The notes beneath the pieces are model-generated. The model was given only the letters and a program-made list of their open reading frames with translations. It did no database searches and had not been told where the DNA came from. From the NCBI RefSeq assembly GCF_031432975.1, contig NZ_CP133838.1:3472001-3536000 (forward strand): DNA of 64,000 nt, given 5' to 3'. Source of the stretch: Buttiauxella selenatireducens. Its GTDB lineage: Bacteria; Pseudomonadota; Gammaproteobacteria; Enterobacterales; Enterobacteriaceae. Shown piece by piece: positions 1 through 64,000 of the stretch (position 1 is the first letter of the stretch; the number at the start of each line of letters is the position of its first letter). Made by a program: the position numbers and the translations under genes.

Positions 1-36
1 TTTAGTTTCTCAAATGTAACTAGAAGGTTAAAAATA

Positions 37-1125
37 ATGTCGAATAAATTACGCATCTCTCTGATTACTGCCGCTGTCCTTATGTCTTCATCTGCAATGT
101 CTGCTTTACCGCAAGGCTACCCGGCCGACTATCAAAAAATCGTCGATGCTGCGACCAAAGAAGGGAAAGTGGTTATCTATTCCACGACCGACACAAAAGC
201 CGCAGGCCCGCTTATTCAAGGGTTTGAAGCGGCTTATCCGGGAATAAAAGTTGAATATAACGACATGAACAGTACCGAACTGTACAACCGTTATATCAGC
301 GAACAAGCCGCGAGTGGCAACAGTGGCGACGTGGTCTGGAGCTCTTCAATGGACACCGCGCTGAAACTGGCGGTGGACTATGCGCAAGAATATAAATCCC
401 CTGAGCAGAGCCAGTTGCCAAAATGGGCAATGTGGAAGGATAAAGCCTACGGTACCACCTACGAACCGGTGGTGTTTATCTATAACAAACGTTTGATCCC
501 GGCAGGCGAAGTGCCTGATTCCCATAGCGCACTGGCGAAGCTGATTGCCAGCCAGACCGACAAGTTCAGCAAAAAAGTCACCACCTACGATATCGAGAAA
601 TCGGGCCTGGGCTTTATGCTTTCCGTTCAGGACTCCAAAGCCGATCCTAACTATTTCAAAACCCTGGCTGACGTCGCCAAAGGTGGGTTAGCGGTGCAGT
701 CTTCTACCGGCACCATGATGGAACGCGTGTCATCCGGCGAAAACCTGATTGGTTTTAACATCCTTGGCTCATACGCTGAAGCCCGCGCGAAAACCGATCC
801 TTCACTCGGCATCTCTTATCCAAAGGATTACACCCTGGTGTTGTCACGCGTGTCGTTCATCAGCCAGCAAGCGCAAAACGGCAACGCTGCGAAACTGTGG
901 CTGGACTATGTGCTGTCTGAAAAAGGGCAGAGTATTCTGGCAAATCAGGCTGATATCCCGTCCATCCGCAACGATATCGAAGGCAAAAACGATATTGATG
1001 GCATGACCAAAATGTTAGGCAGTGCGCTCAAACCTATCCCGGTCGATGAAAGCCTGCTTGAGTATCTGCAACCTAAAAAGCGTCTCGATTACATCAAGCA
1101 GTGGCGTGAAGCGGCTCAAAAATAA
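37..1125 (+). CDS. ABC transporter periplasmic substrate-binding protein, ferric/phosphonate type
   Basis: A 362-residue exported protein. The N-terminus (MSNKLRISLITAAVLMSSS..MSA) is a signal peptide, and the mature chain starts near the LPQGYPADYQKIVDAA segment typical of the FbpA/AfuA-like type 2 binding-protein family. AGAAGG lies upstream of the ATG. It is the first gene of an importer with a fused permease and an ATPase downstream. Relatives bind Fe3+, 2-aminoethylphosphonate, sugar phosphates or thiamine-like ligands. I cannot identify the ligand here, so no symbol is given. The promoter lies outside or at the very edge of the window. Confidence 0.85.
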   Translation: MSNKLRISLITAAVLMSSSAMSALPQGYPADYQKIVDAATKEGKVVIYSTTDTKAAGPLIQGFEAAYPGIKVEYNDMNSTELYNRYISEQAASGNSGDVVWSSSMDTALKLAVDYAQEYKSPEQSQLPKWAMWKDKAYGTTYEPVVFIYNKRLIPAGEVPDSHSALAKLIASQTDKFSKKVTTYDIEKSGLGFMLSVQDSKADPNYFKTLADVAKGGLAVQSSTGTMMERVSSGENLIGFNILGSYAEARAKTDPSLGISYPKDYTLVLSRVSFISQQAQNGNAAKLWLDYVLSEKGQSILANQADIPSIRNDIEGKNDIDGMTKMLGSALKPIPVDESLLEYLQPKKRLDYIKQWREAAQK

Positions 1126-1126
1126 T

Positions 1127-1197
1127 TTACCCGTCATCCTTCAAGCTGCGAGTGCGTTGACCGCACTCGCTCACCCGAACCACTTACCTGTGGATTC
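1127..1197. repeat. Internally shortened ERIC (IRU) element
   Basis: The stretch after the first gene contains CCGTCATCCTTCAAGCTGCG, then GTGCGTTGACCGCACTCGCTCACCC, then CACTTAC and TGTGGATTC. These match the remembered ERIC consensus blocks (CGTCATACTTCAAG, GCGTTGGCTGCGCTCGCTCACCC, GTCACTTAC, CTGGGGATTC). About 70 bp is present instead of about 127 bp, and the central segment is missing. It lies inside the operon between the binding-protein and permease genes, so it will be transcribed and may fold or be processed in the mRNA. Confidence 0.75.
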
Positions 1198-1216
1198 CTA
1201 ACCGAAGGGAAGTTGT

Positions 1217-2986
1217 ATGAGTCCATTACTCAGAAAGTGGCAGAGCCTGCCGCGCGGTGTTGTGGTGTTGATAACCGCGCTCGTTATCTACATTCCACTC
1301 TCGTTCATCGTTATCCAAAGTTTTCTTTCCGCGCCATTCTTTGCGCCGTCAAAAGAGTGGAGCCTCGAATCCTTCGGGTTTATTTTTACCGATCCTGATT
1401 TCTTCAAAGCGCTGAAAAGTGGTTTTATTCTGGCATTCGGACTGGTGATTATTGCCATTCCGCTTGGTGGAATTCTGGCGTTTCTGATGGTGCGCACCGA
1501 TTTACCCGGCCGACGTTTGATTGAGCCGCTGATCCTGGTGCCCATTTTTGTCTCACCAATGGTGCTGGGGTTTGGCTATGTGGTCGCCGCAGGTCCAGTA
1601 GGTTTCTTCTCGCTGTGGGCGCAGTCGGTTCTCGGTTTCGTGCCATGGAACATCTACGACATGTCGAGCATCGTGGTTATCGCGGGCCTGACACACGTTC
1701 CGCACGCCTATCTTTACATCTCTTCTGCACTGCGCAGCGTGGGTTCCGATGTTGAAGAAGCGGCGCGTATCGCCGGGGCATCGCCGTTACAGGTCATGAC
1801 GGCAGTCAGTTTGCCCATGGTGCGCCCGTCGATTCTCTATGCTTCGGTTTTGCTGTTCTTCCTCGGTCTGGAAGTGTTCGGGCTGATGCTGGTGCTCGGT
1901 GATCCTGAAGGCAACATGGTGCTGGCGACTTATTTGTATCAGTTGACCAATAAGCTCGGCACGCCGTCATATCACTTGATGGCTGCGGTTGCCGTTGTGC
2001 TGATTTGCATCACTATTCCGCTTGTAATGTTACAACGTCGCCTGATGCGTACCGCCAACCGCTTCGTCACGGTCAAAGGTAAAGCGTCGCAGGCGCGTGC
2101 ATTGCCGCTGGGGAAATGGCGCTGGGTGGCGGGTGCGGTGGTCGCATTCTGGCTGACGGTGACCATTGGCGTTCCATTGATGGGTGTCGTGCTGCGTGCT
2201 TTTATCTCCAACTGGGGCGTTGGGGTTTCCCTTTGGGATGAGCTGTCGCTCAACACGTTCCGCAATATCTGGGAACAACCCAATTTGCTGCGCGCCATCA
2301 TCAACTCCATGGCGATTGGTGTTATCGGCGGCGCACTCGCCGTGGCCTGTTACCTGTTTATCGGTATCGCCATGCATCGCAAACCTGACAACGTTACGCG
2401 TTTTCTGGATTACAGCGTGCTCGTACCCCGCGCGGTTCCTGGGCTGTTGGCTGGTCTGGCATTCTTGTGGGTGTTCCTGTTCTTGCCAATGTGGCTCGAT
2501 AGCGCGCTTAAATCTGGCTGGCTTTCCGGTATGCCGTGGTCGCAATGGCTGCGGGATAACCTGGTGGTCTGGTTACGTTCACTGCGCAGCACTATTTTCA
2601 GCGTCTGGCTGGCGTACACCGTGGTGTGGATGGCGTACGGCTTACGGCTCATCTCTTCAACGCTGCTGCAAGTGGGGCCGGAGCTTGAAGAAGCCGCGCG
2701 CAGCACCGGCGCGACTCGCGGGCAAATCACTCGCCACGTCACCATCCCGTTATCGCGTTACGGCCTGATTGGTTCATGGCTGCTGATGTTCCTGATATTC
2801 GAACGTGAATATTCAACGGGTGTGTACCTGCTTTCACCGGGAACCGAAACCATCGGTTCGATGCTGGTGTCCCTGTGGGCCGCAGGTGCCATTGATATTG
2901 TCGCAGCGCTTTCGTTTATTAACATCCTGCTGGTGGTGGTAGGTCTGGGTATTGCCCTTCGCTTTGGAGTCAAATTACATGATTGA
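1217..2986 (+). CDS. ABC transporter permease, fused double-domain (FbpB/SfuB type)
   Basis: A 589-residue inner-membrane protein with about 12 predicted membrane segments. Two copies of the binding-protein-dependent permease domain are visible. Each carries an EAA loop: DVEEAARIAGASPLQVMTAV near residue 180 and ELEEAARSTGATRGQITRHV near residue 500. Duplicated permeases of this kind are standard in Fe3+-type importers. The start has a good Shine-Dalgarno (GAAGGGAAG). Its stop overlaps the start of the ATPase gene by 8 bp, indicating translational coupling. Confidence 0.88.
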   Translation: MSPLLRKWQSLPRGVVVLITALVIYIPLSFIVIQSFLSAPFFAPSKEWSLESFGFIFTDPDFFKALKSGFILAFGLVIIAIPLGGILAFLMVRTDLPGRRLIEPLILVPIFVSPMVLGFGYVVAAGPVGFFSLWAQSVLGFVPWNIYDMSSIVVIAGLTHVPHAYLYISSALRSVGSDVEEAARIAGASPLQVMTAVSLPMVRPSILYASVLLFFLGLEVFGLMLVLGDPEGNMVLATYLYQLTNKLGTPSYHLMAAVAVVLICITIPLVMLQRRLMRTANRFVTVKGKASQARALPLGKWRWVAGAVVAFWLTVTIGVPLMGVVLRAFISNWGVGVSLWDELSLNTFRNIWEQPNLLRAIINSMAIGVIGGALAVACYLFIGIAMHRKPDNVTRFLDYSVLVPRAVPGLLAGLAFLWVFLFLPMWLDSALKSGWLSGMPWSQWLRDNLVVWLRSLRSTIFSVWLAYTVVWMAYGLRLISSTLLQVGPELEEAARSTGATRGQITRHVTIPLSRYGLIGSWLLMFLIFEREYSTGVYLLSPGTETIGSMLVSLWAAGAIDIVAALSFINILLVVVGLGIALRFGVKLHD

Positions 2987-4049
2987 ATTATCGGTCGACA
3001 ATCTTCATTTAACCTACGGCGACAACCCGGTGCTCAAAGGCGTTTCGATGAATTTGAAACGCGGCGAAGTGGTGTCTCTGCTCGGGCCTTCCGGTAGCGG
3101 AAAAACCACGTTGCTGCGGGCCGTCGCAGGCCTTGAAAAGCCGACGCAGGGTGCCATTACCATTGGCAATAACAAAGTGTATGACGGCACACCGCGCAGT
3201 GAAATTCCTGCCGAGGAACGTAATCTCGGGCTGGTGTTTCAGTCTTACGCGTTATGGCCGCACAAAACCGTGTTTGAGAATGTCGCCTACCCGCTGAAAC
3301 TGCGCAAAGTGCCGACCGCTGAAATCGCCCAGCGAGTGCAGGCGGTGCTGGATCAACTTGGCCTCGGGCATCTTGGCAAGCGCCATCCGTATCAGCTTTC
3401 GGGCGGGCAACAACAGCGCGTGGCGATTGGCCGGGCACTGGTTTACAACCCACCGGTTATCCTGCTTGATGAGCCGCTGTCGAATCTCGATGCTAAGTTA
3501 CGCGAGGAAGCTCGCGTCTTCCTGCGCGAACTGATTATTAAACTCGGTTTATCGGCGCTGATGGTGACGCACGACCAGAACGAAGCAATGGCGATTTCCG
3601 ACCGCATTCTGCTGCTTAACAACGGCAAAATAGAGCAACAAGGTACGCCGCAGGAAATGTACGGCTCACCGAAAACCCTGTTTACCGCCGAGTTTATGGG
3701 GAGTAACAACCGCTTGCACGGCAAAGTGACTGAGGTTCGCGACGGCAAGGCCCGCATTGAAGGAAAGGGTTGGAGTCTTTGGGGACAGGCAGGCGCAGGC
3801 GTACAGGTCAGCCAGGAAGGCACCGCCGTTATCCGTGTGGAGCGTGTGGAACTGGTGGACGGTCCTGGAGAAAATCAACTTGAATTGCCGCTGTTGACCA
3901 GCATGTATCTCGGCGACCGCTGGGAATATCTGTTCCGTACTTCAGGCGACGATTTTGTTATCCGGGCTTACGGTCGCGAGGTTCGTGACCCGCAACATTG
4001 TCATCTGGCGTTACCAGAGCAACATGTCTGGATTTTCCCAAAAGCCTAA
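2979..4049 (+). CDS. ABC transporter ATP-binding protein, FbpC/PotA type
   Basis: A 356-residue ATPase of the importer. Walker A is GPSGSGKTT, the Q-loop follows (VFQSYALWPH), the signature is LSGGQQQRVAIGRAL, Walker B is PVILLDEPLSNLD, and the switch is MVTHDQNEA. A TOBE-type C-terminal domain of about 110 residues follows. The start chosen is the ATG giving MIELSVDNLHL, with GGAG upstream. A longer reading from TTG at 2952 adds nine residues but lacks that ribosome site. It energises the fused permease encoded just upstream. Confidence 0.88.
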   Translation: MIELSVDNLHLTYGDNPVLKGVSMNLKRGEVVSLLGPSGSGKTTLLRAVAGLEKPTQGAITIGNNKVYDGTPRSEIPAEERNLGLVFQSYALWPHKTVFENVAYPLKLRKVPTAEIAQRVQAVLDQLGLGHLGKRHPYQLSGGQQQRVAIGRALVYNPPVILLDEPLSNLDAKLREEARVFLRELIIKLGLSALMVTHDQNEAMAISDRILLLNNGKIEQQGTPQEMYGSPKTLFTAEFMGSNNRLHGKVTEVRDGKARIEGKGWSLWGQAGAGVQVSQEGTAVIRVERVELVDGPGENQLELPLLTSMYLGDRWEYLFRTSGDDFVIRAYGREVRDPQHCHLALPEQHVWIFPKA

Positions 4050-4052
4050 CGC

Positions 4053-4083
4053 TTTCAGGGGCGGAAAATGACCGCCCCTGAAA
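4053..4083. terminator. Bidirectional hairpin terminator between ABC operon and arnF
   Basis: A perfect 12-bp stem (TTTCAGGGGCGG / CCGCCCCTGAAA) with a 7-nt loop is followed on the + strand by TTATTAAATT. It sits between the convergent ATPase and arnF genes and can serve both strands. Confidence 0.75.
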
Positions 4084-4097
4084 TTATTAAATTCATC

Positions 4098-4478
4098 TCA
4101 GCGTTTTCTCTGTGGCAGGCACACCAGCAGAAGCCCGAGAAAAATGACGCCGACCCCAACCAATTTCCCCATACTAAAACCTTCATGCAACCACGGCAGC
4201 CAGATCGCGGCAGCCCACACCAGCACGTAGCTTAAACTGAGCAACGGATAGGCTTTACTCAACGCCACTCGGCGCAAAGCCAGAAACCAGCAGCCCATCG
4301 AACAGACATAAGCAAACAGGCCAACCAACAGCGCCACAGCACCAGGGCTGAGGGCTAAAAATGCCGTTAGCAGTTCATGAGGTCGGTTAACCAGAGGCAA
4401 CGTCATCATCGCCCATTTCATAATGAGCTGTGCGCAACTGACTAACAGCACGCTCATCAATGCCCAGAAGTATCCCAT
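4098..4478 (-). CDS. arnF: ArnF, 4-amino-4-deoxy-L-arabinose-phosphoundecaprenol flippase subunit
   Basis: A 126-residue membrane protein of the small multidrug resistance/EamA fold with four membrane helices. Family features include LSKAYPLLSLSYVLVWAAAIWLPW in the second half. It pairs with ArnE to move L-Ara4N-phosphoundecaprenol across the inner membrane for ArnT. The length fits the family (about 128). Its start codon shares one base with the arnE stop. It is the last gene of arnBCADTEF. Confidence 0.9.
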   Translation of the reverse strand: MGYFWALMSVLLVSCAQLIMKWAMMTLPLVNRPHELLTAFLALSPGAVALLVGLFAYVCSMGCWFLALRRVALSKAYPLLSLSYVLVWAAAIWLPWLHEGFSMGKLVGVGVIFLGLLLVCLPQRKR

Positions 4479-4801
4479 CAGGCAGCCCCTCCGAGGATGG
4501 AGATCCCGGCAATAATCAGCACCACGCCCAACCCGTGTCGCAGGGAAATAGGCTCATGCCAGATAAAACGGGCAGCAAGCGTAATAAAGATAAAATTAAG
4601 GCTGAGCATCGGATAAGCAACGCTAACCGGTACACGCTGTAAAACCAGCAGCCACAGCAGCATGGCGCAGCCGAGCAGCACAACACTGAACGCCAGCCAG
4701 CCCAATAAATGCCGTCTGCCTCGTTTCCAGGTGGCCTGTTTCTGGCAAAGCTGGCCACCGCAACTCAGCAGGCTGGCCAGCATAATCAACAGATAACTCA
4801 T
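4478..4801 (-). CDS. arnE: ArnE, 4-amino-4-deoxy-L-arabinose-phosphoundecaprenol flippase subunit
   Basis: A 107-residue protein with four membrane helices in the same EamA/SMR-like fold as ArnF. It contains [21 protein letters not shown] and [20 protein letters not shown], as expected of ArnE. It forms the flippase heterodimer with ArnF. It overlaps arnT by 4 bp (ATGA type), consistent with tight operon coupling. Confidence 0.92.
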
Positions 4802-6459
4802 GGTGTTTTTTCGTAGAAGAAGAGCACGAAGCGCCCTTTACGATAAAGCTGATCGGGCTCTGGTACAGAGTGGTCTTCCGGCAGTTTATCTTTCGACAGC
4901 AGCATCACCAGTGAGACATTCCCCTCTTTACGATGAACAGACAGCCAACGGGCGAAATCCTCACGGGAAACCAGGTTGTCTTTTGCATCATCAAAGTTTG
5001 TCAGGCCATAATTCAGCTCACCGGGTTTGGCGTACATCGTGATATCGCTACGCTTTAATTCCCAGGCAATACCTGCGCCCACGCCTACGCTATCGGCAAG
5101 AATGTAGCGGCTGCTTTCGAGTTCCGGGCGTACCACGTCGATAAAGACCAGCGGATGTTTGGAATCGATAACTTTGTCAGGGATAACGCCGCCCACTAAT
5201 AACGCCAGGCCAAGTGGACATAACGCCGCCCACTGCCAGAACCTGTTGTTATTTCGCAACGTGAGGTAGCCCACCAGCGCCCACACCAGAAACGCAACGC
5301 TCGCCTGAATCACCTTCAGCACTTCATGATTGGCATAAACCGGATGCTTTGCCACGCCCCACGGTGCCAGCCCTATCAGCACCACCAACGTGCAGATTCC
5401 GCCAAAAATCATGTTAATCCAGCTATTGATTTTCAGCGTCCGCGACGGGGCCAGTAACTGCGTGGCATGACGTGCCAGCAGAATAGCCAGAGGAGCAAAA
5501 CACGGCAGAATGTAGGTCGGCAGCTTACCTTTCGCGATGCTAAAGAACAGCAACGGCATGACGACCCAACCCAGCAGGTACAGCGAGCCGCTTTCAATTT
5601 TGCGCTCCTGCCAGCCGCGTTTTAATGCGCCAGGCAGCAGTGCCAGCCATGGCAAACACCCGGCAATCAGGAACGGTATGTAGTACCAGAATGGCGCTTT
5701 ATGCTGAGCATCTTTTTCCGCGAAACGCTGAATATGCTCAACCCAGAAGAAGTAGTGCCAGAAATCAGGTTCCGCTTTGGCGATAGCCAGCGCCCACGGC
5801 AACGTAATCAGCGTGGCGCTGATAACCGCCAGCGGTCCAAACAGCAGAACCTCTTTCCAGCGTTTCTGTGCAAAAACCCACGGCAACACGCCCAGCACAG
5901 GCACAGCCAGCGCAAGGAAACCTTTGGTCATGACGCCCATTCCGCAGGCAAGTCCCAGCAGAATATAGCCGCCCGCCTTTCCCGCTGTCGTTTGCGCATT
6001 CGCCCCAAGCCAAAAACTGCACATTGCGGCCACCAGCCACAGCGTGATCATCGGGTCGAGTACGGCGTAAGAGCCCACACCATAAACCAGCAGACAGGTC
6101 AGGAAAATCACACCCGACATGACGGCGACGGTTTTATCGCGCCACAAACGAAACGCCAGCCACGACACCATCAGCGCGCTTAAGGTAATAGAAAAGACCG
6201 AACCAAACCGCACCGCGAAGTTGTTATGGCCAAAAATTAACTGACTGATGTTGTTTATCCAGTAACCCGCCACCGGCTTTTCGAAATAACGCACATCCAG
6301 AAAGTGCGGCACTATCCAGTTTCCTGCCGCCAGCATCTCGCGGCTGATTTCCGCATAGCGGGTTTCATCCGGCTGCCACAGGGCGCGAAACTCAAGGGGG
6401 AGCAGGTAAAGCAGAGCAAAACCCAGTAACAGAACCACCCAGTATTTAGCTAATTTCAT
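4798..6459 (-). CDS. arnT: ArnT, lipid A 4-amino-4-deoxy-L-arabinose transferase
   Basis: A 553-residue polytopic GT83 glycosyltransferase of normal length. It moves L-Ara4N from its undecaprenyl carrier onto lipid A phosphates on the periplasmic face, lowering the negative charge that attracts polymyxin. Near the N-terminus is the [13 protein letters not shown] motif with the acidic residues expected in the first periplasmic loop, followed by about 12 hydrophobic helices. The final 120 residues form the soluble periplasmic tail. Confidence 0.95.
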
Positions 6460-6463
6460 CCGT

Positions 6464-7360
6464 TTAACTCTTAATGTTCTGTTGGCAACCTAACCACCCT
6501 TCACGGCCAGGGATCACATCGCGTACCACTTTACCTAGCGGTAAAGTCGTTAAATCTTCCGGTAATAATTCGCTTAACGGGCAGAACTGAATACCTTCCT
6601 GCGCGGCCAGGGTCAGCAATTGACTAAAGTCCCGGCGCATCACAATCCCCTCCACTTCGGCGTGAATGGTGTACACCGGGGTTCCCGTATCTTGCTTGAT
6701 GCGATCCAGGATAAAACGGTTGTAACCTTCACGGCTGACGTCTGGTCCAATCACTTCATCCCAGGTGGGCAGCGTCACCGGAATTTGCACCGTCCCGGTA
6801 CTGCCATCGGGTAATAACGGACGAAACGGCGCGGTGCCCCGGCAATCGCTATTGTAGGTAAAACCAAACGACTCCTTCGCTCGTACCACACGCTGATCAG
6901 CACGCCATCCGGCAACGGCTGAACACATCACCGGTTGTTCGATAATCGCGCTTAACGTATCAAGCCCGAGGCGGATTTGTTTTTCCAGATGCGCGTTGTC
7001 CCAGACACCCGCCCAGGTTTGCCAGGCAAAATGGTCCCAGGCGTGCAAGCCCACTTCGTGGTGATCCGCCGCGGCTGAGATAATCTCCGCGTTCCCCTCA
7101 CCGATTTTGCGGCCTGGCCATGCGGTGCCGGCCAGCAAAATATCCCAACCGTAGAGCGATGCTGCTTTTGAGCGCAGCATCTTCCACAGAAACTGTGGCT
7201 TCACCAGCCGCCACAAATGTCGGCCCATGTTATCCGGGCCGACACTGAAGAAAAATGTGGCCTGAATACTGTGCAAACTTAAGATCTCAAGAAGATGCGG
7301 GACCCCTTGCTGGGTGCCCCGCCATGTATCTACATCAATGCGCAGGCCAACTTTTCTCAT
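6464..7360 (-). CDS. arnD: ArnD, 4-deoxy-4-formamido-L-arabinose-phosphoundecaprenol deformylase
   Basis: A 298-residue NodB-type polysaccharide-deacetylase domain. The N-terminus carries the [10 protein letters not shown] motif with the metal-binding aspartates, and [11 protein letters not shown] supplies further histidines. It removes the formyl group from the lipid-linked sugar, making the pathway irreversible. The length fits the family. Its ATG overlaps the arnA stop by 4 bp. Confidence 0.94.
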
Positions 7361-9339
7361 GCCTGAGGTTCCGTCAGTTCAACTGTTTTCAGGAAGAAAT
7401 CCAGCGTTTCGTCGATGGTTTTTTCCATCTCGACCCCAGGAGTCCAGTTTAGCAAGCGTTGGGCATTACGAATGCTCGGTTTACGGTGTTCCACGTCCTG
7501 ATAACCTTTGCCGTAATAGGTGCTGCTTTCTACTTCGCGGAAGCCAGCAAACGGCGGGAAGTGGCTGCGCAATGGGTGTTTTTCAAAGCTTGCCAACAGC
7601 ATTTCAGCCAGTTCTTTAATGCTCGCTTCGTTATCCGGGTTGCCGATATTGATGATTTGCCCGTCGCAGTTGCTGTTTTTGTTTTCAATGATGCGGAACA
7701 GCGCTTCGATACCGTCGCTGATATCCGTGAAGCAACGTTTTTGGCGGCCACCGTCAATCAGCTTAATCGGTGATCCTTCTACCAGGTTGAGGATTAACTG
7801 TGTAATAGCGCGCGAGCTGCCGATACGCGCCGCATTCAGGTTATCCAGGCGTGGCCCCATCCAGTTAAACGGACGGAACAGCGTAAAGCGTAAGCCCTCT
7901 TTCTCGCCGTATGCCCAAATCACGCGGTCAAGAAGCTGCTTGGAAACCGAGTAAATCCAGCGTTGTTTGTTGATAGGCCCGACAATCAGGTTCGAGTTAT
8001 CTTCATCGAAAACTTTGTCGGTACTCATGCCGTAAACTTCAGACGTGGACGGGAAGATAATGCGTTTTTGATACTTCACGCAGTCACGAATAATCTTCAG
8101 GTTTTCCTCGAAATCCAGCTCAAACACGCGCAGCGGATTGCGGGTATATTCAATTGGCGTGGCAATCGCCACCAGCGGCAGAACCACGTCGCATTTCTTG
8201 ATGTGATATTCAATCCACTCGGAGTGAATGCTGATGTCCCCTTCCACAAAGTGGAATCGCGCATTGCCAATGAAACGGCTGATTGCATCAGAACTAATAT
8301 CCAGGCCGAAAACTTCAAAGTTATCGTCCTGCAACAGACGCTCGGTCAGGTGGTTACCGATAAACCCGTTCACACCGAGGATTAACACCCGGGTGCGGCG
8401 TTTAATGACAGAGGCCGGCTGGCTGCTGAGCAATGCGCCCGCCACCAGACCGAGGCTTTGCGCCAGTTGTGAACCCTGCATGTAAACGCCATTTTCGGTT
8501 TGCCCGGTCAGGATTTCCAGCGCACCGCCGCCGGTGGCAATCACTAACGGACTTGCAGACAGCACGGTTCCCGCTTTCGCTGCCTGTAAACCTTCCAGCA
8601 CGCGCGCTTTCCAGACGATGAATTTGCTGCCACCGACATAGCTAAAGGCACCAGGCCACGGGTCAGTGACCGCGCGCACCAGGTTGTTAATTTCACTGGC
8701 GGTTGATTGCCAGTTGATGCAGCCATCCTGCGGGGTTCTGCGGCCAACCACGGTAGCTTTCGTGTGGTCTTGTTCGAACTGTGGGAAATGCCCGGTTTTG
8801 ATAACGGGCAGAATGTCTTTCAGTAAGTCAGACGCCGTCTTAGTCAGTTTATGATGCAGCGTTAATGCCGTGTCTTCCGGGGTAATCTTCACCCGGTTTT
8901 GTGCCACGATCGCACCTGCATCGGCACGTTTAACCATGCGGTGCAGCGTAACGCCGGTTTCAGTTTCGCCATTCACCAGTACCCAATTCAGCGGTGCACG
9001 ACCACGATATTCAGGCAACAACGAACCGTGCAAATTAAATGCGCCAACGGATGCGCTATTTAAAATTTCATCACACAGCAAGTTGCGGTAGTAGAAAGAG
9101 AAAATCACATCAGGCTGAGCCGACTGAATGCGGTCAACCCACAGCGGATGATTCACGTCATCCGGGGCATACACCGGGATGCCGTGTTCCGCAGCCGTTC
9201 GCGCCACTGAGCCAAAGAAATGGTTTTCAGCAGGTGAATCAGGATGGGTATAAATCGCGGCAATGTCATAACCGGCGGCGACCAGTGCGTTAACGCCCGC
9301 GCACCCCATGTCGTGATAAGCAAAAACGACAGCTTTCAT
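7357..9339 (-). CDS. arnA: ArnA, bifunctional UDP-L-Ara4N formyltransferase / UDP-glucuronate decarboxylase
   Basis: A 660-residue two-domain enzyme, the same length as E. coli ArnA. Residues 1-300 are the formyltransferase domain, with the [13 protein letters not shown] motif holding the catalytic Asn and His. Residues about 315-660 are an NAD-binding SDR decarboxylase domain, with [10 protein letters not shown] for NAD and YSVSKQ as the YxxxK motif. The two activities are the oxidative decarboxylation of UDP-GlcA and the N-formylation of UDP-L-Ara4N; ArnB acts in between. Confidence 0.96.
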
Positions 9340-10334
9340 TAATGATTTTCCTCTGAAGAAGTTGAAACGGGATCGCGGCTAACATCATGGCTAACGACGC
9401 GTTGAATAAAGTAACGAGGGCGGGCGCGGACATCGGTGTAAATACGGCCAATGTATTCACCGAGCAGCCCCATGCCGACAAACTGCGCACCGATAAACAT
9501 AAACAGGACGGCAAAGAGCATGAACACCCCTTCCGCCGCCCATTGCGGCCCGAAAGCAAGGCGTAACACCACCAGCAGTACCGAAAGCGCAAATCCCATT
9601 ACCGCGATGATGCTGCCGAATACGCTGAGCATGCGCAGCGGCGTGGTCGTCAGGCAGGTGACCAGGTCGTACATCAGATTAATAAGGCGCATAAAGCTGT
9701 ATTTCGAATCACCAAACTCGCGTTCGGCGTGATGCACTGGGATCTCAGTGGCTTTACGGGCAAACGTGTTGGCAAGGATCGGGATAAACGTGCTGCGTTC
9801 GTGGCAGTTGAGCATCGCGTCGATAATATGGCGGCGATAGGCACGCAACATGCAGCCGTAGTCGCCCATCGCTTTACCGGTGGTGCTCTGGATCAGGCGG
9901 TTAATCAGGCGTGAGGCGCGTTTACGGAACCAGGTATCCTGACGGTTTTGGCGCACGGTGCCGACCACGTCGTAGCCCTCATCGGCTTTTGCCACCAGGC
10001 GTGGGATTTCTTCTGGCGGGTTTTGCAAATCCGCATCGAGTGTGACGATTAAATCTCCGGTGACGTGGCTAAAGCCCGCCATAATCGCGTTGTGTTGCCC
10101 ATAATTTCGGTTGAGCAAGACGGCAACAATATGGCTGCCCGGCGCTTCGGCCGCATCGCTTAACATGTCCGCAGAATTGTCACTGCTGCCATCATCTACC
10201 AGCAGAATTTCATAATCTTTTCCCAGGGTTTCGCAGGCAGCCGTTGTCCGTCTGATAAGTTCGGGCAAACTTTCCTGCTCGTTATAAACCGGGATCACCA
10301 CAGACACTTTGTGAATGGCTTCGGGTTTGGTCAT
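9339..10334 (-). CDS. arnC: ArnC, undecaprenyl-phosphate 4-deoxy-4-formamido-L-arabinose transferase
   Basis: A 331-residue family 2 glycosyltransferase. It has the GT-A start [20 protein letters not shown], the DDGSSDNS motif and the [10 protein letters not shown] metal-binding motif. Two C-terminal membrane helices lie near residues 235-300. It loads formylated aminoarabinose onto undecaprenyl phosphate. It abuts arnA (shared base at 9339) and lies just after arnB. Confidence 0.95.
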
Positions 10335-10335
10335 A

Positions 10336-11475
10336 TTATTTTCCTGCCACTTCGCGTAAGGCGGTAATCACGCGAGTAACATCGTCATCCGTCATCGTTG
10401 GGAATAAAGGAATGGAACAAATACGTTCACTGTTCCATTCGGTTTCAGGTAAAGAGAGGGCCGGGTAGCGTTCGCGGTAATATTTCTGGGTGTGGGCGGC
10501 GCGGAAATGCAAACCGGTGCCAATCCCTTTTGCTTTCAAAGCATCCATAAGATCATTACGGGAAATACCGCAGCGAGCTTCATCAACACGAATAATAAAA
10601 AGATGCCAGGCGTGTTTATGCGCCCAGTTTGGGTGGATAAGGGGTAAATAAGGCGTGTTGACCAGTTCAGCCAGATAACGCTCAGCTATTTCGGTGCGGC
10701 GTGCATTATTTTGTTCCAGTTTTTTTAACTGCACCAATGCGATGGCCGCGTTAATATCGGCAAGATTGTATTTATAACCTGGGCTAATCACCTCAGCCTG
10801 AGGCGCACGTCCGAGCGTTTGTCTGTCAAAGGCGTCAACACCTAAACCGTGAAACTTCAGGCTCCGCATCTTGTTTGCGAACGATTCATCGTCAGTGACA
10901 ATCAATCCACCTTCGGCACAGGTCATGTTTTTAATGGCGTGGAACGAGAATATTGCCGTCCCACGGTCACCCACATGTTTGCCTTTATACCAGGTTCCAG
11001 CAGCATGTGCCGCGTCTTCAATCACGGGGATACCGTGGCGTTCACCCACTGCGCGGATAGCGTCAATGTCCACTGGCGCACCGGCATAGTGGACCGGAAT
11101 AATTGCGCGAGTACGCGGGGTTATCGCGGCCTCAATACTTTCTGCGGTCACCATCAGCGTGTCGCGGTCAACGTCGATCATCACCGGCTCAGCGCCCAGC
11201 AGTACAATCATATTCAGGGTCGAAACCCAGGTCAGCGAAGGTGTTATCACCTCATCACCCGCCTGTATTCCCAACGCCATCAAAGCGACGTGCATCCCCG
11301 CCGTGGCGGAACTGACGGCTATCGCGTGTTTATTCCCGGTCAGTTCGCAAAATGCCTGTTCAAGCAGCTGATTTTTTGGCCCTGTGGTTATCCAGCCTGA
11401 TTGCAAAACTTCACTGACAGCGGACAGCTCTTCTGGCCCCATAGCGGGACGCGAGAACGGTAGAAATTCACTCAT
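10336..11475 (-). CDS. arnB: ArnB, UDP-4-amino-4-deoxy-L-arabinose--oxoglutarate aminotransferase
   Basis: A 379-residue PLP enzyme of the DegT/DnrJ/EryC1 family, the same length as E. coli ArnB. The PLP lysine is within [18 protein letters not shown] near residue 183, and the [11 protein letters not shown] cofactor segment precedes it. It aminates UDP-4-keto-arabinose made by ArnA. It is the first gene of the operon. Upstream lie about 480 bp of non-coding DNA with a PmrA-type box. The ribosome site (GGGAT) is weak. Confidence 0.95.
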
Positions 11476-11609
11476 TGGATAATCCCATTAAGAAAACGCA
11501 TGAAGGCATTTATCATGTAATAAACAATATAAATAAAAGGACAACATGACTGATTCAACAAGCTGCTATCTAAACCGCAGCTAAATTAAAAACAACCTAA
11601 CAGAGATTT

Positions 11610-11626
11610 CTTAGCTCAATATTAAG
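11610..11626 (-). promoter_or_regulatory. Second, weaker PmrA-like site nearer arnB
   Basis: On the - strand this reads CTTAAT-ATTGA-GCTAAG. The first half-site is perfect for YTTAAK; the second has two mismatches. It lies about 135 bp upstream of arnB, a more usual distance than the perfect box, and TTTAAT follows about 19 bp downstream as a possible -10. Confidence 0.35.
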
Positions 11627-11775
11627 AATGGGGAGACTGGAATAAATAAATTTGCCTGATTAAAATAAGTGACGGATATCTCAAATTTGTCACAAATTCA
11701 CATAACTGCAAGAATCCTTTCATCTTTCAGACATCTGCGGGGAGTGAGGAGAAGTTAACTGTTTTAAGTGAATAA

Positions 11776-11792
11776 ATTAAGGTTAAATTAAG
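11776..11792 (-). promoter_or_regulatory. Candidate PmrA (BasR) box upstream of arnB
   Basis: Read on the - strand toward arnB, the site is CTTAAT-TTAAC-CTTAAT. Both half-sites match the known PmrA consensus YTTAAK with 5-bp spacing. It forms part of an exact 11-bp tandem repeat (AAATTAAGGTT twice, 11774-11795), so both half-sites lie on one face of the helix, as expected for an OmpR-family regulator. It is about 300 bp from the arnB start, farther than usual. Confidence 0.6.
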
Positions 11793-11909
11793 GTTGGTGG
11801 GGAATAAATTAAATTTCTGTTATTTACTTCCGGTTGTGAATTACCGATTGCCTGAATAAATAGCAGGTTGTGTTGGAATAACTATCAAGTTTTGGGTTCC
11901 ATCTGATCA

Positions 11910-11936
11910 ATCGCCCTCTTTTGACAAGAGGGCGAT
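11910..11936 (-). terminator. Hairpin downstream of iolB
   Basis: A perfect 11-bp stem (ATCGCCCTCTT / AAGAGGGCGAT) with loop TTGAC lies about 20 bp past the iolB stop. There is no strong T run on the - strand, so termination may be weak or the hairpin may protect the 3' end. Confidence 0.5.
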
Positions 11937-11956
11937 CATTAAAACCCTTTCAGCGT

Positions 11957-12772
11957 TTAATCATGTGGATAGTCATGATTAATCCACGCGTGATCCGCTT
12001 CCCACGTAAACATCCATTTGCGTACCGGCCCGGCCATCACGTTGAGGTAGTAACTGTCGTACCCCGCCATTGTTGCCACCGGGTGATACCCTTTTGGCAC
12101 CATCACCACATCGCGATTGTAGACAGCCATACACTCATCGAGCGTCCGGTCATCGGTATATACGCGCTGCATGCAGAATCCCTGTACCGGATTGAGGCGA
12201 TGATAATAGGTCTCCTCAAGGTAGGTTTCCTGCGGCGGATTGTCAGTGTCGTGTTTATGGCTGGGATACGAACTGGTGCATCCTTCGTTCGTCCAGACCT
12301 CCACCACAAGCAGACTATCGGCTGCCTGATCCTCCGGCAGAATATTGTGTACATAGCGCTGGTTATGCCCCTTACCGCGGGCTTCAGCGTTAATATCCTG
12401 CGGCGCGATAAGCCGTGTCGGCCAGGTTCCTTTGCCAGGTGCTGCGCACACCGCCAACTCAATGCGGGTCAGCGCCTGCACATGCACGCTTTCGCCGGGC
12501 GTGACGTAGACCGCCCACGGTTTTTTACGCTCAAACGGGCTCATCCTCTCACCGATATCAGCAAAGTTTGCCGTCGATGTGCTGATGGAAGCCCGTCCGG
12601 CCACCAACACCAGACAGCGCTCTTCGCTCACCGCAGGCAAGTTCAGTTGCTGCCCTTCGGTTAGCTCAAAAACCTCAAAGCCAACATAGCCCCAGCCCGC
12701 ACGTTCCGGCGTGACACATTGCGTGCGTCCTTGTGCATCCGGCGACTGCCAGCGCGATAATAAACGCGACAT
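11957..12772 (-). CDS. iolB: IolB, 5-deoxy-glucuronate isomerase
   Basis: A 271-residue cupin-fold enzyme that converts 5-deoxy-glucuronate to 5-dehydro-2-deoxygluconate in inositol breakdown. The metal-binding region is YPSHKHDTDNPPQETYLEE near residues 165-185, with the two histidines and glutamate expected of the KduI/IolB family. It ends with WMFTWEADHAWINHDYP, a typical IolB tail. It is the last gene of the iolG-to-iolB unit, 9 bp after iolE. Confidence 0.93.
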   Translation of the reverse strand: MSRLLSRWQSPDAQGRTQCVTPERAGWGYVGFEVFELTEGQQLNLPAVSEERCLVLVAGRASISTSTANFADIGERMSPFERKKPWAVYVTPGESVHVQALTRIELAVCAAPGKGTWPTRLIAPQDINAEARGKGHNQRYVHNILPEDQAADSLLVVEVWTNEGCTSSYPSHKHDTDNPPQETYLEETYYHRLNPVQGFCMQRVYTDDRTLDECMAVYNRDVVMVPKGYHPVATMAGYDSYYLNVMAGPVRKWMFTWEADHAWINHDYPHD

Positions 12773-12781
12773 ATGACCTCC

Positions 12782-13672
12782 TTAGATAAGCCCGGCATTA
12801 CGTGCAAAGCGGCTCAGATTGTTATAACCGAGCGTTGCATACGTCAGTGGATGCGCTATGGCCGGATCCTGCTCGGCTTCCACCACTAACCAGCCCTGAT
12901 AATGGTTCTCTTTGAGCAGTGACATGATCGGCTCGTAATCCACACAGCCGTCGCCAGGTACGGTAAAGACACCGTTGAGTACGGCATCGAGGAAGCTGGT
13001 TTTACGGTTTTTGACCTCCGCTAACACCTCAGCACGCACATCTTTGCAGTGGACGTGATTAATGCGCGAAGCCCAACGCTGCGCAACCCGTAGCGGGTCG
13101 GCCCCGGCAAAAGTCAGGTGGCCGGTATCCAGCAACAGTCCCACTTCCTCACCGGTATGAGTCATCAGATTGTCGACATCCTCAGCGGATTCAATCACCG
13201 TGCCCATATGGTGGTGATAGGCAATCTGCACACCCTGCTGCTGGGTGTAGCGCGCGAATGCGGTCAGCTTCTCGCCATATTCCGCCCAACGTTCCTGCGG
13301 AAAACGCGGGCGCAGATGTACCGGGGTTTGCTGCTCGCCGTGGATGCAATGGCTGACCTCGGCAAACACCAGCACCTTAGCCCCCAGTTCACGAAGTAGC
13401 GTCAGATGCGGCTGGACGGCGGCAATCTCCTCCTCCACGCTGCGCTCCAGCAAGCGACCCGAGTACCAACCGGACACCAGTTGCAGGTTGTGGCTTTGCA
13501 GAATCGGCCCCAGCAGGCGCGCTTCACGTGGGAATTTGTTGCCCAATTCAAAACCCGCAAAACCGGCTTGTTTACCTTCACTCAAACAGGTCTCAAGCGA
13601 TGTTTCAGCACCCAGTGATGGAAGATCGTCGTTGGTCCATGTCAGTGGGTTAATACCTAATTGCACAGTCAT
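12782..13672 (-). CDS. iolE: IolE, inosose dehydratase
   Basis: A 296-residue xylose-isomerase-like TIM barrel that dehydrates 2-keto-myo-inositol (inosose). The start chosen is the ATG giving MTVQLGINPLTWTNDDLP, preceded by AGGAG; an upstream in-frame start would overlap iolC and lacks a ribosome site. Metal-ligand segments such as VGLLLDTGHLTFAGADP and INHVHCKDVR are visible. It lies 14 bp after iolC in the same unit. Confidence 0.93.
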   Translation of the reverse strand: MTVQLGINPLTWTNDDLPSLGAETSLETCLSEGKQAGFAGFELGNKFPREARLLGPILQSHNLQLVSGWYSGRLLERSVEEEIAAVQPHLTLLRELGAKVLVFAEVSHCIHGEQQTPVHLRPRFPQERWAEYGEKLTAFARYTQQQGVQIAYHHHMGTVIESAEDVDNLMTHTGEEVGLLLDTGHLTFAGADPLRVAQRWASRINHVHCKDVRAEVLAEVKNRKTSFLDAVLNGVFTVPGDGCVDYEPIMSLLKENHYQGWLVVEAEQDPAIAHPLTYATLGYNNLSRFARNAGLI

Positions 13673-13686
13673 AGTCTTCTCCTGAA

Positions 13687-15591
13687 TTATGCTTGCCCAC
13701 GCTCGCGCCACCAGGCGATAAGCTGTAGATAGTTGTCCCGAATACGCGCGACGAGCTGCGCATCGTTGATGTCATGTTTCAGCCATGCGAGGGAGGCATC
13801 GCCAAACAGTGTGCGACCGACGGCGAACCCTTTCACCAACGGGTGATCGGCTACCGCTTTAAACCCGATGCGAAGCTGTTCTGCTGGCGCATCGAGCCCG
13901 AGAATAACCACGCCGCGGCAATGCGGGTCCCTGCGTTCAATGATTTCACTCAGCGCCGACCAGCTATCAGAGGCAAGCGGCGGCAGTTTCCACCAGTCGG
14001 GGTAAATCCCCAGGTTGTAGAAACGGGTGACGGCTCGCAGATAGAGATCGTCGCGAGCAGGCATCCCGGCAGGCAAAATCACCTCCAGCAACAGTTCATG
14101 CCCTGACTGGCAACAGGCGTGATAGACCTCAGCCACCTTTTGCTCTTGCTCCAGGCGCAAACCGTGCGCATCTTCCGGATGGAAGAAAACCAGGCATTTC
14201 ACCACATGTTCCTGCGGCCAGCTGATCAGCTGAGTGCCGATGTTGCCATGCTCCATTTCCAGCGGACGTGAGCCTGGCAGCTCAATGGGTCGCCCAATCC
14301 ACCAGCCCTCTCCTGTTATCGAATTCAACGCGTCCTGGCCGAAGGTGCCGTCACACAGCAGCCCGGCTTTCCCCTCAAGATTGGCGCGTTCAGCCGCTTC
14401 ACGGCTGGCTTGCAGAATGAGTGTTTTCAGGGTCGGTATGCGTTTGAGGCTGGAACCACATTGCAGTGCCATCTCTTCAAGTTGGCTGCGATGATCGAAA
14501 GCCATCACGCACAGTTCCGGCCACTCGCGGCGGCGGGTGGTGACCCGGTGCAGGTGGTTAAGACGCGCGTCGAGATCGGGACGCGGCACCTCGCTTGCCC
14601 GGGAAAGATAATCATCGAGTTCGATTTTGCTCGGCATGGCGGGCGCACAACCATGGCGCGATACCACCAGCGCCCCGCAGGCATTGGCGTAGCGGCAGGC
14701 CTGCTCCCAGCCTTCGTCATTAAGATAGCCGCGCAGAAGCCCGGAGATAAACGCATCCCCGGCCCCCAGCACATTGAGCACGTCCACCCGCACGCCAGTG
14801 ACGGTCAGGCCATCATCAAGCTGTGATGGGATCTCCCCGGTATAGACCGAACAGCCCAGCGCACCGCGCTTGCACACAAGAACGGCCTTACTGACCTGGC
14901 GTACGCGACCGAGCGCTTGCAAGGTATCGGTGCTGCCACCGGCAATATGAAACTCCTCTTCGGTGCCGACCACGACGTCAAAAAGGTGCAGCACCTCTTG
15001 CAGCTCACGAGTCACCTGGTCTGCGGCAATAAAGCGCGTCTCACCATCACCCAGCGAAGTCAGCCCCCACAGTACCGGGCGATAATCAATATCCAGTACC
15101 GTGCGCACACCGTGGCGGCGGGCATACTTCAACGCCGTCAGCACCGCATTGCGGGTTTGCGGGTGTGAAAGATGCGTCCCGGTGATGGCAAGGCTTCGCG
15201 AAGAGGCGATGTATGCCTCGTCCACATCGCTTGCGACAATCGCCATATCGGCACAGTTGTCACGGTAGAAAATCAGCGGAAAGGTGTCCTGATCTTTAAT
15301 TCCGAGCAGCACCAGCGCCGTCAGGCGGTCTTTATCGGTGATCAAATGGCTGGTGTCGCAGCCCACCTGGTTTAGCTCCTCGCGCAGGAAGCGCCCCATG
15401 TGCTCGTCGCCGACACGAGCCAGCATGGATGAACGCAATCCCTGGCGCGCCGTACCGTAAGCCACGTTACCCGACGAGCCGCCAAGGTATTTGGCAAAAC
15501 TCGACACATCCTCAAGTCGCGCACCAATTTGCTGGCTGTAGAGGTCAACGGCGACCCGGCCCATGCATATCACATCAAACTGTTTTTCCAC
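13687..15591 (-). CDS. iolC: IolC, 5-dehydro-2-deoxygluconokinase fused to a DUF2090 (aldolase-like) domain
   Basis: A 634-residue fusion. Residues 1-320 form a PfkB-family kinase, with GGSSGNVAYGTARQG near the start and the catalytic motif NVLGAGDAFISGLLRG near residue 275. Residues about 330-634 form a DUF2090 domain beginning at MAFDHRSQLEEMA. That domain is commonly fused to IolC in proteobacteria and is thought to be a 2-deoxy-5-keto-gluconate-6-phosphate aldolase, replacing a separate IolJ. No iolJ is seen in the window, which fits. It lies 12 bp after the upstream dehydrogenase. Confidence 0.92.
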   Translation of the reverse strand: MEKQFDVICMGRVAVDLYSQQIGARLEDVSSFAKYLGGSSGNVAYGTARQGLRSSMLARVGDEHMGRFLREELNQVGCDTSHLITDKDRLTALVLLGIKDQDTFPLIFYRDNCADMAIVASDVDEAYIASSRSLAITGTHLSHPQTRNAVLTALKYARRHGVRTVLDIDYRPVLWGLTSLGDGETRFIAADQVTRELQEVLHLFDVVVGTEEEFHIAGGSTDTLQALGRVRQVSKAVLVCKRGALGCSVYTGEIPSQLDDGLTVTGVRVDVLNVLGAGDAFISGLLRGYLNDEGWEQACRYANACGALVVSRHGCAPAMPSKIELDDYLSRASEVPRPDLDARLNHLHRVTTRRREWPELCVMAFDHRSQLEEMALQCGSSLKRIPTLKTLILQASREAAERANLEGKAGLLCDGTFGQDALNSITGEGWWIGRPIELPGSRPLEMEHGNIGTQLISWPQEHVVKCLVFFHPEDAHGLRLEQEQKVAEVYHACCQSGHELLLEVILPAGMPARDDLYLRAVTRFYNLGIYPDWWKLPPLASDSWSALSEIIERRDPHCRGVVILGLDAPAEQLRIGFKAVADHPLVKGFAVGRTLFGDASLAWLKHDINDAQLVARIRDNYLQLIAWWRERGQA

Positions 15592-15603
15592 GTTGAACCC
15601 TCG

Positions 15604-16737
15604 TCAGACAATATCAATCACGTTCAGCCAGCGGCCTTCACGGTGAGAAAGAGCGATAGCGTCAAGCACGCGCGACACCTTCCAGCCCTCTTCGAAGTCC
15701 GGCCACAGGGGCGCATCGGCGGCGATGCCATCCACCAGGTCGCGAACTTCCACCGTTTTCTGATCGTTAAAGCCAATGCCATGCCCTGCCCCGAGGCAAA
15801 ACGCGGCGTATTCTGGATGCGCTGGCCCCACCAGCAGCGTGCGAAAACCCTGACGATTCACCGGGTCGTCGTGCAGATACAGCTTGAGTTCTGCCATACG
15901 CTCCTGGGTAAAACTGATGGTCCCTTTGGTGCCGGTTATCACGTACGACAGCCCCATTTTGCGTCCGCAGGCCACTCGGGAGGTTTCAATCACCCCCTGC
16001 GCGCCACCGGCAAAACGCACCATCGCGTGCGCCTGGTCTTCATTTTCTACCGCGACCATCCGCAATGTACCGGCATGCGCCGGGCGTTCAGGGACAACGA
16101 TTTTTAAATCGCCGCACACCTGTTCAATCTCGCCGACCAGGTAGTGCGCCATATTGACGATATGCGCGGCTAAATCCCCCAAAGCTCCCAGCCCGGCCGT
16201 TTCCTTGAAGCAGTGCCAGTGAATCGGGGAAAGAGGGTCAGCCATGTAATCTTCGTTGTGCGTGCCGTAAAAATGGATGACCTCACCGATTTCACCCCGG
16301 GCGATAATCTCTTTGGCTAACGTGGCCGTCGGGTTTTTCATGTAGTTAAACCCCACCAGCGTTTTCACACCGGCGTGTTTTGCGGCTTCCACCATTTCAC
16401 GCGCGTCATGGGCATTAAGTGCCAGCGGTTTTTCCGAATAGACATGTTTGCCGTGAGCGATGGCCGCCAGCGCCATCTCTTTGTGCAGATGGTTTGGCGA
16501 GCAGATATCCACGACATCGATGTTCGGATCGGCCACCAGCTCGCGCCAGTCACCGGTTGAACGGTTAAAACCAAAGGCCTGCGCCCGCTGCTCTGCAAGT
16601 TCTGGCGTCACTTCCGCCACCATTTCGCGCACCAGTTTCCCGCGCAGGTTGAATACGGTTGGCGCCTGAGCATAAGCAATGGCGTGTGCTCTGCCGATGT
16701 ACCCGGTACCGATTAGCCCAATGCGTACGTCTTTCAT
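15604..16737 (-). CDS. Gfo/Idh/MocA-family oxidoreductase of the inositol operon
   Basis: A 377-residue NAD(P)-dependent dehydrogenase. The Rossmann motif GLIGTGYIGRAHA lies at the N-terminus, the EKPLALN motif carries the catalytic lysine near residue 95, and DLAAHIVNMAHYL holds the active-site His. It differs clearly from the 328-residue IolG encoded upstream in the same unit. It may oxidise scyllo-inositol or another inositol isomer (IolW/IolX-like); that is inference. The ATG giving MKDVRIGLIG follows GAGGG; a GTG 15 bp upstream is the alternative start. Confidence 0.85.
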   Translation of the reverse strand: MKDVRIGLIGTGYIGRAHAIAYAQAPTVFNLRGKLVREMVAEVTPELAEQRAQAFGFNRSTGDWRELVADPNIDVVDICSPNHLHKEMALAAIAHGKHVYSEKPLALNAHDAREMVEAAKHAGVKTLVGFNYMKNPTATLAKEIIARGEIGEVIHFYGTHNEDYMADPLSPIHWHCFKETAGLGALGDLAAHIVNMAHYLVGEIEQVCGDLKIVVPERPAHAGTLRMVAVENEDQAHAMVRFAGGAQGVIETSRVACGRKMGLSYVITGTKGTISFTQERMAELKLYLHDDPVNRQGFRTLLVGPAHPEYAAFCLGAGHGIGFNDQKTVEVRDLVDGIAADAPLWPDFEEGWKVSRVLDAIALSHREGRWLNVIDIV

Positions 16738-16748
16738 GTTTTGTTCCC

Positions 16749-17777
16749 TCACAATGCGCCACGGCGGCTCTTGGCATAGGTGTCAAAAGCCACAGCCAGC
16801 ACGATAATCAGCCCCGTTATAATTTGTTGGTAGTACGCCGACACGTTCATCAGTACCAGGCCGTTAATCAGAACGCCCATGATGATGGAGCCGATAACGG
16901 TACCGGCAATGCGGCCATAACCGCCCATTAGCGATGTCCCGCCAATCACCACTGATGCGATAACACGCAGCTCAAATGAGATCCCGGCGACCGCTTCGGC
17001 GCTGCCAAGACGGGCGCTGAGGATAAAGCCCGCCAGCCCGGCAAGGCAGCCAATCAGGACATAGACGCTGACCAACACACGTTTGACGTTGACTCCGGCA
17101 AGACGCGCCGCTTCCGGGTTGCCGCCAATGGCGTAGACAAAACGTCCCCAGCGCGTTTTGTGCAGCGCCAGATATCCGCCAATCGCTACCAGCGCGAAGA
17201 TCCAGATAGGAATCGATATCCCCAACAGTTCACCACGCCCCCACCAGCGGTATCCGGCATCGAAACCGGCTATCGGTGCGCCGTCGTTCACCACTAATGT
17301 CAGACCGCGCCAGATGGTCATCCCACCAAGGGTGACGATAAACGGTGGCAGGCGCAGACGGGTTACGCCAAGACCGTGCAGAAAACCAATCACCGTCCCC
17401 ATCCCAAGGCAGATCCCCAGACCAATCAGCCAGCTCAATCCGCCCCAGGCGTCAGGATCAACGGTGGTGAAGTTATCCCCTTTAATGACATAAGCCGCCG
17501 TCATGGCACATACCGCCAGAATGGAGCCGACGGAGAGGTCTATCCCGGCAGTCAGAATGACGAACGTCATCCCCACCGCGATGATCCCGTAGATGGAAAC
17601 CTCGGTCAGAATGTTGAAAATATTGCGTTCAGACAGGAAGTTGCTGTTCTGTAACTGGAAAAAAATCAGCAGCAGGAACAAGAAAATCAGTACCCCAAAG
17701 CGCTCGAAAAAAGCGATCAGGTCAAGACGTCCGGCGCGTTTCACCGGCGTCTGGGTTTTGGAATCTATCTGCGTCAT
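16749..17777 (-). CDS. Inositol-operon ABC transporter permease, RbsC type
   Basis: A 342-residue integral membrane protein of the branched-chain/ribose permease family, with about 9-10 membrane helices. Family hallmarks are FVILTAGIDLSVGSILAVCAM near residue 75 and the motif AGISFELRVIASVVIGGTSLMGG near residue 270. It probably forms the channel for myo-inositol uptake with the ATPase and binding protein encoded just upstream. The stop lies 11 bp from the next gene's ATG. Confidence 0.88.
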   Translation of the reverse strand: MTQIDSKTQTPVKRAGRLDLIAFFERFGVLIFLFLLLIFFQLQNSNFLSERNIFNILTEVSIYGIIAVGMTFVILTAGIDLSVGSILAVCAMTAAYVIKGDNFTTVDPDAWGGLSWLIGLGICLGMGTVIGFLHGLGVTRLRLPPFIVTLGGMTIWRGLTLVVNDGAPIAGFDAGYRWWGRGELLGISIPIWIFALVAIGGYLALHKTRWGRFVYAIGGNPEAARLAGVNVKRVLVSVYVLIGCLAGLAGFILSARLGSAEAVAGISFELRVIASVVIGGTSLMGGYGRIAGTVIGSIIMGVLINGLVLMNVSAYYQQIITGLIIVLAVAFDTYAKSRRGAL

Positions 17778-17787
17778 GGGAACTCCG

Positions 17788-19335
17788 TTATGCCGCGTTC
17801 AGGGCGTTGTGGTTGATGGCCATCATCATCATGAGACGTTCTTCAGTGGCGTCATCCCCGTGAATTTCGCCAGTCACCCGGCCTTCGCTTAGGGTGATAA
17901 TCCTGTCGGACACGGCCATCACTTCCGGCAGGTCGGACGAAATCACGATCACCGCCACTCCCTGTTTCGCCATATCAAAGAGCACCTGATGCACTTCTGA
18001 TTTGGTGCCGACATCAATACCGCGGGTCGGCTCGTCAACGATAAGCACACGCGGGTTGAGCGCCATGCAGCGCGCGAGGATCACTTTTTGCTGATTGCCA
18101 CCCGAGAGCTTGCGTACTTCCTGGTCGCTATTGACCATTTTTATCTGCAACGCCTTGCGGTAAGACTCGATGAGGTCATCCTCTTTGCGGCTGTTAACAA
18201 AATAGCGCCAGTGTAATAACGAGGAGAGACAGGAGAGCGAGAGGTTGTCGCGAATGGACAGCCCGAGAACCGCGCCCTCTTTTTTGCGATCTTCGGGGAC
18301 CAGCGCGATGCCCATGTCCAGCGCGTGCATCGGATCGCGCGGTTGGTACGCCACGCCATCAAGTTCAAACGCACCGGAGGTGAAGCCGTCTGCACCAAAC
18401 AGGCAACGAGCGACTTCGGTACGTCCGGCGCCCACCAGCCCGGCGATACCCAGCACCTCACCCGTATGAACATGGAAGCTGATATCGTGAAGCGCGATGC
18501 CATGCGGATCCATTGGGGGTTTTACGCGGCTCAGGCCTTTTACCGCAAGGCGTACAGGTTTGTCTTGGTGATGGGTTTCGCTGGCCGGGCGACGGTTAAA
18601 TGCCACATCACGCCCGACCATCAGGCGAATCAGTTGTTCTACGGTTGTCTGTGCCACCAACCCCGTGCCCGTGAAACGGCCATCCTGAAATACGGTGAAT
18701 TTATCGCATAGCTGAAACACTTCGTGCAGACGATGGGTCACATAAATAATGCTCACCCCACGGCCTTTTAGCTCACGCACGACCCGGTGAAGGCTTTCCA
18801 CTTCGCTATCGCTAAGGGCTGCGGACGGTTCATCCATAATGATAAGTTTTGCATTGAGCGTCAGTGCGCGGGCGATTTCCACCATCTGCTGCTGCGCAAC
18901 ACTTAACCGTGCCACCGGGGTGGTCGGTGCAACGTTCAGTTGCAGGTAATCCAGAATCACCTGTGCTTCCCGGTTAACGGCATTTTCATCGACAATCAGA
19001 TTGCGTTTACGTGGCTCACGCCCGAGAAACATGTTTTCTGCGATAGTCATATTGGGCAGCAGGTTAAATTCCTGATAGATATTAATAATGCCCTTGTTTT
19101 GCCGGTCTATTGGCGAATCCTCCACCGACAGCGTTTCGCCGTTGAACCAGATTTCACCGCTTGTTTGCGGCTGCGCGCCTGCCAGCGCTTTGAGCAGCGT
19201 GGATTTTCCCGCGCCGTTCTCGCCCAGCAGGGCATGAATTTCGCCCACGCCTACGTCAAGCTGTGCGCTACTCAGCGCCCAGACGCCAGAAAAGCTTTTC
19301 GCCAGATTGCTTACGTTGAGTAAAGGTTGCGGCAT
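17788..19335 (-). CDS. Inositol-operon ABC transporter ATPase, RbsA/MglA type (two nucleotide-binding domains)
   Basis: A 515-residue tandem ATPase. Domain 1 has Walker A GENGAGKSTLLKAL, signature LSVAQQQMVEIARAL and Walker B LIIMDEPSAALS. Domain 2 has a degenerate Walker A (GLVGAGRTEVARCL) and signature LSGGNQQKVILARCM with Walker B VLIVDEPTRGID. This asymmetry is normal for carbohydrate CUT2 importers. It lies between the binding-protein and permease genes, with 10 bp to the permease. Confidence 0.9.
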   Translation of the reverse strand: MPQPLLNVSNLAKSFSGVWALSSAQLDVGVGEIHALLGENGAGKSTLLKALAGAQPQTSGEIWFNGETLSVEDSPIDRQNKGIINIYQEFNLLPNMTIAENMFLGREPRKRNLIVDENAVNREAQVILDYLQLNVAPTTPVARLSVAQQQMVEIARALTLNAKLIIMDEPSAALSDSEVESLHRVVRELKGRGVSIIYVTHRLHEVFQLCDKFTVFQDGRFTGTGLVAQTTVEQLIRLMVGRDVAFNRRPASETHHQDKPVRLAVKGLSRVKPPMDPHGIALHDISFHVHTGEVLGIAGLVGAGRTEVARCLFGADGFTSGAFELDGVAYQPRDPMHALDMGIALVPEDRKKEGAVLGLSIRDNLSLSCLSSLLHWRYFVNSRKEDDLIESYRKALQIKMVNSDQEVRKLSGGNQQKVILARCMALNPRVLIVDEPTRGIDVGTKSEVHQVLFDMAKQGVAVIVISSDLPEVMAVSDRIITLSEGRVTGEIHGDDATEERLMMMMAINHNALNAA

Positions 19336-19387
19336 TGACCTGCTCCTTCTTCAAGAAGGGCCGCCACAACGGGCGGCCCAGGACAAA

Positions 19388-20317
19388 TCAGTTACCGACC
19401 TCATTAATGCGCTCGGCCTGCTCCAGGTTTTCTTTGGTGATAAGTGTTGGCTGGTAGTCCGCGCCGGTTATCTCTTTCTTCTCACGCACGCTGGCAACCA
19501 ATTGGCTCATCGCCGTCTGTACAGCAAAACCTGGGCGTTGATCCGCCGTCGCCGCCATCCAGCCGTCACGTACACGTGCCAGCGCTTCCGGTACCGCATC
19601 AAAACCTGTCACCAGGACTTCGCCCGGTTTCAGACCCTGCCCCTGTAATGCTTCGATAGCCCCTAACGCCATATCGTCGTTAGCCGAGAGGATCACCTGC
19701 GGACGCTTTTGCAGCGACGGTAGAACGCTCTCAACGATGCGCATCCCTTCAGAACGCATCCAGTTGCCCGTCTGATCGGCGACAATCTTGTATTTCTCGC
19801 CACCGGCCTTCAGGCTGTCGCGGATGCCTTTAGTACGTTCAATGTTGGAAGAGGAGCCCGGCTGCCCGGTCAGCAAAATAATGTCCGCACCGTTGGGGAA
19901 TTTAGTTTTCACAAAGTCACCAATCGCCTGGCCACCTTTGTAGTTGTTAGCACCGAAGTGCGGCACTTTCTTCTGACTGTCGACGGAACGATCGAGGGTA
20001 ACGACCGGCAGCTTCGCATCCTGAATTTCATCTACTGCGCTTGAGATGGCATTGACATCATTTGGCGAGACGATAAACCCCTGAGCGCCACGGGTGATGG
20101 CATTTTCCAGGTCGGCGGCCTGCTTGGGCGAACTGCCCTGCCCGTCCAGCACCTGCAAATTAACACCCATCTCTTTCGCGGCTTTTACCGCTGTACGCTG
20201 CATGTGCACTTCAAACGGCATCGCCAGGTTCGGCGTACTGAAAACAATCTGCTCGTTCTCGGCAATGGCCGCCCCAGATGTCACGGCGATGAGGGCAGCT
20301 AAGATCAGTTTTTTCAT
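19388..20317 (-). CDS. Inositol-operon ABC periplasmic binding protein, RbsB type
   Basis: A 309-residue periplasmic protein. The start giving MKKLILAALIAVTSGAAIA forms a clean signal peptide with cleavage before ENEQIVFS; a longer reading to 20350 is not exported-looking. The fold is type I (ribose/galactose-binding), with NDVNAISSAVDEIQDAKLPVVTLDRSV and NDDMALGAIEALQGQG visible. The ligand is inferred to be myo-inositol from its position between iolG and the rest of the operon. Confidence 0.88.
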   Translation of the reverse strand: MKKLILAALIAVTSGAAIAENEQIVFSTPNLAMPFEVHMQRTAVKAAKEMGVNLQVLDGQGSSPKQAADLENAITRGAQGFIVSPNDVNAISSAVDEIQDAKLPVVTLDRSVDSQKKVPHFGANNYKGGQAIGDFVKTKFPNGADIILLTGQPGSSSNIERTKGIRDSLKAGGEKYKIVADQTGNWMRSEGMRIVESVLPSLQKRPQVILSANDDMALGAIEALQGQGLKPGEVLVTGFDAVPEALARVRDGWMAATADQRPGFAVQTAMSQLVASVREKKEITGADYQPTLITKENLEQAERINEVGN

Positions 20318-20355
20318 TTTTATGTCTCTCTGTGTAGGGGAAGCTATCAAACTTA

Positions 20356-21342
20356 TTAGAGGGAGACTTCTCGCTTGCTGTGCAGCGACTCCAGCGCTTT
20401 ATCCGCCAGATAGAGCGCCCGTTCACCATCATCACCACTGCATTGAGGAACGGCATCACCGCGCATAACGGCAACAAAGTGTTCCCATTCCGCGGCGTAG
20501 GCAGATTTGTAACGTTGCAGGAAGAAATGTTCTGGTAAAGCACTGGTGCAGCCCTGCTGGCCGTAGTGCTGAACCTGATTTTCCAGAATATTGCCCGCAC
20601 ACAGCAGCCCTTCAGAACCGTGCAGTTCAAGGCGCTGGTCGTATCCGTAGGCAGAGCGGCGGCTGTTGACGATTGTCGCCATCGCACCGGATGCATATTT
20701 AAGGACGATAAATGCAGTGTCGATATCGCCCGCCTCACCAATCGCCGGGTCCACCAGATTGCTGCCCTTGGCGTACACCGACACCGGTTCTTCACCCATG
20801 ATAAAGCGCGCCATGTCGAAGTCGTGGATGGTCATATCGCGGAACATACCGCCGGACACACGGACGTACTCAACCGGTGGAGGCGACGGATCGCGGGAGA
20901 TAATCAGCAACGATTCAGGTTTACCGATACGCCCGGCCAGGACTTCCGTTTTCATCTTGCGGAACTGCGGGTCGAAGCGGCGGTTAAAGCCGATAAACAA
21001 CGGTACGTCATACTCTTTAACCACTTTCAGGCAATCGCGTACACGCGCCAAATCCAGATGGACTGGCTTTTCGCAGAAGATAGCCTTGCCATGACGAGCG
21101 GCGAGTTCAATCAAATCGGCGTGAGTATCGGTCGCCGAGGCGATCAGTACAGCGTGTACGTTAGGATCTGTCATCGCCTCGTCGATCGTCTGCATACGGG
21201 CCTGATATTGCGTCGCGAGACGCGCGGCGAATTCCTGGTTTGGGTCAACGACGGACCACAGCGTCGTCTCGCTGTGGGTGGCGATGTTAGCGGCATGTAC
21301 CTGGCCGATTCGGCCTGCGCCCAGTAAAGCAATGTTAAACAT
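20356..21342 (-). CDS. iolG: IolG, myo-inositol 2-dehydrogenase
   Basis: A 328-residue Gfo/Idh/MocA dehydrogenase catalysing the first step, myo-inositol to 2-keto-myo-inositol. It has GAGRIGQVHAANIA for NAD binding, EKPVHLDLARV carrying the catalytic Lys, and DMTIHDFDMARFIMGEEP with the Asp/His pair. Length and motif order fit IolG. It is the first gene of a - strand unit that continues through transport genes to iolB. A 278-bp non-coding region with a 19-bp inverted repeat lies upstream. Confidence 0.92.
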   Translation of the reverse strand: MFNIALLGAGRIGQVHAANIATHSETTLWSVVDPNQEFAARLATQYQARMQTIDEAMTDPNVHAVLIASATDTHADLIELAARHGKAIFCEKPVHLDLARVRDCLKVVKEYDVPLFIGFNRRFDPQFRKMKTEVLAGRIGKPESLLIISRDPSPPPVEYVRVSGGMFRDMTIHDFDMARFIMGEEPVSVYAKGSNLVDPAIGEAGDIDTAFIVLKYASGAMATIVNSRRSAYGYDQRLELHGSEGLLCAGNILENQVQHYGQQGCTSALPEHFFLQRYKSAYAAEWEHFVAVMRGDAVPQCSGDDGERALYLADKALESLHSKREVSL

Positions 21343-21620
21343 AACGGCTCCCGGTGTTGGTTAATGCGGTGAACTTGCTACCCCTCAAATAAAACATTTA
21401 TTTCGTTTTTATAAATAGTGGAATACTATTTTTGAGCTGGAGTTAACACTTTTTAGACAATCTAGGTTATTTTTGTTATCAATATCACAACATTAAAGAA
21501 GCAATTTGAGGGGTGAAAGCGTTCAGAGATGGGGAGGTAACTTACCCCGCTCCTTAATGGAGTGAGGTAAGCTGAAAGGAATGGAGAGAATGAAATGAAT
21601 ATTTCGTTATGGAGAGAAAC
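21343..21620 (-). promoter_or_regulatory. iolG promoter region with candidate IolR operator
   Basis: A perfect inverted repeat, AAATAGT-GGAAT-ACTATTT, lies at 21413-21431. The 10-mer TTTATTTCGT (21397-21406) and the heptamer GAATACT (21421-21427) both recur in the iolA-iolR intergenic region (the 10-mer as its reverse complement). These shared elements are good candidates for IolR binding. Near iolD, an imperfect 13-bp stem at 21541-21571 could end the iolAD transcript, although no T run follows. No gene is seen here. Confidence 0.5.
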
Positions 21621-23546
21621 TTAATACTGGCGAGCGATCTTCACCTGCGCTCTGGTTTGTTCCGCCGCGTCACAGACAGCGGAAGATGCCGCCACTTGTG
21701 CATCACCAGTGCGCCACCAGGCTTCGTAATCATGCGTCATGGTTTTTGGCAGCACTTTGATATCGAGCAGCGTCGGCCCTGGATGTGCGCGTGATGCGGT
21801 TAATGCTGCCAACAGGCTTTGTTCGTCATGTACCCGCCACGCACGACAGCCATAACTCTCAGCATTTTGCGCGAAATCGACCTTCACCAGTGGCCCGTCA
21901 AGCTGCCCAGTACGTGAGTTTCGATGACGGTTTTCGGTGCCGAAACTGCCCATGCCGTGTCCCATCTGCAGGTTATTGATGCAGCCGAATCCGGCGTTAT
22001 CAAACAGCAAGATGGTGATTTTTATCCCCTCCTGCACCGCTGTTTGCAACTCGGAATGGAGCATCATGTACGAGCCATCGCCCACCATGGCGTAGACCGG
22101 TTGCTCTGGCATCGCAAGCTTTGCGCCAATAGCCGCGGCAATCTCGTAGCCCATGCAGGAATAGCCATATTCCAGATGATAGCTATCGGGGGTTTTAACC
22201 TGCCAGATGCGTTGTAAATCGCCCGGTAGCGATCCCGCCGCGCCCACCACAATGGCGTTATCTTCGACATGTTGATTGATAAGCCCCAGCACCCGCGTCT
22301 GAGTCAAATGGGTGTTGAGCACCTCGCTGTACTCGGTCAGTTTTTCATCAAAATGACCGGCTATTTCCGGCGAGCTATCGGGCTGCCACTCGCGCGCCCA
22401 CAGGCGGTGACACTCGTCGCGCCAGGCAGATTTGGCTTCAGCCACTTCATTACCCCACTCACTATGATAGTGAGTAAGCGACGTAGTCAGCATCGTTAAC
22501 CCGATACGGGCATCGGCCACCAGCGCCGTGGCGTCGAGTTTTAAGGCATCAAATTCGGCGACATTCAGTAATAAAAATTCGACATCCGGGTGTGAAAACA
22601 GCGCTTTCGAACCCGTGGTGAAGTCGGTCAGACGGGTGCCGATGCCAATCACCAGATCGGCCTGCGGTGCCAGCTGATTCGCCGCCAACCCGCCCGTGAC
22701 ACCAATGCCCCCCATATTCAGCGGATGATCGCTTGCCAGAGCACCTTTCCCGGCCTGGGTTTCAGCAAAGGGCAATTGCAGCGTTTCAACAAACTCACTC
22801 AACGCCTCATGGGCGCCTGAGTAGCGCACCCCGCCACCGCACACCACCAGCGGCTTACGCTTACGAGCAATCAATTCCCGCGCCATTTCCAGGCGTCGGG
22901 CGTCCGGTGGACGACGTTCGATGTGGTGAAGTCGGCGGGCAAAGAAGCTTTCCGGGTAATCCCAGGCTTCTCCCTGCACGTCCTGTGGCAGGCAGATAGT
23001 CACAGCGCCCGTATTTGCCGGGTCGGTGAGCGTGCGCATTGCGCTCAGCATCGCGCTCATCAACTGTTCCGGGCGGTTAATCCTGTCCCAATAGCGGGAA
23101 ACCGGACGGAAGCAGTCATTGGTGCTGATGCTGAGATCGTGATACTGCTCGATTTGCTGTAAAACCGGGTCCGGCTGGCGGCTGGCGTAGATGTCGCCTG
23201 GCAGCAGCAACAGAGGGATTCGGTTCGCCGTGGCGGTGGCCGCAGCCGTCACCATGTTGGCCGCACCTGGCCCCACGGATGATGTCACGGCGTAAATTCG
23301 CAGGCGGCGGTGCTGTTTGGCAAATCCCGTCGCCATGTGCGCCATCCCTTGCTCGTTGCAACCCTGCATTACCTTCAGATGACCCGCATCTTGTTCCAGC
23401 GCCTGGCCGATGCCGAGCACGTTTCCGTGGCCAAATATGGTCGCCACGCCCTCCACGAAGGGCGTTTCCTGCCCGTCGACACAGACATACTGTTGATTAA
23501 GGAATTTGACCAGCGCCTGTGCCATGGTCATGCGTTCGGTTTTCAT
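21621..23546 (-). CDS. iolD: IolD, 3D-(3,5/4)-trihydroxycyclohexane-1,2-dione acylhydrolase
   Basis: A 641-residue thiamine-diphosphate enzyme that opens the ring of the diketone made by IolE. The TPP-binding motif is [28 protein letters not shown] near residue 495, and the N-terminal Pyr domain holds [20 protein letters not shown] with the conserved Glu. It follows iolA by 11 bp in a separate - strand unit. Confidence 0.94.
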
Positions 23547-23557
23547 AACGACTCCTG

Positions 23558-25063
23558 TCAGCCTAGTGTTGGCATGGAGAATGCGGCACCTGTATCTTGT
23601 TGCATTTCGGGCCAGCGGGCGGTCACTGTTTTCATCCGGGTGTAGAAACGTACGCCGTCGCTGCCGTGGACGTTGAGCGGACCGAAAATGGAACGCTTCC
23701 AGCCACCAAAACTATGGAACGCCATCGGCACCGGGATCGGTACGTTAATGCCTACCATGCCGGCTTGAATCTCTTCGCTAAAGCGACGCGCGCAGCCCCC
23801 ATCCCGAGTGAAGATAGCGGTGCCATTACCATATTCATGACGGTTAATCAGTTCCACTGCGCGGTGGTAATCTGCAACGCGCACCACAGAAAGCACCGGT
23901 CCAAAAATTTCTTCTTTATAGATGGTCATCTCTGGGGTGACGTTATCGAACAGCGTCGGGCCGACGAAGTAGCCCTGCTCGTAATTTTTAACCTGATAAC
24001 CCCGACCGTCGACGCGAAGTTTCGCCCCCTGAGCCTCACCGCTATCGATGTAACTGAGCACTTTGCTGCGATGCACCGCAGAGATAAGCGGCCCCATCTC
24101 ATTTTCTGGTACCTGGTCAAGACCCGGCCCTACACGTAATTCGGCAATGTGTTTTTCCAGCCGCGCACAGAGGTCGTCGGCCGTTTCCTCGCCCACCGCC
24201 AGCACGACGGATAGCGCCATACAGCGTTCGCCAGCAGCACCGTACGCCGCGCCCATAATGGCGTTTGTCGCCATGTCCATATCCGCATCCGGCATCAGAA
24301 TGCAGTGGTTTTTTGCGCCACCCAGTGCCTGGCAACGTTTACCGTGCGCCGAAGCGGTCTGATAGATGTATTCGGCGATCGGTGTCGAACCGACAAAGCT
24401 GACCGCCTGTACCCGTTCGTCAGTCAGCAGTACATCTACCGCCTCTTTGTCACCCTGCACCACGTTGAAAACACCGTCTGGCAGGCCTGACTCTTTCAGC
24501 AGTTTTGCCAGCGCCAGCGCAAGCGAAGGGTCCTTTTCCGACGGTTTGAGCACGAAGGTATTGCCGGTCGCCAGCGCTATCGGGAACATCCACATTGGCA
24601 CCATCGCCGGAAAGTTAAACGGGGTGATCCCAACACAAACCCCCAGCGGCTGCATTAGCGAGTGGCTGTCGACACCGGTTCCCACATTGGCGGAGTGCTC
24701 CCCCTTTTGCAGATGCGGGATCCCGCAGGCAAACTCCACGACTTCAAGGCCACGCGTCACCTCACCCACTGCATCTGAGTACACTTTGCCATGTTCTTCG
24801 CTGATAACCCGAGCCAGCGCATCCATGTTTTGCTCAAGCAAGGCTTTAAAACGGAACATCACTCGTGAACGTTTTAGAGGCGACTGGCGAGCCCAGCCAG
24901 GGAATGCCTGTTCAGCGGCGGTGATCGCTTGCTGCGTTTCCTGTACGGTGCTCATCACCACCTGACGAATTTGCTCGCCCGTGGCTGGGTTAAAAATTGC
25001 CTGGATGCGCTGACCTGAACCGGTGGTACATTTGCCGTGAATAAAATTCGCTACCGTCTCCAT
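23558..25063 (-). CDS. iolA: IolA/MmsA, methylmalonate-semialdehyde dehydrogenase (acylating)
   Basis: A 501-residue CoA-dependent aldehyde dehydrogenase that converts malonic semialdehyde, the end product of the inositol path, to acetyl-CoA. The catalytic cysteine is in [15 protein letters not shown] near residue 285. The NAD site includes [15 protein letters not shown], and [12 protein letters not shown] follows. The start giving [13 protein letters not shown] has GAGAGG upstream; the longer reading to 25168 includes promoter DNA. It is the first gene of iolAD, divergent from iolR. Confidence 0.92.
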
Positions 25064-25338
25064 CCTGAACCTCTCGCTGTTGATGTGTGTTTGTGACCTG
25101 AATACTGTATACGAAATAAACATTCCATTTTTAGTCAAAATAAAACATAAATTAATTATTGTGATCAATAGTTGATTTTTATGTTACAGCTATGCGTCAG
25201 CGACACAGATGGCGTTATTTATAATTTCAGGCAAACCTTTGCTGAAGTTGTTGTTTCATTTAGGCGCGTTTTGAATCATCAACATTTAAAAAATGCGGTC
25301 TAGTGTTTAGAATGAGGGAATGACACCTTGGGGGTAAA
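25064..25338. promoter_or_regulatory. Divergent iolA-iolR promoter region
   Basis: An AT-rich spacer between two divergent genes. It contains GAATACT at 25100-25106, then ACGAAATAAA (25111-25120), the exact reverse complement of the 10-mer upstream of iolG. AATAAAACAT also occurs in both regions. The clustering fits an IolR operator controlling iolA and iolR itself. The operator has not been experimentally defined here, and I do not rely on a remembered IolR consensus. Confidence 0.45.
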
Positions 25339-26181
25339 ATGACGACAGCATCCAGCCTGAATGAGCTACAGCAACAAATCCGCGACCGCTACGATAACCT
25401 GAGCAAAAGGTTGCAGCAGGTATCCCATTATGTGCTGGACAACACCAACAGCGTGGCCTTCGATACGGTTGCCGTCATCGCCGAACGTGCAGGGGTTCCT
25501 CCGTCGACGCTTATCCGCTTTGCCAACGCCTTCGACTTCACCGGTTTTAACGAAATGAAACAGTTGTTCCGTATGAATCTGGTTGAGGAGACGGCAAGTT
25601 ACAGCGACCGCGCGCGAATGTTTCGTGAAATGGAAAGCGAAGCCATACCGGAAACACCGCTGGATATCCTGCAGGAGTTCGCCCGCTCCAACGCCCAGGC
25701 GTTGCAGCAACTTGCCGCCCGCGCCGAACCGGAAATGCTTCAACGTGCGGTTGATTTGTTGGCTCAGGCCGACACGATTTACATCGTTGGGTTACGCCGC
25801 TCGTTTAGTGTCGCCACCTATTTAACCTACTCATTAAGTCATCTCGAGTGCCGACCTATTTTACTTGATGGTATGGGCGGCATGCTGTCTGAGCAGGTAA
25901 GCCGCATCAAGGCGCAGGATATTGTGGTTTCAATCAGCTTCTCACCCTATGCAGAAGAGACTTTGATGGTGAGTGAAACCGCCGCCAATGCAGGCGCCCG
26001 GCAGATTGTCATTACTGACAGCCAGATTAGCCCGCTCGCGACCTTCAGCGATTTGTGTTTTGTGGTGAAGGAAGCACAGGTGGACGCCTTCCGCTCTCAG
26101 TCCGCTACGCTGTGCCTGGTGCAGTCACTGGTCGTCGCACTGGCATATCAGTTGGGGAATGTGAATAATTCGCCGTCATAA
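25339..26181 (+). CDS. iolR: IolR, RpiR/MurR-family regulator of inositol catabolism
   Basis: A 280-residue regulator. The N-terminal HTH_6 domain spans about residues 1-80, with VAVIAERAGVPPSTLIRFANAFDFTGF as the helix-turn-helix. A SIS sugar-phosphate-binding domain covers about 120-260, with IYIVGLRRSFSVATYLTYSLSH and DIVVSISFSPYAEETL. It lies divergent from iolA in the middle of the iol locus, as in other enterobacterial iol regions where an RpiR-type IolR represses. Its last 39 bases and the following 12 bp are duplicated at 42891-42941. Confidence 0.88.
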   Translation: MTTASSLNELQQQIRDRYDNLSKRLQQVSHYVLDNTNSVAFDTVAVIAERAGVPPSTLIRFANAFDFTGFNEMKQLFRMNLVEETASYSDRARMFREMESEAIPETPLDILQEFARSNAQALQQLAARAEPEMLQRAVDLLAQADTIYIVGLRRSFSVATYLTYSLSHLECRPILLDGMGGMLSEQVSRIKAQDIVVSISFSPYAEETLMVSETAANAGARQIVITDSQISPLATFSDLCFVVKEAQVDAFRSQSATLCLVQSLVVALAYQLGNVNNSPS

Positions 26182-26193
26182 ACGATGAGGGCG
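26143..26193 (+). repeat. Left copy of a 51-bp direct repeat (iolR 3' end)
   Basis: This segment, covering the last codons and stop of iolR and the first arm of its terminator, recurs in direct orientation at 42891-42941 with two mismatches. The two copies bracket 16.7 kb of accessory DNA. Confidence 0.85.
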
Positions 26194-26212
26194 CTTTACG
26201 CGCCCCTCTTTG
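26187..26212. terminator. iolR terminator
   Basis: The stem GAGG-GCGC / GCGC-C-CCTC has one bulged C and loop TTTAC, followed by TTTGTAT. It ends iolR and faces the convergent DUF1937 gene. Only its first arm is kept in the duplicate copy at 42.9 kb. Confidence 0.6.
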
Positions 26213-26214
26213 TA

Positions 26215-26571
26215 TCAGTCAAATTCTTTAGCGACATCAGACCATAAACTCACCCGCTGATGACGTCCCTGGTAAAATTCAATTTCTCTTTTGATTCCAG
26301 CACTCTTATCCCAGCCGTCAAGATCCAAAATAATAAGCTCTTCCATGGCATCGAGAAAAACAGCATCAACAGGAGCCCACATTTTACCCACGTTTACTTT
26401 TTCAGTTTTTTCCAGGGCCAGGTTTATTGGATGTGACATCGTTACCTGGCTAAAGACGGTATTACCTGACTCTACAATTTTGGCGGCAACTTTATTGCAT
26501 GCCAGGAATCGATGGTGGATAACATTTTCGTCGGTATGGCTATAGGGGCAGGCAAGAAATATTTTACGCAT
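26215..26571 (-). CDS. DUF1937 / nucleoside 2-deoxyribosyltransferase-like small protein
   Basis: A 118-residue cytosolic protein. Its N-terminus, MRKIFLACPYSHTDENVIHHRF, matches the nucleoside 2-deoxyribosyltransferase-like fold seen in DUF1937/DUF4406 proteins (glycine-poor ACPYS loop, then a Rossmann-like core with MEELIILDLDGWDKSAGIKREIEFY). The ATG has GAGGT upstream; the longer reading to 26607 would overlap the preceding gene. It is the last gene of a - strand sugar/polyol unit, 16 bp after the M81 protein. A role in that pathway is unknown. Confidence 0.65.
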   Translation of the reverse strand: MRKIFLACPYSHTDENVIHHRFLACNKVAAKIVESGNTVFSQVTMSHPINLALEKTEKVNVGKMWAPVDAVFLDAMEELIILDLDGWDKSAGIKREIEFYQGRHQRVSLWSDVAKEFD

Positions 26572-26587
26572 AATGACCTCATCGTGT

Positions 26588-28099
26588 TTATTCAGCAATC
26601 GGTGCAAATACCACAGACCAATCCAAAATATTCTTATCCGTCCAGGGATAGATATTTTTTGGCAACCGTTCGAAAGGCAAATGCTTCAGATCAGAACTTG
26701 CCGATCCTGGTGTATTTGCTTCACAAATAATTCCCGCGAGTTTTTCGTACGCAACCCGGAACGAGGTTGATGCTTTGACCACCACTAAGTCATATAACGT
26801 CGGTTCAATACCGTGTGCGCGATAAAGTTGCGGATCGCCATTACCGGCCATCCACTCACAAACCACGATATCCAGATTACCCACGCTGAGGACTGCCGTG
26901 AGCCCGATCCGCTGCGTCATGCCCCTTCCGGCAGGCCCTTCTTGTCTGAAGACGCCATCATGAAGAGATTTTACATAGGCCTGCACCGTGACGGCCTGCG
27001 AGCGCTTGTCGCGAGATGCCCCTAAGGTAAACTCAGCTCGTGCGCCCACACCTAATTTATGTGCTTTCTGCGCCGCCTTTTCATCATTCACCACCGTCGC
27101 GGCACGAAATTCGCAGCCTGACGCAAGAATTTCTGCCGCTACCGCCATATTGTCTCCGGCGGCTCCTGCATTACAGGAATCGGCGGAGTCCACCAGTATC
27201 ACAGGCTTCATGACTTGCGGATCATTGGCACGTTTAATAACCTCAGCGATTGGCATGAGTTGTAAACTAAATTCGTGCCGTTTGGCATACAGTAATTCTG
27301 CCAATTGTTGTGCATATTTTGCCGCGTCTTCTTGTGAGTACGCTGCGACAACGACCGACGAGTTAGGTGTGGGTATATCCAGCCACGGCTGCATTTGATA
27401 GACCGAGAAATCAATAATTTTGCGCTGCTGCTTAAGGTTATTTCCAAAATCAATAATCTCTTTAAACGCACCTTTAAGCGTATTATAAGCCGCGGCAGGA
27501 ACAATCATCGGCACAGGCACCCAAGCCGTTACCGGTTTAACCGCGCTGGTAATACACTCAAGCCCTAACTTTGCCACGCGATAACCCGTTTCAAAATAAT
27601 CCACGTGCGGATAGGTAAGATATGCCAGCACGACGTTGGTATTGCGGACTAACGTTTCCGAAATATAAGCATGCAGATCCGTCGCGACGGAAATCACAGC
27701 GGAATTGCCGACCAGTTCACGCACTCGACGGGTTATTTCACCTTCCGGATCATCATATTCCGTGGTAACCAGCGCACCATGATAAGAAATGAAAATACCG
27801 TCAAGAGGGAGATTTTCGGTTATTTGTGGTATCAGTTTCGACATATAATGATCCATCACCGATTGCTCGGCAACTCCACCACTCTGGCACGCCATCACCG
27901 TCCCACAGATAACTTCTGGTTTATGCTCCGACTCATCAAGAGCGTGTAAGAACCCGCCTATCGCGCAGGGATATCCGTCAAATTGTGCACGGACATCGGC
28001 ACCTTCATACTCGCCAGTTTGCATCCAGAATTCTAACGTAGAGTTTGTAGGGTTAAATGAATTACTTTCCTGGCGGAATTCAGTAATAAGAATTTTCAT
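26588..28099 (-). CDS. M81-family protein (MlrC/microcystinase C-like)
   Basis: A 503-residue protein of the MlrC family (former DUF1485 plus MlrC C-terminal domain). The start MKILITEFRQESNSFNP with ISYHGALVTTEYDDPEG carries the putative metal ligands, and the C-terminal domain begins near VILVDSADSCNAGAAGDN. The namesake cleaves linearised microcystin in Sphingomonas, but most members sit in sugar or amino-acid transport operons with unknown substrates. The start overlaps the kinase stop by one base (TAATG), so the two are translationally coupled. Confidence 0.85.
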   Translation of the reverse strand: MKILITEFRQESNSFNPTNSTLEFWMQTGEYEGADVRAQFDGYPCAIGGFLHALDESEHKPEVICGTVMACQSGGVAEQSVMDHYMSKLIPQITENLPLDGIFISYHGALVTTEYDDPEGEITRRVRELVGNSAVISVATDLHAYISETLVRNTNVVLAYLTYPHVDYFETGYRVAKLGLECITSAVKPVTAWVPVPMIVPAAAYNTLKGAFKEIIDFGNNLKQQRKIIDFSVYQMQPWLDIPTPNSSVVVAAYSQEDAAKYAQQLAELLYAKRHEFSLQLMPIAEVIKRANDPQVMKPVILVDSADSCNAGAAGDNMAVAAEILASGCEFRAATVVNDEKAAQKAHKLGVGARAEFTLGASRDKRSQAVTVQAYVKSLHDGVFRQEGPAGRGMTQRIGLTAVLSVGNLDIVVCEWMAGNGDPQLYRAHGIEPTLYDLVVVKASTSFRVAYEKLAGIICEANTPGSASSDLKHLPFERLPKNIYPWTDKNILDWSVVFAPIAE

Positions 28100-29583
28100 T
28101 AATATTCACCATTAAGTTCATTATATATTTCTTTCAGAGCCGGATGGAGTTTCATATAAACACGGTAGTTTCTGTCATAAATTTCACGATGCGCTGGATT
28201 CGGAGTAAACACTTTGCCGATATTGACCTCACTGCCCATGGCATCAGCGGTATTAAGCCAGCCTAACCCTTGTGCAGCACAGTAATACGCGCCAAGCGTT
28301 CCGCTATATCGCGGAGATTCAGGTACCTGAACACGGATATTCAAAATATCCGCCAGCATCTGCATCCACACATCGCTTACCGCGCCCCCACCCACAACAC
28401 GAATATGGCTCAGTTGCGTGTGGCTACGCTCTTGTAAGGTGGAAATATTCCGACGATGCGTAAAACACACACTCTCCATCATGGCCCTGACCATATGGCG
28501 GCGGTCATGATTTGTCGTGAGATTAAAGAACGATCCTTTCGCATTTTTAGATAAAGGCGCCAGTTCCCCGGTCAGCCAATGGGTGGCGATAACGCCATCG
28601 CTTCCTGGTGAAATCTGGCTGACTTCATTGCCAATAAAGCGATAGATGTCGGGACCCAAAACGCTGCGTTCAGTGCGATAAACCTGATCTATCACCCAGT
28701 CTAGCGCCAGGCATCCCGTCTGCAGAGCGTATACCGCACCTTCTTTATCCTGGTTAATAGAGAAATAGAGAGGCGCCTCTAATTCTGAACGATTTTTTAT
28801 AATGCTCACCAGCCAGGAAGAGGTGCCAAAATAAAGATGTGCATCGTTCAGTTGCGCTTTACCAGCACCCCAGGTAATGGCGACTAAATCTCCAAACCCT
28901 CCAATAACTGGCGTACCCGCAGCTATACCGAGTTGCTGCGCTGCCGTTTCGGTCAGATTCCCAACTATTTCGGTTGCGTCTTTGGCTACGGGAAATTTTT
29001 CTGTATCCGTTAATAGATCTGCGGCTTTCAATATAGCCTGATAATAATCATTTAATTCTGGATTGGCTGAACGAATAAAATCATCCGAGGGTTCGGTATA
29101 AAACTCACCTGTCGCCCTAAATTTAAAATAGGTATTCAGACCGATAATATGCCGAGCCCGATGCCATAATTCAGGTTCTTGCTCTTTCATCCACATCAAA
29201 CGCGGCCAATATTCTTGCCCGCTGCCAACAAATTTACCGACGGATTGATTCAAACGTTCGGCTTGCTCGGCCGCGCGTGCGTCCATCCAAATAATGCTGT
29301 CTCGTAAAACGTTGCTCTGGTCATCAAGCGCAATAATATTTTTCCATGGTGCAACAAATACCACCGCGCTAATTTTATTCGCACTGACTGCGCTTTGGCT
29401 AATAACATCCTGACTTGTTGCACAAATATGGTTCCATATTTCTTCAGGATCTTGTTCGGCCCAACCTGGTTTTGGATGAGAAACGGTATAACTTGTCCCA
29501 CCTTCAGCCACCACCTTTCCCGATTGATCAATCAATGCGGCTTTCAGGGAAGATGTCCCTATATCAAACGTCATGATGTGCAT
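28099..29583 (-). CDS. FGGY-family carbohydrate kinase
   Basis: A 494-residue kinase of the xylulokinase/glycerokinase family. The N-terminal phosphate-binding motif is MTFDIGTSSLKAALIDQSG, followed by the WAEQDPEEIW segment, and the C-terminal domain has IRVVGGGAVSDVWMQMLADI near residue 400. The substrate is not readable from sequence; a polyol or ketose is likely given the dehydrogenase pair upstream. GGAGG precedes the first ATG with short spacing, and a second ATG three codons later is an alternative. Confidence 0.85.
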   Translation of the reverse strand: MHIMTFDIGTSSLKAALIDQSGKVVAEGGTSYTVSHPKPGWAEQDPEEIWNHICATSQDVISQSAVSANKISAVVFVAPWKNIIALDDQSNVLRDSIIWMDARAAEQAERLNQSVGKFVGSGQEYWPRLMWMKEQEPELWHRARHIIGLNTYFKFRATGEFYTEPSDDFIRSANPELNDYYQAILKAADLLTDTEKFPVAKDATEIVGNLTETAAQQLGIAAGTPVIGGFGDLVAITWGAGKAQLNDAHLYFGTSSWLVSIIKNRSELEAPLYFSINQDKEGAVYALQTGCLALDWVIDQVYRTERSVLGPDIYRFIGNEVSQISPGSDGVIATHWLTGELAPLSKNAKGSFFNLTTNHDRRHMVRAMMESVCFTHRRNISTLQERSHTQLSHIRVVGGGAVSDVWMQMLADILNIRVQVPESPRYSGTLGAYYCAAQGLGWLNTADAMGSEVNIGKVFTPNPAHREIYDRNYRVYMKLHPALKEIYNELNGEY

Positions 29584-29722
29584 AAGGCCTCCGGTATAAG
29601 GTGGACTATTTTAGGTAATAGATTGTTTTGATAATTCTTTTTATTATTACTTTTAATAATGACTAAATTGAGGGTGCACGGTACCGCAACTTATTTGCAG
29701 GCACAGCCACCACCCTCTCAGT

Positions 29723-30505
29723 TCAGGATTTTCCGTTAATCGCGTTGGTCGTCAAAACTTCAACACCCGCTTCTTTAAGCGCCGCCAGTAAGTCATCATC
29801 CGGTACGGCATCCGTGATGAGCCGATCAACCTGATTGAGTGAACAAACAGAAAACAGTGCTGAGCGCCCCAGTTTGCTGTTATCCGCCAGAACGGTGACT
29901 TTTTTTGCCATGGAAATCATTGCTTTGGCAATTTCCGTTTCTTCCAGGTCGTAGTCCATTACACCATTGGTATCAAGCGCCCCAATCGTCATAACGACAT
30001 GAGCGGCCTGGAACTGTTTAATTTGAGCTACGGCTATCGGGCCAATATTTTCAGCCGCATCATCACGATATTGCCCGCCAATCAGGAACACACGATGATT
30101 GCCACCACTGGATGCAAGTATCTGGGTAATGGAGACAGAATTAGTAAAAATCGTGAGCTCTTTTGCGCTGACTGCCAGTTCTCGGGCAAAGGCTAATGTC
30201 GTGGTTCCGGTATCAATAAATAGCGAATCGCCTGTCTGAAATAACGTTGCAGCCAGCTGAGAAATAGCTTTCTTTTCATGTGATTGCTCACTCAGTCGGG
30301 TACTGAATTTACCTTCATGAAAGTTATCCAGTACCGTTGCCCCACCATGAAATTTGCGCAGCTGCCCACTGATGGCCAGATCGGTTAAATCACGGCGGAT
30401 AGTCTCCCTCGATGCACTGAAATTTTCCGACAAAAAGTCAACCGTCACTTTGCGTTTCTCATTGACCAGTGTGAGGATCTCTGCACGTCGTTGCTCAGGT
30501 CGCAT
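29723..30505 (-). CDS. DeoR-family transcriptional regulator
   Basis: A 260-residue regulator. The N-terminal helix-turn-helix is VTVDFLSENFSASRETIRRDLTDLAISGQL and the C-terminal sugar-phosphate sensor has DSLFIDTGTTTLAFARELA and MTIGALDTNGVMDYD. It is probably the local repressor of the sugar/polyol unit, lying between the oxidoreductases and the kinase. ATG at 30505 has GGAGG at good spacing; a GTG six bases upstream is the alternative. The 139-bp gap downstream contains an AT-rich near-palindrome (TTATTATTACTTTTAATAAT) that could be its operator. Confidence 0.88.
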   Translation of the reverse strand: MRPEQRRAEILTLVNEKRKVTVDFLSENFSASRETIRRDLTDLAISGQLRKFHGGATVLDNFHEGKFSTRLSEQSHEKKAISQLAATLFQTGDSLFIDTGTTTLAFARELAVSAKELTIFTNSVSITQILASSGGNHRVFLIGGQYRDDAAENIGPIAVAQIKQFQAAHVVMTIGALDTNGVMDYDLEETEIAKAMISMAKKVTVLADNSKLGRSALFSVCSLNQVDRLITDAVPDDDLLAALKEAGVEVLTTNAINGKS

Positions 30506-30592
30506 GACCACTTACCTCCCAAAAACCTGTCGCGATATTATTAGCAAGCGTAACAAATAACCCAAGCTACCCCAGCTTCATTTGAAATGTGC

Positions 30593-30615
30593 TTCAGGCG
30601 AAAATCCCGCCTGAA
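30593..30615 (-). terminator. Hairpin between the FAD oxidoreductase and deoR
   Basis: A perfect 8-bp stem (TTCAGGCG / CGCCTGAA) with a 7-nt AAAATCC loop sits in the 185-bp gap after the oxidoreductase stop. It may attenuate read-through into the regulator gene; no long T run follows. Confidence 0.35.
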
Positions 30616-30690
30616 CCACTATCATCCGAAGATAATGCATTTATTCTGTGTAATAGTCAGCATCATTAATATGATATTGCTTCCTGTTTA

Positions 30691-31926
30691 TCAGTTGTTT
30701 TTCAGTGAGATGCTTATCTTGCTGAATGAATCCGTCAACGGAATTTGCTGCAACGGTATTAAAATTCGCCGCTCTGGTAATAACTTCATTTCTTTGCTCC
30801 AGATAACGCGGCCATTCTGGATGAGCTGTAATTCTCCTTGCGCCGATTGCCGCGCCCGAAGTTGTAGATTATCCATGCCTCTGTCTTTTTCAGTCGCCAC
30901 AATACGTTGTGGGACTATCCATTTAATCTGCTTATCTGCCACCACCAGTTGTACGTATTCCTGAGATGATTTTCTTTCACCCGCTAAATCACTGGCTACC
31001 ATTTCGCCTACACGATTGCCTTCACGGAAAGACCAGCCTGCAGTTTCCAGCGCTCTGAGCATATTCCCGGTAGCGTAGTAAGAGGGATCGCTGCAACGAC
31101 CAAATTGATCAATTTCAGGACCACCGCTGGACGGATCCAATTGTAGATGACTCCCCCGGATAAGGGCCGAGTCGGGAATAAAACGTCCGGTAAACAGCAC
31201 ACCATCACAGGCTATTTCACGCTCCTTCCCTTCCTGGCGAATCAGCACTGACTCCACACGCTTCATTCCATCAATGCGTGCAATCTCGCAGTTATAATGC
31301 AACGGTACGCCCAGCAAACGGGGTAATAGCATCATCGGGCGTCTGGCTGTTGGCCGTTGATTGGCTTCCACCATGGCAACCGGTTTGATACCGGCCTTGC
31401 GACAGGTCAGCAAGGCGGACAGCGAAACCAGCTCAGTACCGACAATTAAGGGTCGTTTGAAAGGAAGCAGACCACGTAAATAGACCCAGGACTGCAACGC
31501 CCCCGTATTGAGTACGCCTGTAGGGCGATCGCCAGAAACCAGTAACGCGGAGCGTGGCGATTCACGAACGCCGGTTGCCATAATCACACGCAGGCCTGTA
31601 AGCCGGCGCAGGCCTTCATGATTGCTCACCAGAAGCGTCGCATTAGGTTCCACATTGATAACCGTGGTATTCGTCATTATTTCAATTTGATGTTCTCTGG
31701 CTAATTGCACCAAACGGCGCGCATATTCAGGCCCGGACAGAATGCGCCCAAATTCCCGCATACCAAAAGGAGGATGGCCACAATGACGCGGAATACCGCC
31801 AGCTTCGGGCTCGCGTTCAATAATAATCACGCGTTTTATCCCTTTGCGTCGCAATGCGACTGCAGCGGAAATGCCAGCAGGCCCTCCCCCGATGACCAAC
31901 ACATCAGCATCAAATTCGTTATTCAT
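30691..31926 (-). CDS. NAD(P)/FAD-dependent oxidoreductase (HcnB/GlpB-like subunit)
   Basis: A 411-residue flavoprotein. The N-terminal FAD motif is VLVIGGGPAGISAAVALRRKG, followed by the ATG-type motif VIMATGVRESPR and a second nucleotide-binding segment RPLIVGTELVSLSALL. It resembles the Pyr_redox_2-type subunit that pairs with a DAO-type, BFD-bearing subunit. The partner gene overlaps its start by 8 bp. GGAG precedes the ATG. Together they likely oxidise a phosphorylated polyol or sugar, passing electrons to the respiratory chain (inference). Confidence 0.82.
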   Translation of the reverse strand: MNNEFDADVLVIGGGPAGISAAVALRRKGIKRVIIIEREPEAGGIPRHCGHPPFGMREFGRILSGPEYARRLVQLAREHQIEIMTNTTVINVEPNATLLVSNHEGLRRLTGLRVIMATGVRESPRSALLVSGDRPTGVLNTGALQSWVYLRGLLPFKRPLIVGTELVSLSALLTCRKAGIKPVAMVEANQRPTARRPMMLLPRLLGVPLHYNCEIARIDGMKRVESVLIRQEGKEREIACDGVLFTGRFIPDSALIRGSHLQLDPSSGGPEIDQFGRCSDPSYYATGNMLRALETAGWSFREGNRVGEMVASDLAGERKSSQEYVQLVVADKQIKWIVPQRIVATEKDRGMDNLQLRARQSAQGELQLIQNGRVIWSKEMKLLPERRILIPLQQIPLTDSFSKISISLKNN

Positions 31927-33309
31927 TGACGTCTCCTACAATGAGGGATTCACCCCATTTTTCCCGGCTTAACTCAGCAACCCGACTACTGCAATAGAAC
32001 CCCTGGCAGCGCCCCATACAGACGCGAGTTCTTCGTTTCAGCCCCCCAAGATCCCTGGCAGGCACCGGGCCATTGAGTGCTGCGTCTATTTCGCGCCGTG
32101 TGACACGTTCGCAATGGCAAACCATTTCGTGACTGCCTGGCATCTGCCAGTCACGAGGTAAATGTTCAGCCAGGTTAGGGACTGCGTTCGCTACAGGATC
32201 GAACAAAGGAGTTAATGTCGTTGAAGGTTGAGTGCTGTAGAGGTCGAACAAATGTGCTGCCAGCCCAAGTGAAGCCGTCAGACCGGTGGAGCGAATCCCC
32301 CCCGCCGCCAGATAACCGACATCGGCGTCATGATAGATACGATACTCTTTACGCTCCGTCGCAGGACGTAACCCCGCATAAACCGCGGTAACCGGCACAC
32401 CCGACAGCGCAGGGATCAGGGAAACTGCTTTAGCGATTAGCTGCTCAAGCATCGGCTTTTCAACCGCCGCATGCAGACGATCGTCTTGCTCCTCGGCTGT
32501 TGGCCCAACCAGTAGATTGCCAAATATGGTTCTGACGAGCACCACACCTTTGGTGCGCTCATTCGGGACCGGCAATAGAATGGTGTTAAGCAAGCTTGAG
32601 GCGACTTTATCGAATACCACGAACTGGCCTTTACGCGGTTTAATCGTAAAGCGCGATGTCCCCAGCAGAATTGATTCCACCTTATCACCCCAAACACCGG
32701 CGCAATTGATAACCGTTGAGGCGCGAATCTCTCCCTGATTCGTCGTAAGAATCCATTCGTTCCCCTCTCTTATGGCGGAGAGAAGCTCGGTGTCACACAT
32801 CACCTGGCCACCGTTCTCGACGGCCTGCCGTAAATAGGCCAGCGGTGCACTCCAGGGGTCAATCACATGTTCTTCAGGGACTAACAATCCCCCAATACTT
32901 CAGGAGACAGAAAAGGTTCGCGTTTTAGTAAGCTTGCGCGATCCAGCATTTGCACATCTGCAACACCATTTTGTTTGGCCTGCGCCATAATGCCAGGCAG
33001 ACTTGCCATCTCATCCTGATTCCAGGCAGCCACCACAGCGCCCGTTTTTAATATCGGCAGATTCAGCTGACCGGAAATTTCCAGATATTCGCGGTAGCCT
33101 CGTTGCATACAGGATAATTCGGTACTGTCTGGCGGAGCATCAAACCCGGTGTGCAAGATGGCGCTGTTGGCTTTGCTGGCCCCCGACAGAATATCGCTGC
33201 TTTTTTCAATCAGCAGAACGCGAGCCCCCTCGAGGACAAAGCGGCGAGTGACCGCGCAACCGACAACACCGGCACCAATCACGACGACATCAACGTTCAA
33301 TTTCTTCAT
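31919..33309 (-). pseudogene. GlpA-like FAD dehydrogenase with BFD [2Fe-2S] domain, split by a -1 frameshift
   Basis: Two reading frames make one protein. The first (33309 to 32881, 142 residues) starts MKKLNVDVVVIGAGVVGCAV and ends SPEVLGDC. The second (from about 32887 to 31919) resumes with LVPEEHVIDPWSAPLAYL and ends with a BFD-like cluster domain, MVCHCERVT..RVCMGRCQGFYC. Adding one G to the GGGGG run (plus-strand C run 32889-32893) restores ..SPEVLGGLLVPEEHVIDP.., as in relatives, giving about 464 residues. It is either a true pseudogene, a sequencing error or a slippage site. The family is FAD-dependent glycerol-3-phosphate dehydrogenase (GlpA/LhgO-like). Confidence 0.8.
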
Positions 33310-34280
33310 TGCGACACCTGCTTACGGTGATTGCGAGCAAAGTTAATGCTCTGATCGAGAAGAAGAATGCAAATTATGATTGCACCTTTATAGAGATCCA
33401 GACTGGAAGGTTCGACACCTAAGATACGCAGTGCTGCCGTGAGTAAACTGATGATGAGCGCACCGCAAATCACTCCGCCAACGCTCCCCCGACCACCGAA
33501 TAAGCTCGTACCGCCAATGACCGCCGCCGCTATCGCATCCAGCAGCAGACTGACACCGCCAACGTTCGGATTGACGACAGGGATACGTGAAATGAACACG
33601 GTTGCCGTCAGGAAAACAAACACAGAAGAGAGAACAAAAACGCCAATCTTCTGTTTTTTCACAGAAATACCTGCCAACTCGGCGCGTTCAGCTGACGAAC
33701 CGACCGCGTAGGTCTTCAAACCGAAAGCAGTACGGCGTGAAATCCACCAGCACAGGAGCGCCATTAAACAGACAAACACGACGGTTGGCGGAAACCACAG
33801 TGAAGAAGTAAATGCCCCAAAGCTGCGCAGCAATGGGTTAAACACGAGAATGGTGCCGGTTTTCGCCACCATCAATGTTGCCCCTTGCAGGAACAACATC
33901 GTGACTAAAGTGGCAATAAACGACGGTAATTTGAGAACAGTCACCATCAGACCGTTTAGAAATCCAAAGGTCAGACACGCAAAGAAGCCAATCGCTAACG
34001 CGGGTGCCAGACCCGTCCCGGAGGAGAGCAACGTGCCCATGGTGACGGCGCAAAATGAAACCAGGTGACCGGCTGATAAGTCAATTTCGCCTGTCAGTAG
34101 GATCCAAAATAATCCCAATCCCATCAGCGCAACTGACGTTGCCTGTAACATGATGATATTTAAATTATTTAATGAAACAATTCTGTTATCCACCACACCG
34201 AACACCAGCAGCAGAATGATTAACAGCAGTATCGGAGCCAGGTCCAACACCAGATTTACCCGCGAACGCGATGACTTCAT
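33306..34280 (-). CDS. ABC transporter permease, RbsC type (second permease)
   Basis: A 324-residue membrane protein of the ribose permease family, with about 9 helices. Hallmarks are FWILLTGEIDLSAGHLVSFCAV and LLLDAIAAAVIGGTSLFGGRGSVGG. The ATG giving MKSSRSRVNLVLDLAP has AAGGA upstream; the longer reading to 34304 overlaps the ATPase gene. Its stop overlaps the start of the GlpA-like gene by 4 bp. It probably pairs with the permease half of the upstream fusion as a heterodimeric channel. Confidence 0.88.
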   Translation of the reverse strand: MKSSRSRVNLVLDLAPILLLIILLLVFGVVDNRIVSLNNLNIIMLQATSVALMGLGLFWILLTGEIDLSAGHLVSFCAVTMGTLLSSGTGLAPALAIGFFACLTFGFLNGLMVTVLKLPSFIATLVTMLFLQGATLMVAKTGTILVFNPLLRSFGAFTSSLWFPPTVVFVCLMALLCWWISRRTAFGLKTYAVGSSAERAELAGISVKKQKIGVFVLSSVFVFLTATVFISRIPVVNPNVGGVSLLLDAIAAAVIGGTSLFGGRGSVGGVICGALIISLLTAALRILGVEPSSLDLYKGAIIICILLLDQSINFARNHRKQVSQ

Positions 34281-34296
34281 GATGGTTTTTCCTTGT

Positions 34297-36824
34297 TTAA
34301 ACATATTTAAAGGCCAGACTCATCACCTGTTCTTCTGTAGCCCCACGGGGTAATTCCCCGGCAATGCGCCCTTTGCTAAGAACGATTATTCTGTCGGCTA
34401 CACCCAAAGCTTCCGGCAGTTCGCTGGAAACCATCAAAATGCCCATGCCCTGCTGTTTCAATTCGGCAATTAAATTGTGAATTTCAAATTTCGCGCCGAC
34501 ATCAACACCGTTGGTTGGTTCGTCGAGCAGGAGTAACCGGGGACGGGTTGCCAGCCATTTACCGATGACAATTTTTTGTTGATTACCACCGGACAAACTG
34601 GCAACAAGGTTTTCGGGATTGGATGGGCGCACACCCAATTGCGTAATGATATTTTTTGCTAATTTGGCAATGGCTTGTCTGCGCAGGATGCCGACAAAGC
34701 TGTTATGCAAAATCCAGCGTAAGGAAATGTTATCTTTCAGTGACATACTGCCAATAAAGCCCTCTTTGTGACGGTCCTCCGGCACATAAGCGACGCCTAA
34801 CTGGCTGGCGCGGCGGGCATGTCCGGACGTCATCTTCTGGGCATCAAGCGTGATAGAGCCGTGATTAAAGTGACCAAGCCCGGCGATACACCGCATCAGT
34901 TCAGTACGACCACTGCCCATCAAGCCGGTTAATGCCACCAGCTCACCATGACGAACGGTGAGGTTGATATTTTGTAGCAAGCCACCCGCAGACAGGTCTT
35001 TCACCTCAAGCAATGCCTCTCCCGGCACAGTTTCATGCCATGGGAAAACATTGCCGATATCGCGTCCAACCATCATATTGATCAGCTCAGATTCTGAGGT
35101 TTTAGGTAAAGGGGCCTCGCCCACTTTTTGCCCGTCACGCAACACCACCGCACGGCTGGCCAGGGTATAAATTTCCTGCATTTTGTGCGAGATATAGAGG
35201 ACGCAGCAGTTTCTTTTCAGCAGTCGATCAATCAGTAAATAGAGTTGATCGCGTTCAGGGTTAGTTAACGCACTGGTCGGTTCATCCATCACAATCAGCC
35301 AGGCGTCAGCCATCATTGCCTTGGCAACTTCCACCATCTGGCATTGTCCGATTGTCAGTTCTGCAACTTTCGCATCCGGATCGACATCAAGCTGTAATTC
35401 ATTAATTAATGTTCGTGCATGCTGGCGCATTTTTTTCCGGTTAAGGGCAATGCCGAAATACCGTGGAAGTTTTGTCTGCGCCAGTGCCAGATTCTCTGCC
35501 ACTGTTAATTCTGGGATCAGGCTGAAATGCTGATGAATAATCGAAATGCCTGCCCGACGGCTTTCTGCTGGCGAAGTTAATTTGATTTCGGCATCATCGA
35601 GCCATATTCCGCCTTCTTCCGGGTGATAAATCCCAGAAAGCACTTTTACTAGCGTGGATTTACCCGCACCGTTTTCCCCCATTAACGCCACCACTTCTCC
35701 ACGATTCAGGCGCAATGAAACGTTAGATAGGGCCTTCACCCCAGGGAATATTTTAGAAATACCCTTTAATTCAATGCTATTAACCGACTGGGTAATATTT
35801 TCACCTGAAGACAAACTGACGTTTTTTGGCGGAAATAACGCTTTGAGGCTCATCCCTTGCAGGAGGCCACGCTGGCTGAGCAATACGGCGACCAGCACAA
35901 ATCCCCCGGTGACGAAGTAATTGACCTGTTGGGAAACTTGCAAAAAGGAGAGCCCGGTATTCACCACGCCCAGTAACAGTGCGCCCAGCGCCGTACCTAA
36001 AATAGAACCCTGCCCGCCTGCCAGTCTCGCACCACCAATAATTGCAGCTGTAATGGCAGAAAACTCCAGGCCAAACCCTGCCAGTGGCTGTGCTGAGCCG
36101 ACTCGCCCCGTGGTGAGCAATGCGCCAATCCCGGCGCTGGCACCTGCAAATACATAAATTAGCGTACAGGTGACTCGCACCGGTATTAATGATGCATGAG
36201 CAGCCTCTGTATTTCCGCCAGTGGCGTACACCCAGCGGCCAAATATGGTGCGATTAAGCAAGAACATCCATAATGCGGCCAGTACAACAGCAATAAGCAA
36301 ACTGACTGGAATACCTGCAATATCGGTATGACCAAACCATAAATATAATGAAGAATCGACAGCTACCGACTGCGAACCGGAAAAGCTCAGCGCAACACCA
36401 CGGGCAAAAGCATAAACCGCAAGAGTCGTAACAAAAGGACTGATGCCAATGACACTAATCAGTGTGCCATTTAACAGGCCAAATCCTGCACCTATCAAAA
36501 TCACGACTATGATACCCAGCCAGCCTGGTATGCCTGTATTTTGCATAATCAGTGCTGCCAGAATTCCGCTTGCTGCCAGGACGCTTCCGACTGAAATATC
36601 AATACCTTTACAGATGATGACCGCCGTTATCGCATAGGCAACAGTCGCTATCACTGAGGTTTGCTGGCCAATATTAAGCAGATTTTCCGGGGATAAATAA
36701 TCGGGTGTAGCAATACCAAACACCGCCACGGCAATAAGGATAATGACAAATAAAACCATTTCCTGATTGAGTCTCAGCCCCTTTAACCCCGGGAGATGGG
36801 GGTACTCTCACTGTTTTGCGACAT
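34297..36824 (-). pseudogene. Permease-ATPase fusion of a ribose-type ABC importer, frameshifted near its N-terminus
   Basis: From 36759 the frame encodes 820 residues. About 1-310 is an RbsC-type permease (KGIDISVGSVLAASGIL; AIIGGARLAGGQGSILG); about 330-820 is an RbsA-type double ATPase (Walker A GENGAGKSTLVKVL, then signature LSGGNQQKIVIGKW). The likely true start is ATG 36824, with GGAG, encoding MSQNSESTPISRG before a stop. One extra G in the GGGG run (plus-strand C run 36787-36790) would join it in frame as ..SRGLKGLRLNQEMVLF... Internal initiation at 36759 has poor ribosome-site spacing. Confidence 0.75.
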
Positions 36825-36870
36825 CGTGGGAAACTCCAAAGCCCGGTTATTCACCGGGCAACAGTTTTTA

Positions 36871-37905
36871 TTACTGTTCAGCGACTGTCATGGCTGAGTC
36901 AGGCTTCGAAGGTGACATTTCTGTACGGTAATCCTTCGCTACCAATTCGGCCTTAGACGGAGTGATATAGGGGAAGCTCAGACCATTAGCTTTTAATTCA
37001 GCCGCCGTTTTATCTGATGTAACAAAATAGGTAGGCATAAACAGATCTGTTGGGTATTTCGCCCCTTTGGCGAGACGAGCAGCAACGGCAATATTCCAGT
37101 AACCCACTCGAGATGCACCGTTTAATACATCAACGACATTCGAGCCATCGCTGACATGAGGGAACATTTCAGGGTCGCCTTCATAGCTGGCAAATGAAAT
37201 AGGACGGCCATTCGCATCCGCAATCGCTTTTGCCGCAACGCAGATTGAATCGGCGAAACAACCCACGCCTTTTAAATTTGGATAGGTTGATAACCATGTT
37301 TGCATGGCATCAGAAGAACGCGTGCTGTCCCAGTTGGTTGCTTCGACTCCCACCAGTTTGATACCAGGGAACTCTTTTGACATCACATCGCGAAACGCAT
37401 TTTCGCGAGTGTCAGAGACATAGTTGCCTTTTCCGCCAACCAGTAGAGCCACCTCGCCTTTGCCATCGAGTTTCTTGGCTAATGCACGGGCGACCGTACT
37501 CATATTGGAATAGTCGGGATAAAGCGTGTTGTAATTCCAGTTACCATCGACTTTATTACCCATGGCAACCACAGGAATATTTTTTGCTTTCGCTTTTTGA
37601 ACCGCATTGGCAATAGCAGCACGATCAAGAGGATCAACTAAAATGACATCGACACCCTGGTTAACAAAGTTTTCAATATTTGAGATTTCTTTCTCAAGGC
37701 TACCTTCAGAACCCTGCCATATAACCTTAACGCCATAATCTTTTGCCGCCTCATCACCCGCCTGTCTCATCCGTACAAAAAATGAGTTTTGCAGATCAAT
37801 GGCAACCACACCGATTACCGGTACTTTTTCCGCAGCAAAGGTTGAAGCCGAAGCAACTAACGCCAACATCACAGCACTGGCAACACCTGTCTTGTTTATA
37901 AACAT
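36871..37905 (-). CDS. ABC transporter periplasmic sugar-binding protein, RbsB type
   Basis: A 344-residue periplasmic protein with signal peptide MFINKTGVASAVMLALVASA and cleavage after TFA. The type I fold shows KVPVIGVVAIDLQNSFFVRMRQAG and GVDVILVDPLDRAAIANAVQ. It is the first gene of the sugar/polyol unit, 47 bp before the fused permease-ATPase. The ligand is unknown. The long non-coding region upstream probably carries the promoter. Confidence 0.88.
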   Translation of the reverse strand: MFINKTGVASAVMLALVASASTFAAEKVPVIGVVAIDLQNSFFVRMRQAGDEAAKDYGVKVIWQGSEGSLEKEISNIENFVNQGVDVILVDPLDRAAIANAVQKAKAKNIPVVAMGNKVDGNWNYNTLYPDYSNMSTVARALAKKLDGKGEVALLVGGKGNYVSDTRENAFRDVMSKEFPGIKLVGVEATNWDSTRSSDAMQTWLSTYPNLKGVGCFADSICVAAKAIADANGRPISFASYEGDPEMFPHVSDGSNVVDVLNGASRVGYWNIAVAARLAKGAKYPTDLFMPTYFVTSDKTAAELKANGLSFPYITPSKAELVAKDYRTEMSPSKPDSAMTVAEQ

Positions 37906-38392
37906 GTTTACCCCTTGATTGAAATCCCAACGTTACTGAAATGAAGCCTCATACCTGGCTACTGGTATTAAACGGCTATAAAAAAAGCATCTCACGACTG
38001 AAAGGTACATCTCGAGTTACCAAACGGTCAATTGAGATGTTGTGAAAAAGTGATCAATACGTAATATTTTTACTGCGCAGGGGTAAACAACATCTTAAAA
38101 CAAGCTCTGTATCGCATAAATACACAGAGTTTTGGCGAGAGTTGTTTTTTAGATAGAAATGACCGAACGGTCATTAAGGGGTGGTGTTTCTTGGTGATTA
38201 CCGATATTGGGTTTGTCGGAAAGAAAGGTAAACATCCGGTGAACTCATCTTCACAGGGTTTTTAGACGAGGAAGTTTAAGGTCGAGTTTGACACATGCCC
38301 ATTTTTGCATGCTGATGCCGTTTAATCAGGGATGTCCATACTATTTAGCACCCAAACTATGACCTCAATCCCGCTGATGCCCCTTGGATTTT
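37906..38392. promoter_or_regulatory. Non-coding region between the sugar-binding-protein gene and the CHAT gene
   Basis: No gene is supported in these 487 bp. Likely control elements for the - strand transport unit are present: an inverted repeat ACATCTC..GAGATGT (38007-38013 / 38034-38040), a second, ATGACCG-AA-CGGTCAT (38159-38174), and the shared octamer AACGGTCA at 38023-38030 and 38167-38174. On the - strand, TTGACC (38027-38032) and TACCTT (38002-38007) could be a weak promoter. No clear terminator is seen after the CHAT gene. Confidence 0.45.
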
Positions 38393-41308
38393 TTATTCAT
38401 AGGACGCACTTAGCGGTTCAATGGCTGGATCACCGATGATGACATAGGGAGCCCAATAGTAGGGATGTTTCTCCCGTCCATGGCCGTTTTTCAGTGCCAT
38501 CAGCATGGTTTGCTGTAATAGCGATGCTATCGTCGACTGCTTTTTCCTGGAAGATTGCCCTATTACTTCAACTCCCATCGTTGTCGCCGCCAGATCGTTA
38601 ACTGACCACAATGAAGCAATCACCGATCGAGCTCCAGAGAAGAAAAACGCATTCGTCATTCCTGTTAAGGATTCAGCACCCGGCATTCCATCACTACCGG
38701 CTGTATTGCAGGCGTTGAGCAATACCAGATTGGCATCAATACGCATCGAGGCAATATCATTAACTGTCAGAAAAGCGGGTTTACTGTCCTGAGAAGTGGT
38801 GGACATCAGCAGCGCTGGTTCGCCAATTTCTGATAAATCTGATGCAAGATAACCATGCGTTGCAAATATAAGAATTTTATAGTTTTCAGGCTTGGCCTTA
38901 TAAAAATTAATATTGGTTGCATCCGGGCCAATGAGTATTTTCCGCTTCTCTGGTGCGAAAAATTTTTCCACTTGCTCAAGTTCCCCAACAGCGACTGCTC
39001 CGGTCAAATTTTGTATGTCTGGCTGAGGGAGCAAAGAAGCAACAAAAGCCCCACGTGTGGGAGAGCGAGGAACCAGACCGACGGGGCTGCCAATACCCAA
39101 AATATCATCAGGTGCCTTAGAAGGAGGACGGGCCCTTAACCTGGCCAGAGAGGCGGGCGAAGGTAAGTAAGCAATCTCATAGCGGCGTATCAGCCAATCG
39201 ACCTTGTCATAATCGTTAATTGCTATTGACTGCTCAAGACGACCTTCCACCAACACACTAAACGGGAACCCATCCCATACGTCATCGGCGACGAGCAGTA
39301 AGCGTTTTGCCTGCGGAAATTTACTGAGTACATTAGCAAGCGATTGCTCATACAGCCTATTGGCAATATTCAGGGAGAATTTCATGGTATCACTGGGTAA
39401 ATGAGATACCTCATACAGCAAAGTTTCTACGTCTTTTCGAAATGCCATCCGCCCTCTTTTAATAACAGCAATGTGCTGTTGCTGGTGTGTCGTAGCCAGC
39501 ACATAGCCATGTACGTTGTTGAAGGCAAATTGTAACAAGACCTCTCCGGGTAATAACTTCTTCTGGAATTCCATGAAGTTGTTGTGACTCGTTATATCAG
39601 AGGCGTTCAGAATCCCCGCCTTATTGAGTTTATTCCTGAGACGTATCACTTCGCCTTGCTGAGTCTGAAGTTGTCGAAGAAGATTAATAGCTTCGATCTG
39701 CCTGGCATCAACGTTTAACGAATTTGACTCCAGGCGTGCATACCAACTACGAGTTGTTGCTAGTTTACGCGTCGCCGTCTGGTAATCATCCAGTAATTTC
39801 CGATGTTCGAGGTTTGTTTGGTTCAAGTGCAAACTTGCCGAGGATATGGATGACGCAGTGAATTGTCTGTGCAGGCACTGAAATGCTTCAAACAGAACCT
39901 GCATGCGCTGGGGTTCTGATAGAAGCTGCGGCGACGAGTACAATAAATCGATTATTTCAAGTGCAATCTTATTTCTGTTTCCCATCAACTCTATAGCATT
40001 GCCACTGGGCAACAATGCCGCATCCTCAGCATTGGCAATAACCATCGCGAGCGCCTTACGTAACAGAGTTAAAGAAACTGTTAGCTTACCCTCTTGCCGT
40101 TCAGTTAACGCCTGTTCATAAATGATATTGGCTGTCTCGTTGCTGTCCTCTCCGGATGTAAATTGCGTGCCTTTTAGTGCTGCGTTGAGGAAGCGCTGAG
40201 CCTGAATAACATTCCCCTCGACACGATAAACGCGCCCAAGATTCATTATGGCACCAGCAATAACACTGCTGTGACTGGCGTCACCAAATAATGCCACCGC
40301 GCCAGGATTATTAAACGTCGTGGGCAATGGGTCCGGAGCATCAAAGGAATAACCAATATCTAATTTTGCTGTTCCCTTTGCCAGGGTTAAATACTTTGTG
40401 GCCTCTTCAGGCTCCCCTTTATTCATCAGATAATAGTAACCCGCTAATGCCTCGGATGAATTTATGAATCGCCCATCATATTTAGCTGATAAAATGACTA
40501 TTGCCCGAAGTAATGAGAATGCTTTGTCAGCATCTCCTGATATATTGGCAATATGCCAACGTTTTCTGACAATACTCAAATGTAATGCCAGGGTGGACTG
40601 GTCATAGTTTCTGCTGAGAAAACGTGTTAGCACTTTTTGAAATTCATCATTAATCTTTTGTAGTTGATGATTCTTTTCTTCATCATCAACACCAGCAGAA
40701 ATTAGCTGCTGAATTTTTTTTTCCAGTTTGTTCATATAAGGCTGCTCTTCCTGATTGAGGCGGGAGGCCTGCTGGTGATCTTGGGTGCTTTCTGGTATCA
40801 GAGGAATGACGTCGTTTTCAAGTGCGTCTTCGGCCTTTTGCAGGACTTTATCAGCAATCAAGAAATAACCTCTTTCCTGGTAAAGATTGGCAAGAACCAA
40901 GAGTTTACTCGCATATTTGCTGCGTTCCTTCCCGGTCAGATGTTCAGAATCAGCCACAGACCTAATTATAATAGTTTCAGCCCGGTCAAAATGACCTGAC
41001 ATCACGCTACTTAGTGAAATGCATTGAAGTGCACCATCTTTTACACTTTCTGAGTCACTTCCCTGATACAGGGCTGTGCAAATTCTATAGGCCTCCTCGC
41101 TGCGACCGGAAGCCAAGTATCGATAAACAAATAACAATATAGTTACTGACTGAAAAGATGAAAATTTATCACCCGGTTGGATTAGTTTGCCAAAGATTTT
41201 AATTTCATCTTGTTCTATGGTTGGCAAGTTCGAAGCATGGGAAGATTCGAAAATAACACCGATTGTCGCCACACAGAGTACTAGCAACCGACATAGCATT
41301 TTTATCAT
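38393..41308 (-). CDS. Exported TPR-CHAT protease
   Basis: A 971-residue protein with an N-terminal signal peptide (about MIKMLCRLLVLCVATIGVIF..SHA). Helical, TPR-like repeats follow from about residues 50 to 500, with a coiled-coil segment near 520-570. The C-terminus is a CHAT (caspase HetF-associated with TPRs) domain. The dyad is readable: His in LIFATHGYL at about residue 818 and Cys in VLLNACNTAG at about 867, followed by SGARSVIASLWSVND. CHAT proteins are caspase-like proteases; most studied ones are cytosolic, so an exported one is unusual. The start overlaps the stop of the lipoprotein hydrolase gene by 4 bp. Confidence 0.85.
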   Translation of the reverse strand: MIKMLCRLLVLCVATIGVIFESSHASNLPTIEQDEIKIFGKLIQPGDKFSSFQSVTILLFVYRYLASGRSEEAYRICTALYQGSDSESVKDGALQCISLSSVMSGHFDRAETIIIRSVADSEHLTGKERSKYASKLLVLANLYQERGYFLIADKVLQKAEDALENDVIPLIPESTQDHQQASRLNQEEQPYMNKLEKKIQQLISAGVDDEEKNHQLQKINDEFQKVLTRFLSRNYDQSTLALHLSIVRKRWHIANISGDADKAFSLLRAIVILSAKYDGRFINSSEALAGYYYLMNKGEPEEATKYLTLAKGTAKLDIGYSFDAPDPLPTTFNNPGAVALFGDASHSSVIAGAIMNLGRVYRVEGNVIQAQRFLNAALKGTQFTSGEDSNETANIIYEQALTERQEGKLTVSLTLLRKALAMVIANAEDAALLPSGNAIELMGNRNKIALEIIDLLYSSPQLLSEPQRMQVLFEAFQCLHRQFTASSISSASLHLNQTNLEHRKLLDDYQTATRKLATTRSWYARLESNSLNVDARQIEAINLLRQLQTQQGEVIRLRNKLNKAGILNASDITSHNNFMEFQKKLLPGEVLLQFAFNNVHGYVLATTHQQQHIAVIKRGRMAFRKDVETLLYEVSHLPSDTMKFSLNIANRLYEQSLANVLSKFPQAKRLLLVADDVWDGFPFSVLVEGRLEQSIAINDYDKVDWLIRRYEIAYLPSPASLARLRARPPSKAPDDILGIGSPVGLVPRSPTRGAFVASLLPQPDIQNLTGAVAVGELEQVEKFFAPEKRKILIGPDATNINFYKAKPENYKILIFATHGYLASDLSEIGEPALLMSTTSQDSKPAFLTVNDIASMRIDANLVLLNACNTAGSDGMPGAESLTGMTNAFFFSGARSVIASLWSVNDLAATTMGVEVIGQSSRKKQSTIASLLQQTMLMALKNGHGREKHPYYWAPYVIIGDPAIEPLSASYE

Positions 41309-42621
41309 GGTTTATGCTCAAAAATCAGTATATCTGTTGCGGAGTCACCTTTTGAAGAGAGTATGGTCTCACCTGAGGTTGATGGTTTTTTCTGGGATAC
41401 ATAAGCTCCTCGAGTTTTTGTAGCTATGGCGTTATCAAGAGTTACTCTGGCCGTAATACCTGCAGCATGGTGTTCTTTTTCGAGCTGTTGATCTGCATTT
41501 TTCAGAACAAAAAAGTACAAGCGTTCAATGCCCGTATTGTTATCCAGTGTCATGAATTTTTGGGGATCGCCGGGAACACGAAGAGACGTTACGGGTTCAT
41601 TTTGTAAACCAGCAATATCACCGTTGGGGAAATATCTTTCCCGATAACCTGTACTGTCAATATTAAAAATATAAAACCATGCTGGTTTACGAGTATGAAT
41701 TTCAATCGCATATTGATCTCCACTATGCACATAGTCTCCCGCCTTTATTAATGATCCATCGGGTTTAACCAGTTTGATTACCACTCGCTGAGGTATTTTG
41801 TCATCAGTGGAAAGGCTATCCAAAATGCGAGCACGTAAATATTTGTGTATTTCATCATCGGCAGACAAAGGCTTGACAATCGTAGAGTGATTGCGAGCAA
41901 ACGCCACTGGCGTTTCATCACACCCCCGTTCAGAACCAGAGCGAGGAACAACAATCATTGGCCATAAAGCTTCTGTTTCGTAGGCGCAATAGCTTCTTGG
42001 GAAGGGGGCATCGACGGTTCGGGCACGGAGCAAACTATTCCAGTCATTATCCAAAACCTGAAGGAAGGGATTGAAATCTGACGGTTTCATATTTTCAAAT
42101 TGTGGATTGTTGCTAATCCATTTTGCCATTACTGCTAAATCTGCGCCCTGGGCAGGGGTCGAGAAAAAAATCACACTTTTCACTTTATGAAAACTTTCGG
42201 GAGTGTTCACCTGCAACATGCGAAGCATTCTCTTGGCAATTAATCCCCCCATGCTATGCACCACAAACACAACATTGTCGTATCGCTTAAAGACCTTTTC
42301 ATCTTCAATGGATCGCAACATACTTACCGCAATTTCTTCAATGTTGGACGTTCTTGCTAATGGCCCCGATTTGTAACCTACTGCATATACGTCTACTGGC
42401 TGTAACTGTTTGTCGTTAAATACAATATCTGGCCATTCAGGTTTTCCCGTACCTGTAGCCCAAGTCTCATGTGAATCACCGAGAACTCCATGAATAAAAA
42501 TAATAACTGTCTTAGATCTATCACCAGGCTGTTTAAGCCAATATGAATCAGAATTAGCATCAGTACCATGGCAGCTAAGCAGTGAGAGCGCTATCATCAC
42601 GATTATTATAAGGGGCTTCAT
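41305..42621 (-). CDS. Lipoprotein alpha/beta hydrolase with DUF4384-like C-terminal domain
   Basis: A 438-residue protein. The start giving MKPLIIIVMIALSLLSCHG has GGAG upstream and a lipobox (LLSC, lipid-modified Cys at about 17); the longer reading to 42681 is not used. The hydrolase domain has the oxyanion segment IFIHGVLGDSHETW and the nucleophile motif VVHSMGG (Ser at about 123), resembling PGAP1/lipase-type serine esterases. The last 130 residues (KAGDYVHSGDQYAIEIHT..WFYIFNIDSTG) resemble DUF4384, a domain often joined to caspase-like peptidases. It is cotranscribed with the CHAT gene. Confidence 0.78.
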   Translation of the reverse strand: MKPLIIIVMIALSLLSCHGTDANSDSYWLKQPGDRSKTVIIFIHGVLGDSHETWATGTGKPEWPDIVFNDKQLQPVDVYAVGYKSGPLARTSNIEEIAVSMLRSIEDEKVFKRYDNVVFVVHSMGGLIAKRMLRMLQVNTPESFHKVKSVIFFSTPAQGADLAVMAKWISNNPQFENMKPSDFNPFLQVLDNDWNSLLRARTVDAPFPRSYCAYETEALWPMIVVPRSGSERGCDETPVAFARNHSTIVKPLSADDEIHKYLRARILDSLSTDDKIPQRVVIKLVKPDGSLIKAGDYVHSGDQYAIEIHTRKPAWFYIFNIDSTGYRERYFPNGDIAGLQNEPVTSLRVPGDPQKFMTLDNNTGIERLYFFVLKNADQQLEKEHHAAGITARVTLDNAIATKTRGAYVSQKKPSTSGETILSSKGDSATDILIFEHKP

Positions 42622-42764
42622 GAAAATAACTCCAAGTATGTTTATTGGAACATAGTTTAATACTTTGGAAAATTCACTCATATAAACTGATGAATTGGAG
42701 ATAATAATTCGTTGGTATTAAAACTTTTTAATTTTATAGCAAAGCAAGTTATGCACAGCACTTT

Positions 42765-42890
42765 GGTTTGTTGAATAAATCAGATTTTGAACCAGCATCC
42801 CTGCATTAAAACTAGCGTACTGCCTGACCCGGTACATCACTGTTTATGCTATTGAGCGGCAGTTATCGTCTGCTGTCCATTGCAGAACGT
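42765..42890. mobile_element. IS903-like terminal remnant
   Basis: GGTTTGTTGAATAAATC (42765-42781) matches the 18-bp IS903 end as I remember it (GGCTTTGTTGAATAAATC) except for one missing base. The stretch that follows, up to the 51-bp repeat, has no open frame of transposase size. It may be the relic of an insertion that rearranged this junction. Identification rests on the end only. Confidence 0.4.
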
Positions 42891-42941
42891 GCATATCAGT
42901 TGGGGAATGTGAATAATTCGTCGTCATAAATGATGAGGGCG
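42891..42941 (+). repeat. Right copy of the 51-bp direct repeat (iolR 3' end)
   Basis: 49 of 51 bases match 26143-26193. The two differences are C-to-T changes, one in the iolR tail and one just past its stop. The copy ends inside the terminator stem, and the sequence to its left is unrelated to iolR. It lies between the IS-like remnant and the peroxidase gene. Confidence 0.85.
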
Positions 42942-42990
42942 AAAAAGCGAGCATTCTGCCAGGTATTCAACGCGTTGAAAATTTGACCCA

Positions 42991-43093
42991 GGCGCCAGCA
43001 TAAACATTTAACACAACTAAAAGAACAGCATTATAAAGGTGGATTTCGTGCCCTTTAATAAATCCTTTAGTTCGGTTGGCGTATGCTGGCGCC
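42991..43093. repeat. 12-bp inverted repeat downstream of the peroxidase gene
   Basis: GGCGCCAGCATA (42991-43002) and TATGCTGGCGCC (43082-43093) are exact inverse copies with a 79-bp AT-rich loop. They may be a terminator-like structure or the ends of a small mobile remnant. The remaining DNA between the hydrolase start and the peroxidase stop holds no supported gene. Confidence 0.5.
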
Positions 43094-43107
43094 ACAACGT
43101 CTTCTCC

Positions 43108-46100
43108 TTATCCGATTAGAATAAAATCATGAATATCGATGCTTTTAGAGTTTACGTTTTCTAAAGTAATGACATTGTCATTAGCAGGATTGCCGATGTT
43201 AATGACGGTACTATTACCGGCTCCCCCAGCAATCGTGACGCTGCTGGCAAAATTCGCCACACCAATGCCTAATAAACTCAGATCGAGGTAGTCCTGTCCG
43301 CCGCTGGGATTACTATCGAAACCGTTGGTAATACGGTCTCGCCCAAAGCCTTCGCTAAAGACGAAGGTGTCATTTCCGGCACCACCTGACATGATATCAG
43401 CGCCCTGGCCACCATCGAGTCTGTCGTCACCCGCTCCGCCTGTCATGTTATCGTTGCCGGCCCCGCCCTGAAGGTTATCGGCACCGATACCACCATCAAG
43501 GGAGTCATTTCCTGCCCCACCCTTGAGCGTGTCGTTTCCTCCCAGACCATACAAAAAGTCATTACCGCTGCCACCGTTGATGGTGTTGGCAATGGCATTC
43601 CCTCTGCCGGTGAAAGAGCCTGTCCCGGTGAATACCAGTGTTTCAACGTTATTGGTCAACGTGTAATTAGTGAGGGTGGTCTGGACAAAATCCGTCCCGC
43701 CATCAAGAGCCTCCTTGACAACATCCATAACATTATCAACAAGATAAACATCATCTCCGGCACCACCTGTCATGCTATCGGCACCCTGGCCACCCTCGAG
43801 TCTATCGTTACCCGCTCCGCCTATCATGTTATCGTTGCCGGCCCCGCCCTGAAGGTTATCGGCACCGTCACCACCATCAAGGGTGTCATTTCCTGCCCCA
43901 CCGTTCAGTTGGTCGTTTCCTCCCATTCCATACAAAAAGTCATTACCGCTGCCACCGCTGATGGTGTTGGCAATGGCATTCCCTCTGCCGGTGAAATTGC
44001 CTGTCCCGGTGAACACCAGTGTTTCAACGTTATCGGTCAAGGTGTAATTGTTGAGGGTGGTCTGGACGACATCCGTCCCGCCATTAAGACCTTCCGTGAC
44101 AACATCACCCTTATTGTCAACGATATAGGTGTCATTACCGAGACCGCCCGCCATCTCATCCGCGCCAGAGCCGCCGTTGAGGGTATCGCTGCCGGCCCCA
44201 CCGTTGAGCGTGTCGTTTCCGCCTCCACCATTGAGGACGTCGTCGCCGAGCCCACCATTGAGGACGTCAATGCCATTTCCACCATTGAGGACGAGGTTGA
44301 GGTAGGCAACGACCGGCGGATTATCGAGCTGACTCGTCCCGAAGATGTTCTCTGGAAGATTGATCAGGCCCGTGTTGCGTGCCACGATCCCGGCAAAGCC
44401 CTGCTCCTCAATGGCCTCGTAGAGGTCCAGATGCTCCACGCGGTCGAGATAATACAGCCGGTCACCTTCCTGGATCCGGTCAAGTTGCTCGTGGATGATG
44501 ACCCAGAAGGTCTGGCCAACCACACCGCCATTGATGTGCTTCTCGGCGAGTCCGCCAACGAACAGATCCACTCTGTCGATGCCTTTGACGGTGTTTCCGT
44601 TGACCAATTGATAGCCAGGATTAGCCGCCAGGAAGTTTGCAATTTGAGCATCCTCCAGCACGAGGTCTGGATAGGCCTGTTTGAACTGCGCAATGACGGT
44701 GTCGCTGAGATTGTTCCGTGTCTGGAAGTCCTCCCACGAACTGTATGGTGTGAGATCGCCGGCAAAGCTGACCGCCTCCCTCACATACGGATCGAGAGAG
44801 GCCATCAGGTCGGCCCGGATCTGGTTCATCGAACCCAGACCGACGTCCCACTCGCGGGCGACGTCAAAGGCGAACACGTCAGCACTGATACGAATGAGGT
44901 CATTTCGGACAGCATCGACGATATTGACGTCAACTTCTTCCGCAGGCTGGACAACACCACCGGCAATGATCCCGGCGACACCTATTTGCTCATAGCCAGG
45001 CTGTGGAGAGTAAGGCAATTGCGCTTTGGGGAAGTTGAACGCGCTCGTATCGTTGGTCGGGTTGAGGAACGCGTCGAACAGCGGCACCTGTGTTGGATTG
45101 CCCTGAGCGTCGAGCACCGTCAGCGTCTGCCCTATCAGCGAATGACCGAACCGGTAAGCTGCCGTCGCGAACTCGTGTGAGACGCGTGCATCCACTTCGG
45201 GATTGTACCCGGCGAAGCCGTGATCGCCCTCGCCTCTCATGCCACCAAGCAACTTGTCGGCAAAGTCGGTGTAAATAACGCGCTGATATTCAGCCTCGTT
45301 GATGATCTTGGCAGCCTGGAAAAGCTCTTCAGCAGTTCCATTAAATCCGGCGTCGAGCAATCCGTTGACATGGAAGTTGTGATTCCGCGCCCAGATGTTG
45401 TGGACCGCAGTGAGTGCGATGTTCTCGTTCGCCCGTCCATCACCCGCCACGTAGTGGTCGAGCAGGTTGATAAAGGGGTTGGTGTCGAGCAGCAGCGCAA
45501 AGCCACTTCCCATGAAATTAGACGTCATGGCAGGGAGCATCGCCTGGTTGATAACGCCATTGCTGTCGACCAGTCCGGCGAAGTACTCCTGGAAGGTCAC
45601 ACTGTGGTCGCCCGGCAGTGAGCTGTCGGTGAACCGCGTGTTGTTGTTCCAGTGATTCAGGATCAGTTCCCTCAGCGTGGGCAGCAGCTTGAAATTCGGA
45701 TTCGATGGATCCAATCCGCCCTCCAACAGCTTGCCCGTAAACCCGCCATGTCCGTCACCTTCGCGCAGGAACAAGCCGACGAGTTCGTTCGAGCCATAAG
45801 TTTGGTTCTGGTCAGCGAATGGCGATGTCTTATTGAGATGCTGCGGGATGCCATTGGCATCAATGCTGTCAACGGTGCCGCGAGTCAGGTCCGCGGGATT
45901 TGGAACCGTGCCCGGAGCGCCAATCTGGATCGTTCCGTTACCTCCCTTACCGAGGAAATCGAGACCGTGATCGAAGTACTGACCGAAGGCCGTGAACAAG
46001 CTGTTCACGCCGGCGGCGTTGCCAGAAAGGTTTGCTTCCTGTGCGCCAAGGACATTGCTGATGGCTCGCGGATCCAGCCCGGAGAACAGGGGGTTGATGT

Positions 46101-46716
46101 CGCGGTTGTGAGTCGTCTCATTGTAAGCGCCGTAGTGCGCGTCGGAGAGTCGTATGAACGGCTGATCGGCCGAACCATAGTCAAGGTGAACACGGTTATT
46201 GCCGGTGCCTTCGAGATCGCGGATCCCGAGCGCATCGTTGTCTTCACCTCCTTCAAGCCCGTTGACGAGATTCTTCAGGTTGGCGACATCACTGGCGTTG
46301 AGCGGGAAGGCCCCGTCGCCGCCGACATCGTCATTGTCGTCGTCATCGTCGTCGCCATCCTTCGACGTTTCCTTGCTCGCTAAGAGTATGGGATCGGTAC
46401 CTTTGTTCACTTCAACTGTGGACAAGATATTGGCGGTCTGGTTACTGATAATCCATGACGGCGGATCTATAACCGACCATATCCCATCGTATCCCGCTTG
46501 AAACGTGGAATCATAAAAGCGCAGGAAGGAATGGTCTGTAGCCCCAAACTTGCCTTGCCCTGTGACCAGGTTGTTAAAGCTACCCTCGAAGGTGCGCATC
46601 CCGAATGGCAGCAGATGGTTGGATAATATATTGACGTTGACGTCGTCGACATCCGTTTGTGTTAAAGAGACTTGCTTGAGGATATATTTCAGGTCAGACT
46701 TTTTGGCATCGGTCAT
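43108..46716 (-). CDS. Secreted animal-type haem peroxidase with RTX calcium-binding repeats
   Basis: A 1202-residue protein starting MTDAKKSDLKYIL (ATG with GAGAG upstream; TTG 46731 and ATG 46722 are alternatives). An acidic stretch near residue 125 is followed by an animal haem peroxidase domain of about 620 residues: distal-His motif FGQYFDHGLDF (His about 250), DGRANENIALTAVHNIWARNHN, and proximal His in AAYRFGHSLIGQ (about 525). The last 400 residues hold about 22 nonapeptides of the GGxGxDxLx type, then a C-terminal tail suited to type I secretion. It has no signal peptide. No type I exporter is encoded in the window. Relatives include rhizosphere Pseudomonas peroxidases. Confidence 0.85.
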   Translation of the reverse strand: MTDAKKSDLKYILKQVSLTQTDVDDVNVNILSNHLLPFGMRTFEGSFNNLVTGQGKFGATDHSFLRFYDSTFQAGYDGIWSVIDPPSWIISNQTANILSTVEVNKGTDPILLASKETSKDGDDDDDDNDDVGGDGAFPLNASDVANLKNLVNGLEGGEDNDALGIRDLEGTGNNRVHLDYGSADQPFIRLSDAHYGAYNETTHNRDINPLFSGLDPRAISNVLGAQEANLSGNAAGVNSLFTAFGQYFDHGLDFLGKGGNGTIQIGAPGTVPNPADLTRGTVDSIDANGIPQHLNKTSPFADQNQTYGSNELVGLFLREGDGHGGFTGKLLEGGLDPSNPNFKLLPTLRELILNHWNNNTRFTDSSLPGDHSVTFQEYFAGLVDSNGVINQAMLPAMTSNFMGSGFALLLDTNPFINLLDHYVAGDGRANENIALTAVHNIWARNHNFHVNGLLDAGFNGTAEELFQAAKIINEAEYQRVIYTDFADKLLGGMRGEGDHGFAGYNPEVDARVSHEFATAAYRFGHSLIGQTLTVLDAQGNPTQVPLFDAFLNPTNDTSAFNFPKAQLPYSPQPGYEQIGVAGIIAGGVVQPAEEVDVNIVDAVRNDLIRISADVFAFDVAREWDVGLGSMNQIRADLMASLDPYVREAVSFAGDLTPYSSWEDFQTRNNLSDTVIAQFKQAYPDLVLEDAQIANFLAANPGYQLVNGNTVKGIDRVDLFVGGLAEKHINGGVVGQTFWVIIHEQLDRIQEGDRLYYLDRVEHLDLYEAIEEQGFAGIVARNTGLINLPENIFGTSQLDNPPVVAYLNLVLNGGNGIDVLNGGLGDDVLNGGGGNDTLNGGAGSDTLNGGSGADEMAGGLGNDTYIVDNKGDVVTEGLNGGTDVVQTTLNNYTLTDNVETLVFTGTGNFTGRGNAIANTISGGSGNDFLYGMGGNDQLNGGAGNDTLDGGDGADNLQGGAGNDNMIGGAGNDRLEGGQGADSMTGGAGDDVYLVDNVMDVVKEALDGGTDFVQTTLTNYTLTNNVETLVFTGTGSFTGRGNAIANTINGGSGNDFLYGLGGNDTLKGGAGNDSLDGGIGADNLQGGAGNDNMTGGAGDDRLDGGQGADIMSGGAGNDTFVFSEGFGRDRITNGFDSNPSGGQDYLDLSLLGIGVANFASSVTIAGGAGNSTVINIGNPANDNVITLENVNSKSIDIHDFILIG
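43369..44130. repeat. Tandem 381-bp duplication inside the peroxidase gene
   Basis: Two consecutive units of 127 codons (43750-44130 and 43369-43749) encode near-identical blocks starting YIVDN or YLVDN, continuing VETLVFTGTG and FTGRGNAIANTI, and ending in eight RTX nonapeptides. Long DNA stretches are almost identical, so the duplication is recent or kept alike by recombination. Confidence 0.8.
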
Positions 46717-47361
46717 TTTCATTTCTCTCAATAATGATTATGAAAAGGCACGAAAAGCCGAAGCCGGTACGCGGCACTCGAATTACGCGCCTGGAATTGT
46801 TAAATGAGCGAATAGACAGAGCAGCTCAGCCCCCACAGGACAATCGCGACGACTGACTTTGCCAAAGTGATAGCAGGCGCAGACAAGCGATGCCCTTACA
46901 TTTAATAAAGCCAATAAGTTAACAACCGTCAATTATTTATAATTACCCTCAACAACCTTTAATTTTTCAAACGAATATTGAACCAATCATAAAGACAATT
47001 AATTATTAATAAAGCCATGCTAAAATCAATAATATTAAAGTTTATAAAACAAATCTGAAAATAATACTTTACTAGTACCGCTTCGTTGACATATCTAAAC
47101 TAACTTATATTTACTTGTCATCAACATCATAATCGAGGTCATTATGTGTGATGTGACCTGCCCGCAGATATTAATGATTTTCCTGGCGTGAACAATATCG
47201 CTGAACCCGTGCTCATTCAGGCATTCATCGCCATGCTTCGTAGTGAGTAGCTAAAGACAGTGACTATGCTCAAACTATAGAGCCTATGACAGTTATTGCT
47301 TCCGGCAGGGACACAAAGGGTTAGGAGGCGTCAATTTATGGTAAAAACACCAGAAACGAAA
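46717..47361. promoter_or_regulatory. AT-rich non-coding region upstream of the peroxidase
   Basis: No gene is supported. The part from about 46910 to 47130 is strongly AT-rich with many A/T tracts, the kind of DNA silenced by H-NS, and probably contains the peroxidase promoter. Around 47150-47250 one frame reads DLPADINDFPGVNNIAEPVLIQAFIAML on the + strand without a start; it may be a remnant, unidentified. Confidence 0.4.
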
Positions 47362-47391
47362 AAGCCCCAGCTTATTTCTAAGCTGGGGCTT
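47362..47391 (-). terminator. Terminator of tRNA-Ser copy 2
   Basis: A perfect 13-bp stem (AAGCCCCAGCTTA / TAAGCTGGGGCTT) with a 4-nt loop is followed on the - strand by TTTTTCG, just after the tRNA 3' end. Confidence 0.85.
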
Positions 47392-47397
47392 GAATGT

Positions 47398-47485
47398 TGG
47401 TGGAAGCGTAGAGATTCGAACTCTAGAACCCTTTCGGATCGCCGGTTTTCAAGACCGGTGCCTTCAACCACTCGGCCACGCTTCC
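47398..47485 (-). tRNA. serT: tRNA-Ser (anticodon UGA), copy 2
   Basis: An 88-nt class II tRNA gene with encoded CCA. The acceptor stem pairs GGAAGCG with CGCTTCC; the anticodon loop reads CTTGAAA with TGA as anticodon; the variable arm is GATCCGAAAGGGTTC-like, and the T-arm has GTTCGAATC. The gene body is identical to copy 1, 240 bp away. It has its own promoter and terminator. It reads UCA codons and is the counterpart of E. coli serT. Confidence 0.96.
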
Positions 47486-47495
47486 AACGAGCCGA

Positions 47496-47524
47496 ACTAT
47501 AAACATCTCAGAACTTCTTGTAAA
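47496..47524 (-). promoter_or_regulatory. Promoter of tRNA-Ser copy 2
   Basis: On the - strand: -35 TTTACA, 17-bp spacer, -10 TATAGT, followed by TCGGCTCG, a GC-rich discriminator typical of stringently controlled stable-RNA promoters. Confidence 0.75.
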
Positions 47525-47601
47525 GCCTGACTTTGTTCGTTCGCCTTAAAAATAACCAAAATCGTGTTATTTAATTGAAACATCAAAAAGTTAAAACGAA
47601 A

Positions 47602-47631
47602 AAGCCCCAGCTTATTTCTAAGCTAGGGCTT
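47602..47631 (-). terminator. Terminator of tRNA-Ser copy 1
   Basis: The same hairpin as after copy 2, exactly 240 bp away, with one mismatch in the stem (TAAGCTAGGGCTT instead of TAAGCTGGGGCTT) and the same T run. Confidence 0.8.
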
Positions 47632-47637
47632 GAATGT

Positions 47638-47725
47638 TGGTGGAAGCGTAGAGATTCGAACTCTAGAACCCTTTCGGATCGCCGGTTTTCAAGACCGGTG
47701 CCTTCAACCACTCGGCCACGCTTCC
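47638..47725 (-). tRNA. serT: tRNA-Ser (anticodon UGA), copy 1
   Basis: Identical over all 88 nt to the copy at 47398-47485, including encoded CCA and anticodon TGA. It has its own promoter upstream and hairpin terminator. E. coli K-12 has one serT at this chromosomal neighbourhood; here the whole unit is tandemly doubled. Confidence 0.96.
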
Positions 47726-47735
47726 AACGAGCCGA

Positions 47736-47764
47736 ACTATAAACATCACCATACTTCCTGTAAA
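47736..47764 (-). promoter_or_regulatory. Promoter of tRNA-Ser copy 1
   Basis: On the - strand: -35 TTTACA, 17-bp spacer (differing from the other copy at several positions), -10 TATAGT, and the same TCGGCTCG discriminator. Confidence 0.75.
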
Positions 47765-47888
47765 GCACGATTTTGTTCGTTCGCCTGATAAATCACCAAA
47801 TTTGTATTGTTTGAGTAAAACGCCAACAACTTGAGTAATTTAACATCAGAATGCGCTGCTGGTTTTTCAGCTTGCAACGAATCGGACA

Positions 47889-49517
47889 TTAATGTTTTTT
47901 GATGTACATATCTTTGGTGTAGTAGAAACCGAGGTTGTTCGGCGCATATCCACCAACATAAGGCTTCACTAACTGCACCAACACATAGTGATAAACCGGA
48001 ATTGCTGGCACGTCTTCAGCCAGTTTATCCTCGGCTTGTTGGTAGAACTTACCGCGCTGTTCGACATTGTCTGCTTTGGCTGCATTTTTTAGTGCGTCAT
48101 CAAAAGCGGTATTGCTGTACTTCGAGGTATTCTCACTGTCACCCATGCGGAAGTTATTCAGGAAAGTCGCAGCATCGTCGTAATCAGCAATCCACGCATA
48201 GCGCACCACGTCAAAAGTCCCGCTGTGCATGGTGTCGAGCATGGTTTTCCATTCCTGGTTTTGCAGTTTCGCTTCTACCCCCAGTTTTTTACTCCACATT
48301 GAACTGGCGGCAATGGCAATGCGTTGATGCGATTCAGAAGTGTTGTACAACAGATTGAATTTCAATGGATGGGTGGCATTAAATCCCGCCTCTTCCAGCA
48401 GCTTTTTCGCTTCTGCTACACGCTTCTCATGGCTCCAGCTGGCGTAATCAGGAGATTTGAGTTCAACACCACCAATATCTTTTTGGCTGATGACCCAGGC
48501 CGGGATTTGCCCCTGCCCCAACACTTTTTCAGCGATGATGTCTTTATCCAGTGCCATGTTTAGCGCACGACGTACACGCGGGTCATTAAATGGCGCTTTA
48601 GTGGTATTAAATTGGTAGTAATAGGTGGCAAGCTTAGGCGTCACATGGACCTGATCGGGTATGGATTTCTTCAGTGAAGCGTACAGCGTTTGCGGGACAG
48701 TTAAAACAATATCAATCTCACCCGCTTTGTATCGGTTGATATCGGCAGTTTCGGAAGCGATGGGTAAGTAAGTCACTTTGTTAATAACGGTATGGCTATC
48801 ATCCCAATAGTTTTTATTACGCACCCCGATAACTTTTTCGTTTACCACCCAGTCAGAAAGTGTGTATGGCCCACTACTCACAAAATTAGCAGGCTGCGTC
48901 CATTTATCGCCGAACTTCTCAACGACGGCTTTATCAACTACCACCAGCGAGGTGTGCGCGAGCATAGCGAGGAATGCGGCAGTTGGTTGAGTCAGCGTAA
49001 CTTGTAGCGTGGCATCATCTAATGCTTTCACACCCAACGTATCAGGGGATTTTTTACCTTCTGCAATATCTGCCGCGTTTTCTACATGCATATTGCCAAG
49101 ATAGCTTGCATAAGGTGACCCTATTTTGGGATCAACCAGGCGCTGCCAACTCCAGACCACATCTTCAGCGGTGATCGGCTCACCATTGGACCATTTAATA
49201 CCAGGGCGAAGATGGAAAACCCATTCCGTGCTGCTTTTCTGTTCCCATTTTTCAGCCAGTCTTGGCTCAATGGAACCATCATTGCGGACTTCTACCAGCC
49301 CCTCAAAAAAGTCACTGATAATCGCCGACTCAACACTGCTCTCTACCTTATGAGGATCAAGTGAAGCTGGCTCACTGCCATTGTTGCGCACAAGCTCTTG
49401 TTTTTGTGCCAATTCAGTCCCTGCCGGCACGTTGGCCGCCCAGGCACCCGAAATGGCACTCGCCAATCCAATAGCAATAAAAGATTTCATAACTGTGATG
49501 TGGTTGTTTGTTTTCAT
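47889..49517 (-). CDS. Oligopeptide-binding protein of ABC importer, OppA/MppA-like (orphan)
   Basis: A 542-residue family 5 periplasmic binding protein. The start used is the ATG with AAGG upstream, giving MKTNNHITVMKSFIAIGLAS with cleavage near AWA; an inner ATG (49490) and a longer reading to 49586 are less likely. OppA hallmarks are GSEPASLDPHKVESSVES, WEQKSSTEWVFHLRPGIKWSNGEPITAEDVVWSW and VRRALNMALDKD. No permease or ATPase is beside it, so it probably feeds the Opp machinery encoded elsewhere, as MppA does. Confidence 0.85.
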   Translation of the reverse strand: MKTNNHITVMKSFIAIGLASAISGAWAANVPAGTELAQKQELVRNNGSEPASLDPHKVESSVESAIISDFFEGLVEVRNDGSIEPRLAEKWEQKSSTEWVFHLRPGIKWSNGEPITAEDVVWSWQRLVDPKIGSPYASYLGNMHVENAADIAEGKKSPDTLGVKALDDATLQVTLTQPTAAFLAMLAHTSLVVVDKAVVEKFGDKWTQPANFVSSGPYTLSDWVVNEKVIGVRNKNYWDDSHTVINKVTYLPIASETADINRYKAGEIDIVLTVPQTLYASLKKSIPDQVHVTPKLATYYYQFNTTKAPFNDPRVRRALNMALDKDIIAEKVLGQGQIPAWVISQKDIGGVELKSPDYASWSHEKRVAEAKKLLEEAGFNATHPLKFNLLYNTSESHQRIAIAASSMWSKKLGVEAKLQNQEWKTMLDTMHSGTFDVVRYAWIADYDDAATFLNNFRMGDSENTSKYSNTAFDDALKNAAKADNVEQRGKFYQQAEDKLAEDVPAIPVYHYVLVQLVKPYVGGYAPNNLGFYYTKDMYIKKH

Positions 49518-49741
49518 AACACGCCTTATTTGAGTTATTAACGACGGTACGGTTAATACTCTTAGCACCCGAATGAATTTAAGCAATAATTTTCAGTTAC
49601 ATATAAGTGAGTTTTATGACGGATGTCTTGTCTGTTATTTTCATTCGGGCTTGGTAAAGATGGGTAAAATAGCTTCCTTGCAATAAAGGAGGCCATTATT
49701 CTCAGCCACTATAACCACCTGCTATAAGAGAGAGTTTCTGA

Positions 49742-50401
49742 ATGGATCGCATAATTACCTCCTCGCGTGACCGTTCGTCACTGCTGAGTACCCACAAGGT
49801 ACTGCGTAATACTTATTTTCTGCTCAGCCTGACGCTGGCGTTTTCTGCGATTACCGCAACTGCCAGCACCGTGTTGATGCTGCCGTCTCCTGGCCTGATT
49901 CTGACGCTGGTCGGCATGTATGGCCTGATGTTTTTAACCTATCGTCTGGCAGATAAGCCGACTGGTATTCTGGCAGCGTTCGCATTTACTGGCTTCCTGG
50001 GTTATATCCTTGGGCCAATGCTGAACTCCTATATTTCAGCCGGTATGGGCGATGTCATTGGTATGGCACTGGGCGGCACCGCACTGGTGTTCTTTAGCTG
50101 CTCCGCATATGTGCTGACTACCCGTAAGGACATGTCCTTCCTGGGCGGTATGCTGATGGCGGGTGTTGTCGTCGTGCTGGTCGGTATGGTTGCTAACATC
50201 TTCCTGCAACTGCCTGCTCTGCACCTGGCAATTAGCGCGGTGTTTATTCTGATCTCTTCTGGCGCCATTTTGTTTGAGACCAGCAACATCATCCGTGGTG
50301 GTGAAACTAACTATATTCGCGCAACAGTGAGTCTGTACGTTTCTCTGTACAACATCTTCATCAGCCTGTTGAGCATTCTGGGCTTCGCAAGCCGCGATTA
50401 A
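49742..50401 (+). CDS. yccA: YccA, Bax inhibitor-1 family modulator of FtsH protease
   Basis: A 219-residue inner-membrane protein with seven hydrophobic helices after a short cytosolic N-terminus ([20 protein letters not shown]). It is the same length as E. coli YccA, which is an FtsH substrate and restrains FtsH when translocons jam. It is the first gene of the conserved core block, followed by tusE. Confidence 0.94.
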
Positions 50402-50423
50402 TCGCGAGCCAGTCGAAACCTTA

Positions 50424-50456
50424 CAAAGCCTCGCGAATGCGGGGCTTTGTTTTTTC
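50424..50456 (+). terminator. yccA terminator
   Basis: A hairpin AAAGCCTCGC / GCGGGGCTTT with loop GAAT (one G-U pair) is followed by GTTTTTTC. Confidence 0.8.
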
Positions 50457-50508
50457 TGACACGGCAAAATTTGCTACACTGCGCCCAGTTTGTCTGGAGC
50501 AAAGAATA

Positions 50509-50841
50509 ATGACGTTGATGTTTGAAGGCCGTGATATAGAAACCGATGCCGATGGTTATTTAAAAAATAGCCAGGAATGGAGCGAGCCGCTTGCGGAAGT
50601 TATTGCTGCAAAAGAAGGTATTACGCTTGCAGTAGAGCACTGGGAAGTGGTGCGATTTGTGCGCGAATTTTATCTGGAGTTTAATACCTCTCCGGCAATT
50701 CGTATGTTGGTCAAAGCGATGGCGGCCAAATTTGGCGAAGAGAAAGGCAATAGCCGCTACTTATATCGTTTGTTTCCCAAAGGGCCGGCCAAGCAGGCAA
50801 CAAAAATTGCCGGGCTGCCAAAGCCGGTGAAGTGTATTTAG
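50509..50841 (+). CDS. tusE: TusE, sulfur relay protein for tRNA 2-thiolation
   Basis: A 110-residue DsrC-like protein that accepts sulfur from TusBCD and passes it to MnmA. The start giving [18 protein letters not shown] follows GGAG; a reading from 50437 would run through the yccA terminator. The C-terminus GLPKPVKCI has the essential penultimate cysteine. Length fits E. coli TusE (109). Its stop codon overlaps the end of a 146-bp palindromic element. Confidence 0.93.
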
Positions 50842-50985
50842 AACCTATGCCAGTAGGCGTGATTGATGCAGTGAGTTTTGACTCGGACTGCGCGGAAAAA
50901 CCGGAACGTACACGTAGTACGTGAGGATTTTGAGCACAGCCCAGGGCGAAACTCACAAATAAAATAGCCTAATGGGATAGGTTCT
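50840..50985. repeat. 146-bp intergenic palindromic element with terminal inverted repeats
   Basis: The ends AGAACCTATGCCAGTAGGC and (inverted) AGAACCTATCCCATTAGGC match at 17 of 19 positions. Inside, GTGAGTTTTGACTCGGACTG pairs imperfectly with GCCCAGGGCGAAACTCAC, and ACGTAC-ACGTA-GTACGT forms the centre. The whole element can fold into one long hairpin. It fits exactly between the tusE and yccX stop codons, which face each other. I recall similar intergenic repeats in Enterobacter and Klebsiella genomes, but cannot name the family. Confidence 0.7.
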
Positions 50986-51266
50986 TAGTAGCGAATACTA
51001 AAATCTGCCCATTGGCGATCGGGTTGGTGAGGCTCAGTCAGCACTTTATCAACCCGAGCGCTGCGCGGCCCTCCTGCTTTTAGCCACGCGATAAGTTTTT
51101 CCACCTGGGGTGCATCACCGCAGGCTAATACCTCAACGCTTCCATCATCCATGTTACGGGCGTAACCGGTTAAACCCAGTTTTAACGCCTCACGCTGTGT
51201 GCTGTAGCGAAAACCAACCCCCTGAACCAGGCCGTGGACCCAGGCAAGTGTGCATACTGTGGTCAT
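50985..51266 (-). CDS. yccX: Acylphosphatase
   Basis: A 93-residue acylphosphatase hydrolysing carboxyl-phosphate bonds. The signature [17 protein letters not shown] carries the catalytic Arg, and [17 protein letters not shown] the catalytic Asn. Length and order fit E. coli YccX (92). It is convergent with tusE and divergent from rlmI. Confidence 0.94.
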
Positions 51267-51356
51267 AACTTCCTCCGTTTCGGGTTCTTACGTTGCATTT
51301 ACCCGGTGTTAACCGGAAAATGACGCCAAATTCTTAGCAAGAAAGCATAGCAAATT

Positions 51357-52547
51357 ATGAGTGTACGTTTAGTGTTAACCAAAGGGCGTGAAAAGTCGTT
51401 ATTGCGCCGTCATCCGTGGGTGTTTTCTGGTGCTGTCGCACGCATGGAAGGCAAAGCCAATCTTGGCGAAACAATTGATGTTGTCGATAGCCAGGGCAAA
51501 TGGTTGGCACGTGCCGCCTACTCCCCTTCATCGCAAATCCGTGCTCGCGTCTGGACTTTCGATGCCAATGAAAGCATCGATATCGAATTCTTCACGCGTC
51601 GTTTGCAGCAGGCACAACAGTGGCGCAACTGGCTGGCCGCTCGTGATGGACTGGACAGCTATCGTCTGATCGCTGGCGAATCTGATGGTCTGCCCGGTGT
51701 GACAATTGATCGCTTCGGTAACTTCCTGGTTCTGCAACTGCTTTCTGCTGGCGCTGAATACCAACGCCCGGCGTTGGTCGCCGCACTGCAAAATCTCTAT
51801 CCAGAATGCGCAATCTATGACCGTTCGGACGTGGCAGTGCGTAAGAAAGAAGGAATGGAATTGACGCAAGGCCCGGTGAGCGGCGAATTGCCTCCTGACC
51901 TGTTGCCAATCGAAGAGCACGGCATGAAGTTATTGGTTGATATTAAGGGTGGCCACAAAACGGGTTATTACCTTGACCAACGTGACAGTCGTTTTGCAAC
52001 TCGCCAGTATGTGAAAGATAAGCGTGTGTTGAATTGCTTCTCCTACACCGGTGGTTTTGCGGTTTCTGCTCTGATGGGCGGCTGTCGCCAGGTTGTCAGC
52101 GTCGATACCTCTCAGGACGCTTTGGATGTAGCGAAGAAAAACGTCGAGCTGAACAAACTCGATTTGAGTAAAGCGGAATTCCTGCGTGACGACGTGTTCA
52201 AACTGCTGCGCAAATACCGCGACCAGGGTGAGAAGTTCGACGTTATCGTGATGGACCCGCCGAAATTTGTCGAGAATAAGAACCAGTTGATGGGCGCATG
52301 TCGTGGCTATAAAGATATCAATATGCTGGCAATCCAGTTATTGAATCCGGGTGGCATTTTAATGACGTACTCATGTTCAGGATTAATGACGACAGATTTA
52401 TTCCAGAAAATCATCGCCGATGCCGCCGTAGATGCTGGGCGTGATGTACAATTTATAGAGCAGTTCCGTCAGGCCGCTGACCACCCAGTGATCGCGACCT
52501 ACCCGGAAGGCCTGTATCTGAAAGGGTTTGCCTGTCGCGTCATGTAG
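51357..52547 (+). CDS. rlmI: RlmI, 23S rRNA m5C1962 methyltransferase
   Basis: A 396-residue SAM-dependent methyltransferase of normal length. The N-terminal PUA domain is about 1-80 ([21 protein letters not shown]), with the [27 protein letters not shown] segment ahead of a Rossmann domain with [19 protein letters not shown] and DPPKFVENK. It methylates C1962 of 23S rRNA. Confidence 0.95.
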
Positions 52548-52614
52548 CTTGAAAAGTAGAAACTTGCCCGCACATTGAAATTTAAAGTGCTTCGACGTTT
52601 CTCAGGAGGTGACT

Positions 52615-52932
52615 ATGATTGCCAGCAAATTCGGCATCGGCCAGCAAGTACGACATTCTTTGCTGGGCTATCTGGGAGTCGTGGTCGATATTGACCCGGA
52701 TTACTCTCTGGATGAACCCGCAGAAGATGATCTGGCCGTTAACGATGCCCTCCGGAGTGCCCCCTGGTATCATGTAGTGATGGAAGATGATGATGGCCAG
52801 GCGGTGCATACTTATCTTGCTGAAGTCCAGTTAAGTGGGGAGTCACAAGACGAGCATCCCGAACAACCGTCGATGGATGAATTGGCGGCTTCGATACGGC
52901 AGCAGCTTCAGGCACCTCGCCTGCGTAATTAG
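52615..52932 (+). CDS. hspQ: HspQ, heat-shock protein / Lon specificity factor
   Basis: A 105-residue hemimethylated-DNA-binding (YccV-like) fold protein. The ATG giving [19 protein letters not shown] sits after AGGAGGTG; a start two codons upstream is less likely. The [23 protein letters not shown] segment is typical. E. coli HspQ promotes Lon turnover of selected substrates and is Lon-degraded itself. Confidence 0.93.
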
Positions 52933-52933
52933 C

Positions 52934-52958
52934 AAAAACCCCGCAATGCGGGGTTTTT
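52934..52958. terminator. hspQ-yccU bidirectional terminator
   Basis: An 11-bp stem AAAAACCCCGC / GCGGGGTTTTT with loop AAT, flanked by A and T runs, lies between the convergent hspQ and yccU stops. Confidence 0.92.
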
Positions 52959-52960
52959 TA

Positions 52961-53374
52961 TTATTTCGCCAGGCCTAGTCGAGGGATTTCAATCGCCGGG
53001 CATTTGTCCATCACCACGTTTAAACCGGCATCCTGTGCCAGCACCGCAGCCTGTTCATTGATGACACCTAGCTGCATCCACAACGTTTTTGCACCGATGG
53101 CGATAGCTTCTCTCGCCACTTCCCATGCCGCTTCTGAGTTTCGAAACACGTCGACCATATCCACTTTTTGCGGAATTTCTGCAAGAGATCCATAGCCTTG
53201 CTGACCCAACAGGGTTTTACCGGCCACTTTTGGTGACACAGGAATCACTTCATATCCTTGATCCAGCAAATAGGCCATCACCCTATAGCTTGGGCGATCC
53301 GGTTTATCACTGGCTCCCACAAGGGCAATTGTTCGGGTGTTTTTTAAAATAGTTTGAATATCTGCCTGTTTCAT
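52961..53374 (-). CDS. yccU: YccU, CoA-binding-fold protein
   Basis: A 137-residue Rossmann-like CoA-binding protein. The start giving [10 protein letters not shown] follows GGAGAG and matches the E. coli YccU length (137); the longer reading to 53416 is not favoured. Motifs are [21 protein letters not shown] and [19 protein letters not shown]. Function is unknown. Confidence 0.9.
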
Positions 53375-53556
53375 CACACTCTCCGCTGGGACTTCGTAAT
53401 CAAAATTGTATGTCATCCCTTACTGACTCACCATCTTTCCCATACACAGGTAGTAGAGCAATTTCACGAAATATGTCTATATGTTAATGAACTGACCTTG
53501 TGAAAAATTTTGATACATTAAGTCAAGGATAGTCCCATTTACCCTGGCAGGAGAAA

Positions 53557-54222
53557 TTGATGAGAACAGTGTTCTTTATCGCGATATGTTGGTTACTTCT
53601 TTTGCCGCTTGAATCGTGGGCGACAACGTTACGTCTGTCCACGGATATCGATTTGCTGGTGCTTGATGGGAAAAAGGTTTCCAGTTCTTTATTAAGAGGG
53701 GCTGATAGCCTCGAACTGGATAACGGCCCACATCAATTAGTGTTTCGCGTTGAAAAAAATATTCGTGCCAACGCCCGCGAACAGCGTCTTTATATTTCCC
53801 CTCCTTTGATAGTCAGTTTCGATACTAAGGAGGTCAGCCAGGTCAATTTTAATTTACCCCGCATTGAAAACGATAAAGAGAGCGAAGAGTTTGACCTGGC
53901 CCCGCATCTTCAGTTACTGGACGGTAATGCCGCGGTCATTCCTGTGAAAGTTGATGTTTTACCGGTAAAAGTAACGCCGCAAGGAATTGATTACGAACAA
54001 GATACCCAGTTTTACAACAAATCAGGCAAGGTCGCGTCGATAAAAGGCTTCGCCACGATGATGGCAGATGATAGTTCGTTGCTGTCACGTGCAACCGAAC
54101 TTGATGTGCCACCCCAGTCTGAAACGTTGACCGAGCAGCGGCTCAAGTATTGGTTTTTACAAGCAGACAAATCCACTCGCGAGCGTTTCTTACAATGGGT
54201 GAAGGACAACCCCGGCCAATAA
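53557..54222 (+). CDS. yccT: YccT/CsgI-like DUF2057 periplasmic protein
   Basis: A 221-residue exported protein with signal peptide [21 protein letters not shown]. It has the DUF2057 pattern [44 protein letters not shown]. The E. coli counterpart (now CsgI) inhibits CsgA curli polymerisation in the periplasm. Divergent from yccU. Confidence 0.88.
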
Positions 54223-54331
54223 TTGCCTTTCAATTCCCGCATTTTTGACACCCTTCTCTTGCAGCATCAGTGGCTTCCAGTAAGCTGTAGACATTATTAA
54301 TCAATCAATATTAATCAATCAGGATTAACCA

Positions 54332-54790
54332 ATGGAATTAACAACCCGCACCCTGGCGGAAAAAAAGCATATTGCACTGGTTGCGCACGATCACTGCAAA
54401 GATGCGTTGTTGAAATGGGTGGAACGCCACAAGTCGGTTTTGGCCCAACATGTGTTGTACGCCACCGGGACCACCGGGAATCTCATTCAGCGCGGCAGCG
54501 GTCTTGATGTCAATGCCATGCTAAGCGGCCCAATGGGCGGTGATCAGCAAGTTGGCGCGTTGATTTCTGAAGGGAAAATTGATGTGCTCATTTTCTTCTG
54601 GGACCCGTTGAATGCCGTTCCACACGACCCGGATGTTAAAGCATTGCTGCGTCTGGCGACGGTGTGGAACATTCCTGTAGCGACCAATTTATCCACCGCC
54701 GATTTTATTATTCAATCGCCGGGCTTTAATCAGTCAGTAGAAATTTTGATCCCCGATTACTCACGTTATCTTGCAGAACGACTGAAATAA
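54332..54790 (+). CDS. mgsA: MgsA, methylglyoxal synthase
   Basis: A 152-residue enzyme converting dihydroxyacetone phosphate to methylglyoxal and phosphate. The family pattern is readable: [45 protein letters not shown] with catalytic Asp, and [15 protein letters not shown] with the second Asp and the His. It has AGGA upstream. A 12-bp direct repeat (ATTAATCAATCA at 54296 and 54310) lies just before the gene. Its stop abuts the helD stop. Confidence 0.95.
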
Positions 54791-56845
54791 TTACGGTCGA
54801 TTTGCAGCGGGCACGCCAAGGTGTTTCAGGATATCGACAAAACTGGACGGTTCTTTTTTGTTGAATAGCAGCCAGACACGATGACGAGCCCGCGTCATTG
54901 CCACATACAACAATCTCCGCTCCTCAGCATCCGGATAATCTTCTGGCTGCGGCAGTAATGCTTCCTCCATGACAGATTCACGCACCACCGCCGGGAAACC
55001 GTCTTTCCCTTCTTGTAAGCCTAATATCACAACATAATCAGCTTGTTGCCCTTTACTGGCGTGAATGGTCATGAACTCGATCGCCAGTTTTGGCCAACGT
55101 GTCGCAGCCTTTTCCAGAATGGCCGGACGTAAATGATGGTAACGCGCCAACACCAGAATTCGCTGCTGTGGCTGCACATAGCCGCTCATCTTATCGAGCA
55201 ATGCTTCAAGCTGATCATCGGCTAATAACGTGACGGCTTTTTTATCACCTTTGGACAGGCTGTTTAACGGCTTGGCGAGTTGATGTGGGTTCTGCTGCAC
55301 GAATCGGTTCGCTATTTCACCAATGCGGTCGTTGAAACGGTACGTGGTATCCAGCGCGCACTGATCTGCATCGCCAAAGTGGTGAGCGAAGGCGGTCGTC
55401 AGCGACATTTCTGCTCCGCTGAAACGATAGATCGCCTGCCAGTCATCGCCGACGGCATATAACGACGTGTGCGAGTTTTGCTTTCTCAATGCTGCCAGTA
55501 GTGCCGCGCGTTGAGGTGAAAGGTCCTGAAATTCATCCACCAGAATATGCTTCCATGGGCTGATAAATCGCCCCTTTTCCAGCACATTGACTGCCTGATG
55601 AATCAAGCCTGAAAAATCGACGGCTTCTTCGGACTTCAGCGCCGTTTTCCAGGTTTTTAATAACGGAGCCATAAGTTTGACGCGTTTCGCAAAGACATCC
55701 CGGATTTCCTCAGGTGCGGAGGCAATCATTTCAGCCTGAGATCCCCCATGCATGCGCATTAACCCCAACCAACGATCTAAGCGGCTGGCCAGGCGTTTGG
55801 CTAAGCGTTCATCTTTCCAGTATTCGCCTTCTGGCACTTCCCATTGCAACTCTTCGCTTAGCCACTCACGCCACCCTTTTGCCTGCGCTTTTTTCTCACG
55901 ACATTGTTGCTGCCAGCTTTCAATGAGCAGTTGATGGCGTGCGTGGGTATCAGATTCCAGTTCACTAACGCGCGGTACTTTTTTGCTGCCTTGCTGAATA
56001 ATATGCAATGCTAACGCATGAAATGTGCGGGCTGAGATCGCATCCGTATGCAGGCGTTCGGCAATGCGCTGATCCATTTCTTGCGCGGCTTTGCGGCCAA
56101 ATGCCAGCAATAAGATTTGATCTTCACTGGCTTCGCCGCGTTGTAACAACCAGCCGGCACGCGCAACCAGAACTGAAGTTTTGCCGCTCCCGGCTCCCGC
56201 CAGCACTAATAACGAATCTTCACCATTTACTACAGCGCGAGCCTGGGAAGGGTTCAGTGGCGAGCTTTCTATTTTCTGGAAGAAATCAGCATACTTTTCA
56301 AGCATGTGTTTGGTAAAAGCAGTATTGCGTTGACTGCGGCGTTGCTCGCCTTGCTCAAGCCAGGCTTTGCACTGAAGCCAGACTTCTCGGCAATTTTCGA
56401 AATCTTCTAGTCGTGCCTGAGGAAGTGGCAACCCGGTAAATGCAGCGCGAACATTTTGTTGTAATGCCTGCATATCGCTGCGTTTAAACCACTTTTCCTG
56501 CTGAATCCGGCGTGTAATTTCAGCGTACTGTTGATGCAAAACCTGAGCCGCAACGTCACTCATCTCAGCACTCCAACTCTGCCATAGCGTATCGAGATGA
56601 TGATAAAAGCGCTGCGTTTCACTCCATTCTGTCCCGTGGAGACGCACGACTTTGTCATCTGGCAGGACAAATTCAAGCTCCCCCCACACCAGGCCGCGCT
56701 TGCAATTAATGGCAATTAACTGATTGAATGGAATAAGGTATTCATGACGTTCACCCTTTACCTCAACACCAGCAGCCAACAATCTCACGCGATTGTAGGG
56801 ATGTTGTGCTAAATGTTTGCCTAAGGAGGTCGCTTTCAGTTCCAT
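54791..56845 (-). CDS. helD: HelD, DNA helicase IV
   Basis: A 684-residue SF1 (UvrD-like) helicase of normal length. Walker A is LAGAGSGKTSVLVARAGWLL near residue 217, Walker B is HILVDEFQDLSPQR near residue 440, and further motifs are GDDWQAIYRFSGAEM and IHASKGQQADYVVILGLQ, with LYVAMTRARHRVWLL at the C-terminus. Residues 1-190 are the family-specific N-terminal region. Confidence 0.95.
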   Translation of the reverse strand: MELKATSLGKHLAQHPYNRVRLLAAGVEVKGERHEYLIPFNQLIAINCKRGLVWGELEFVLPDDKVVRLHGTEWSETQRFYHHLDTLWQSWSAEMSDVAAQVLHQQYAEITRRIQQEKWFKRSDMQALQQNVRAAFTGLPLPQARLEDFENCREVWLQCKAWLEQGEQRRSQRNTAFTKHMLEKYADFFQKIESSPLNPSQARAVVNGEDSLLVLAGAGSGKTSVLVARAGWLLQRGEASEDQILLLAFGRKAAQEMDQRIAERLHTDAISARTFHALALHIIQQGSKKVPRVSELESDTHARHQLLIESWQQQCREKKAQAKGWREWLSEELQWEVPEGEYWKDERLAKRLASRLDRWLGLMRMHGGSQAEMIASAPEEIRDVFAKRVKLMAPLLKTWKTALKSEEAVDFSGLIHQAVNVLEKGRFISPWKHILVDEFQDLSPQRAALLAALRKQNSHTSLYAVGDDWQAIYRFSGAEMSLTTAFAHHFGDADQCALDTTYRFNDRIGEIANRFVQQNPHQLAKPLNSLSKGDKKAVTLLADDQLEALLDKMSGYVQPQQRILVLARYHHLRPAILEKAATRWPKLAIEFMTIHASKGQQADYVVILGLQEGKDGFPAVVRESVMEEALLPQPEDYPDAEERRLLYVAMTRARHRVWLLFNKKEPSSFVDILKHLGVPAANRP

Positions 56846-56977
56846 TACGCTTTGCCTGATCCAATATAGAGGTTGTGGTTAAGTTTACCTGCCGAAGGAA
56901 TGACGCTCCAGGGTAAAAACGCGTTACAATTGTTGTGGTTATTCATTTATCTACATTCAGATCAACGAAGAGTGAGT

Positions 56978-57424
56978 ATGCGTACAGTCCTGAACGTTTT
57001 GAATTTTGTACTGGGTGGCTTTTTGACTACCCTATCCTGGTTGCTGGCCACGCTTGTCAGTATCATTTTTATCTTCACGTTACCACTGACCCGATCCTGC
57101 TGGGAGATAACCAAACTCTCATTTGTACCGTACGGTAACGAAGCCATTCATGTTGATGAGCTCAATCCACAGAGCAAAAGTGCCCTGATGAATACCGGTG
57201 GTACATTGCTGAATATTGTCTGGCTGGTGTTTTTCGGCTGGTGGCTCTGTGTGCTACATATCTGCACCGGTATCGCACAATGCATCACTATTATTGGTAT
57301 TCCTGTTGGAATCGCTAACTTCAAAATAGCGGCTATCGCGCTTTGGCCTGTTGGCCGTCGCGTGGTTTCTGTTGAAACTGCGCAAGCAGCACGTGAAGCC
57401 AATGCCCGACGTCGTTTCCAGTAA
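56978..57424 (+). CDS. yccF: YccF, inner membrane protein
   Basis: A 148-residue YccF-family membrane protein with two YccF domains. The start giving MRTVLNVLNFVLGGF matches E. coli; the longer reading from 56873 includes leader DNA. Conserved segments are LPLTRSCWEITKLSFVPYGNEAIHVDEL and GIAQCITIIGIPVGIANFKIAAIALWPVGR. Function is unknown; it is 24 bp upstream of yccS. Confidence 0.93.
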   Translation: MRTVLNVLNFVLGGFLTTLSWLLATLVSIIFIFTLPLTRSCWEITKLSFVPYGNEAIHVDELNPQSKSALMNTGGTLLNIVWLVFFGWWLCVLHICTGIAQCITIIGIPVGIANFKIAAIALWPVGRRVVSVETAQAAREANARRRFQ

Positions 57425-57448
57425 ATCAGAAAAGAATAGTGAGTATTA

Positions 57449-59584
57449 ATGCTTAGTCCAATTCTGCGCCGTTATACCTGGAACAGCACCTGGCTCTATA
57501 ACTTGCGTATCTTCATCGCGCTTACGGGGACTGCCGCCCTCCCCTGGTGGCTGGGTGACGTTAAGCTGACTATCCCATTAACACTCGGTGTCGTTGCCGC
57601 AGCGCTCGCAGATCTGGATGACCGGCTGGCTGGGCGCTTGCGCAATCTTCTGATTACCTTAGTTAGCTTTTTTATTGCGTCAGCATCAGTAGAGTTATTG
57701 TTCCCGTGGCCGATATTTTTTGGCATCGGGCTAATGGTTTCCACCAGTGGATTTATTTTGCTGGGTGGATTAGGCCAACGTTACGCCACCATTGCCTTCG
57801 GGGCATTGCTTATCGCCATTTATACCATGCTCGGTATTTCTTTATACGAGCACTGGTATCAGCAACCGATTCTGCTGTTGGCAGGTGCTATCTGGTACAA
57901 CGTGCTGACGCTTGCTGGACATCTTGTTTTCCCGATTCGGCCGCTCCAGGATAACCTGGCGAGATGTTATGAAAGCCTCGCTCGTTATCTGGAAGTCAAA
58001 GCGATGATGTTCGACCCCGACATCGAAGACGAAAACCAGGCGCCAATGCTGGAACTTGCGATGGCTAACAGCCAACTGGTCACCACGCTGAATCAGACGA
58101 AAGGTTCATTATTGACGCGTTTACGTGGAGATCGTGGGCAACGAGGCACGCGTCGTACTTTGCACTACTATTTTGTCGCGCAGGATATTCACGAACGCGC
58201 CAGTTCTTCGCATATCCAGTACCAGGCATTACGCGATACGTTCCGCTACAGCGATATTATGTTCCGCTTTCAACGCCTTCTGACCATGCAGTCACAGGCC
58301 TGTTTACAACTTTCGCGTTCAATTTTATTACGCGAGAAGTATCAACATGACCTGCGTTTTGAACGTGCGTTTACGCATCTTGATGCCGCGATCGAAAGAC
58401 TGAAAGCCGACCAATATCTGGCAGGTGAATTTAAAGCGCTCGGCTTCCTGGTCAGTAATTTACGCGCCATTGACGCCCAACTGGCAACAATTGAATCCGA
58501 GCAAGCGCTTGCCGCTCCACAAAGCGATATCGAAAACCGCCTGGCTGATGATCGTATAACTGGGTTTGGCGATGTCTGGCAGCGGTTGAAACGCAACTTA
58601 ACACCGGAATCGGCGTTATTTCGCCATGCGGTGCGGATGTCGCTGGTGTTGTGTGTCGGCTACGCATTCATTCAGTTTACCGGGCTAAAACATGGCTACT
58701 GGATCCTGCTGACCAGCCTGTTTGTTTGTCAGCCAAACTACAACGCCACTCGCCGCCGTTTGGCATTGCGTATCATCGGCACGTTAGTGGGGGTAGCGAT
58801 AGGACTTCCGGTGCTGTACTTCGTGCCCTCAATTGAAGGACAGCTGGTTTTAATCGTGATTACTGGCGTGCTCTTCTTTGCGTTTCGCAACGTGCAGTAC
58901 GCACATGCCACGATGTTTATCACCTTACTGGTATTGCTGTGCTTCAACTTACTCGGTGAAGGGTTCGAAGTCGCCATGCCGCGTATCTTCGATACTCTGT
59001 TGGGCTGTGCCATTGCATGGGCAGCGGTAAGTTTCGTTTGGCCTGACTGGCGTTTTCGCAGATTACCGTTAGTCGTTGAGCGTGCTTTTAACGCGAACTG
59101 CCGCTATCTGGATGCGATTCTTGAGCAGTACCATCAAGGGCGAGATAACCGCGTTGAGTACCGAATCGCACGACGCGATGCACATAACAAAGATGCGGAG
59201 CTGGCATCAGTGGTGTCCAATATGTCATCTGAGCCGCGCGTTTCGCCAGAGATGCAGGAAACTGCGTTTCGCTTACTGTGTCTCAATCACACCTTTAACA
59301 GCTATATTTCGGCGTTAGGTGCACACCGCGAACAGTTAACCAACGAGGATATCTTGTTATTACTTGATGACGCTGTGTGTTACGTAGATGACGCACTGCA
59401 TCATCTGCCTGCCGATGAGGAGCGGGTTCAGAAGGCGCTACGGGGGCTTTCAGAACGTATCAACTTGCTTGAGCCGCAACCAGATACCAAAGAGCCATTG
59501 GTGCTTCAACAAATTGGCCTGCTGGTTGCGCTGCTGCCTGAAATATCACGCCTTCAGCAACTTGTTTCGCAGCAACACGTTTAA
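57449..59584 (+). CDS. yccS: YccS, FUSC-type inner membrane protein
   Basis: A 711-residue protein of the YccS/YhfK (FUSC) family. Two membrane blocks (about 20-170 and 390-520) alternate with soluble regions. Marker segments are VRMSLVLCVGYAFIQFTGLKHGYWILLTSLFVCQPNYNATRRR and RIFDTLLGCAIAWAAVSFVWPDWRF. A transport role is suggested by the fold, with no known substrate. Its stop overlaps the tfoX stop by 4 bp. Confidence 0.93.
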   Translation: MLSPILRRYTWNSTWLYNLRIFIALTGTAALPWWLGDVKLTIPLTLGVVAAALADLDDRLAGRLRNLLITLVSFFIASASVELLFPWPIFFGIGLMVSTSGFILLGGLGQRYATIAFGALLIAIYTMLGISLYEHWYQQPILLLAGAIWYNVLTLAGHLVFPIRPLQDNLARCYESLARYLEVKAMMFDPDIEDENQAPMLELAMANSQLVTTLNQTKGSLLTRLRGDRGQRGTRRTLHYYFVAQDIHERASSSHIQYQALRDTFRYSDIMFRFQRLLTMQSQACLQLSRSILLREKYQHDLRFERAFTHLDAAIERLKADQYLAGEFKALGFLVSNLRAIDAQLATIESEQALAAPQSDIENRLADDRITGFGDVWQRLKRNLTPESALFRHAVRMSLVLCVGYAFIQFTGLKHGYWILLTSLFVCQPNYNATRRRLALRIIGTLVGVAIGLPVLYFVPSIEGQLVLIVITGVLFFAFRNVQYAHATMFITLLVLLCFNLLGEGFEVAMPRIFDTLLGCAIAWAAVSFVWPDWRFRRLPLVVERAFNANCRYLDAILEQYHQGRDNRVEYRIARRDAHNKDAELASVVSNMSSEPRVSPEMQETAFRLLCLNHTFNSYISALGAHREQLTNEDILLLLDDAVCYVDDALHHLPADEERVQKALRGLSERINLLEPQPDTKEPLVLQQIGLLVALLPEISRLQQLVSQQHV

Positions 59585-60195
59585 CGAGGCTGCCGTTTCG
59601 CGTAAAGATGCCCCCACTCGACTAACTCCCGGCGCGTTGCTGCCGGGAGTGCCGCTTCATGAACACCGCAGATTGCGCCTGCTAACGCCAACAAGACTCG
59701 TACACCCAGCCCTTTCTTCAAATGTCTCAATTTTATCCATGACCGTTTTGCACCATAGGCGTGAAGTGTCCGCACATCAGCAATTCCCACTTCCCATAAC
59801 ATCATCTCCAGACTGTGAGTTAAATTGGGTAAATCTTTGAGCCGTTGCTGCGCTTTCAGGCGCGATTTTTCTCGTCGTGCGCTATACAAAGCATCGGTTG
59901 AAAGCTGCAATAGTTTTTCCCGATCGGACCACAGCGCTTCGTCAACATGATAATAATTGAGCGCGATTGCTCGTCCGCGCTTTTGATAAACCAGGGACTC
60001 TGATGCTTTTTCAACGAAGTAAACTTCCGATTGTTCACTTGCCCGGAGATAAAGTTCCCCCTCAGAAACCATGGCAAACACCACATTCTCGACGGTCAAA
60101 CTATATCCACCAAATAGCGAGCGATAACTGATATCGCCTAACGGAGATAAACATTCCTTTGATTGATGAATCCTTGCATAAGACCGCTTCTTCAT
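59581..60195 (-). CDS. tfoX: TfoX/Sxy, competence regulator
   Basis: A 204-residue protein with TfoX N-terminal (about 10-105) and C-terminal (about 115-200) domains. Segments are LSPLGDISYRSLFGGYSLTVENVVFAMVSEGELYLR, DLPNLTHSLEMMLWEVGIADVRTL and GAICGVHEAALPAATRRELVEWG. It works with CRP at CRP-S promoters of competence genes. The ATG giving MKKRSYARIHQSKE matches the E. coli start better than the longer reading to 60231. Divergent from sulA. Confidence 0.92.
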   Translation of the reverse strand: MKKRSYARIHQSKECLSPLGDISYRSLFGGYSLTVENVVFAMVSEGELYLRASEQSEVYFVEKASESLVYQKRGRAIALNYYHVDEALWSDREKLLQLSTDALYSARREKSRLKAQQRLKDLPNLTHSLEMMLWEVGIADVRTLHAYGAKRSWIKLRHLKKGLGVRVLLALAGAICGVHEAALPAATRRELVEWGHLYAKRQPR

Positions 60196-60376
60196 GAATA
60201 TATCCTTAAATATCAATCCATAACGTACCATGACGATTTATTACCGCATCCAGTAACACGAAAATAAGTAACATGATGACCGACGGCAATCACATTCTCT
60301 CTTTCCGGCGATTTACATGTTGAAATTGCGATACGCTTTCCGAAATTTAGATTGATCTTTGTCCGAACTGGTATTA

Positions 60377-60392
60377 CTGTATATTCATACAG
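60377..60392 (+). promoter_or_regulatory. LexA box of sulA
   Basis: CTGTATATTCATACAG fits the SOS box CTGT-N8-ACAG with strong symmetry and an AT-rich centre. It lies 24-39 bp ahead of the sulA ATG, as in E. coli. Confidence 0.95.
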
Positions 60393-60415
60393 TAACCCAT
60401 CAGGCGGGATTAACT

Positions 60416-60925
60416 ATGCAATCACATAACGTTCTAACTCACGTTGCCAATGTTCCAGATTCTGCGTCTTCATTGACTCAGCCATCAGCGGGTAACAACA
60501 TAAAAGGGTTGATCAGTGAAGTGATCTACAGTGAAGATCAGCCGTGGATTACGCAGTTGGTACTCCTGCCCCTGCTGCAACAGCTTGGTCAGCAGTCTCG
60601 CTGGCAGTTGTGGCTAACGCCGCAGCAAAAATTGAGTCGTAAGTGGGTACAATCTGCGGGTCTTCCGCTGACAAAAGTGATGCAGGTAAGCCAGTTAGAT
60701 CCACTTTTCACCGTAGATGCTATGGTAAAAGCACTGCAGACAGGAAATTACAGTGTTGTGATCGGTTGGTTACCTGATGAATTGACTGACGAGGAGCATA
60801 TTCAGTTGTCATCTGCAGCTGAAATGGGTAACGCAATTGGCTTTATTATGCGTCCAACACGTACTTCGAAAACAGGTGATCGACCACGAACTGGCCTAAA
60901 AATTCATTCTAGTTTGTATCATTAA
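60416..60925 (+). CDS. sulA: SulA, SOS cell-division inhibitor
   Basis: A 169-residue inhibitor of FtsZ, the same length as in E. coli. The start giving [15 protein letters not shown] follows GGCGGGAT; the reading from 60359 overlaps the LexA box. The conserved core is [41 protein letters not shown] and [19 protein letters not shown], and the tail [10 protein letters not shown] holds the Lon recognition site. SOS-controlled by the box upstream. Confidence 0.96.
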
Positions 60926-61285
60926 GTAAATTTAAGAGAATTCCTGGAACTTTTTCTTTCCTGCTGACAATTCATTGTGAATTATCAAGAATCCGCGCTG
61001 CAAGCCGCTCCAGGCGGCCTTCCGCCCTATCCGCATAGTCCATTTTTTACACAAATCTGTTAGAAAGTGTGAACGTAAATCGTTTTTTTTCATATGCCTG
61101 AGGGACTTCACACTTGTAAGTTTTCAACTACGTTGTAGACTTTAGCTCGCCAGGGTTGCTCTTCCATAACACCGATTGATCGGTAGAGTAACAAGTGAGC
61201 ATAAACTCGGGCGAAGGATTTAACCCTGGGCTTTAGAGCGATTTTAAAGCTCATGGCCTTTTTGGATGATAATGAGGCGCAAAAA
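60926..61285 (+). promoter_or_regulatory. sulA-ompA intergenic region and ompA leader
   Basis: No gene in these 360 bp. A small GC hairpin (GCCGC-TCCAG-GCGGC, 61004-61018) follows sulA. The ompA promoter reads -35 TTGTAA (61114-61119), 16-bp spacer, -10 TAGACT (61136-61141), matching E. coli nearly base for base. The leader of about 135 nt is the type known for stabilising ompA mRNA, and the region near the ATG is where the sRNA MicA pairs in relatives. Confidence 0.85.
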
Positions 61286-62356
61286 ATGAAAAAGACAGCT
61301 ATCGCGATTGCAGTGGCACTGGCTGGCTTCGCTACCGTAGCGCAGGCCGCACCGAAAGATAACACCTGGTATGCAGGTGGTAAGTTGGGTTGGTCCCAGT
61401 TCCACGATACCGGTTTCTACGGTAACGGTTACCAGAACAACAACGGCCCTACTCACAGCAGCCAATTGGGTGCTGGTGCGTTCGGTGGTTACCAGGTTAA
61501 CCCGTACGTTGGTTTCGAAATGGGTTACGACTGGTTAGGTCGTATGCCTTATAAAGGCAGCGTTGATAACGGTGCTTTCAAAGCGCAAGGCGTTCAACTG
61601 GCTGCTAAACTGAGCTACCCAATCAATGACGACCTGGACATCTACACTCGTCTGGGTGGTATGGTATGGCGTGCAGACTCTAAAGGTAACTACGCTTCTA
61701 CTGGCGTTACCCGTAGCGAACACGACACTGGCGTTTCCCCACTGGCAGCAGTTGGTCTGGAATATGCAATCACCCGTGATATCGCAACTCGCCTGGATTA
61801 CCAGTGGGTTAACAACATCGGTGACGCGAATACCGTAGGTACTCGTCCAGACAACGGCATGCTGAGCCTGGGTGTTTCTTACCGTTTCGGTCAGTCCGAA
61901 GCAGCTCCAGTTGTAGCTCCAGCTCCAGCTCCAGCTCCAGAAGTACAGACCAAGCACTTCACTCTGAAGTCTGATGTTCTGTTCAACTTCAACAAAGCAA
62001 CTCTGAAACCAGAAGGTCAGCAGGCACTGGATCAACTGTATACTCAGTTGAGCAACCTCGACCCGAAAGATGGTTCTGTTGTAGTTCTGGGCTTCACCGA
62101 CCGTATCGGTTCCGACCAGTACAACCAGAAACTGTCTGACAAACGTGCACAGTCTGTTGTTGATTACCTGATCTCTAAAGGTATCCCAGCTAACAAGATC
62201 TCCCCACGCGGTATGGGCGAATCTAACCCAGTTACTGGCAACACCTGTGATAACGTAGCTCCTAAAGCTAAACTGATTGATTGCCTGGCTCCAGATCGTC
62301 GCGTAGAGATCGAAGTTAAAGGTATCAAAGACGTTGTAACTCAGCCTGCTGCATAA
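61286..62356 (+). CDS. ompA: OmpA, outer membrane porin A
   Basis: A 356-residue outer-membrane protein. Signal peptide [21 protein letters not shown] is cleaved before APKDNTWY. An eight-stranded beta barrel covers mature residues 1-175, then a hinge of repeated Ala-Pro ([10 protein letters not shown], encoded by tandem GCTCCA units), then the OmpA/MotB peptidoglycan-binding domain with [35 protein letters not shown] and the disulfide pair in [17 protein letters not shown]. The start uses GAGGCG; an in-frame ATG at 61253 lies in the leader. Confidence 0.97.
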
Positions 62357-62377
62357 GCTGGTTTAAGTTACCGTTAT

Positions 62378-62405
62378 AAAAAAACCCGCTTCGGCGGGTT
62401 TTTTG
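62378..62405 (+). terminator. ompA terminator
   Basis: AAAAAAACCCGC-TTCG-GCGGG followed by TTTTTTGTTTTT: a stable TTCG tetraloop hairpin with a long T run. Confidence 0.95.
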
Positions 62406-62462
62406 TTTTTAAAATTTAGGAACATAACAACACAATAAAGCCCAGTCGCAATTCACTGCGCT

Positions 62463-62915
62463 CTACTCTTTGCCAAGCATCGCCTGAAGATCTTGTTTCA
62501 GTGATGACATCTGATTAGCGTACTGTTCTTTACGCTCAGCATCTTCAATCAGCTGCACAATAGTTTCTGAGAGTGTGCATCCTCGTCGATGAGCAAGCCC
62601 TGCTAACCGCTGCCAGACCAGATACTCAAGGTCAATGGACTTTTTACGCGTATGCTGGTGTTCGGCATTAAAATGCCGTTTACGACGCGCGCGGATAGTT
62701 TGCTTCATGCGGTTGTGGAGTTCTGGATTCATATGCTTCTCTATCCAGCTCAACACGTGCACAGGCTCATTCTCAAAGCGTAACAGCTCATCAACAGCTT
62801 CTTTCGCAGCGCTCGCCTCGATATAACGCGTGATAAGCTCGCCTTCGCGGTGTTTTTTAACCAGATACTTCCACTTCCAGCCGCTCTCGAGATTTTCCAA
62901 CTGTTGATATTTCAT
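62463..62915 (-). CDS. matP: MatP, Ter macrodomain organiser
   Basis: A 150-residue DNA-binding protein, the same length as E. coli MatP. The N-terminal helices ([36 protein letters not shown]) lead to a ribbon-helix-helix region ([38 protein letters not shown]) and a C-terminal coiled coil. It binds matS sites and compacts the Ter region. A degenerate matS-like 13-mer lies just upstream of its ATG (62928-62940). Divergent from lonB. Confidence 0.95.
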
Positions 62916-63090
62916 TGTTGTCTCAGTGTGACCGTGTAACTCATTTCAGGATAACAGTTTTTTTTATTTTCGCTTACCTGAAAAATGAAAGCTGTGAGCT
63001 AAGTAAACTTGCCGCTCCGCATAAACCGTGTGCTGCTCGACCTATTCTTGTATAATCGCGCCTTTGACATCTAATTAATAAATAGCGACT

Positions 63091-64000
63091 TTGACGACTA
63101 ATCGACTTGAATGGCGTGCACTTGTACCTGATACCGAAAGCTATCAGGAAATTTTCGCACAGCCTTATGATTCCGAAACTGCCCCTTTCTCCGCTGTGCA
63201 ACCCCGTCTGACTTATGGACTGGTGCAACTCAGCCAACCGGTAGCCTCGGCCGGTCTGATGCTGGTAAAAGCCGCTGAAGAAGCCGAATACCTTAATCTT
63301 ATTGCGAGCGCTGCGCGCGATTGCTGGTCCCCGGATAACACATTGACCGGCGGACATTATCTGATAGAAGGCTCGCGTGTCACGTTACGCCCAGCCGAGA
63401 CGGCTGAAGACAATTTTGCTGGTCAATCCGAAGTCGTCGTGGCTGACTGGATTGAAGCCGAGCAACTGTTTGGTTGCGTCCGTCAGTTCGCCGGTGAAAT
63501 TAGCCTGACGCCGGGTTTAGTTCACAAGGCTAATGGCGGCATTCTGGTGCTGTCATTGCGTAGCGTATTGGCGCAACCGCTGCTCTGGCTACGTCTGAAG
63601 CAAATGGTGATTCAGGGTCGCTTTGACTGGATTTCGCCTGACGAAACGCGTCCGTTGCCAGTTAGCATCCCGTCATTACCGCTGAATCTCAAACTGATTC
63701 TGGTCGGCGAACGCGAGTCGCTGGCTGACTTCCAGGAAATGGAACCTGAGCTGGCAACCTCCGCTATTTACAGCGAGTTTGAAGAAAATCTTCAAATTGC
63801 CTCTGCCGATGATATGGCATTGTGGTGTCAGTGGATTTACGCCGTCGCGAAATCTAAAGCGCTCCCTGCGCCTGCAACTGATGCCTGGACTGCTTTCATC
63901 CGCGAAGCGGTGCGTTACACGGGTGATCAGGAAACGCTGCCGCTGTGCCCATCGTGGATTGGCCGTCAACTGCGTGAAGTGGCCGCTTTTACTGAAGAAG
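63091..64000 (+). CDS. lonB: LonB/YcbZ, Lon-like ATP-dependent protease (partial, runs off window)
   Basis: The first 303 codons of a YcbZ-family protein. The frame begins at TTG (63091), TTNRLEWRALVPDTESYQEIF, and continues with QPRLTYGLVQL, VVADWIEAEQLFGCVRQFAGEISLTPGLVHKANGGILVLSLR and LILVGERESLADFQEMEPEL, as in E. coli YcbZ. An in-frame stop (63079-63081) lies just upstream and no ATG is available near it, so a TTG start is most likely. The catalytic Lon domain lies beyond the window. Confidence 0.88.
   Translation, partial: MTTNRLEWRALVPDTESYQEIFAQPYDSETAPFSAVQPRLTYGLVQLSQPVASAGLMLVKAAEEAEYLNLIASAARDCWSPDNTLTGGHYLIEGSRVTLRPAETAEDNFAGQSEVVVADWIEAEQLFGCVRQFAGEISLTPGLVHKANGGILVLSLRSVLAQPLLWLRLKQMVIQGRFDWISPDETRPLPVSIPSLPLNLKLILVGERESLADFQEMEPELATSAIYSEFEENLQIASADDMALWCQWIYAVAKSKALPAPATDAWTAFIREAVRYTGDQETLPLCPSWIGRQLREVAAFTEE

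Follow-up and report, generated by a model that had tools for sequence, protein, structure and literature searches.

Based on ORF reading, domain profiles and genome comparison, we describe a strain-variable pair of overlapping genes in which the first product carries a hydrolase domain that, by sequence profile, makes it a cousin of the known antiphage killer protein LmuA, and the second is a predicted exported TPR-CHAT protease. The pair lies in a 64,000-nucleotide stretch of the Buttiauxella selenatireducens genome (contig NZ_CP133838.1), referred to here as the window. A protease-gated envelope (phospho)lipase effector is the best reading of the two genes, and one that we put forward tentatively. 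Of the roles first proposed, namely stress response, phage defence and competition, one in defence is plausible, and the LmuA homology and strain-variable presence together make us lean towards conflict or defence.

38274..42894, no strand: segment missing from a conspecific genome, a strain-variable insertion with the two genes (genome comparison)
41305..42621, minus strand: gene 1 (438 aa), a predicted lipoprotein that combines an alpha/beta hydrolase domain and a DUF4384-like tail (ORF, Pfam; export predicted from sequence)
38393..41308, minus strand: gene 2, predicted exported TPR-CHAT protein, 971 aa (ORF, Pfam; export predicted from sequence)
41305..41308, minus strand: ATGA common to the gene 1 stop and the gene 2 start (sequence)

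The two ORFs are read on the minus strand of the window, and the 4-bp overlap reported in the original prediction is the ATGA at 41305-41308. The gene 1 start at 42621 has a GGAG approximately 12 bases upstream, and a longer in-frame alternative begins with an ATG at 42681. One conspecific genome lacks just this ~4.6-kb segment, 38274-42894, which holds no gene besides the pair, and neither gene was found in any of 59 other relatives. The border stretches tried share no 9-mer, direct or inverted. The hydrolase gene is adjoined by the CHAT gene and an RTX peroxidase gene, and a Pfam scan of 12 neighbours gave sugar ABC, redox and core genes. The upstream RTX haem peroxidase was rejected as linked cargo, since the conspecific genome without the pair keeps it; it is also not among the ORFs listed for the Paraburkholderia loci described below. 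GC content gives no strong sign of foreign origin, as the 0.41-0.47 of the pair lies within, at the low end of, the flank range of 0.41-0.55.

Gene 1 had been predicted to encode a lipoprotein with a hydrolase and a DUF4384-like tail, and this agrees with its lipobox-type signal, its alpha/beta hydrolase matches and its near-cut-off DUF4384 matches. Its features are as follows:

42571..42621, minus strand: predicted lipoprotein signal peptide with LLSC as lipobox; Cys17 is the candidate lipidation site and His occupies +2 (sequence and simple rule)
41812..42519, minus strand: alpha/beta hydrolase domain, homologous to hydrolase-type LmuA (profiles, structure model, fold comparison)
42253..42255, minus strand: Ser123, predicted catalytic nucleophile of VHSMGG (Ser in 26/26 aligned rows)
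41977..41979, minus strand: Glu215, putative catalytic acid (profile-aligned with an Asp of LmuA)
41887..41889, minus strand: His245, predicted catalytic His (His in 25/25 scorable rows)
41986..41988, minus strand: Cys212, first Cys of a pair specific to exported members
41920..41922, minus strand: Cys234, second Cys of that pair
41506..41727, minus strand: candidate DUF4384 domain, C-terminal tail (Pfam, scores on either side of the cut-off)

Read from the start at 42621, the N-terminus is a lipobox-type signal (MKPLIIIVMIALSLLSC). Its LLSC (residues 14-17) reads as a lipobox and predicts lipidation of Cys17, and the His at position +2 would presumably fit outer-membrane sorting under the +2 rule. 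The best match to alpha/beta hydrolase families has an E value of 3.3e-5, and all matches fall slightly below their cut-offs except DUF676. The nucleophile motif, previously given as GHSMGG, actually reads VHSMGG. For the hydrolase model, the fold comparison chiefly covers residues 19-273, ahead of the tail; the model aligns with a PlaB-type phospholipase fold at 15% identity, with generic esterases scoring nearly equal.

The closest functional lead came from Lamassu, whose hydrolase-type LmuA (PADLOC PDLC03851) has an alpha/beta hydrolase domain homologous to that of gene 1. The comparison with LmuA-type rows gave an hhalign value of 3.3e-27, while the direct PADLOC match of the gene 1 product was weak (5.3e-6). 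Both have the same Ser and His, and profile alignment puts an acidic residue at the corresponding position. The homology ends at the hydrolase domain and does not reach the C-terminal part, where gene 1 has the DUF4384 tail instead; gene 1 further differs from LmuA in its predicted export and its cysteine pair, and its locus differs from Lamassu and ABC-three-component systems in having a CHAT protein as partner. Membership in Lamassu was rejected, given that the 12 Pfam-scanned neighbours included no SMC-like LmuB and no LmuC and that gene 1 has a lipoprotein signal and a DUF4384 tail, whereas Lamassu has a cytosolic effector with a docking C-terminus.

Cys212 and Cys234 are present, as a pair, in 6/6 exported hydrolase relatives and 0/19 others. 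The six exported labels were assigned by reading N-termini; among the 19 others, a crude rule had flagged six as signal-bearing (L037, L043, L063, L068, L069 and L076). That rule flagged 14 of 30 hydrolases, some genes being counted twice, and the hydrophobic first strand of the domain leads it to pick out some hydrolases that are not exported. The fragment L023 was unscorable at the cysteine and His columns, and the later matches L114-L116 were read by eye and stand outside the scored count. A cysteine pair in exported hydrolases fits an oxidising compartment, where the two residues may form a disulfide. The Paraburkholderia homologs of the hydrolase are without a lipobox-type lipoprotein signal.

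The DUF4384 (PF14326) match in gene 1 scored 24.2 bits in the protein scan (3.5e-5) and 28.1 bits over the same stretch in a direct genome scan, against a cut-off of 27, and the P. dilworthii hydrolase homolog has a DUF4384 match in the same place (1.6e-4). The domain had been placed in caspase-like protein networks, a view that we abandoned because this genome encodes a second DUF4384 protein, lipoprotein-type with a peptidoglycan-binding domain and without a caspase match, and similar proteins occur in other genomes. DUF4384 matches were also found in 7 of 14 control genomes.

The features of gene 2 are as follows:

41234..41308, minus strand: predicted signal peptide, cleavage after Ala25 by eye (sequence, simple rule)
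40043..40252, minus strand: best TPR_12 match within the helical N-terminal part (Pfam, model)
38429..39367, minus strand: CHAT protease domain (Pfam, model)
38855..38857, minus strand: His818 of the dyad (alignment)
38708..38710, minus strand: Cys867 of the dyad (alignment)

The CHAT domain (PF12770) was matched over positions 3-289 of 289 with an E value of 9.6e-45 (153.7 bits, cut-off 24), and TPR_12 with 3.5e-10. A dyad at about His818 and Cys867 had been proposed, with its loss in homologs named as a point against the proposal; the positions are exact, and neither residue of the predicted protease varies across the 14 rows of alignment A5. The proposed export of both proteins is likewise supported by export-type N-termini on each. 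The predicted CHAT structure resembles Csx29 and separase. A single-sequence search with the C-terminal 401 residues gave no solved relative (best E 0.68). Gene 2 shares with the Craspase TPR-CHAT protein (Csx29) and separase the TPR-then-CHAT order, the fold and the His-Cys dyad, and differs from Craspase in its signal peptide and its hydrolase partner. We rejected membership in Craspase, as no Cas7-11/gRAMP or Csx30-type gene was present among the 12 scanned neighbours and the Csx29 NCBIfam model scored 16.4 bits, below its cut-off of 300.

Two other proteins tie this architecture to membrane biology, namely HetF, a TPR-CHAT protein that unlike gene 2 has a predicted membrane segment, and the anti-sigma factor DdvA, which aligns with the TPR-CHAT model and is known here from its structure title only. 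With HetF in cell division and DdvA as precedents, the pair could serve envelope surveillance or housekeeping, with the CHAT protein sensing, scaffolding or acting as a regulated protease in the periplasm and the hydrolase trimming envelope lipid or other esters with no killing. We consider this doubtful, though worth keeping in view: one strain has the pair and a second strain of that species cleanly lacks it, which fits such a role poorly, and the relatives of the hydrolase are conflict effectors.

The hydrolase-CHAT pair is rare. Its gene order was found again in two Paraburkholderia genomes, so the adjacency recurs, and none of the loci examined showed a hydrolase fused to a CHAT protein. 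The Paraburkholderia CHAT partner belongs to a different CHAT subfamily (AU p 0.0002), and the CHAT proteins paired with one hydrolase clade do not group as sisters in this test, for which two long-branch CHAT rows were dropped from 35 after the full 35-row tree had been seen. A topology that forced the hydrolases of the window and of Nitrospirota into a pair was rejected (p 0.022), which agrees with the tree. It is unlikely, in our judgement, that the two genes are uncoupled cargo, inserted together by chance and each kept separately. The rarity of the pair, the non-sister partners and the existence of unpaired exported hydrolases (L051 and L078) would all fit such an origin, but the 4-bp overlap, the repeated order in Paraburkholderia with a different CHAT, the low dN/dS of both Paraburkholderia genes and the lack of any other gene in the insertion speak for coupling. 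The original prediction of an envelope protease-hydrolase system is supported in part, by the export-type N-termini, the recurring gene order, the conserved dyad and the cysteine pair; it is not supported in treating the partnership as fixed or DUF4384 as a caspase-network marker.

An adjacent caspase-family protease and candidate effector enzyme are found both here and in the Paraburkholderia loci. The canu (caspase-nuclease) and trypsin-gated nuclease pairs, with experimentally tested MBL nucleases, are similar in having adjacent protease and effector hydrolase genes, the protease of canu being of the caspase family, as well as partner proteases that differ between lineages and mobile loci (PMC12799240). 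Our pair differs from canu in its alpha/beta hydrolase in place of an MBL-fold nuclease and in the predicted location of both products outside the cytoplasm. The partner enzyme of canu is activated by its caspase, and the hydrolase cousins are effector parts of Lamassu; both points disfavour a reversed flow. There, sensing or processing of an envelope lipid or peptide signal would fall to the hydrolase, and the CHAT protease would act as effector by destroying envelope proteins. We rate this arrangement as quite unlikely, while noting that direction is not readable from gene order alone and that a known CHAT protease, Craspase, is reported to act on a protein target, Csx30.

In the protease-gated reading, the two genes would form a mobile, strain-variable envelope module. 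The gene 1 product would be an outer-membrane-type lipoprotein with a Ser123-Glu215-His245 triad and a stabilising Cys212-Cys234 bond, its hydrolase domain coming from the same stock as the Lamassu effectors and its DUF4384 tail having replaced the Lamassu docking part. The gene 2 product would be a periplasmic separase/Csx29-like protease that uses its TPR part to detect a partner or an event in the envelope. Once on, its CHAT domain might cut the hydrolase, for example between hydrolase and DUF4384 tail, or a bound inhibitor, and the freed hydrolase might attack lipid or another envelope ester, damaging the cell or an attacker.

A lipase-like enzyme beside a repeat-rich exported protein, varying in presence by strain, also recalls interbacterial weapon and immunity pairs, since type VI lipase effectors pair with TPR/Sel1-type periplasmic immunity proteins. 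Type VI effectors as a rule do not have their own lipoprotein signal, whereas this hydrolase does; this signal and the partner's intact protease dyad led us to reject such a pair, and no secretion-system gene was present among the 12 scanned neighbours. We rate this reading as highly improbable.

Given the kinship of the hydrolase to an antiphage killer protein, a protease-triggered envelope weapon or alarm is a guess that experiments could test. More speculatively, and with considerable doubt on our part, a branch of the hydrolase effectors of cytosolic antiphage systems may have relocated to the envelope, where it acquired a disulfide and a DUF4384 tail and came to be gated by interchangeable exported separase-like CHAT proteases. 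Such a module would provide immunity or self-killing, triggered by proteolysis outside the cytoplasm, at the very membrane that phage, toxins or contact damage first. To our knowledge, bacterial immune effectors that proteases activate have so far been described as acting either inside the cytoplasm or, from its side, on the inner membrane. Among the matches listed from the open-licence literature, in the text that these made accessible, no paper described an exported CHAT-hydrolase pair. If an exported CHAT protease does switch on an exported LmuA-type hydrolase, caspase-like death or alarm signalling would extend to the bacterial envelope, and there would be a concrete class of substrates to test for the exported TPR-CHAT proteins found in proteobacteria. 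The two-gene, strain-variable form and a natural empty-site strain make for a small test.

Hydrolase queries gave no confirmed match in viral contigs and no match in phage records. A CHAT scan of viral contigs returned three distant relatives.

The pair of genes is real, strain-variable, recurring and rare. The original prediction had the two genes overlapping by 4 bp, and an ATGA read in both frames confirms this.

42621-41305, minus strand: hydrolase gene (438 aa; a longer alternative start lies at 42681)
41308-38393, minus strand: CHAT protein gene (971 aa)
41305-41308, minus strand: ATGA common to both reading frames
38274-42894, no strand: strain-variable segment holding the pair and no other gene, absent in the conspecific genome

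Pfam placed a CHAT domain at residues 648-960 (E 9.6e-45) and a TPR_12 match at residues 353-422 of the second product. The dyad that had been put at about His818 and Cys867 is exactly there and is unchanged in all 14 alignment rows. The first product matched alpha/beta hydrolase families (3e-5 at best, others weaker), in keeping with the proposed hydrolase, but its nucleophile motif is VHSMGG rather than GHSMGG. The DUF4384-like tail held up as well, with 24.2 bits (3.5e-5) in the Pfam scan, slightly under the cut-off of 27, and 28.1 bits, over it, in the genome scan; the Paraburkholderia dilworthii homolog has DUF4384 at the equivalent place (1.6e-4). Read by the consensus rules for such sites, both N-termini resemble export signals: MKPLIIIVMIALSLLSC with a lipobox in the hydrolase, and MIKMLCRLLVLCVATIGVIFESSHA with a signal-peptidase-I-like end in the CHAT protein.

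The source genome (5.2 Mb, one contig) has a single CHAT match, and at E 1e-3 either gene was found only in that genome among the 60 searched (own counted); the CHAT family also matches in one of 14 control genomes. A conspecific genome without the pair, found through a genus search, aligns with the window over 35080-38273 (97.7%) and 42895-46399 (97.2%) with 17 bp between the two matching stretches, so the segment is present in one strain and missing in another. With a GC content of 0.41-0.47 the pair sits near the bottom of the range of the flanking 1-kb windows (0.41-0.55) and below the peroxidase gene next to it (0.50-0.57); as a sign of origin this is not decisive. Terminal 9-mers common to both segment ends were looked for and none was found. 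The right border adjoins a 51-bp repeat (42891-42941) with a second copy at 26143-26193; the copies are intergenic, 96% identical and, by eye, REP-like imperfect palindromes. Directly upstream of the pair, and also in the conspecific genome, is an RTX-repeat animal-haem peroxidase gene (43108-46731). Nine of 36 genomes (own counted), all of one genus, matched it at E 1e-50; the matches listed besides the own gene reach only the C-terminal repeats, from residue 820, which suggests that the peroxidase part is restricted. Among 12 congeneric genomes, a sugar ABC binding protein (36871-37905) was found at E 1e-30 in just two, the own and the conspecific one; the neighbourhood is therefore variable beyond the pair.

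The adjacent pair recurs, rarely, in P. dilworthii (L049) and P. panacisoli (L050). The L049 hydrolase has a signal peptide without a lipobox and is followed by a CHAT gene after 73 bp; in L050 the spacing is 15 bp, or 75 bp with the start that matches L049. At some 1,511 aa, the exported partner in both loci combines TPRs with a CHAT domain, and in L049 its N-terminal part is RHS/DUF6531-like. Between the two species dN/dS is low for both genes (0.189 and 0.192). The window and Paraburkholderia CHAT proteins are just 25-27% identical, and a tree forcing them together came out 58.9 lnL units lower and was rejected at p 0.000228 (33 rows, full tree viewed beforehand). One hydrolase clade thus occurs with two different CHAT subfamilies, through either partner exchange or two pairings. 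The adjacency recurs, but the hydrolase has no fixed CHAT partner. Of the fetched CHAT ORFs, 16 have 900 bp or more of upstream sequence, and 3 of these have a hydrolase there; of the fetched hydrolases, 22 have 1 kb or more of downstream sequence, and 3 of these have a CHAT gene there. Both counts come from the same three loci, and the fractions are not population rates because the loci were fetched with these same queries. The P. dilworthii CHAT protein weakly matched the PADLOC BovA model (2.8e-4), and the window CHAT protein matched no PADLOC model. Adjacent to the L049 pair, at 14431-17316 on the opposite strand, are a gene matching the PADLOC candidate defence model PDC-M36A (6e-10) and, by eye, an ATPase-like gene.

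Five loci were confirmed in a scan of roughly 85,000 species genomes, which used two peptide patterns and so reaches close relatives only. The L049 and L050 hydrolases are 41-42% identical to the window protein over almost full length. More distant are a Nitrospirota MAG hydrolase (L051), with 42% over residues 34-269, and one from a Bradyrhizobium MAG (L052), with 29%; L053 matches only briefly (residues 12-54), within a different hydrolase. P. caribensis has a shortened, apparently degenerate copy (L023). In a tree of 26 rows, some with long branches, the window protein falls in one clade with L049, L050 and L023 (100/98), which L051 joins next (95/91). Sampled genomes were surveyed with a hydrolase profile: in the Paraburkholderia family 5 of 299 matched at E 1e-10 (P. 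dilworthii itself counted), in the window's phylum 12 of 398 at 1e-15 (own counted) and in another class 4 of 374 at 1e-25 (one profile source counted). The single protein matched 11 of 369 genomes of the class at 1e-3 (own counted).

The hydrolase domain leads to Lamassu, whose LmuA effector types include alpha/beta hydrolases (PMC10586767). Two of the hydrolase hits, L081 and L092, each belong to a three-gene locus made up of a hydrolase, a small protein and an SMC-like ATPase. PADLOC assigned the L081 genes to LmuA (3.5e-90), LmuC (4e-42) and LmuB (3.6e-211). In L092 it assigned the hydrolase to LmuA (1.9e-84) and the ATPase to LmuB (6.7e-204). The window hydrolase matched the L081 protein at 2e-20 across 249 residues, and profile-profile comparison with the LmuA type gave 99.7% (3.3e-27; hydrolase domain only); direct LmuA scores were only 5.3e-6 for the window protein and 1.6e-8 for that of P. 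dilworthii. Every one of the 26 rows has Ser123, and all 25 scorable rows have His245. Glu215, which pairs by profile with an Asp of LmuA, is the likely catalytic acid; its exact column in the 26-row alignment is not always acidic.

Six hydrolases (window, L049, L050, L051, L052 and L067) have a signal-like N-terminus before the domain, whereas 19 of the 25 rows scored have none, as judged by reading N-termini; a crude signal rule also picked out 6 of these 19, in each case by the first strand of the hydrolase domain. Cysteines occupy the Cys212 and Cys234 columns in 6/6 exported forms and 0/19 other scorable rows, a count that does not amount to six independent events because the exported forms are partly related (L052 and L067 have no resolved position in the tree). 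Lying between the nucleophile region and the His, the two residues are best read as a predicted disulfide, consistent with the periplasm.

A protease beside an effector hydrolase is an already known arrangement. What appears new here is the predicted envelope setting, the putatively exported LmuA-type hydrolase and the apparently exchangeable CHAT partner. The TPR-CHAT protein of Craspase is kept inactive, is turned on once the partner complex binds target RNA (PMC9729208) and cleaves Csx30 (PMC11106740). In the canu pair a caspase activates the adjoining nuclease (PMC12799240), whereas in the window a predicted CHAT protease stands beside a hydrolase. By analogy with both systems we infer every step of a gating scheme: the exported CHAT protein would cleave either an inhibitor or the hydrolase itself, in the latter case perhaps at the junction of hydrolase domain and DUF4384 tail, and the hydrolase would then attack membrane lipid or another envelope ester.

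DUF4384 had been assigned to caspase-like networks. Cyanobacterial orthocaspases do bear it (PMC7475262), but a second DUF4384 protein in the own genome, of lipoprotein type with a peptidoglycan-binding domain, has no caspase match. DUF4384 also occurs in proteins of three fetched loci (L042, L046 and L048) and matches in 7 of 14 control genomes; in L042 and L046 its gene has OmpA-family neighbours, as does the gene for a DUF4384-like protein in L047. Because the domain occurs beyond caspase networks, the tail could equally well dock in the envelope or signal. The second own-genome gene (L112 5671-7254, outside the window) adjoins a Sel1-repeat gene.

The CHAT protein query matched 40 of 369 genomes of the class (own counted) and 137 of 72,556 plasmid records, 0 of them over 80% of its length. 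A Niveispirillum CHAT protein of lipoprotein type (L025 4576-10194) is preceded by a long repeat-rich protein and followed, by eye, by FecR-like and CHASE2/cyclase-like genes. Three contigs listed as viral (L096, L097 and L098) carry TPR-CHAT genes, each with a terminase-like gene by eye.
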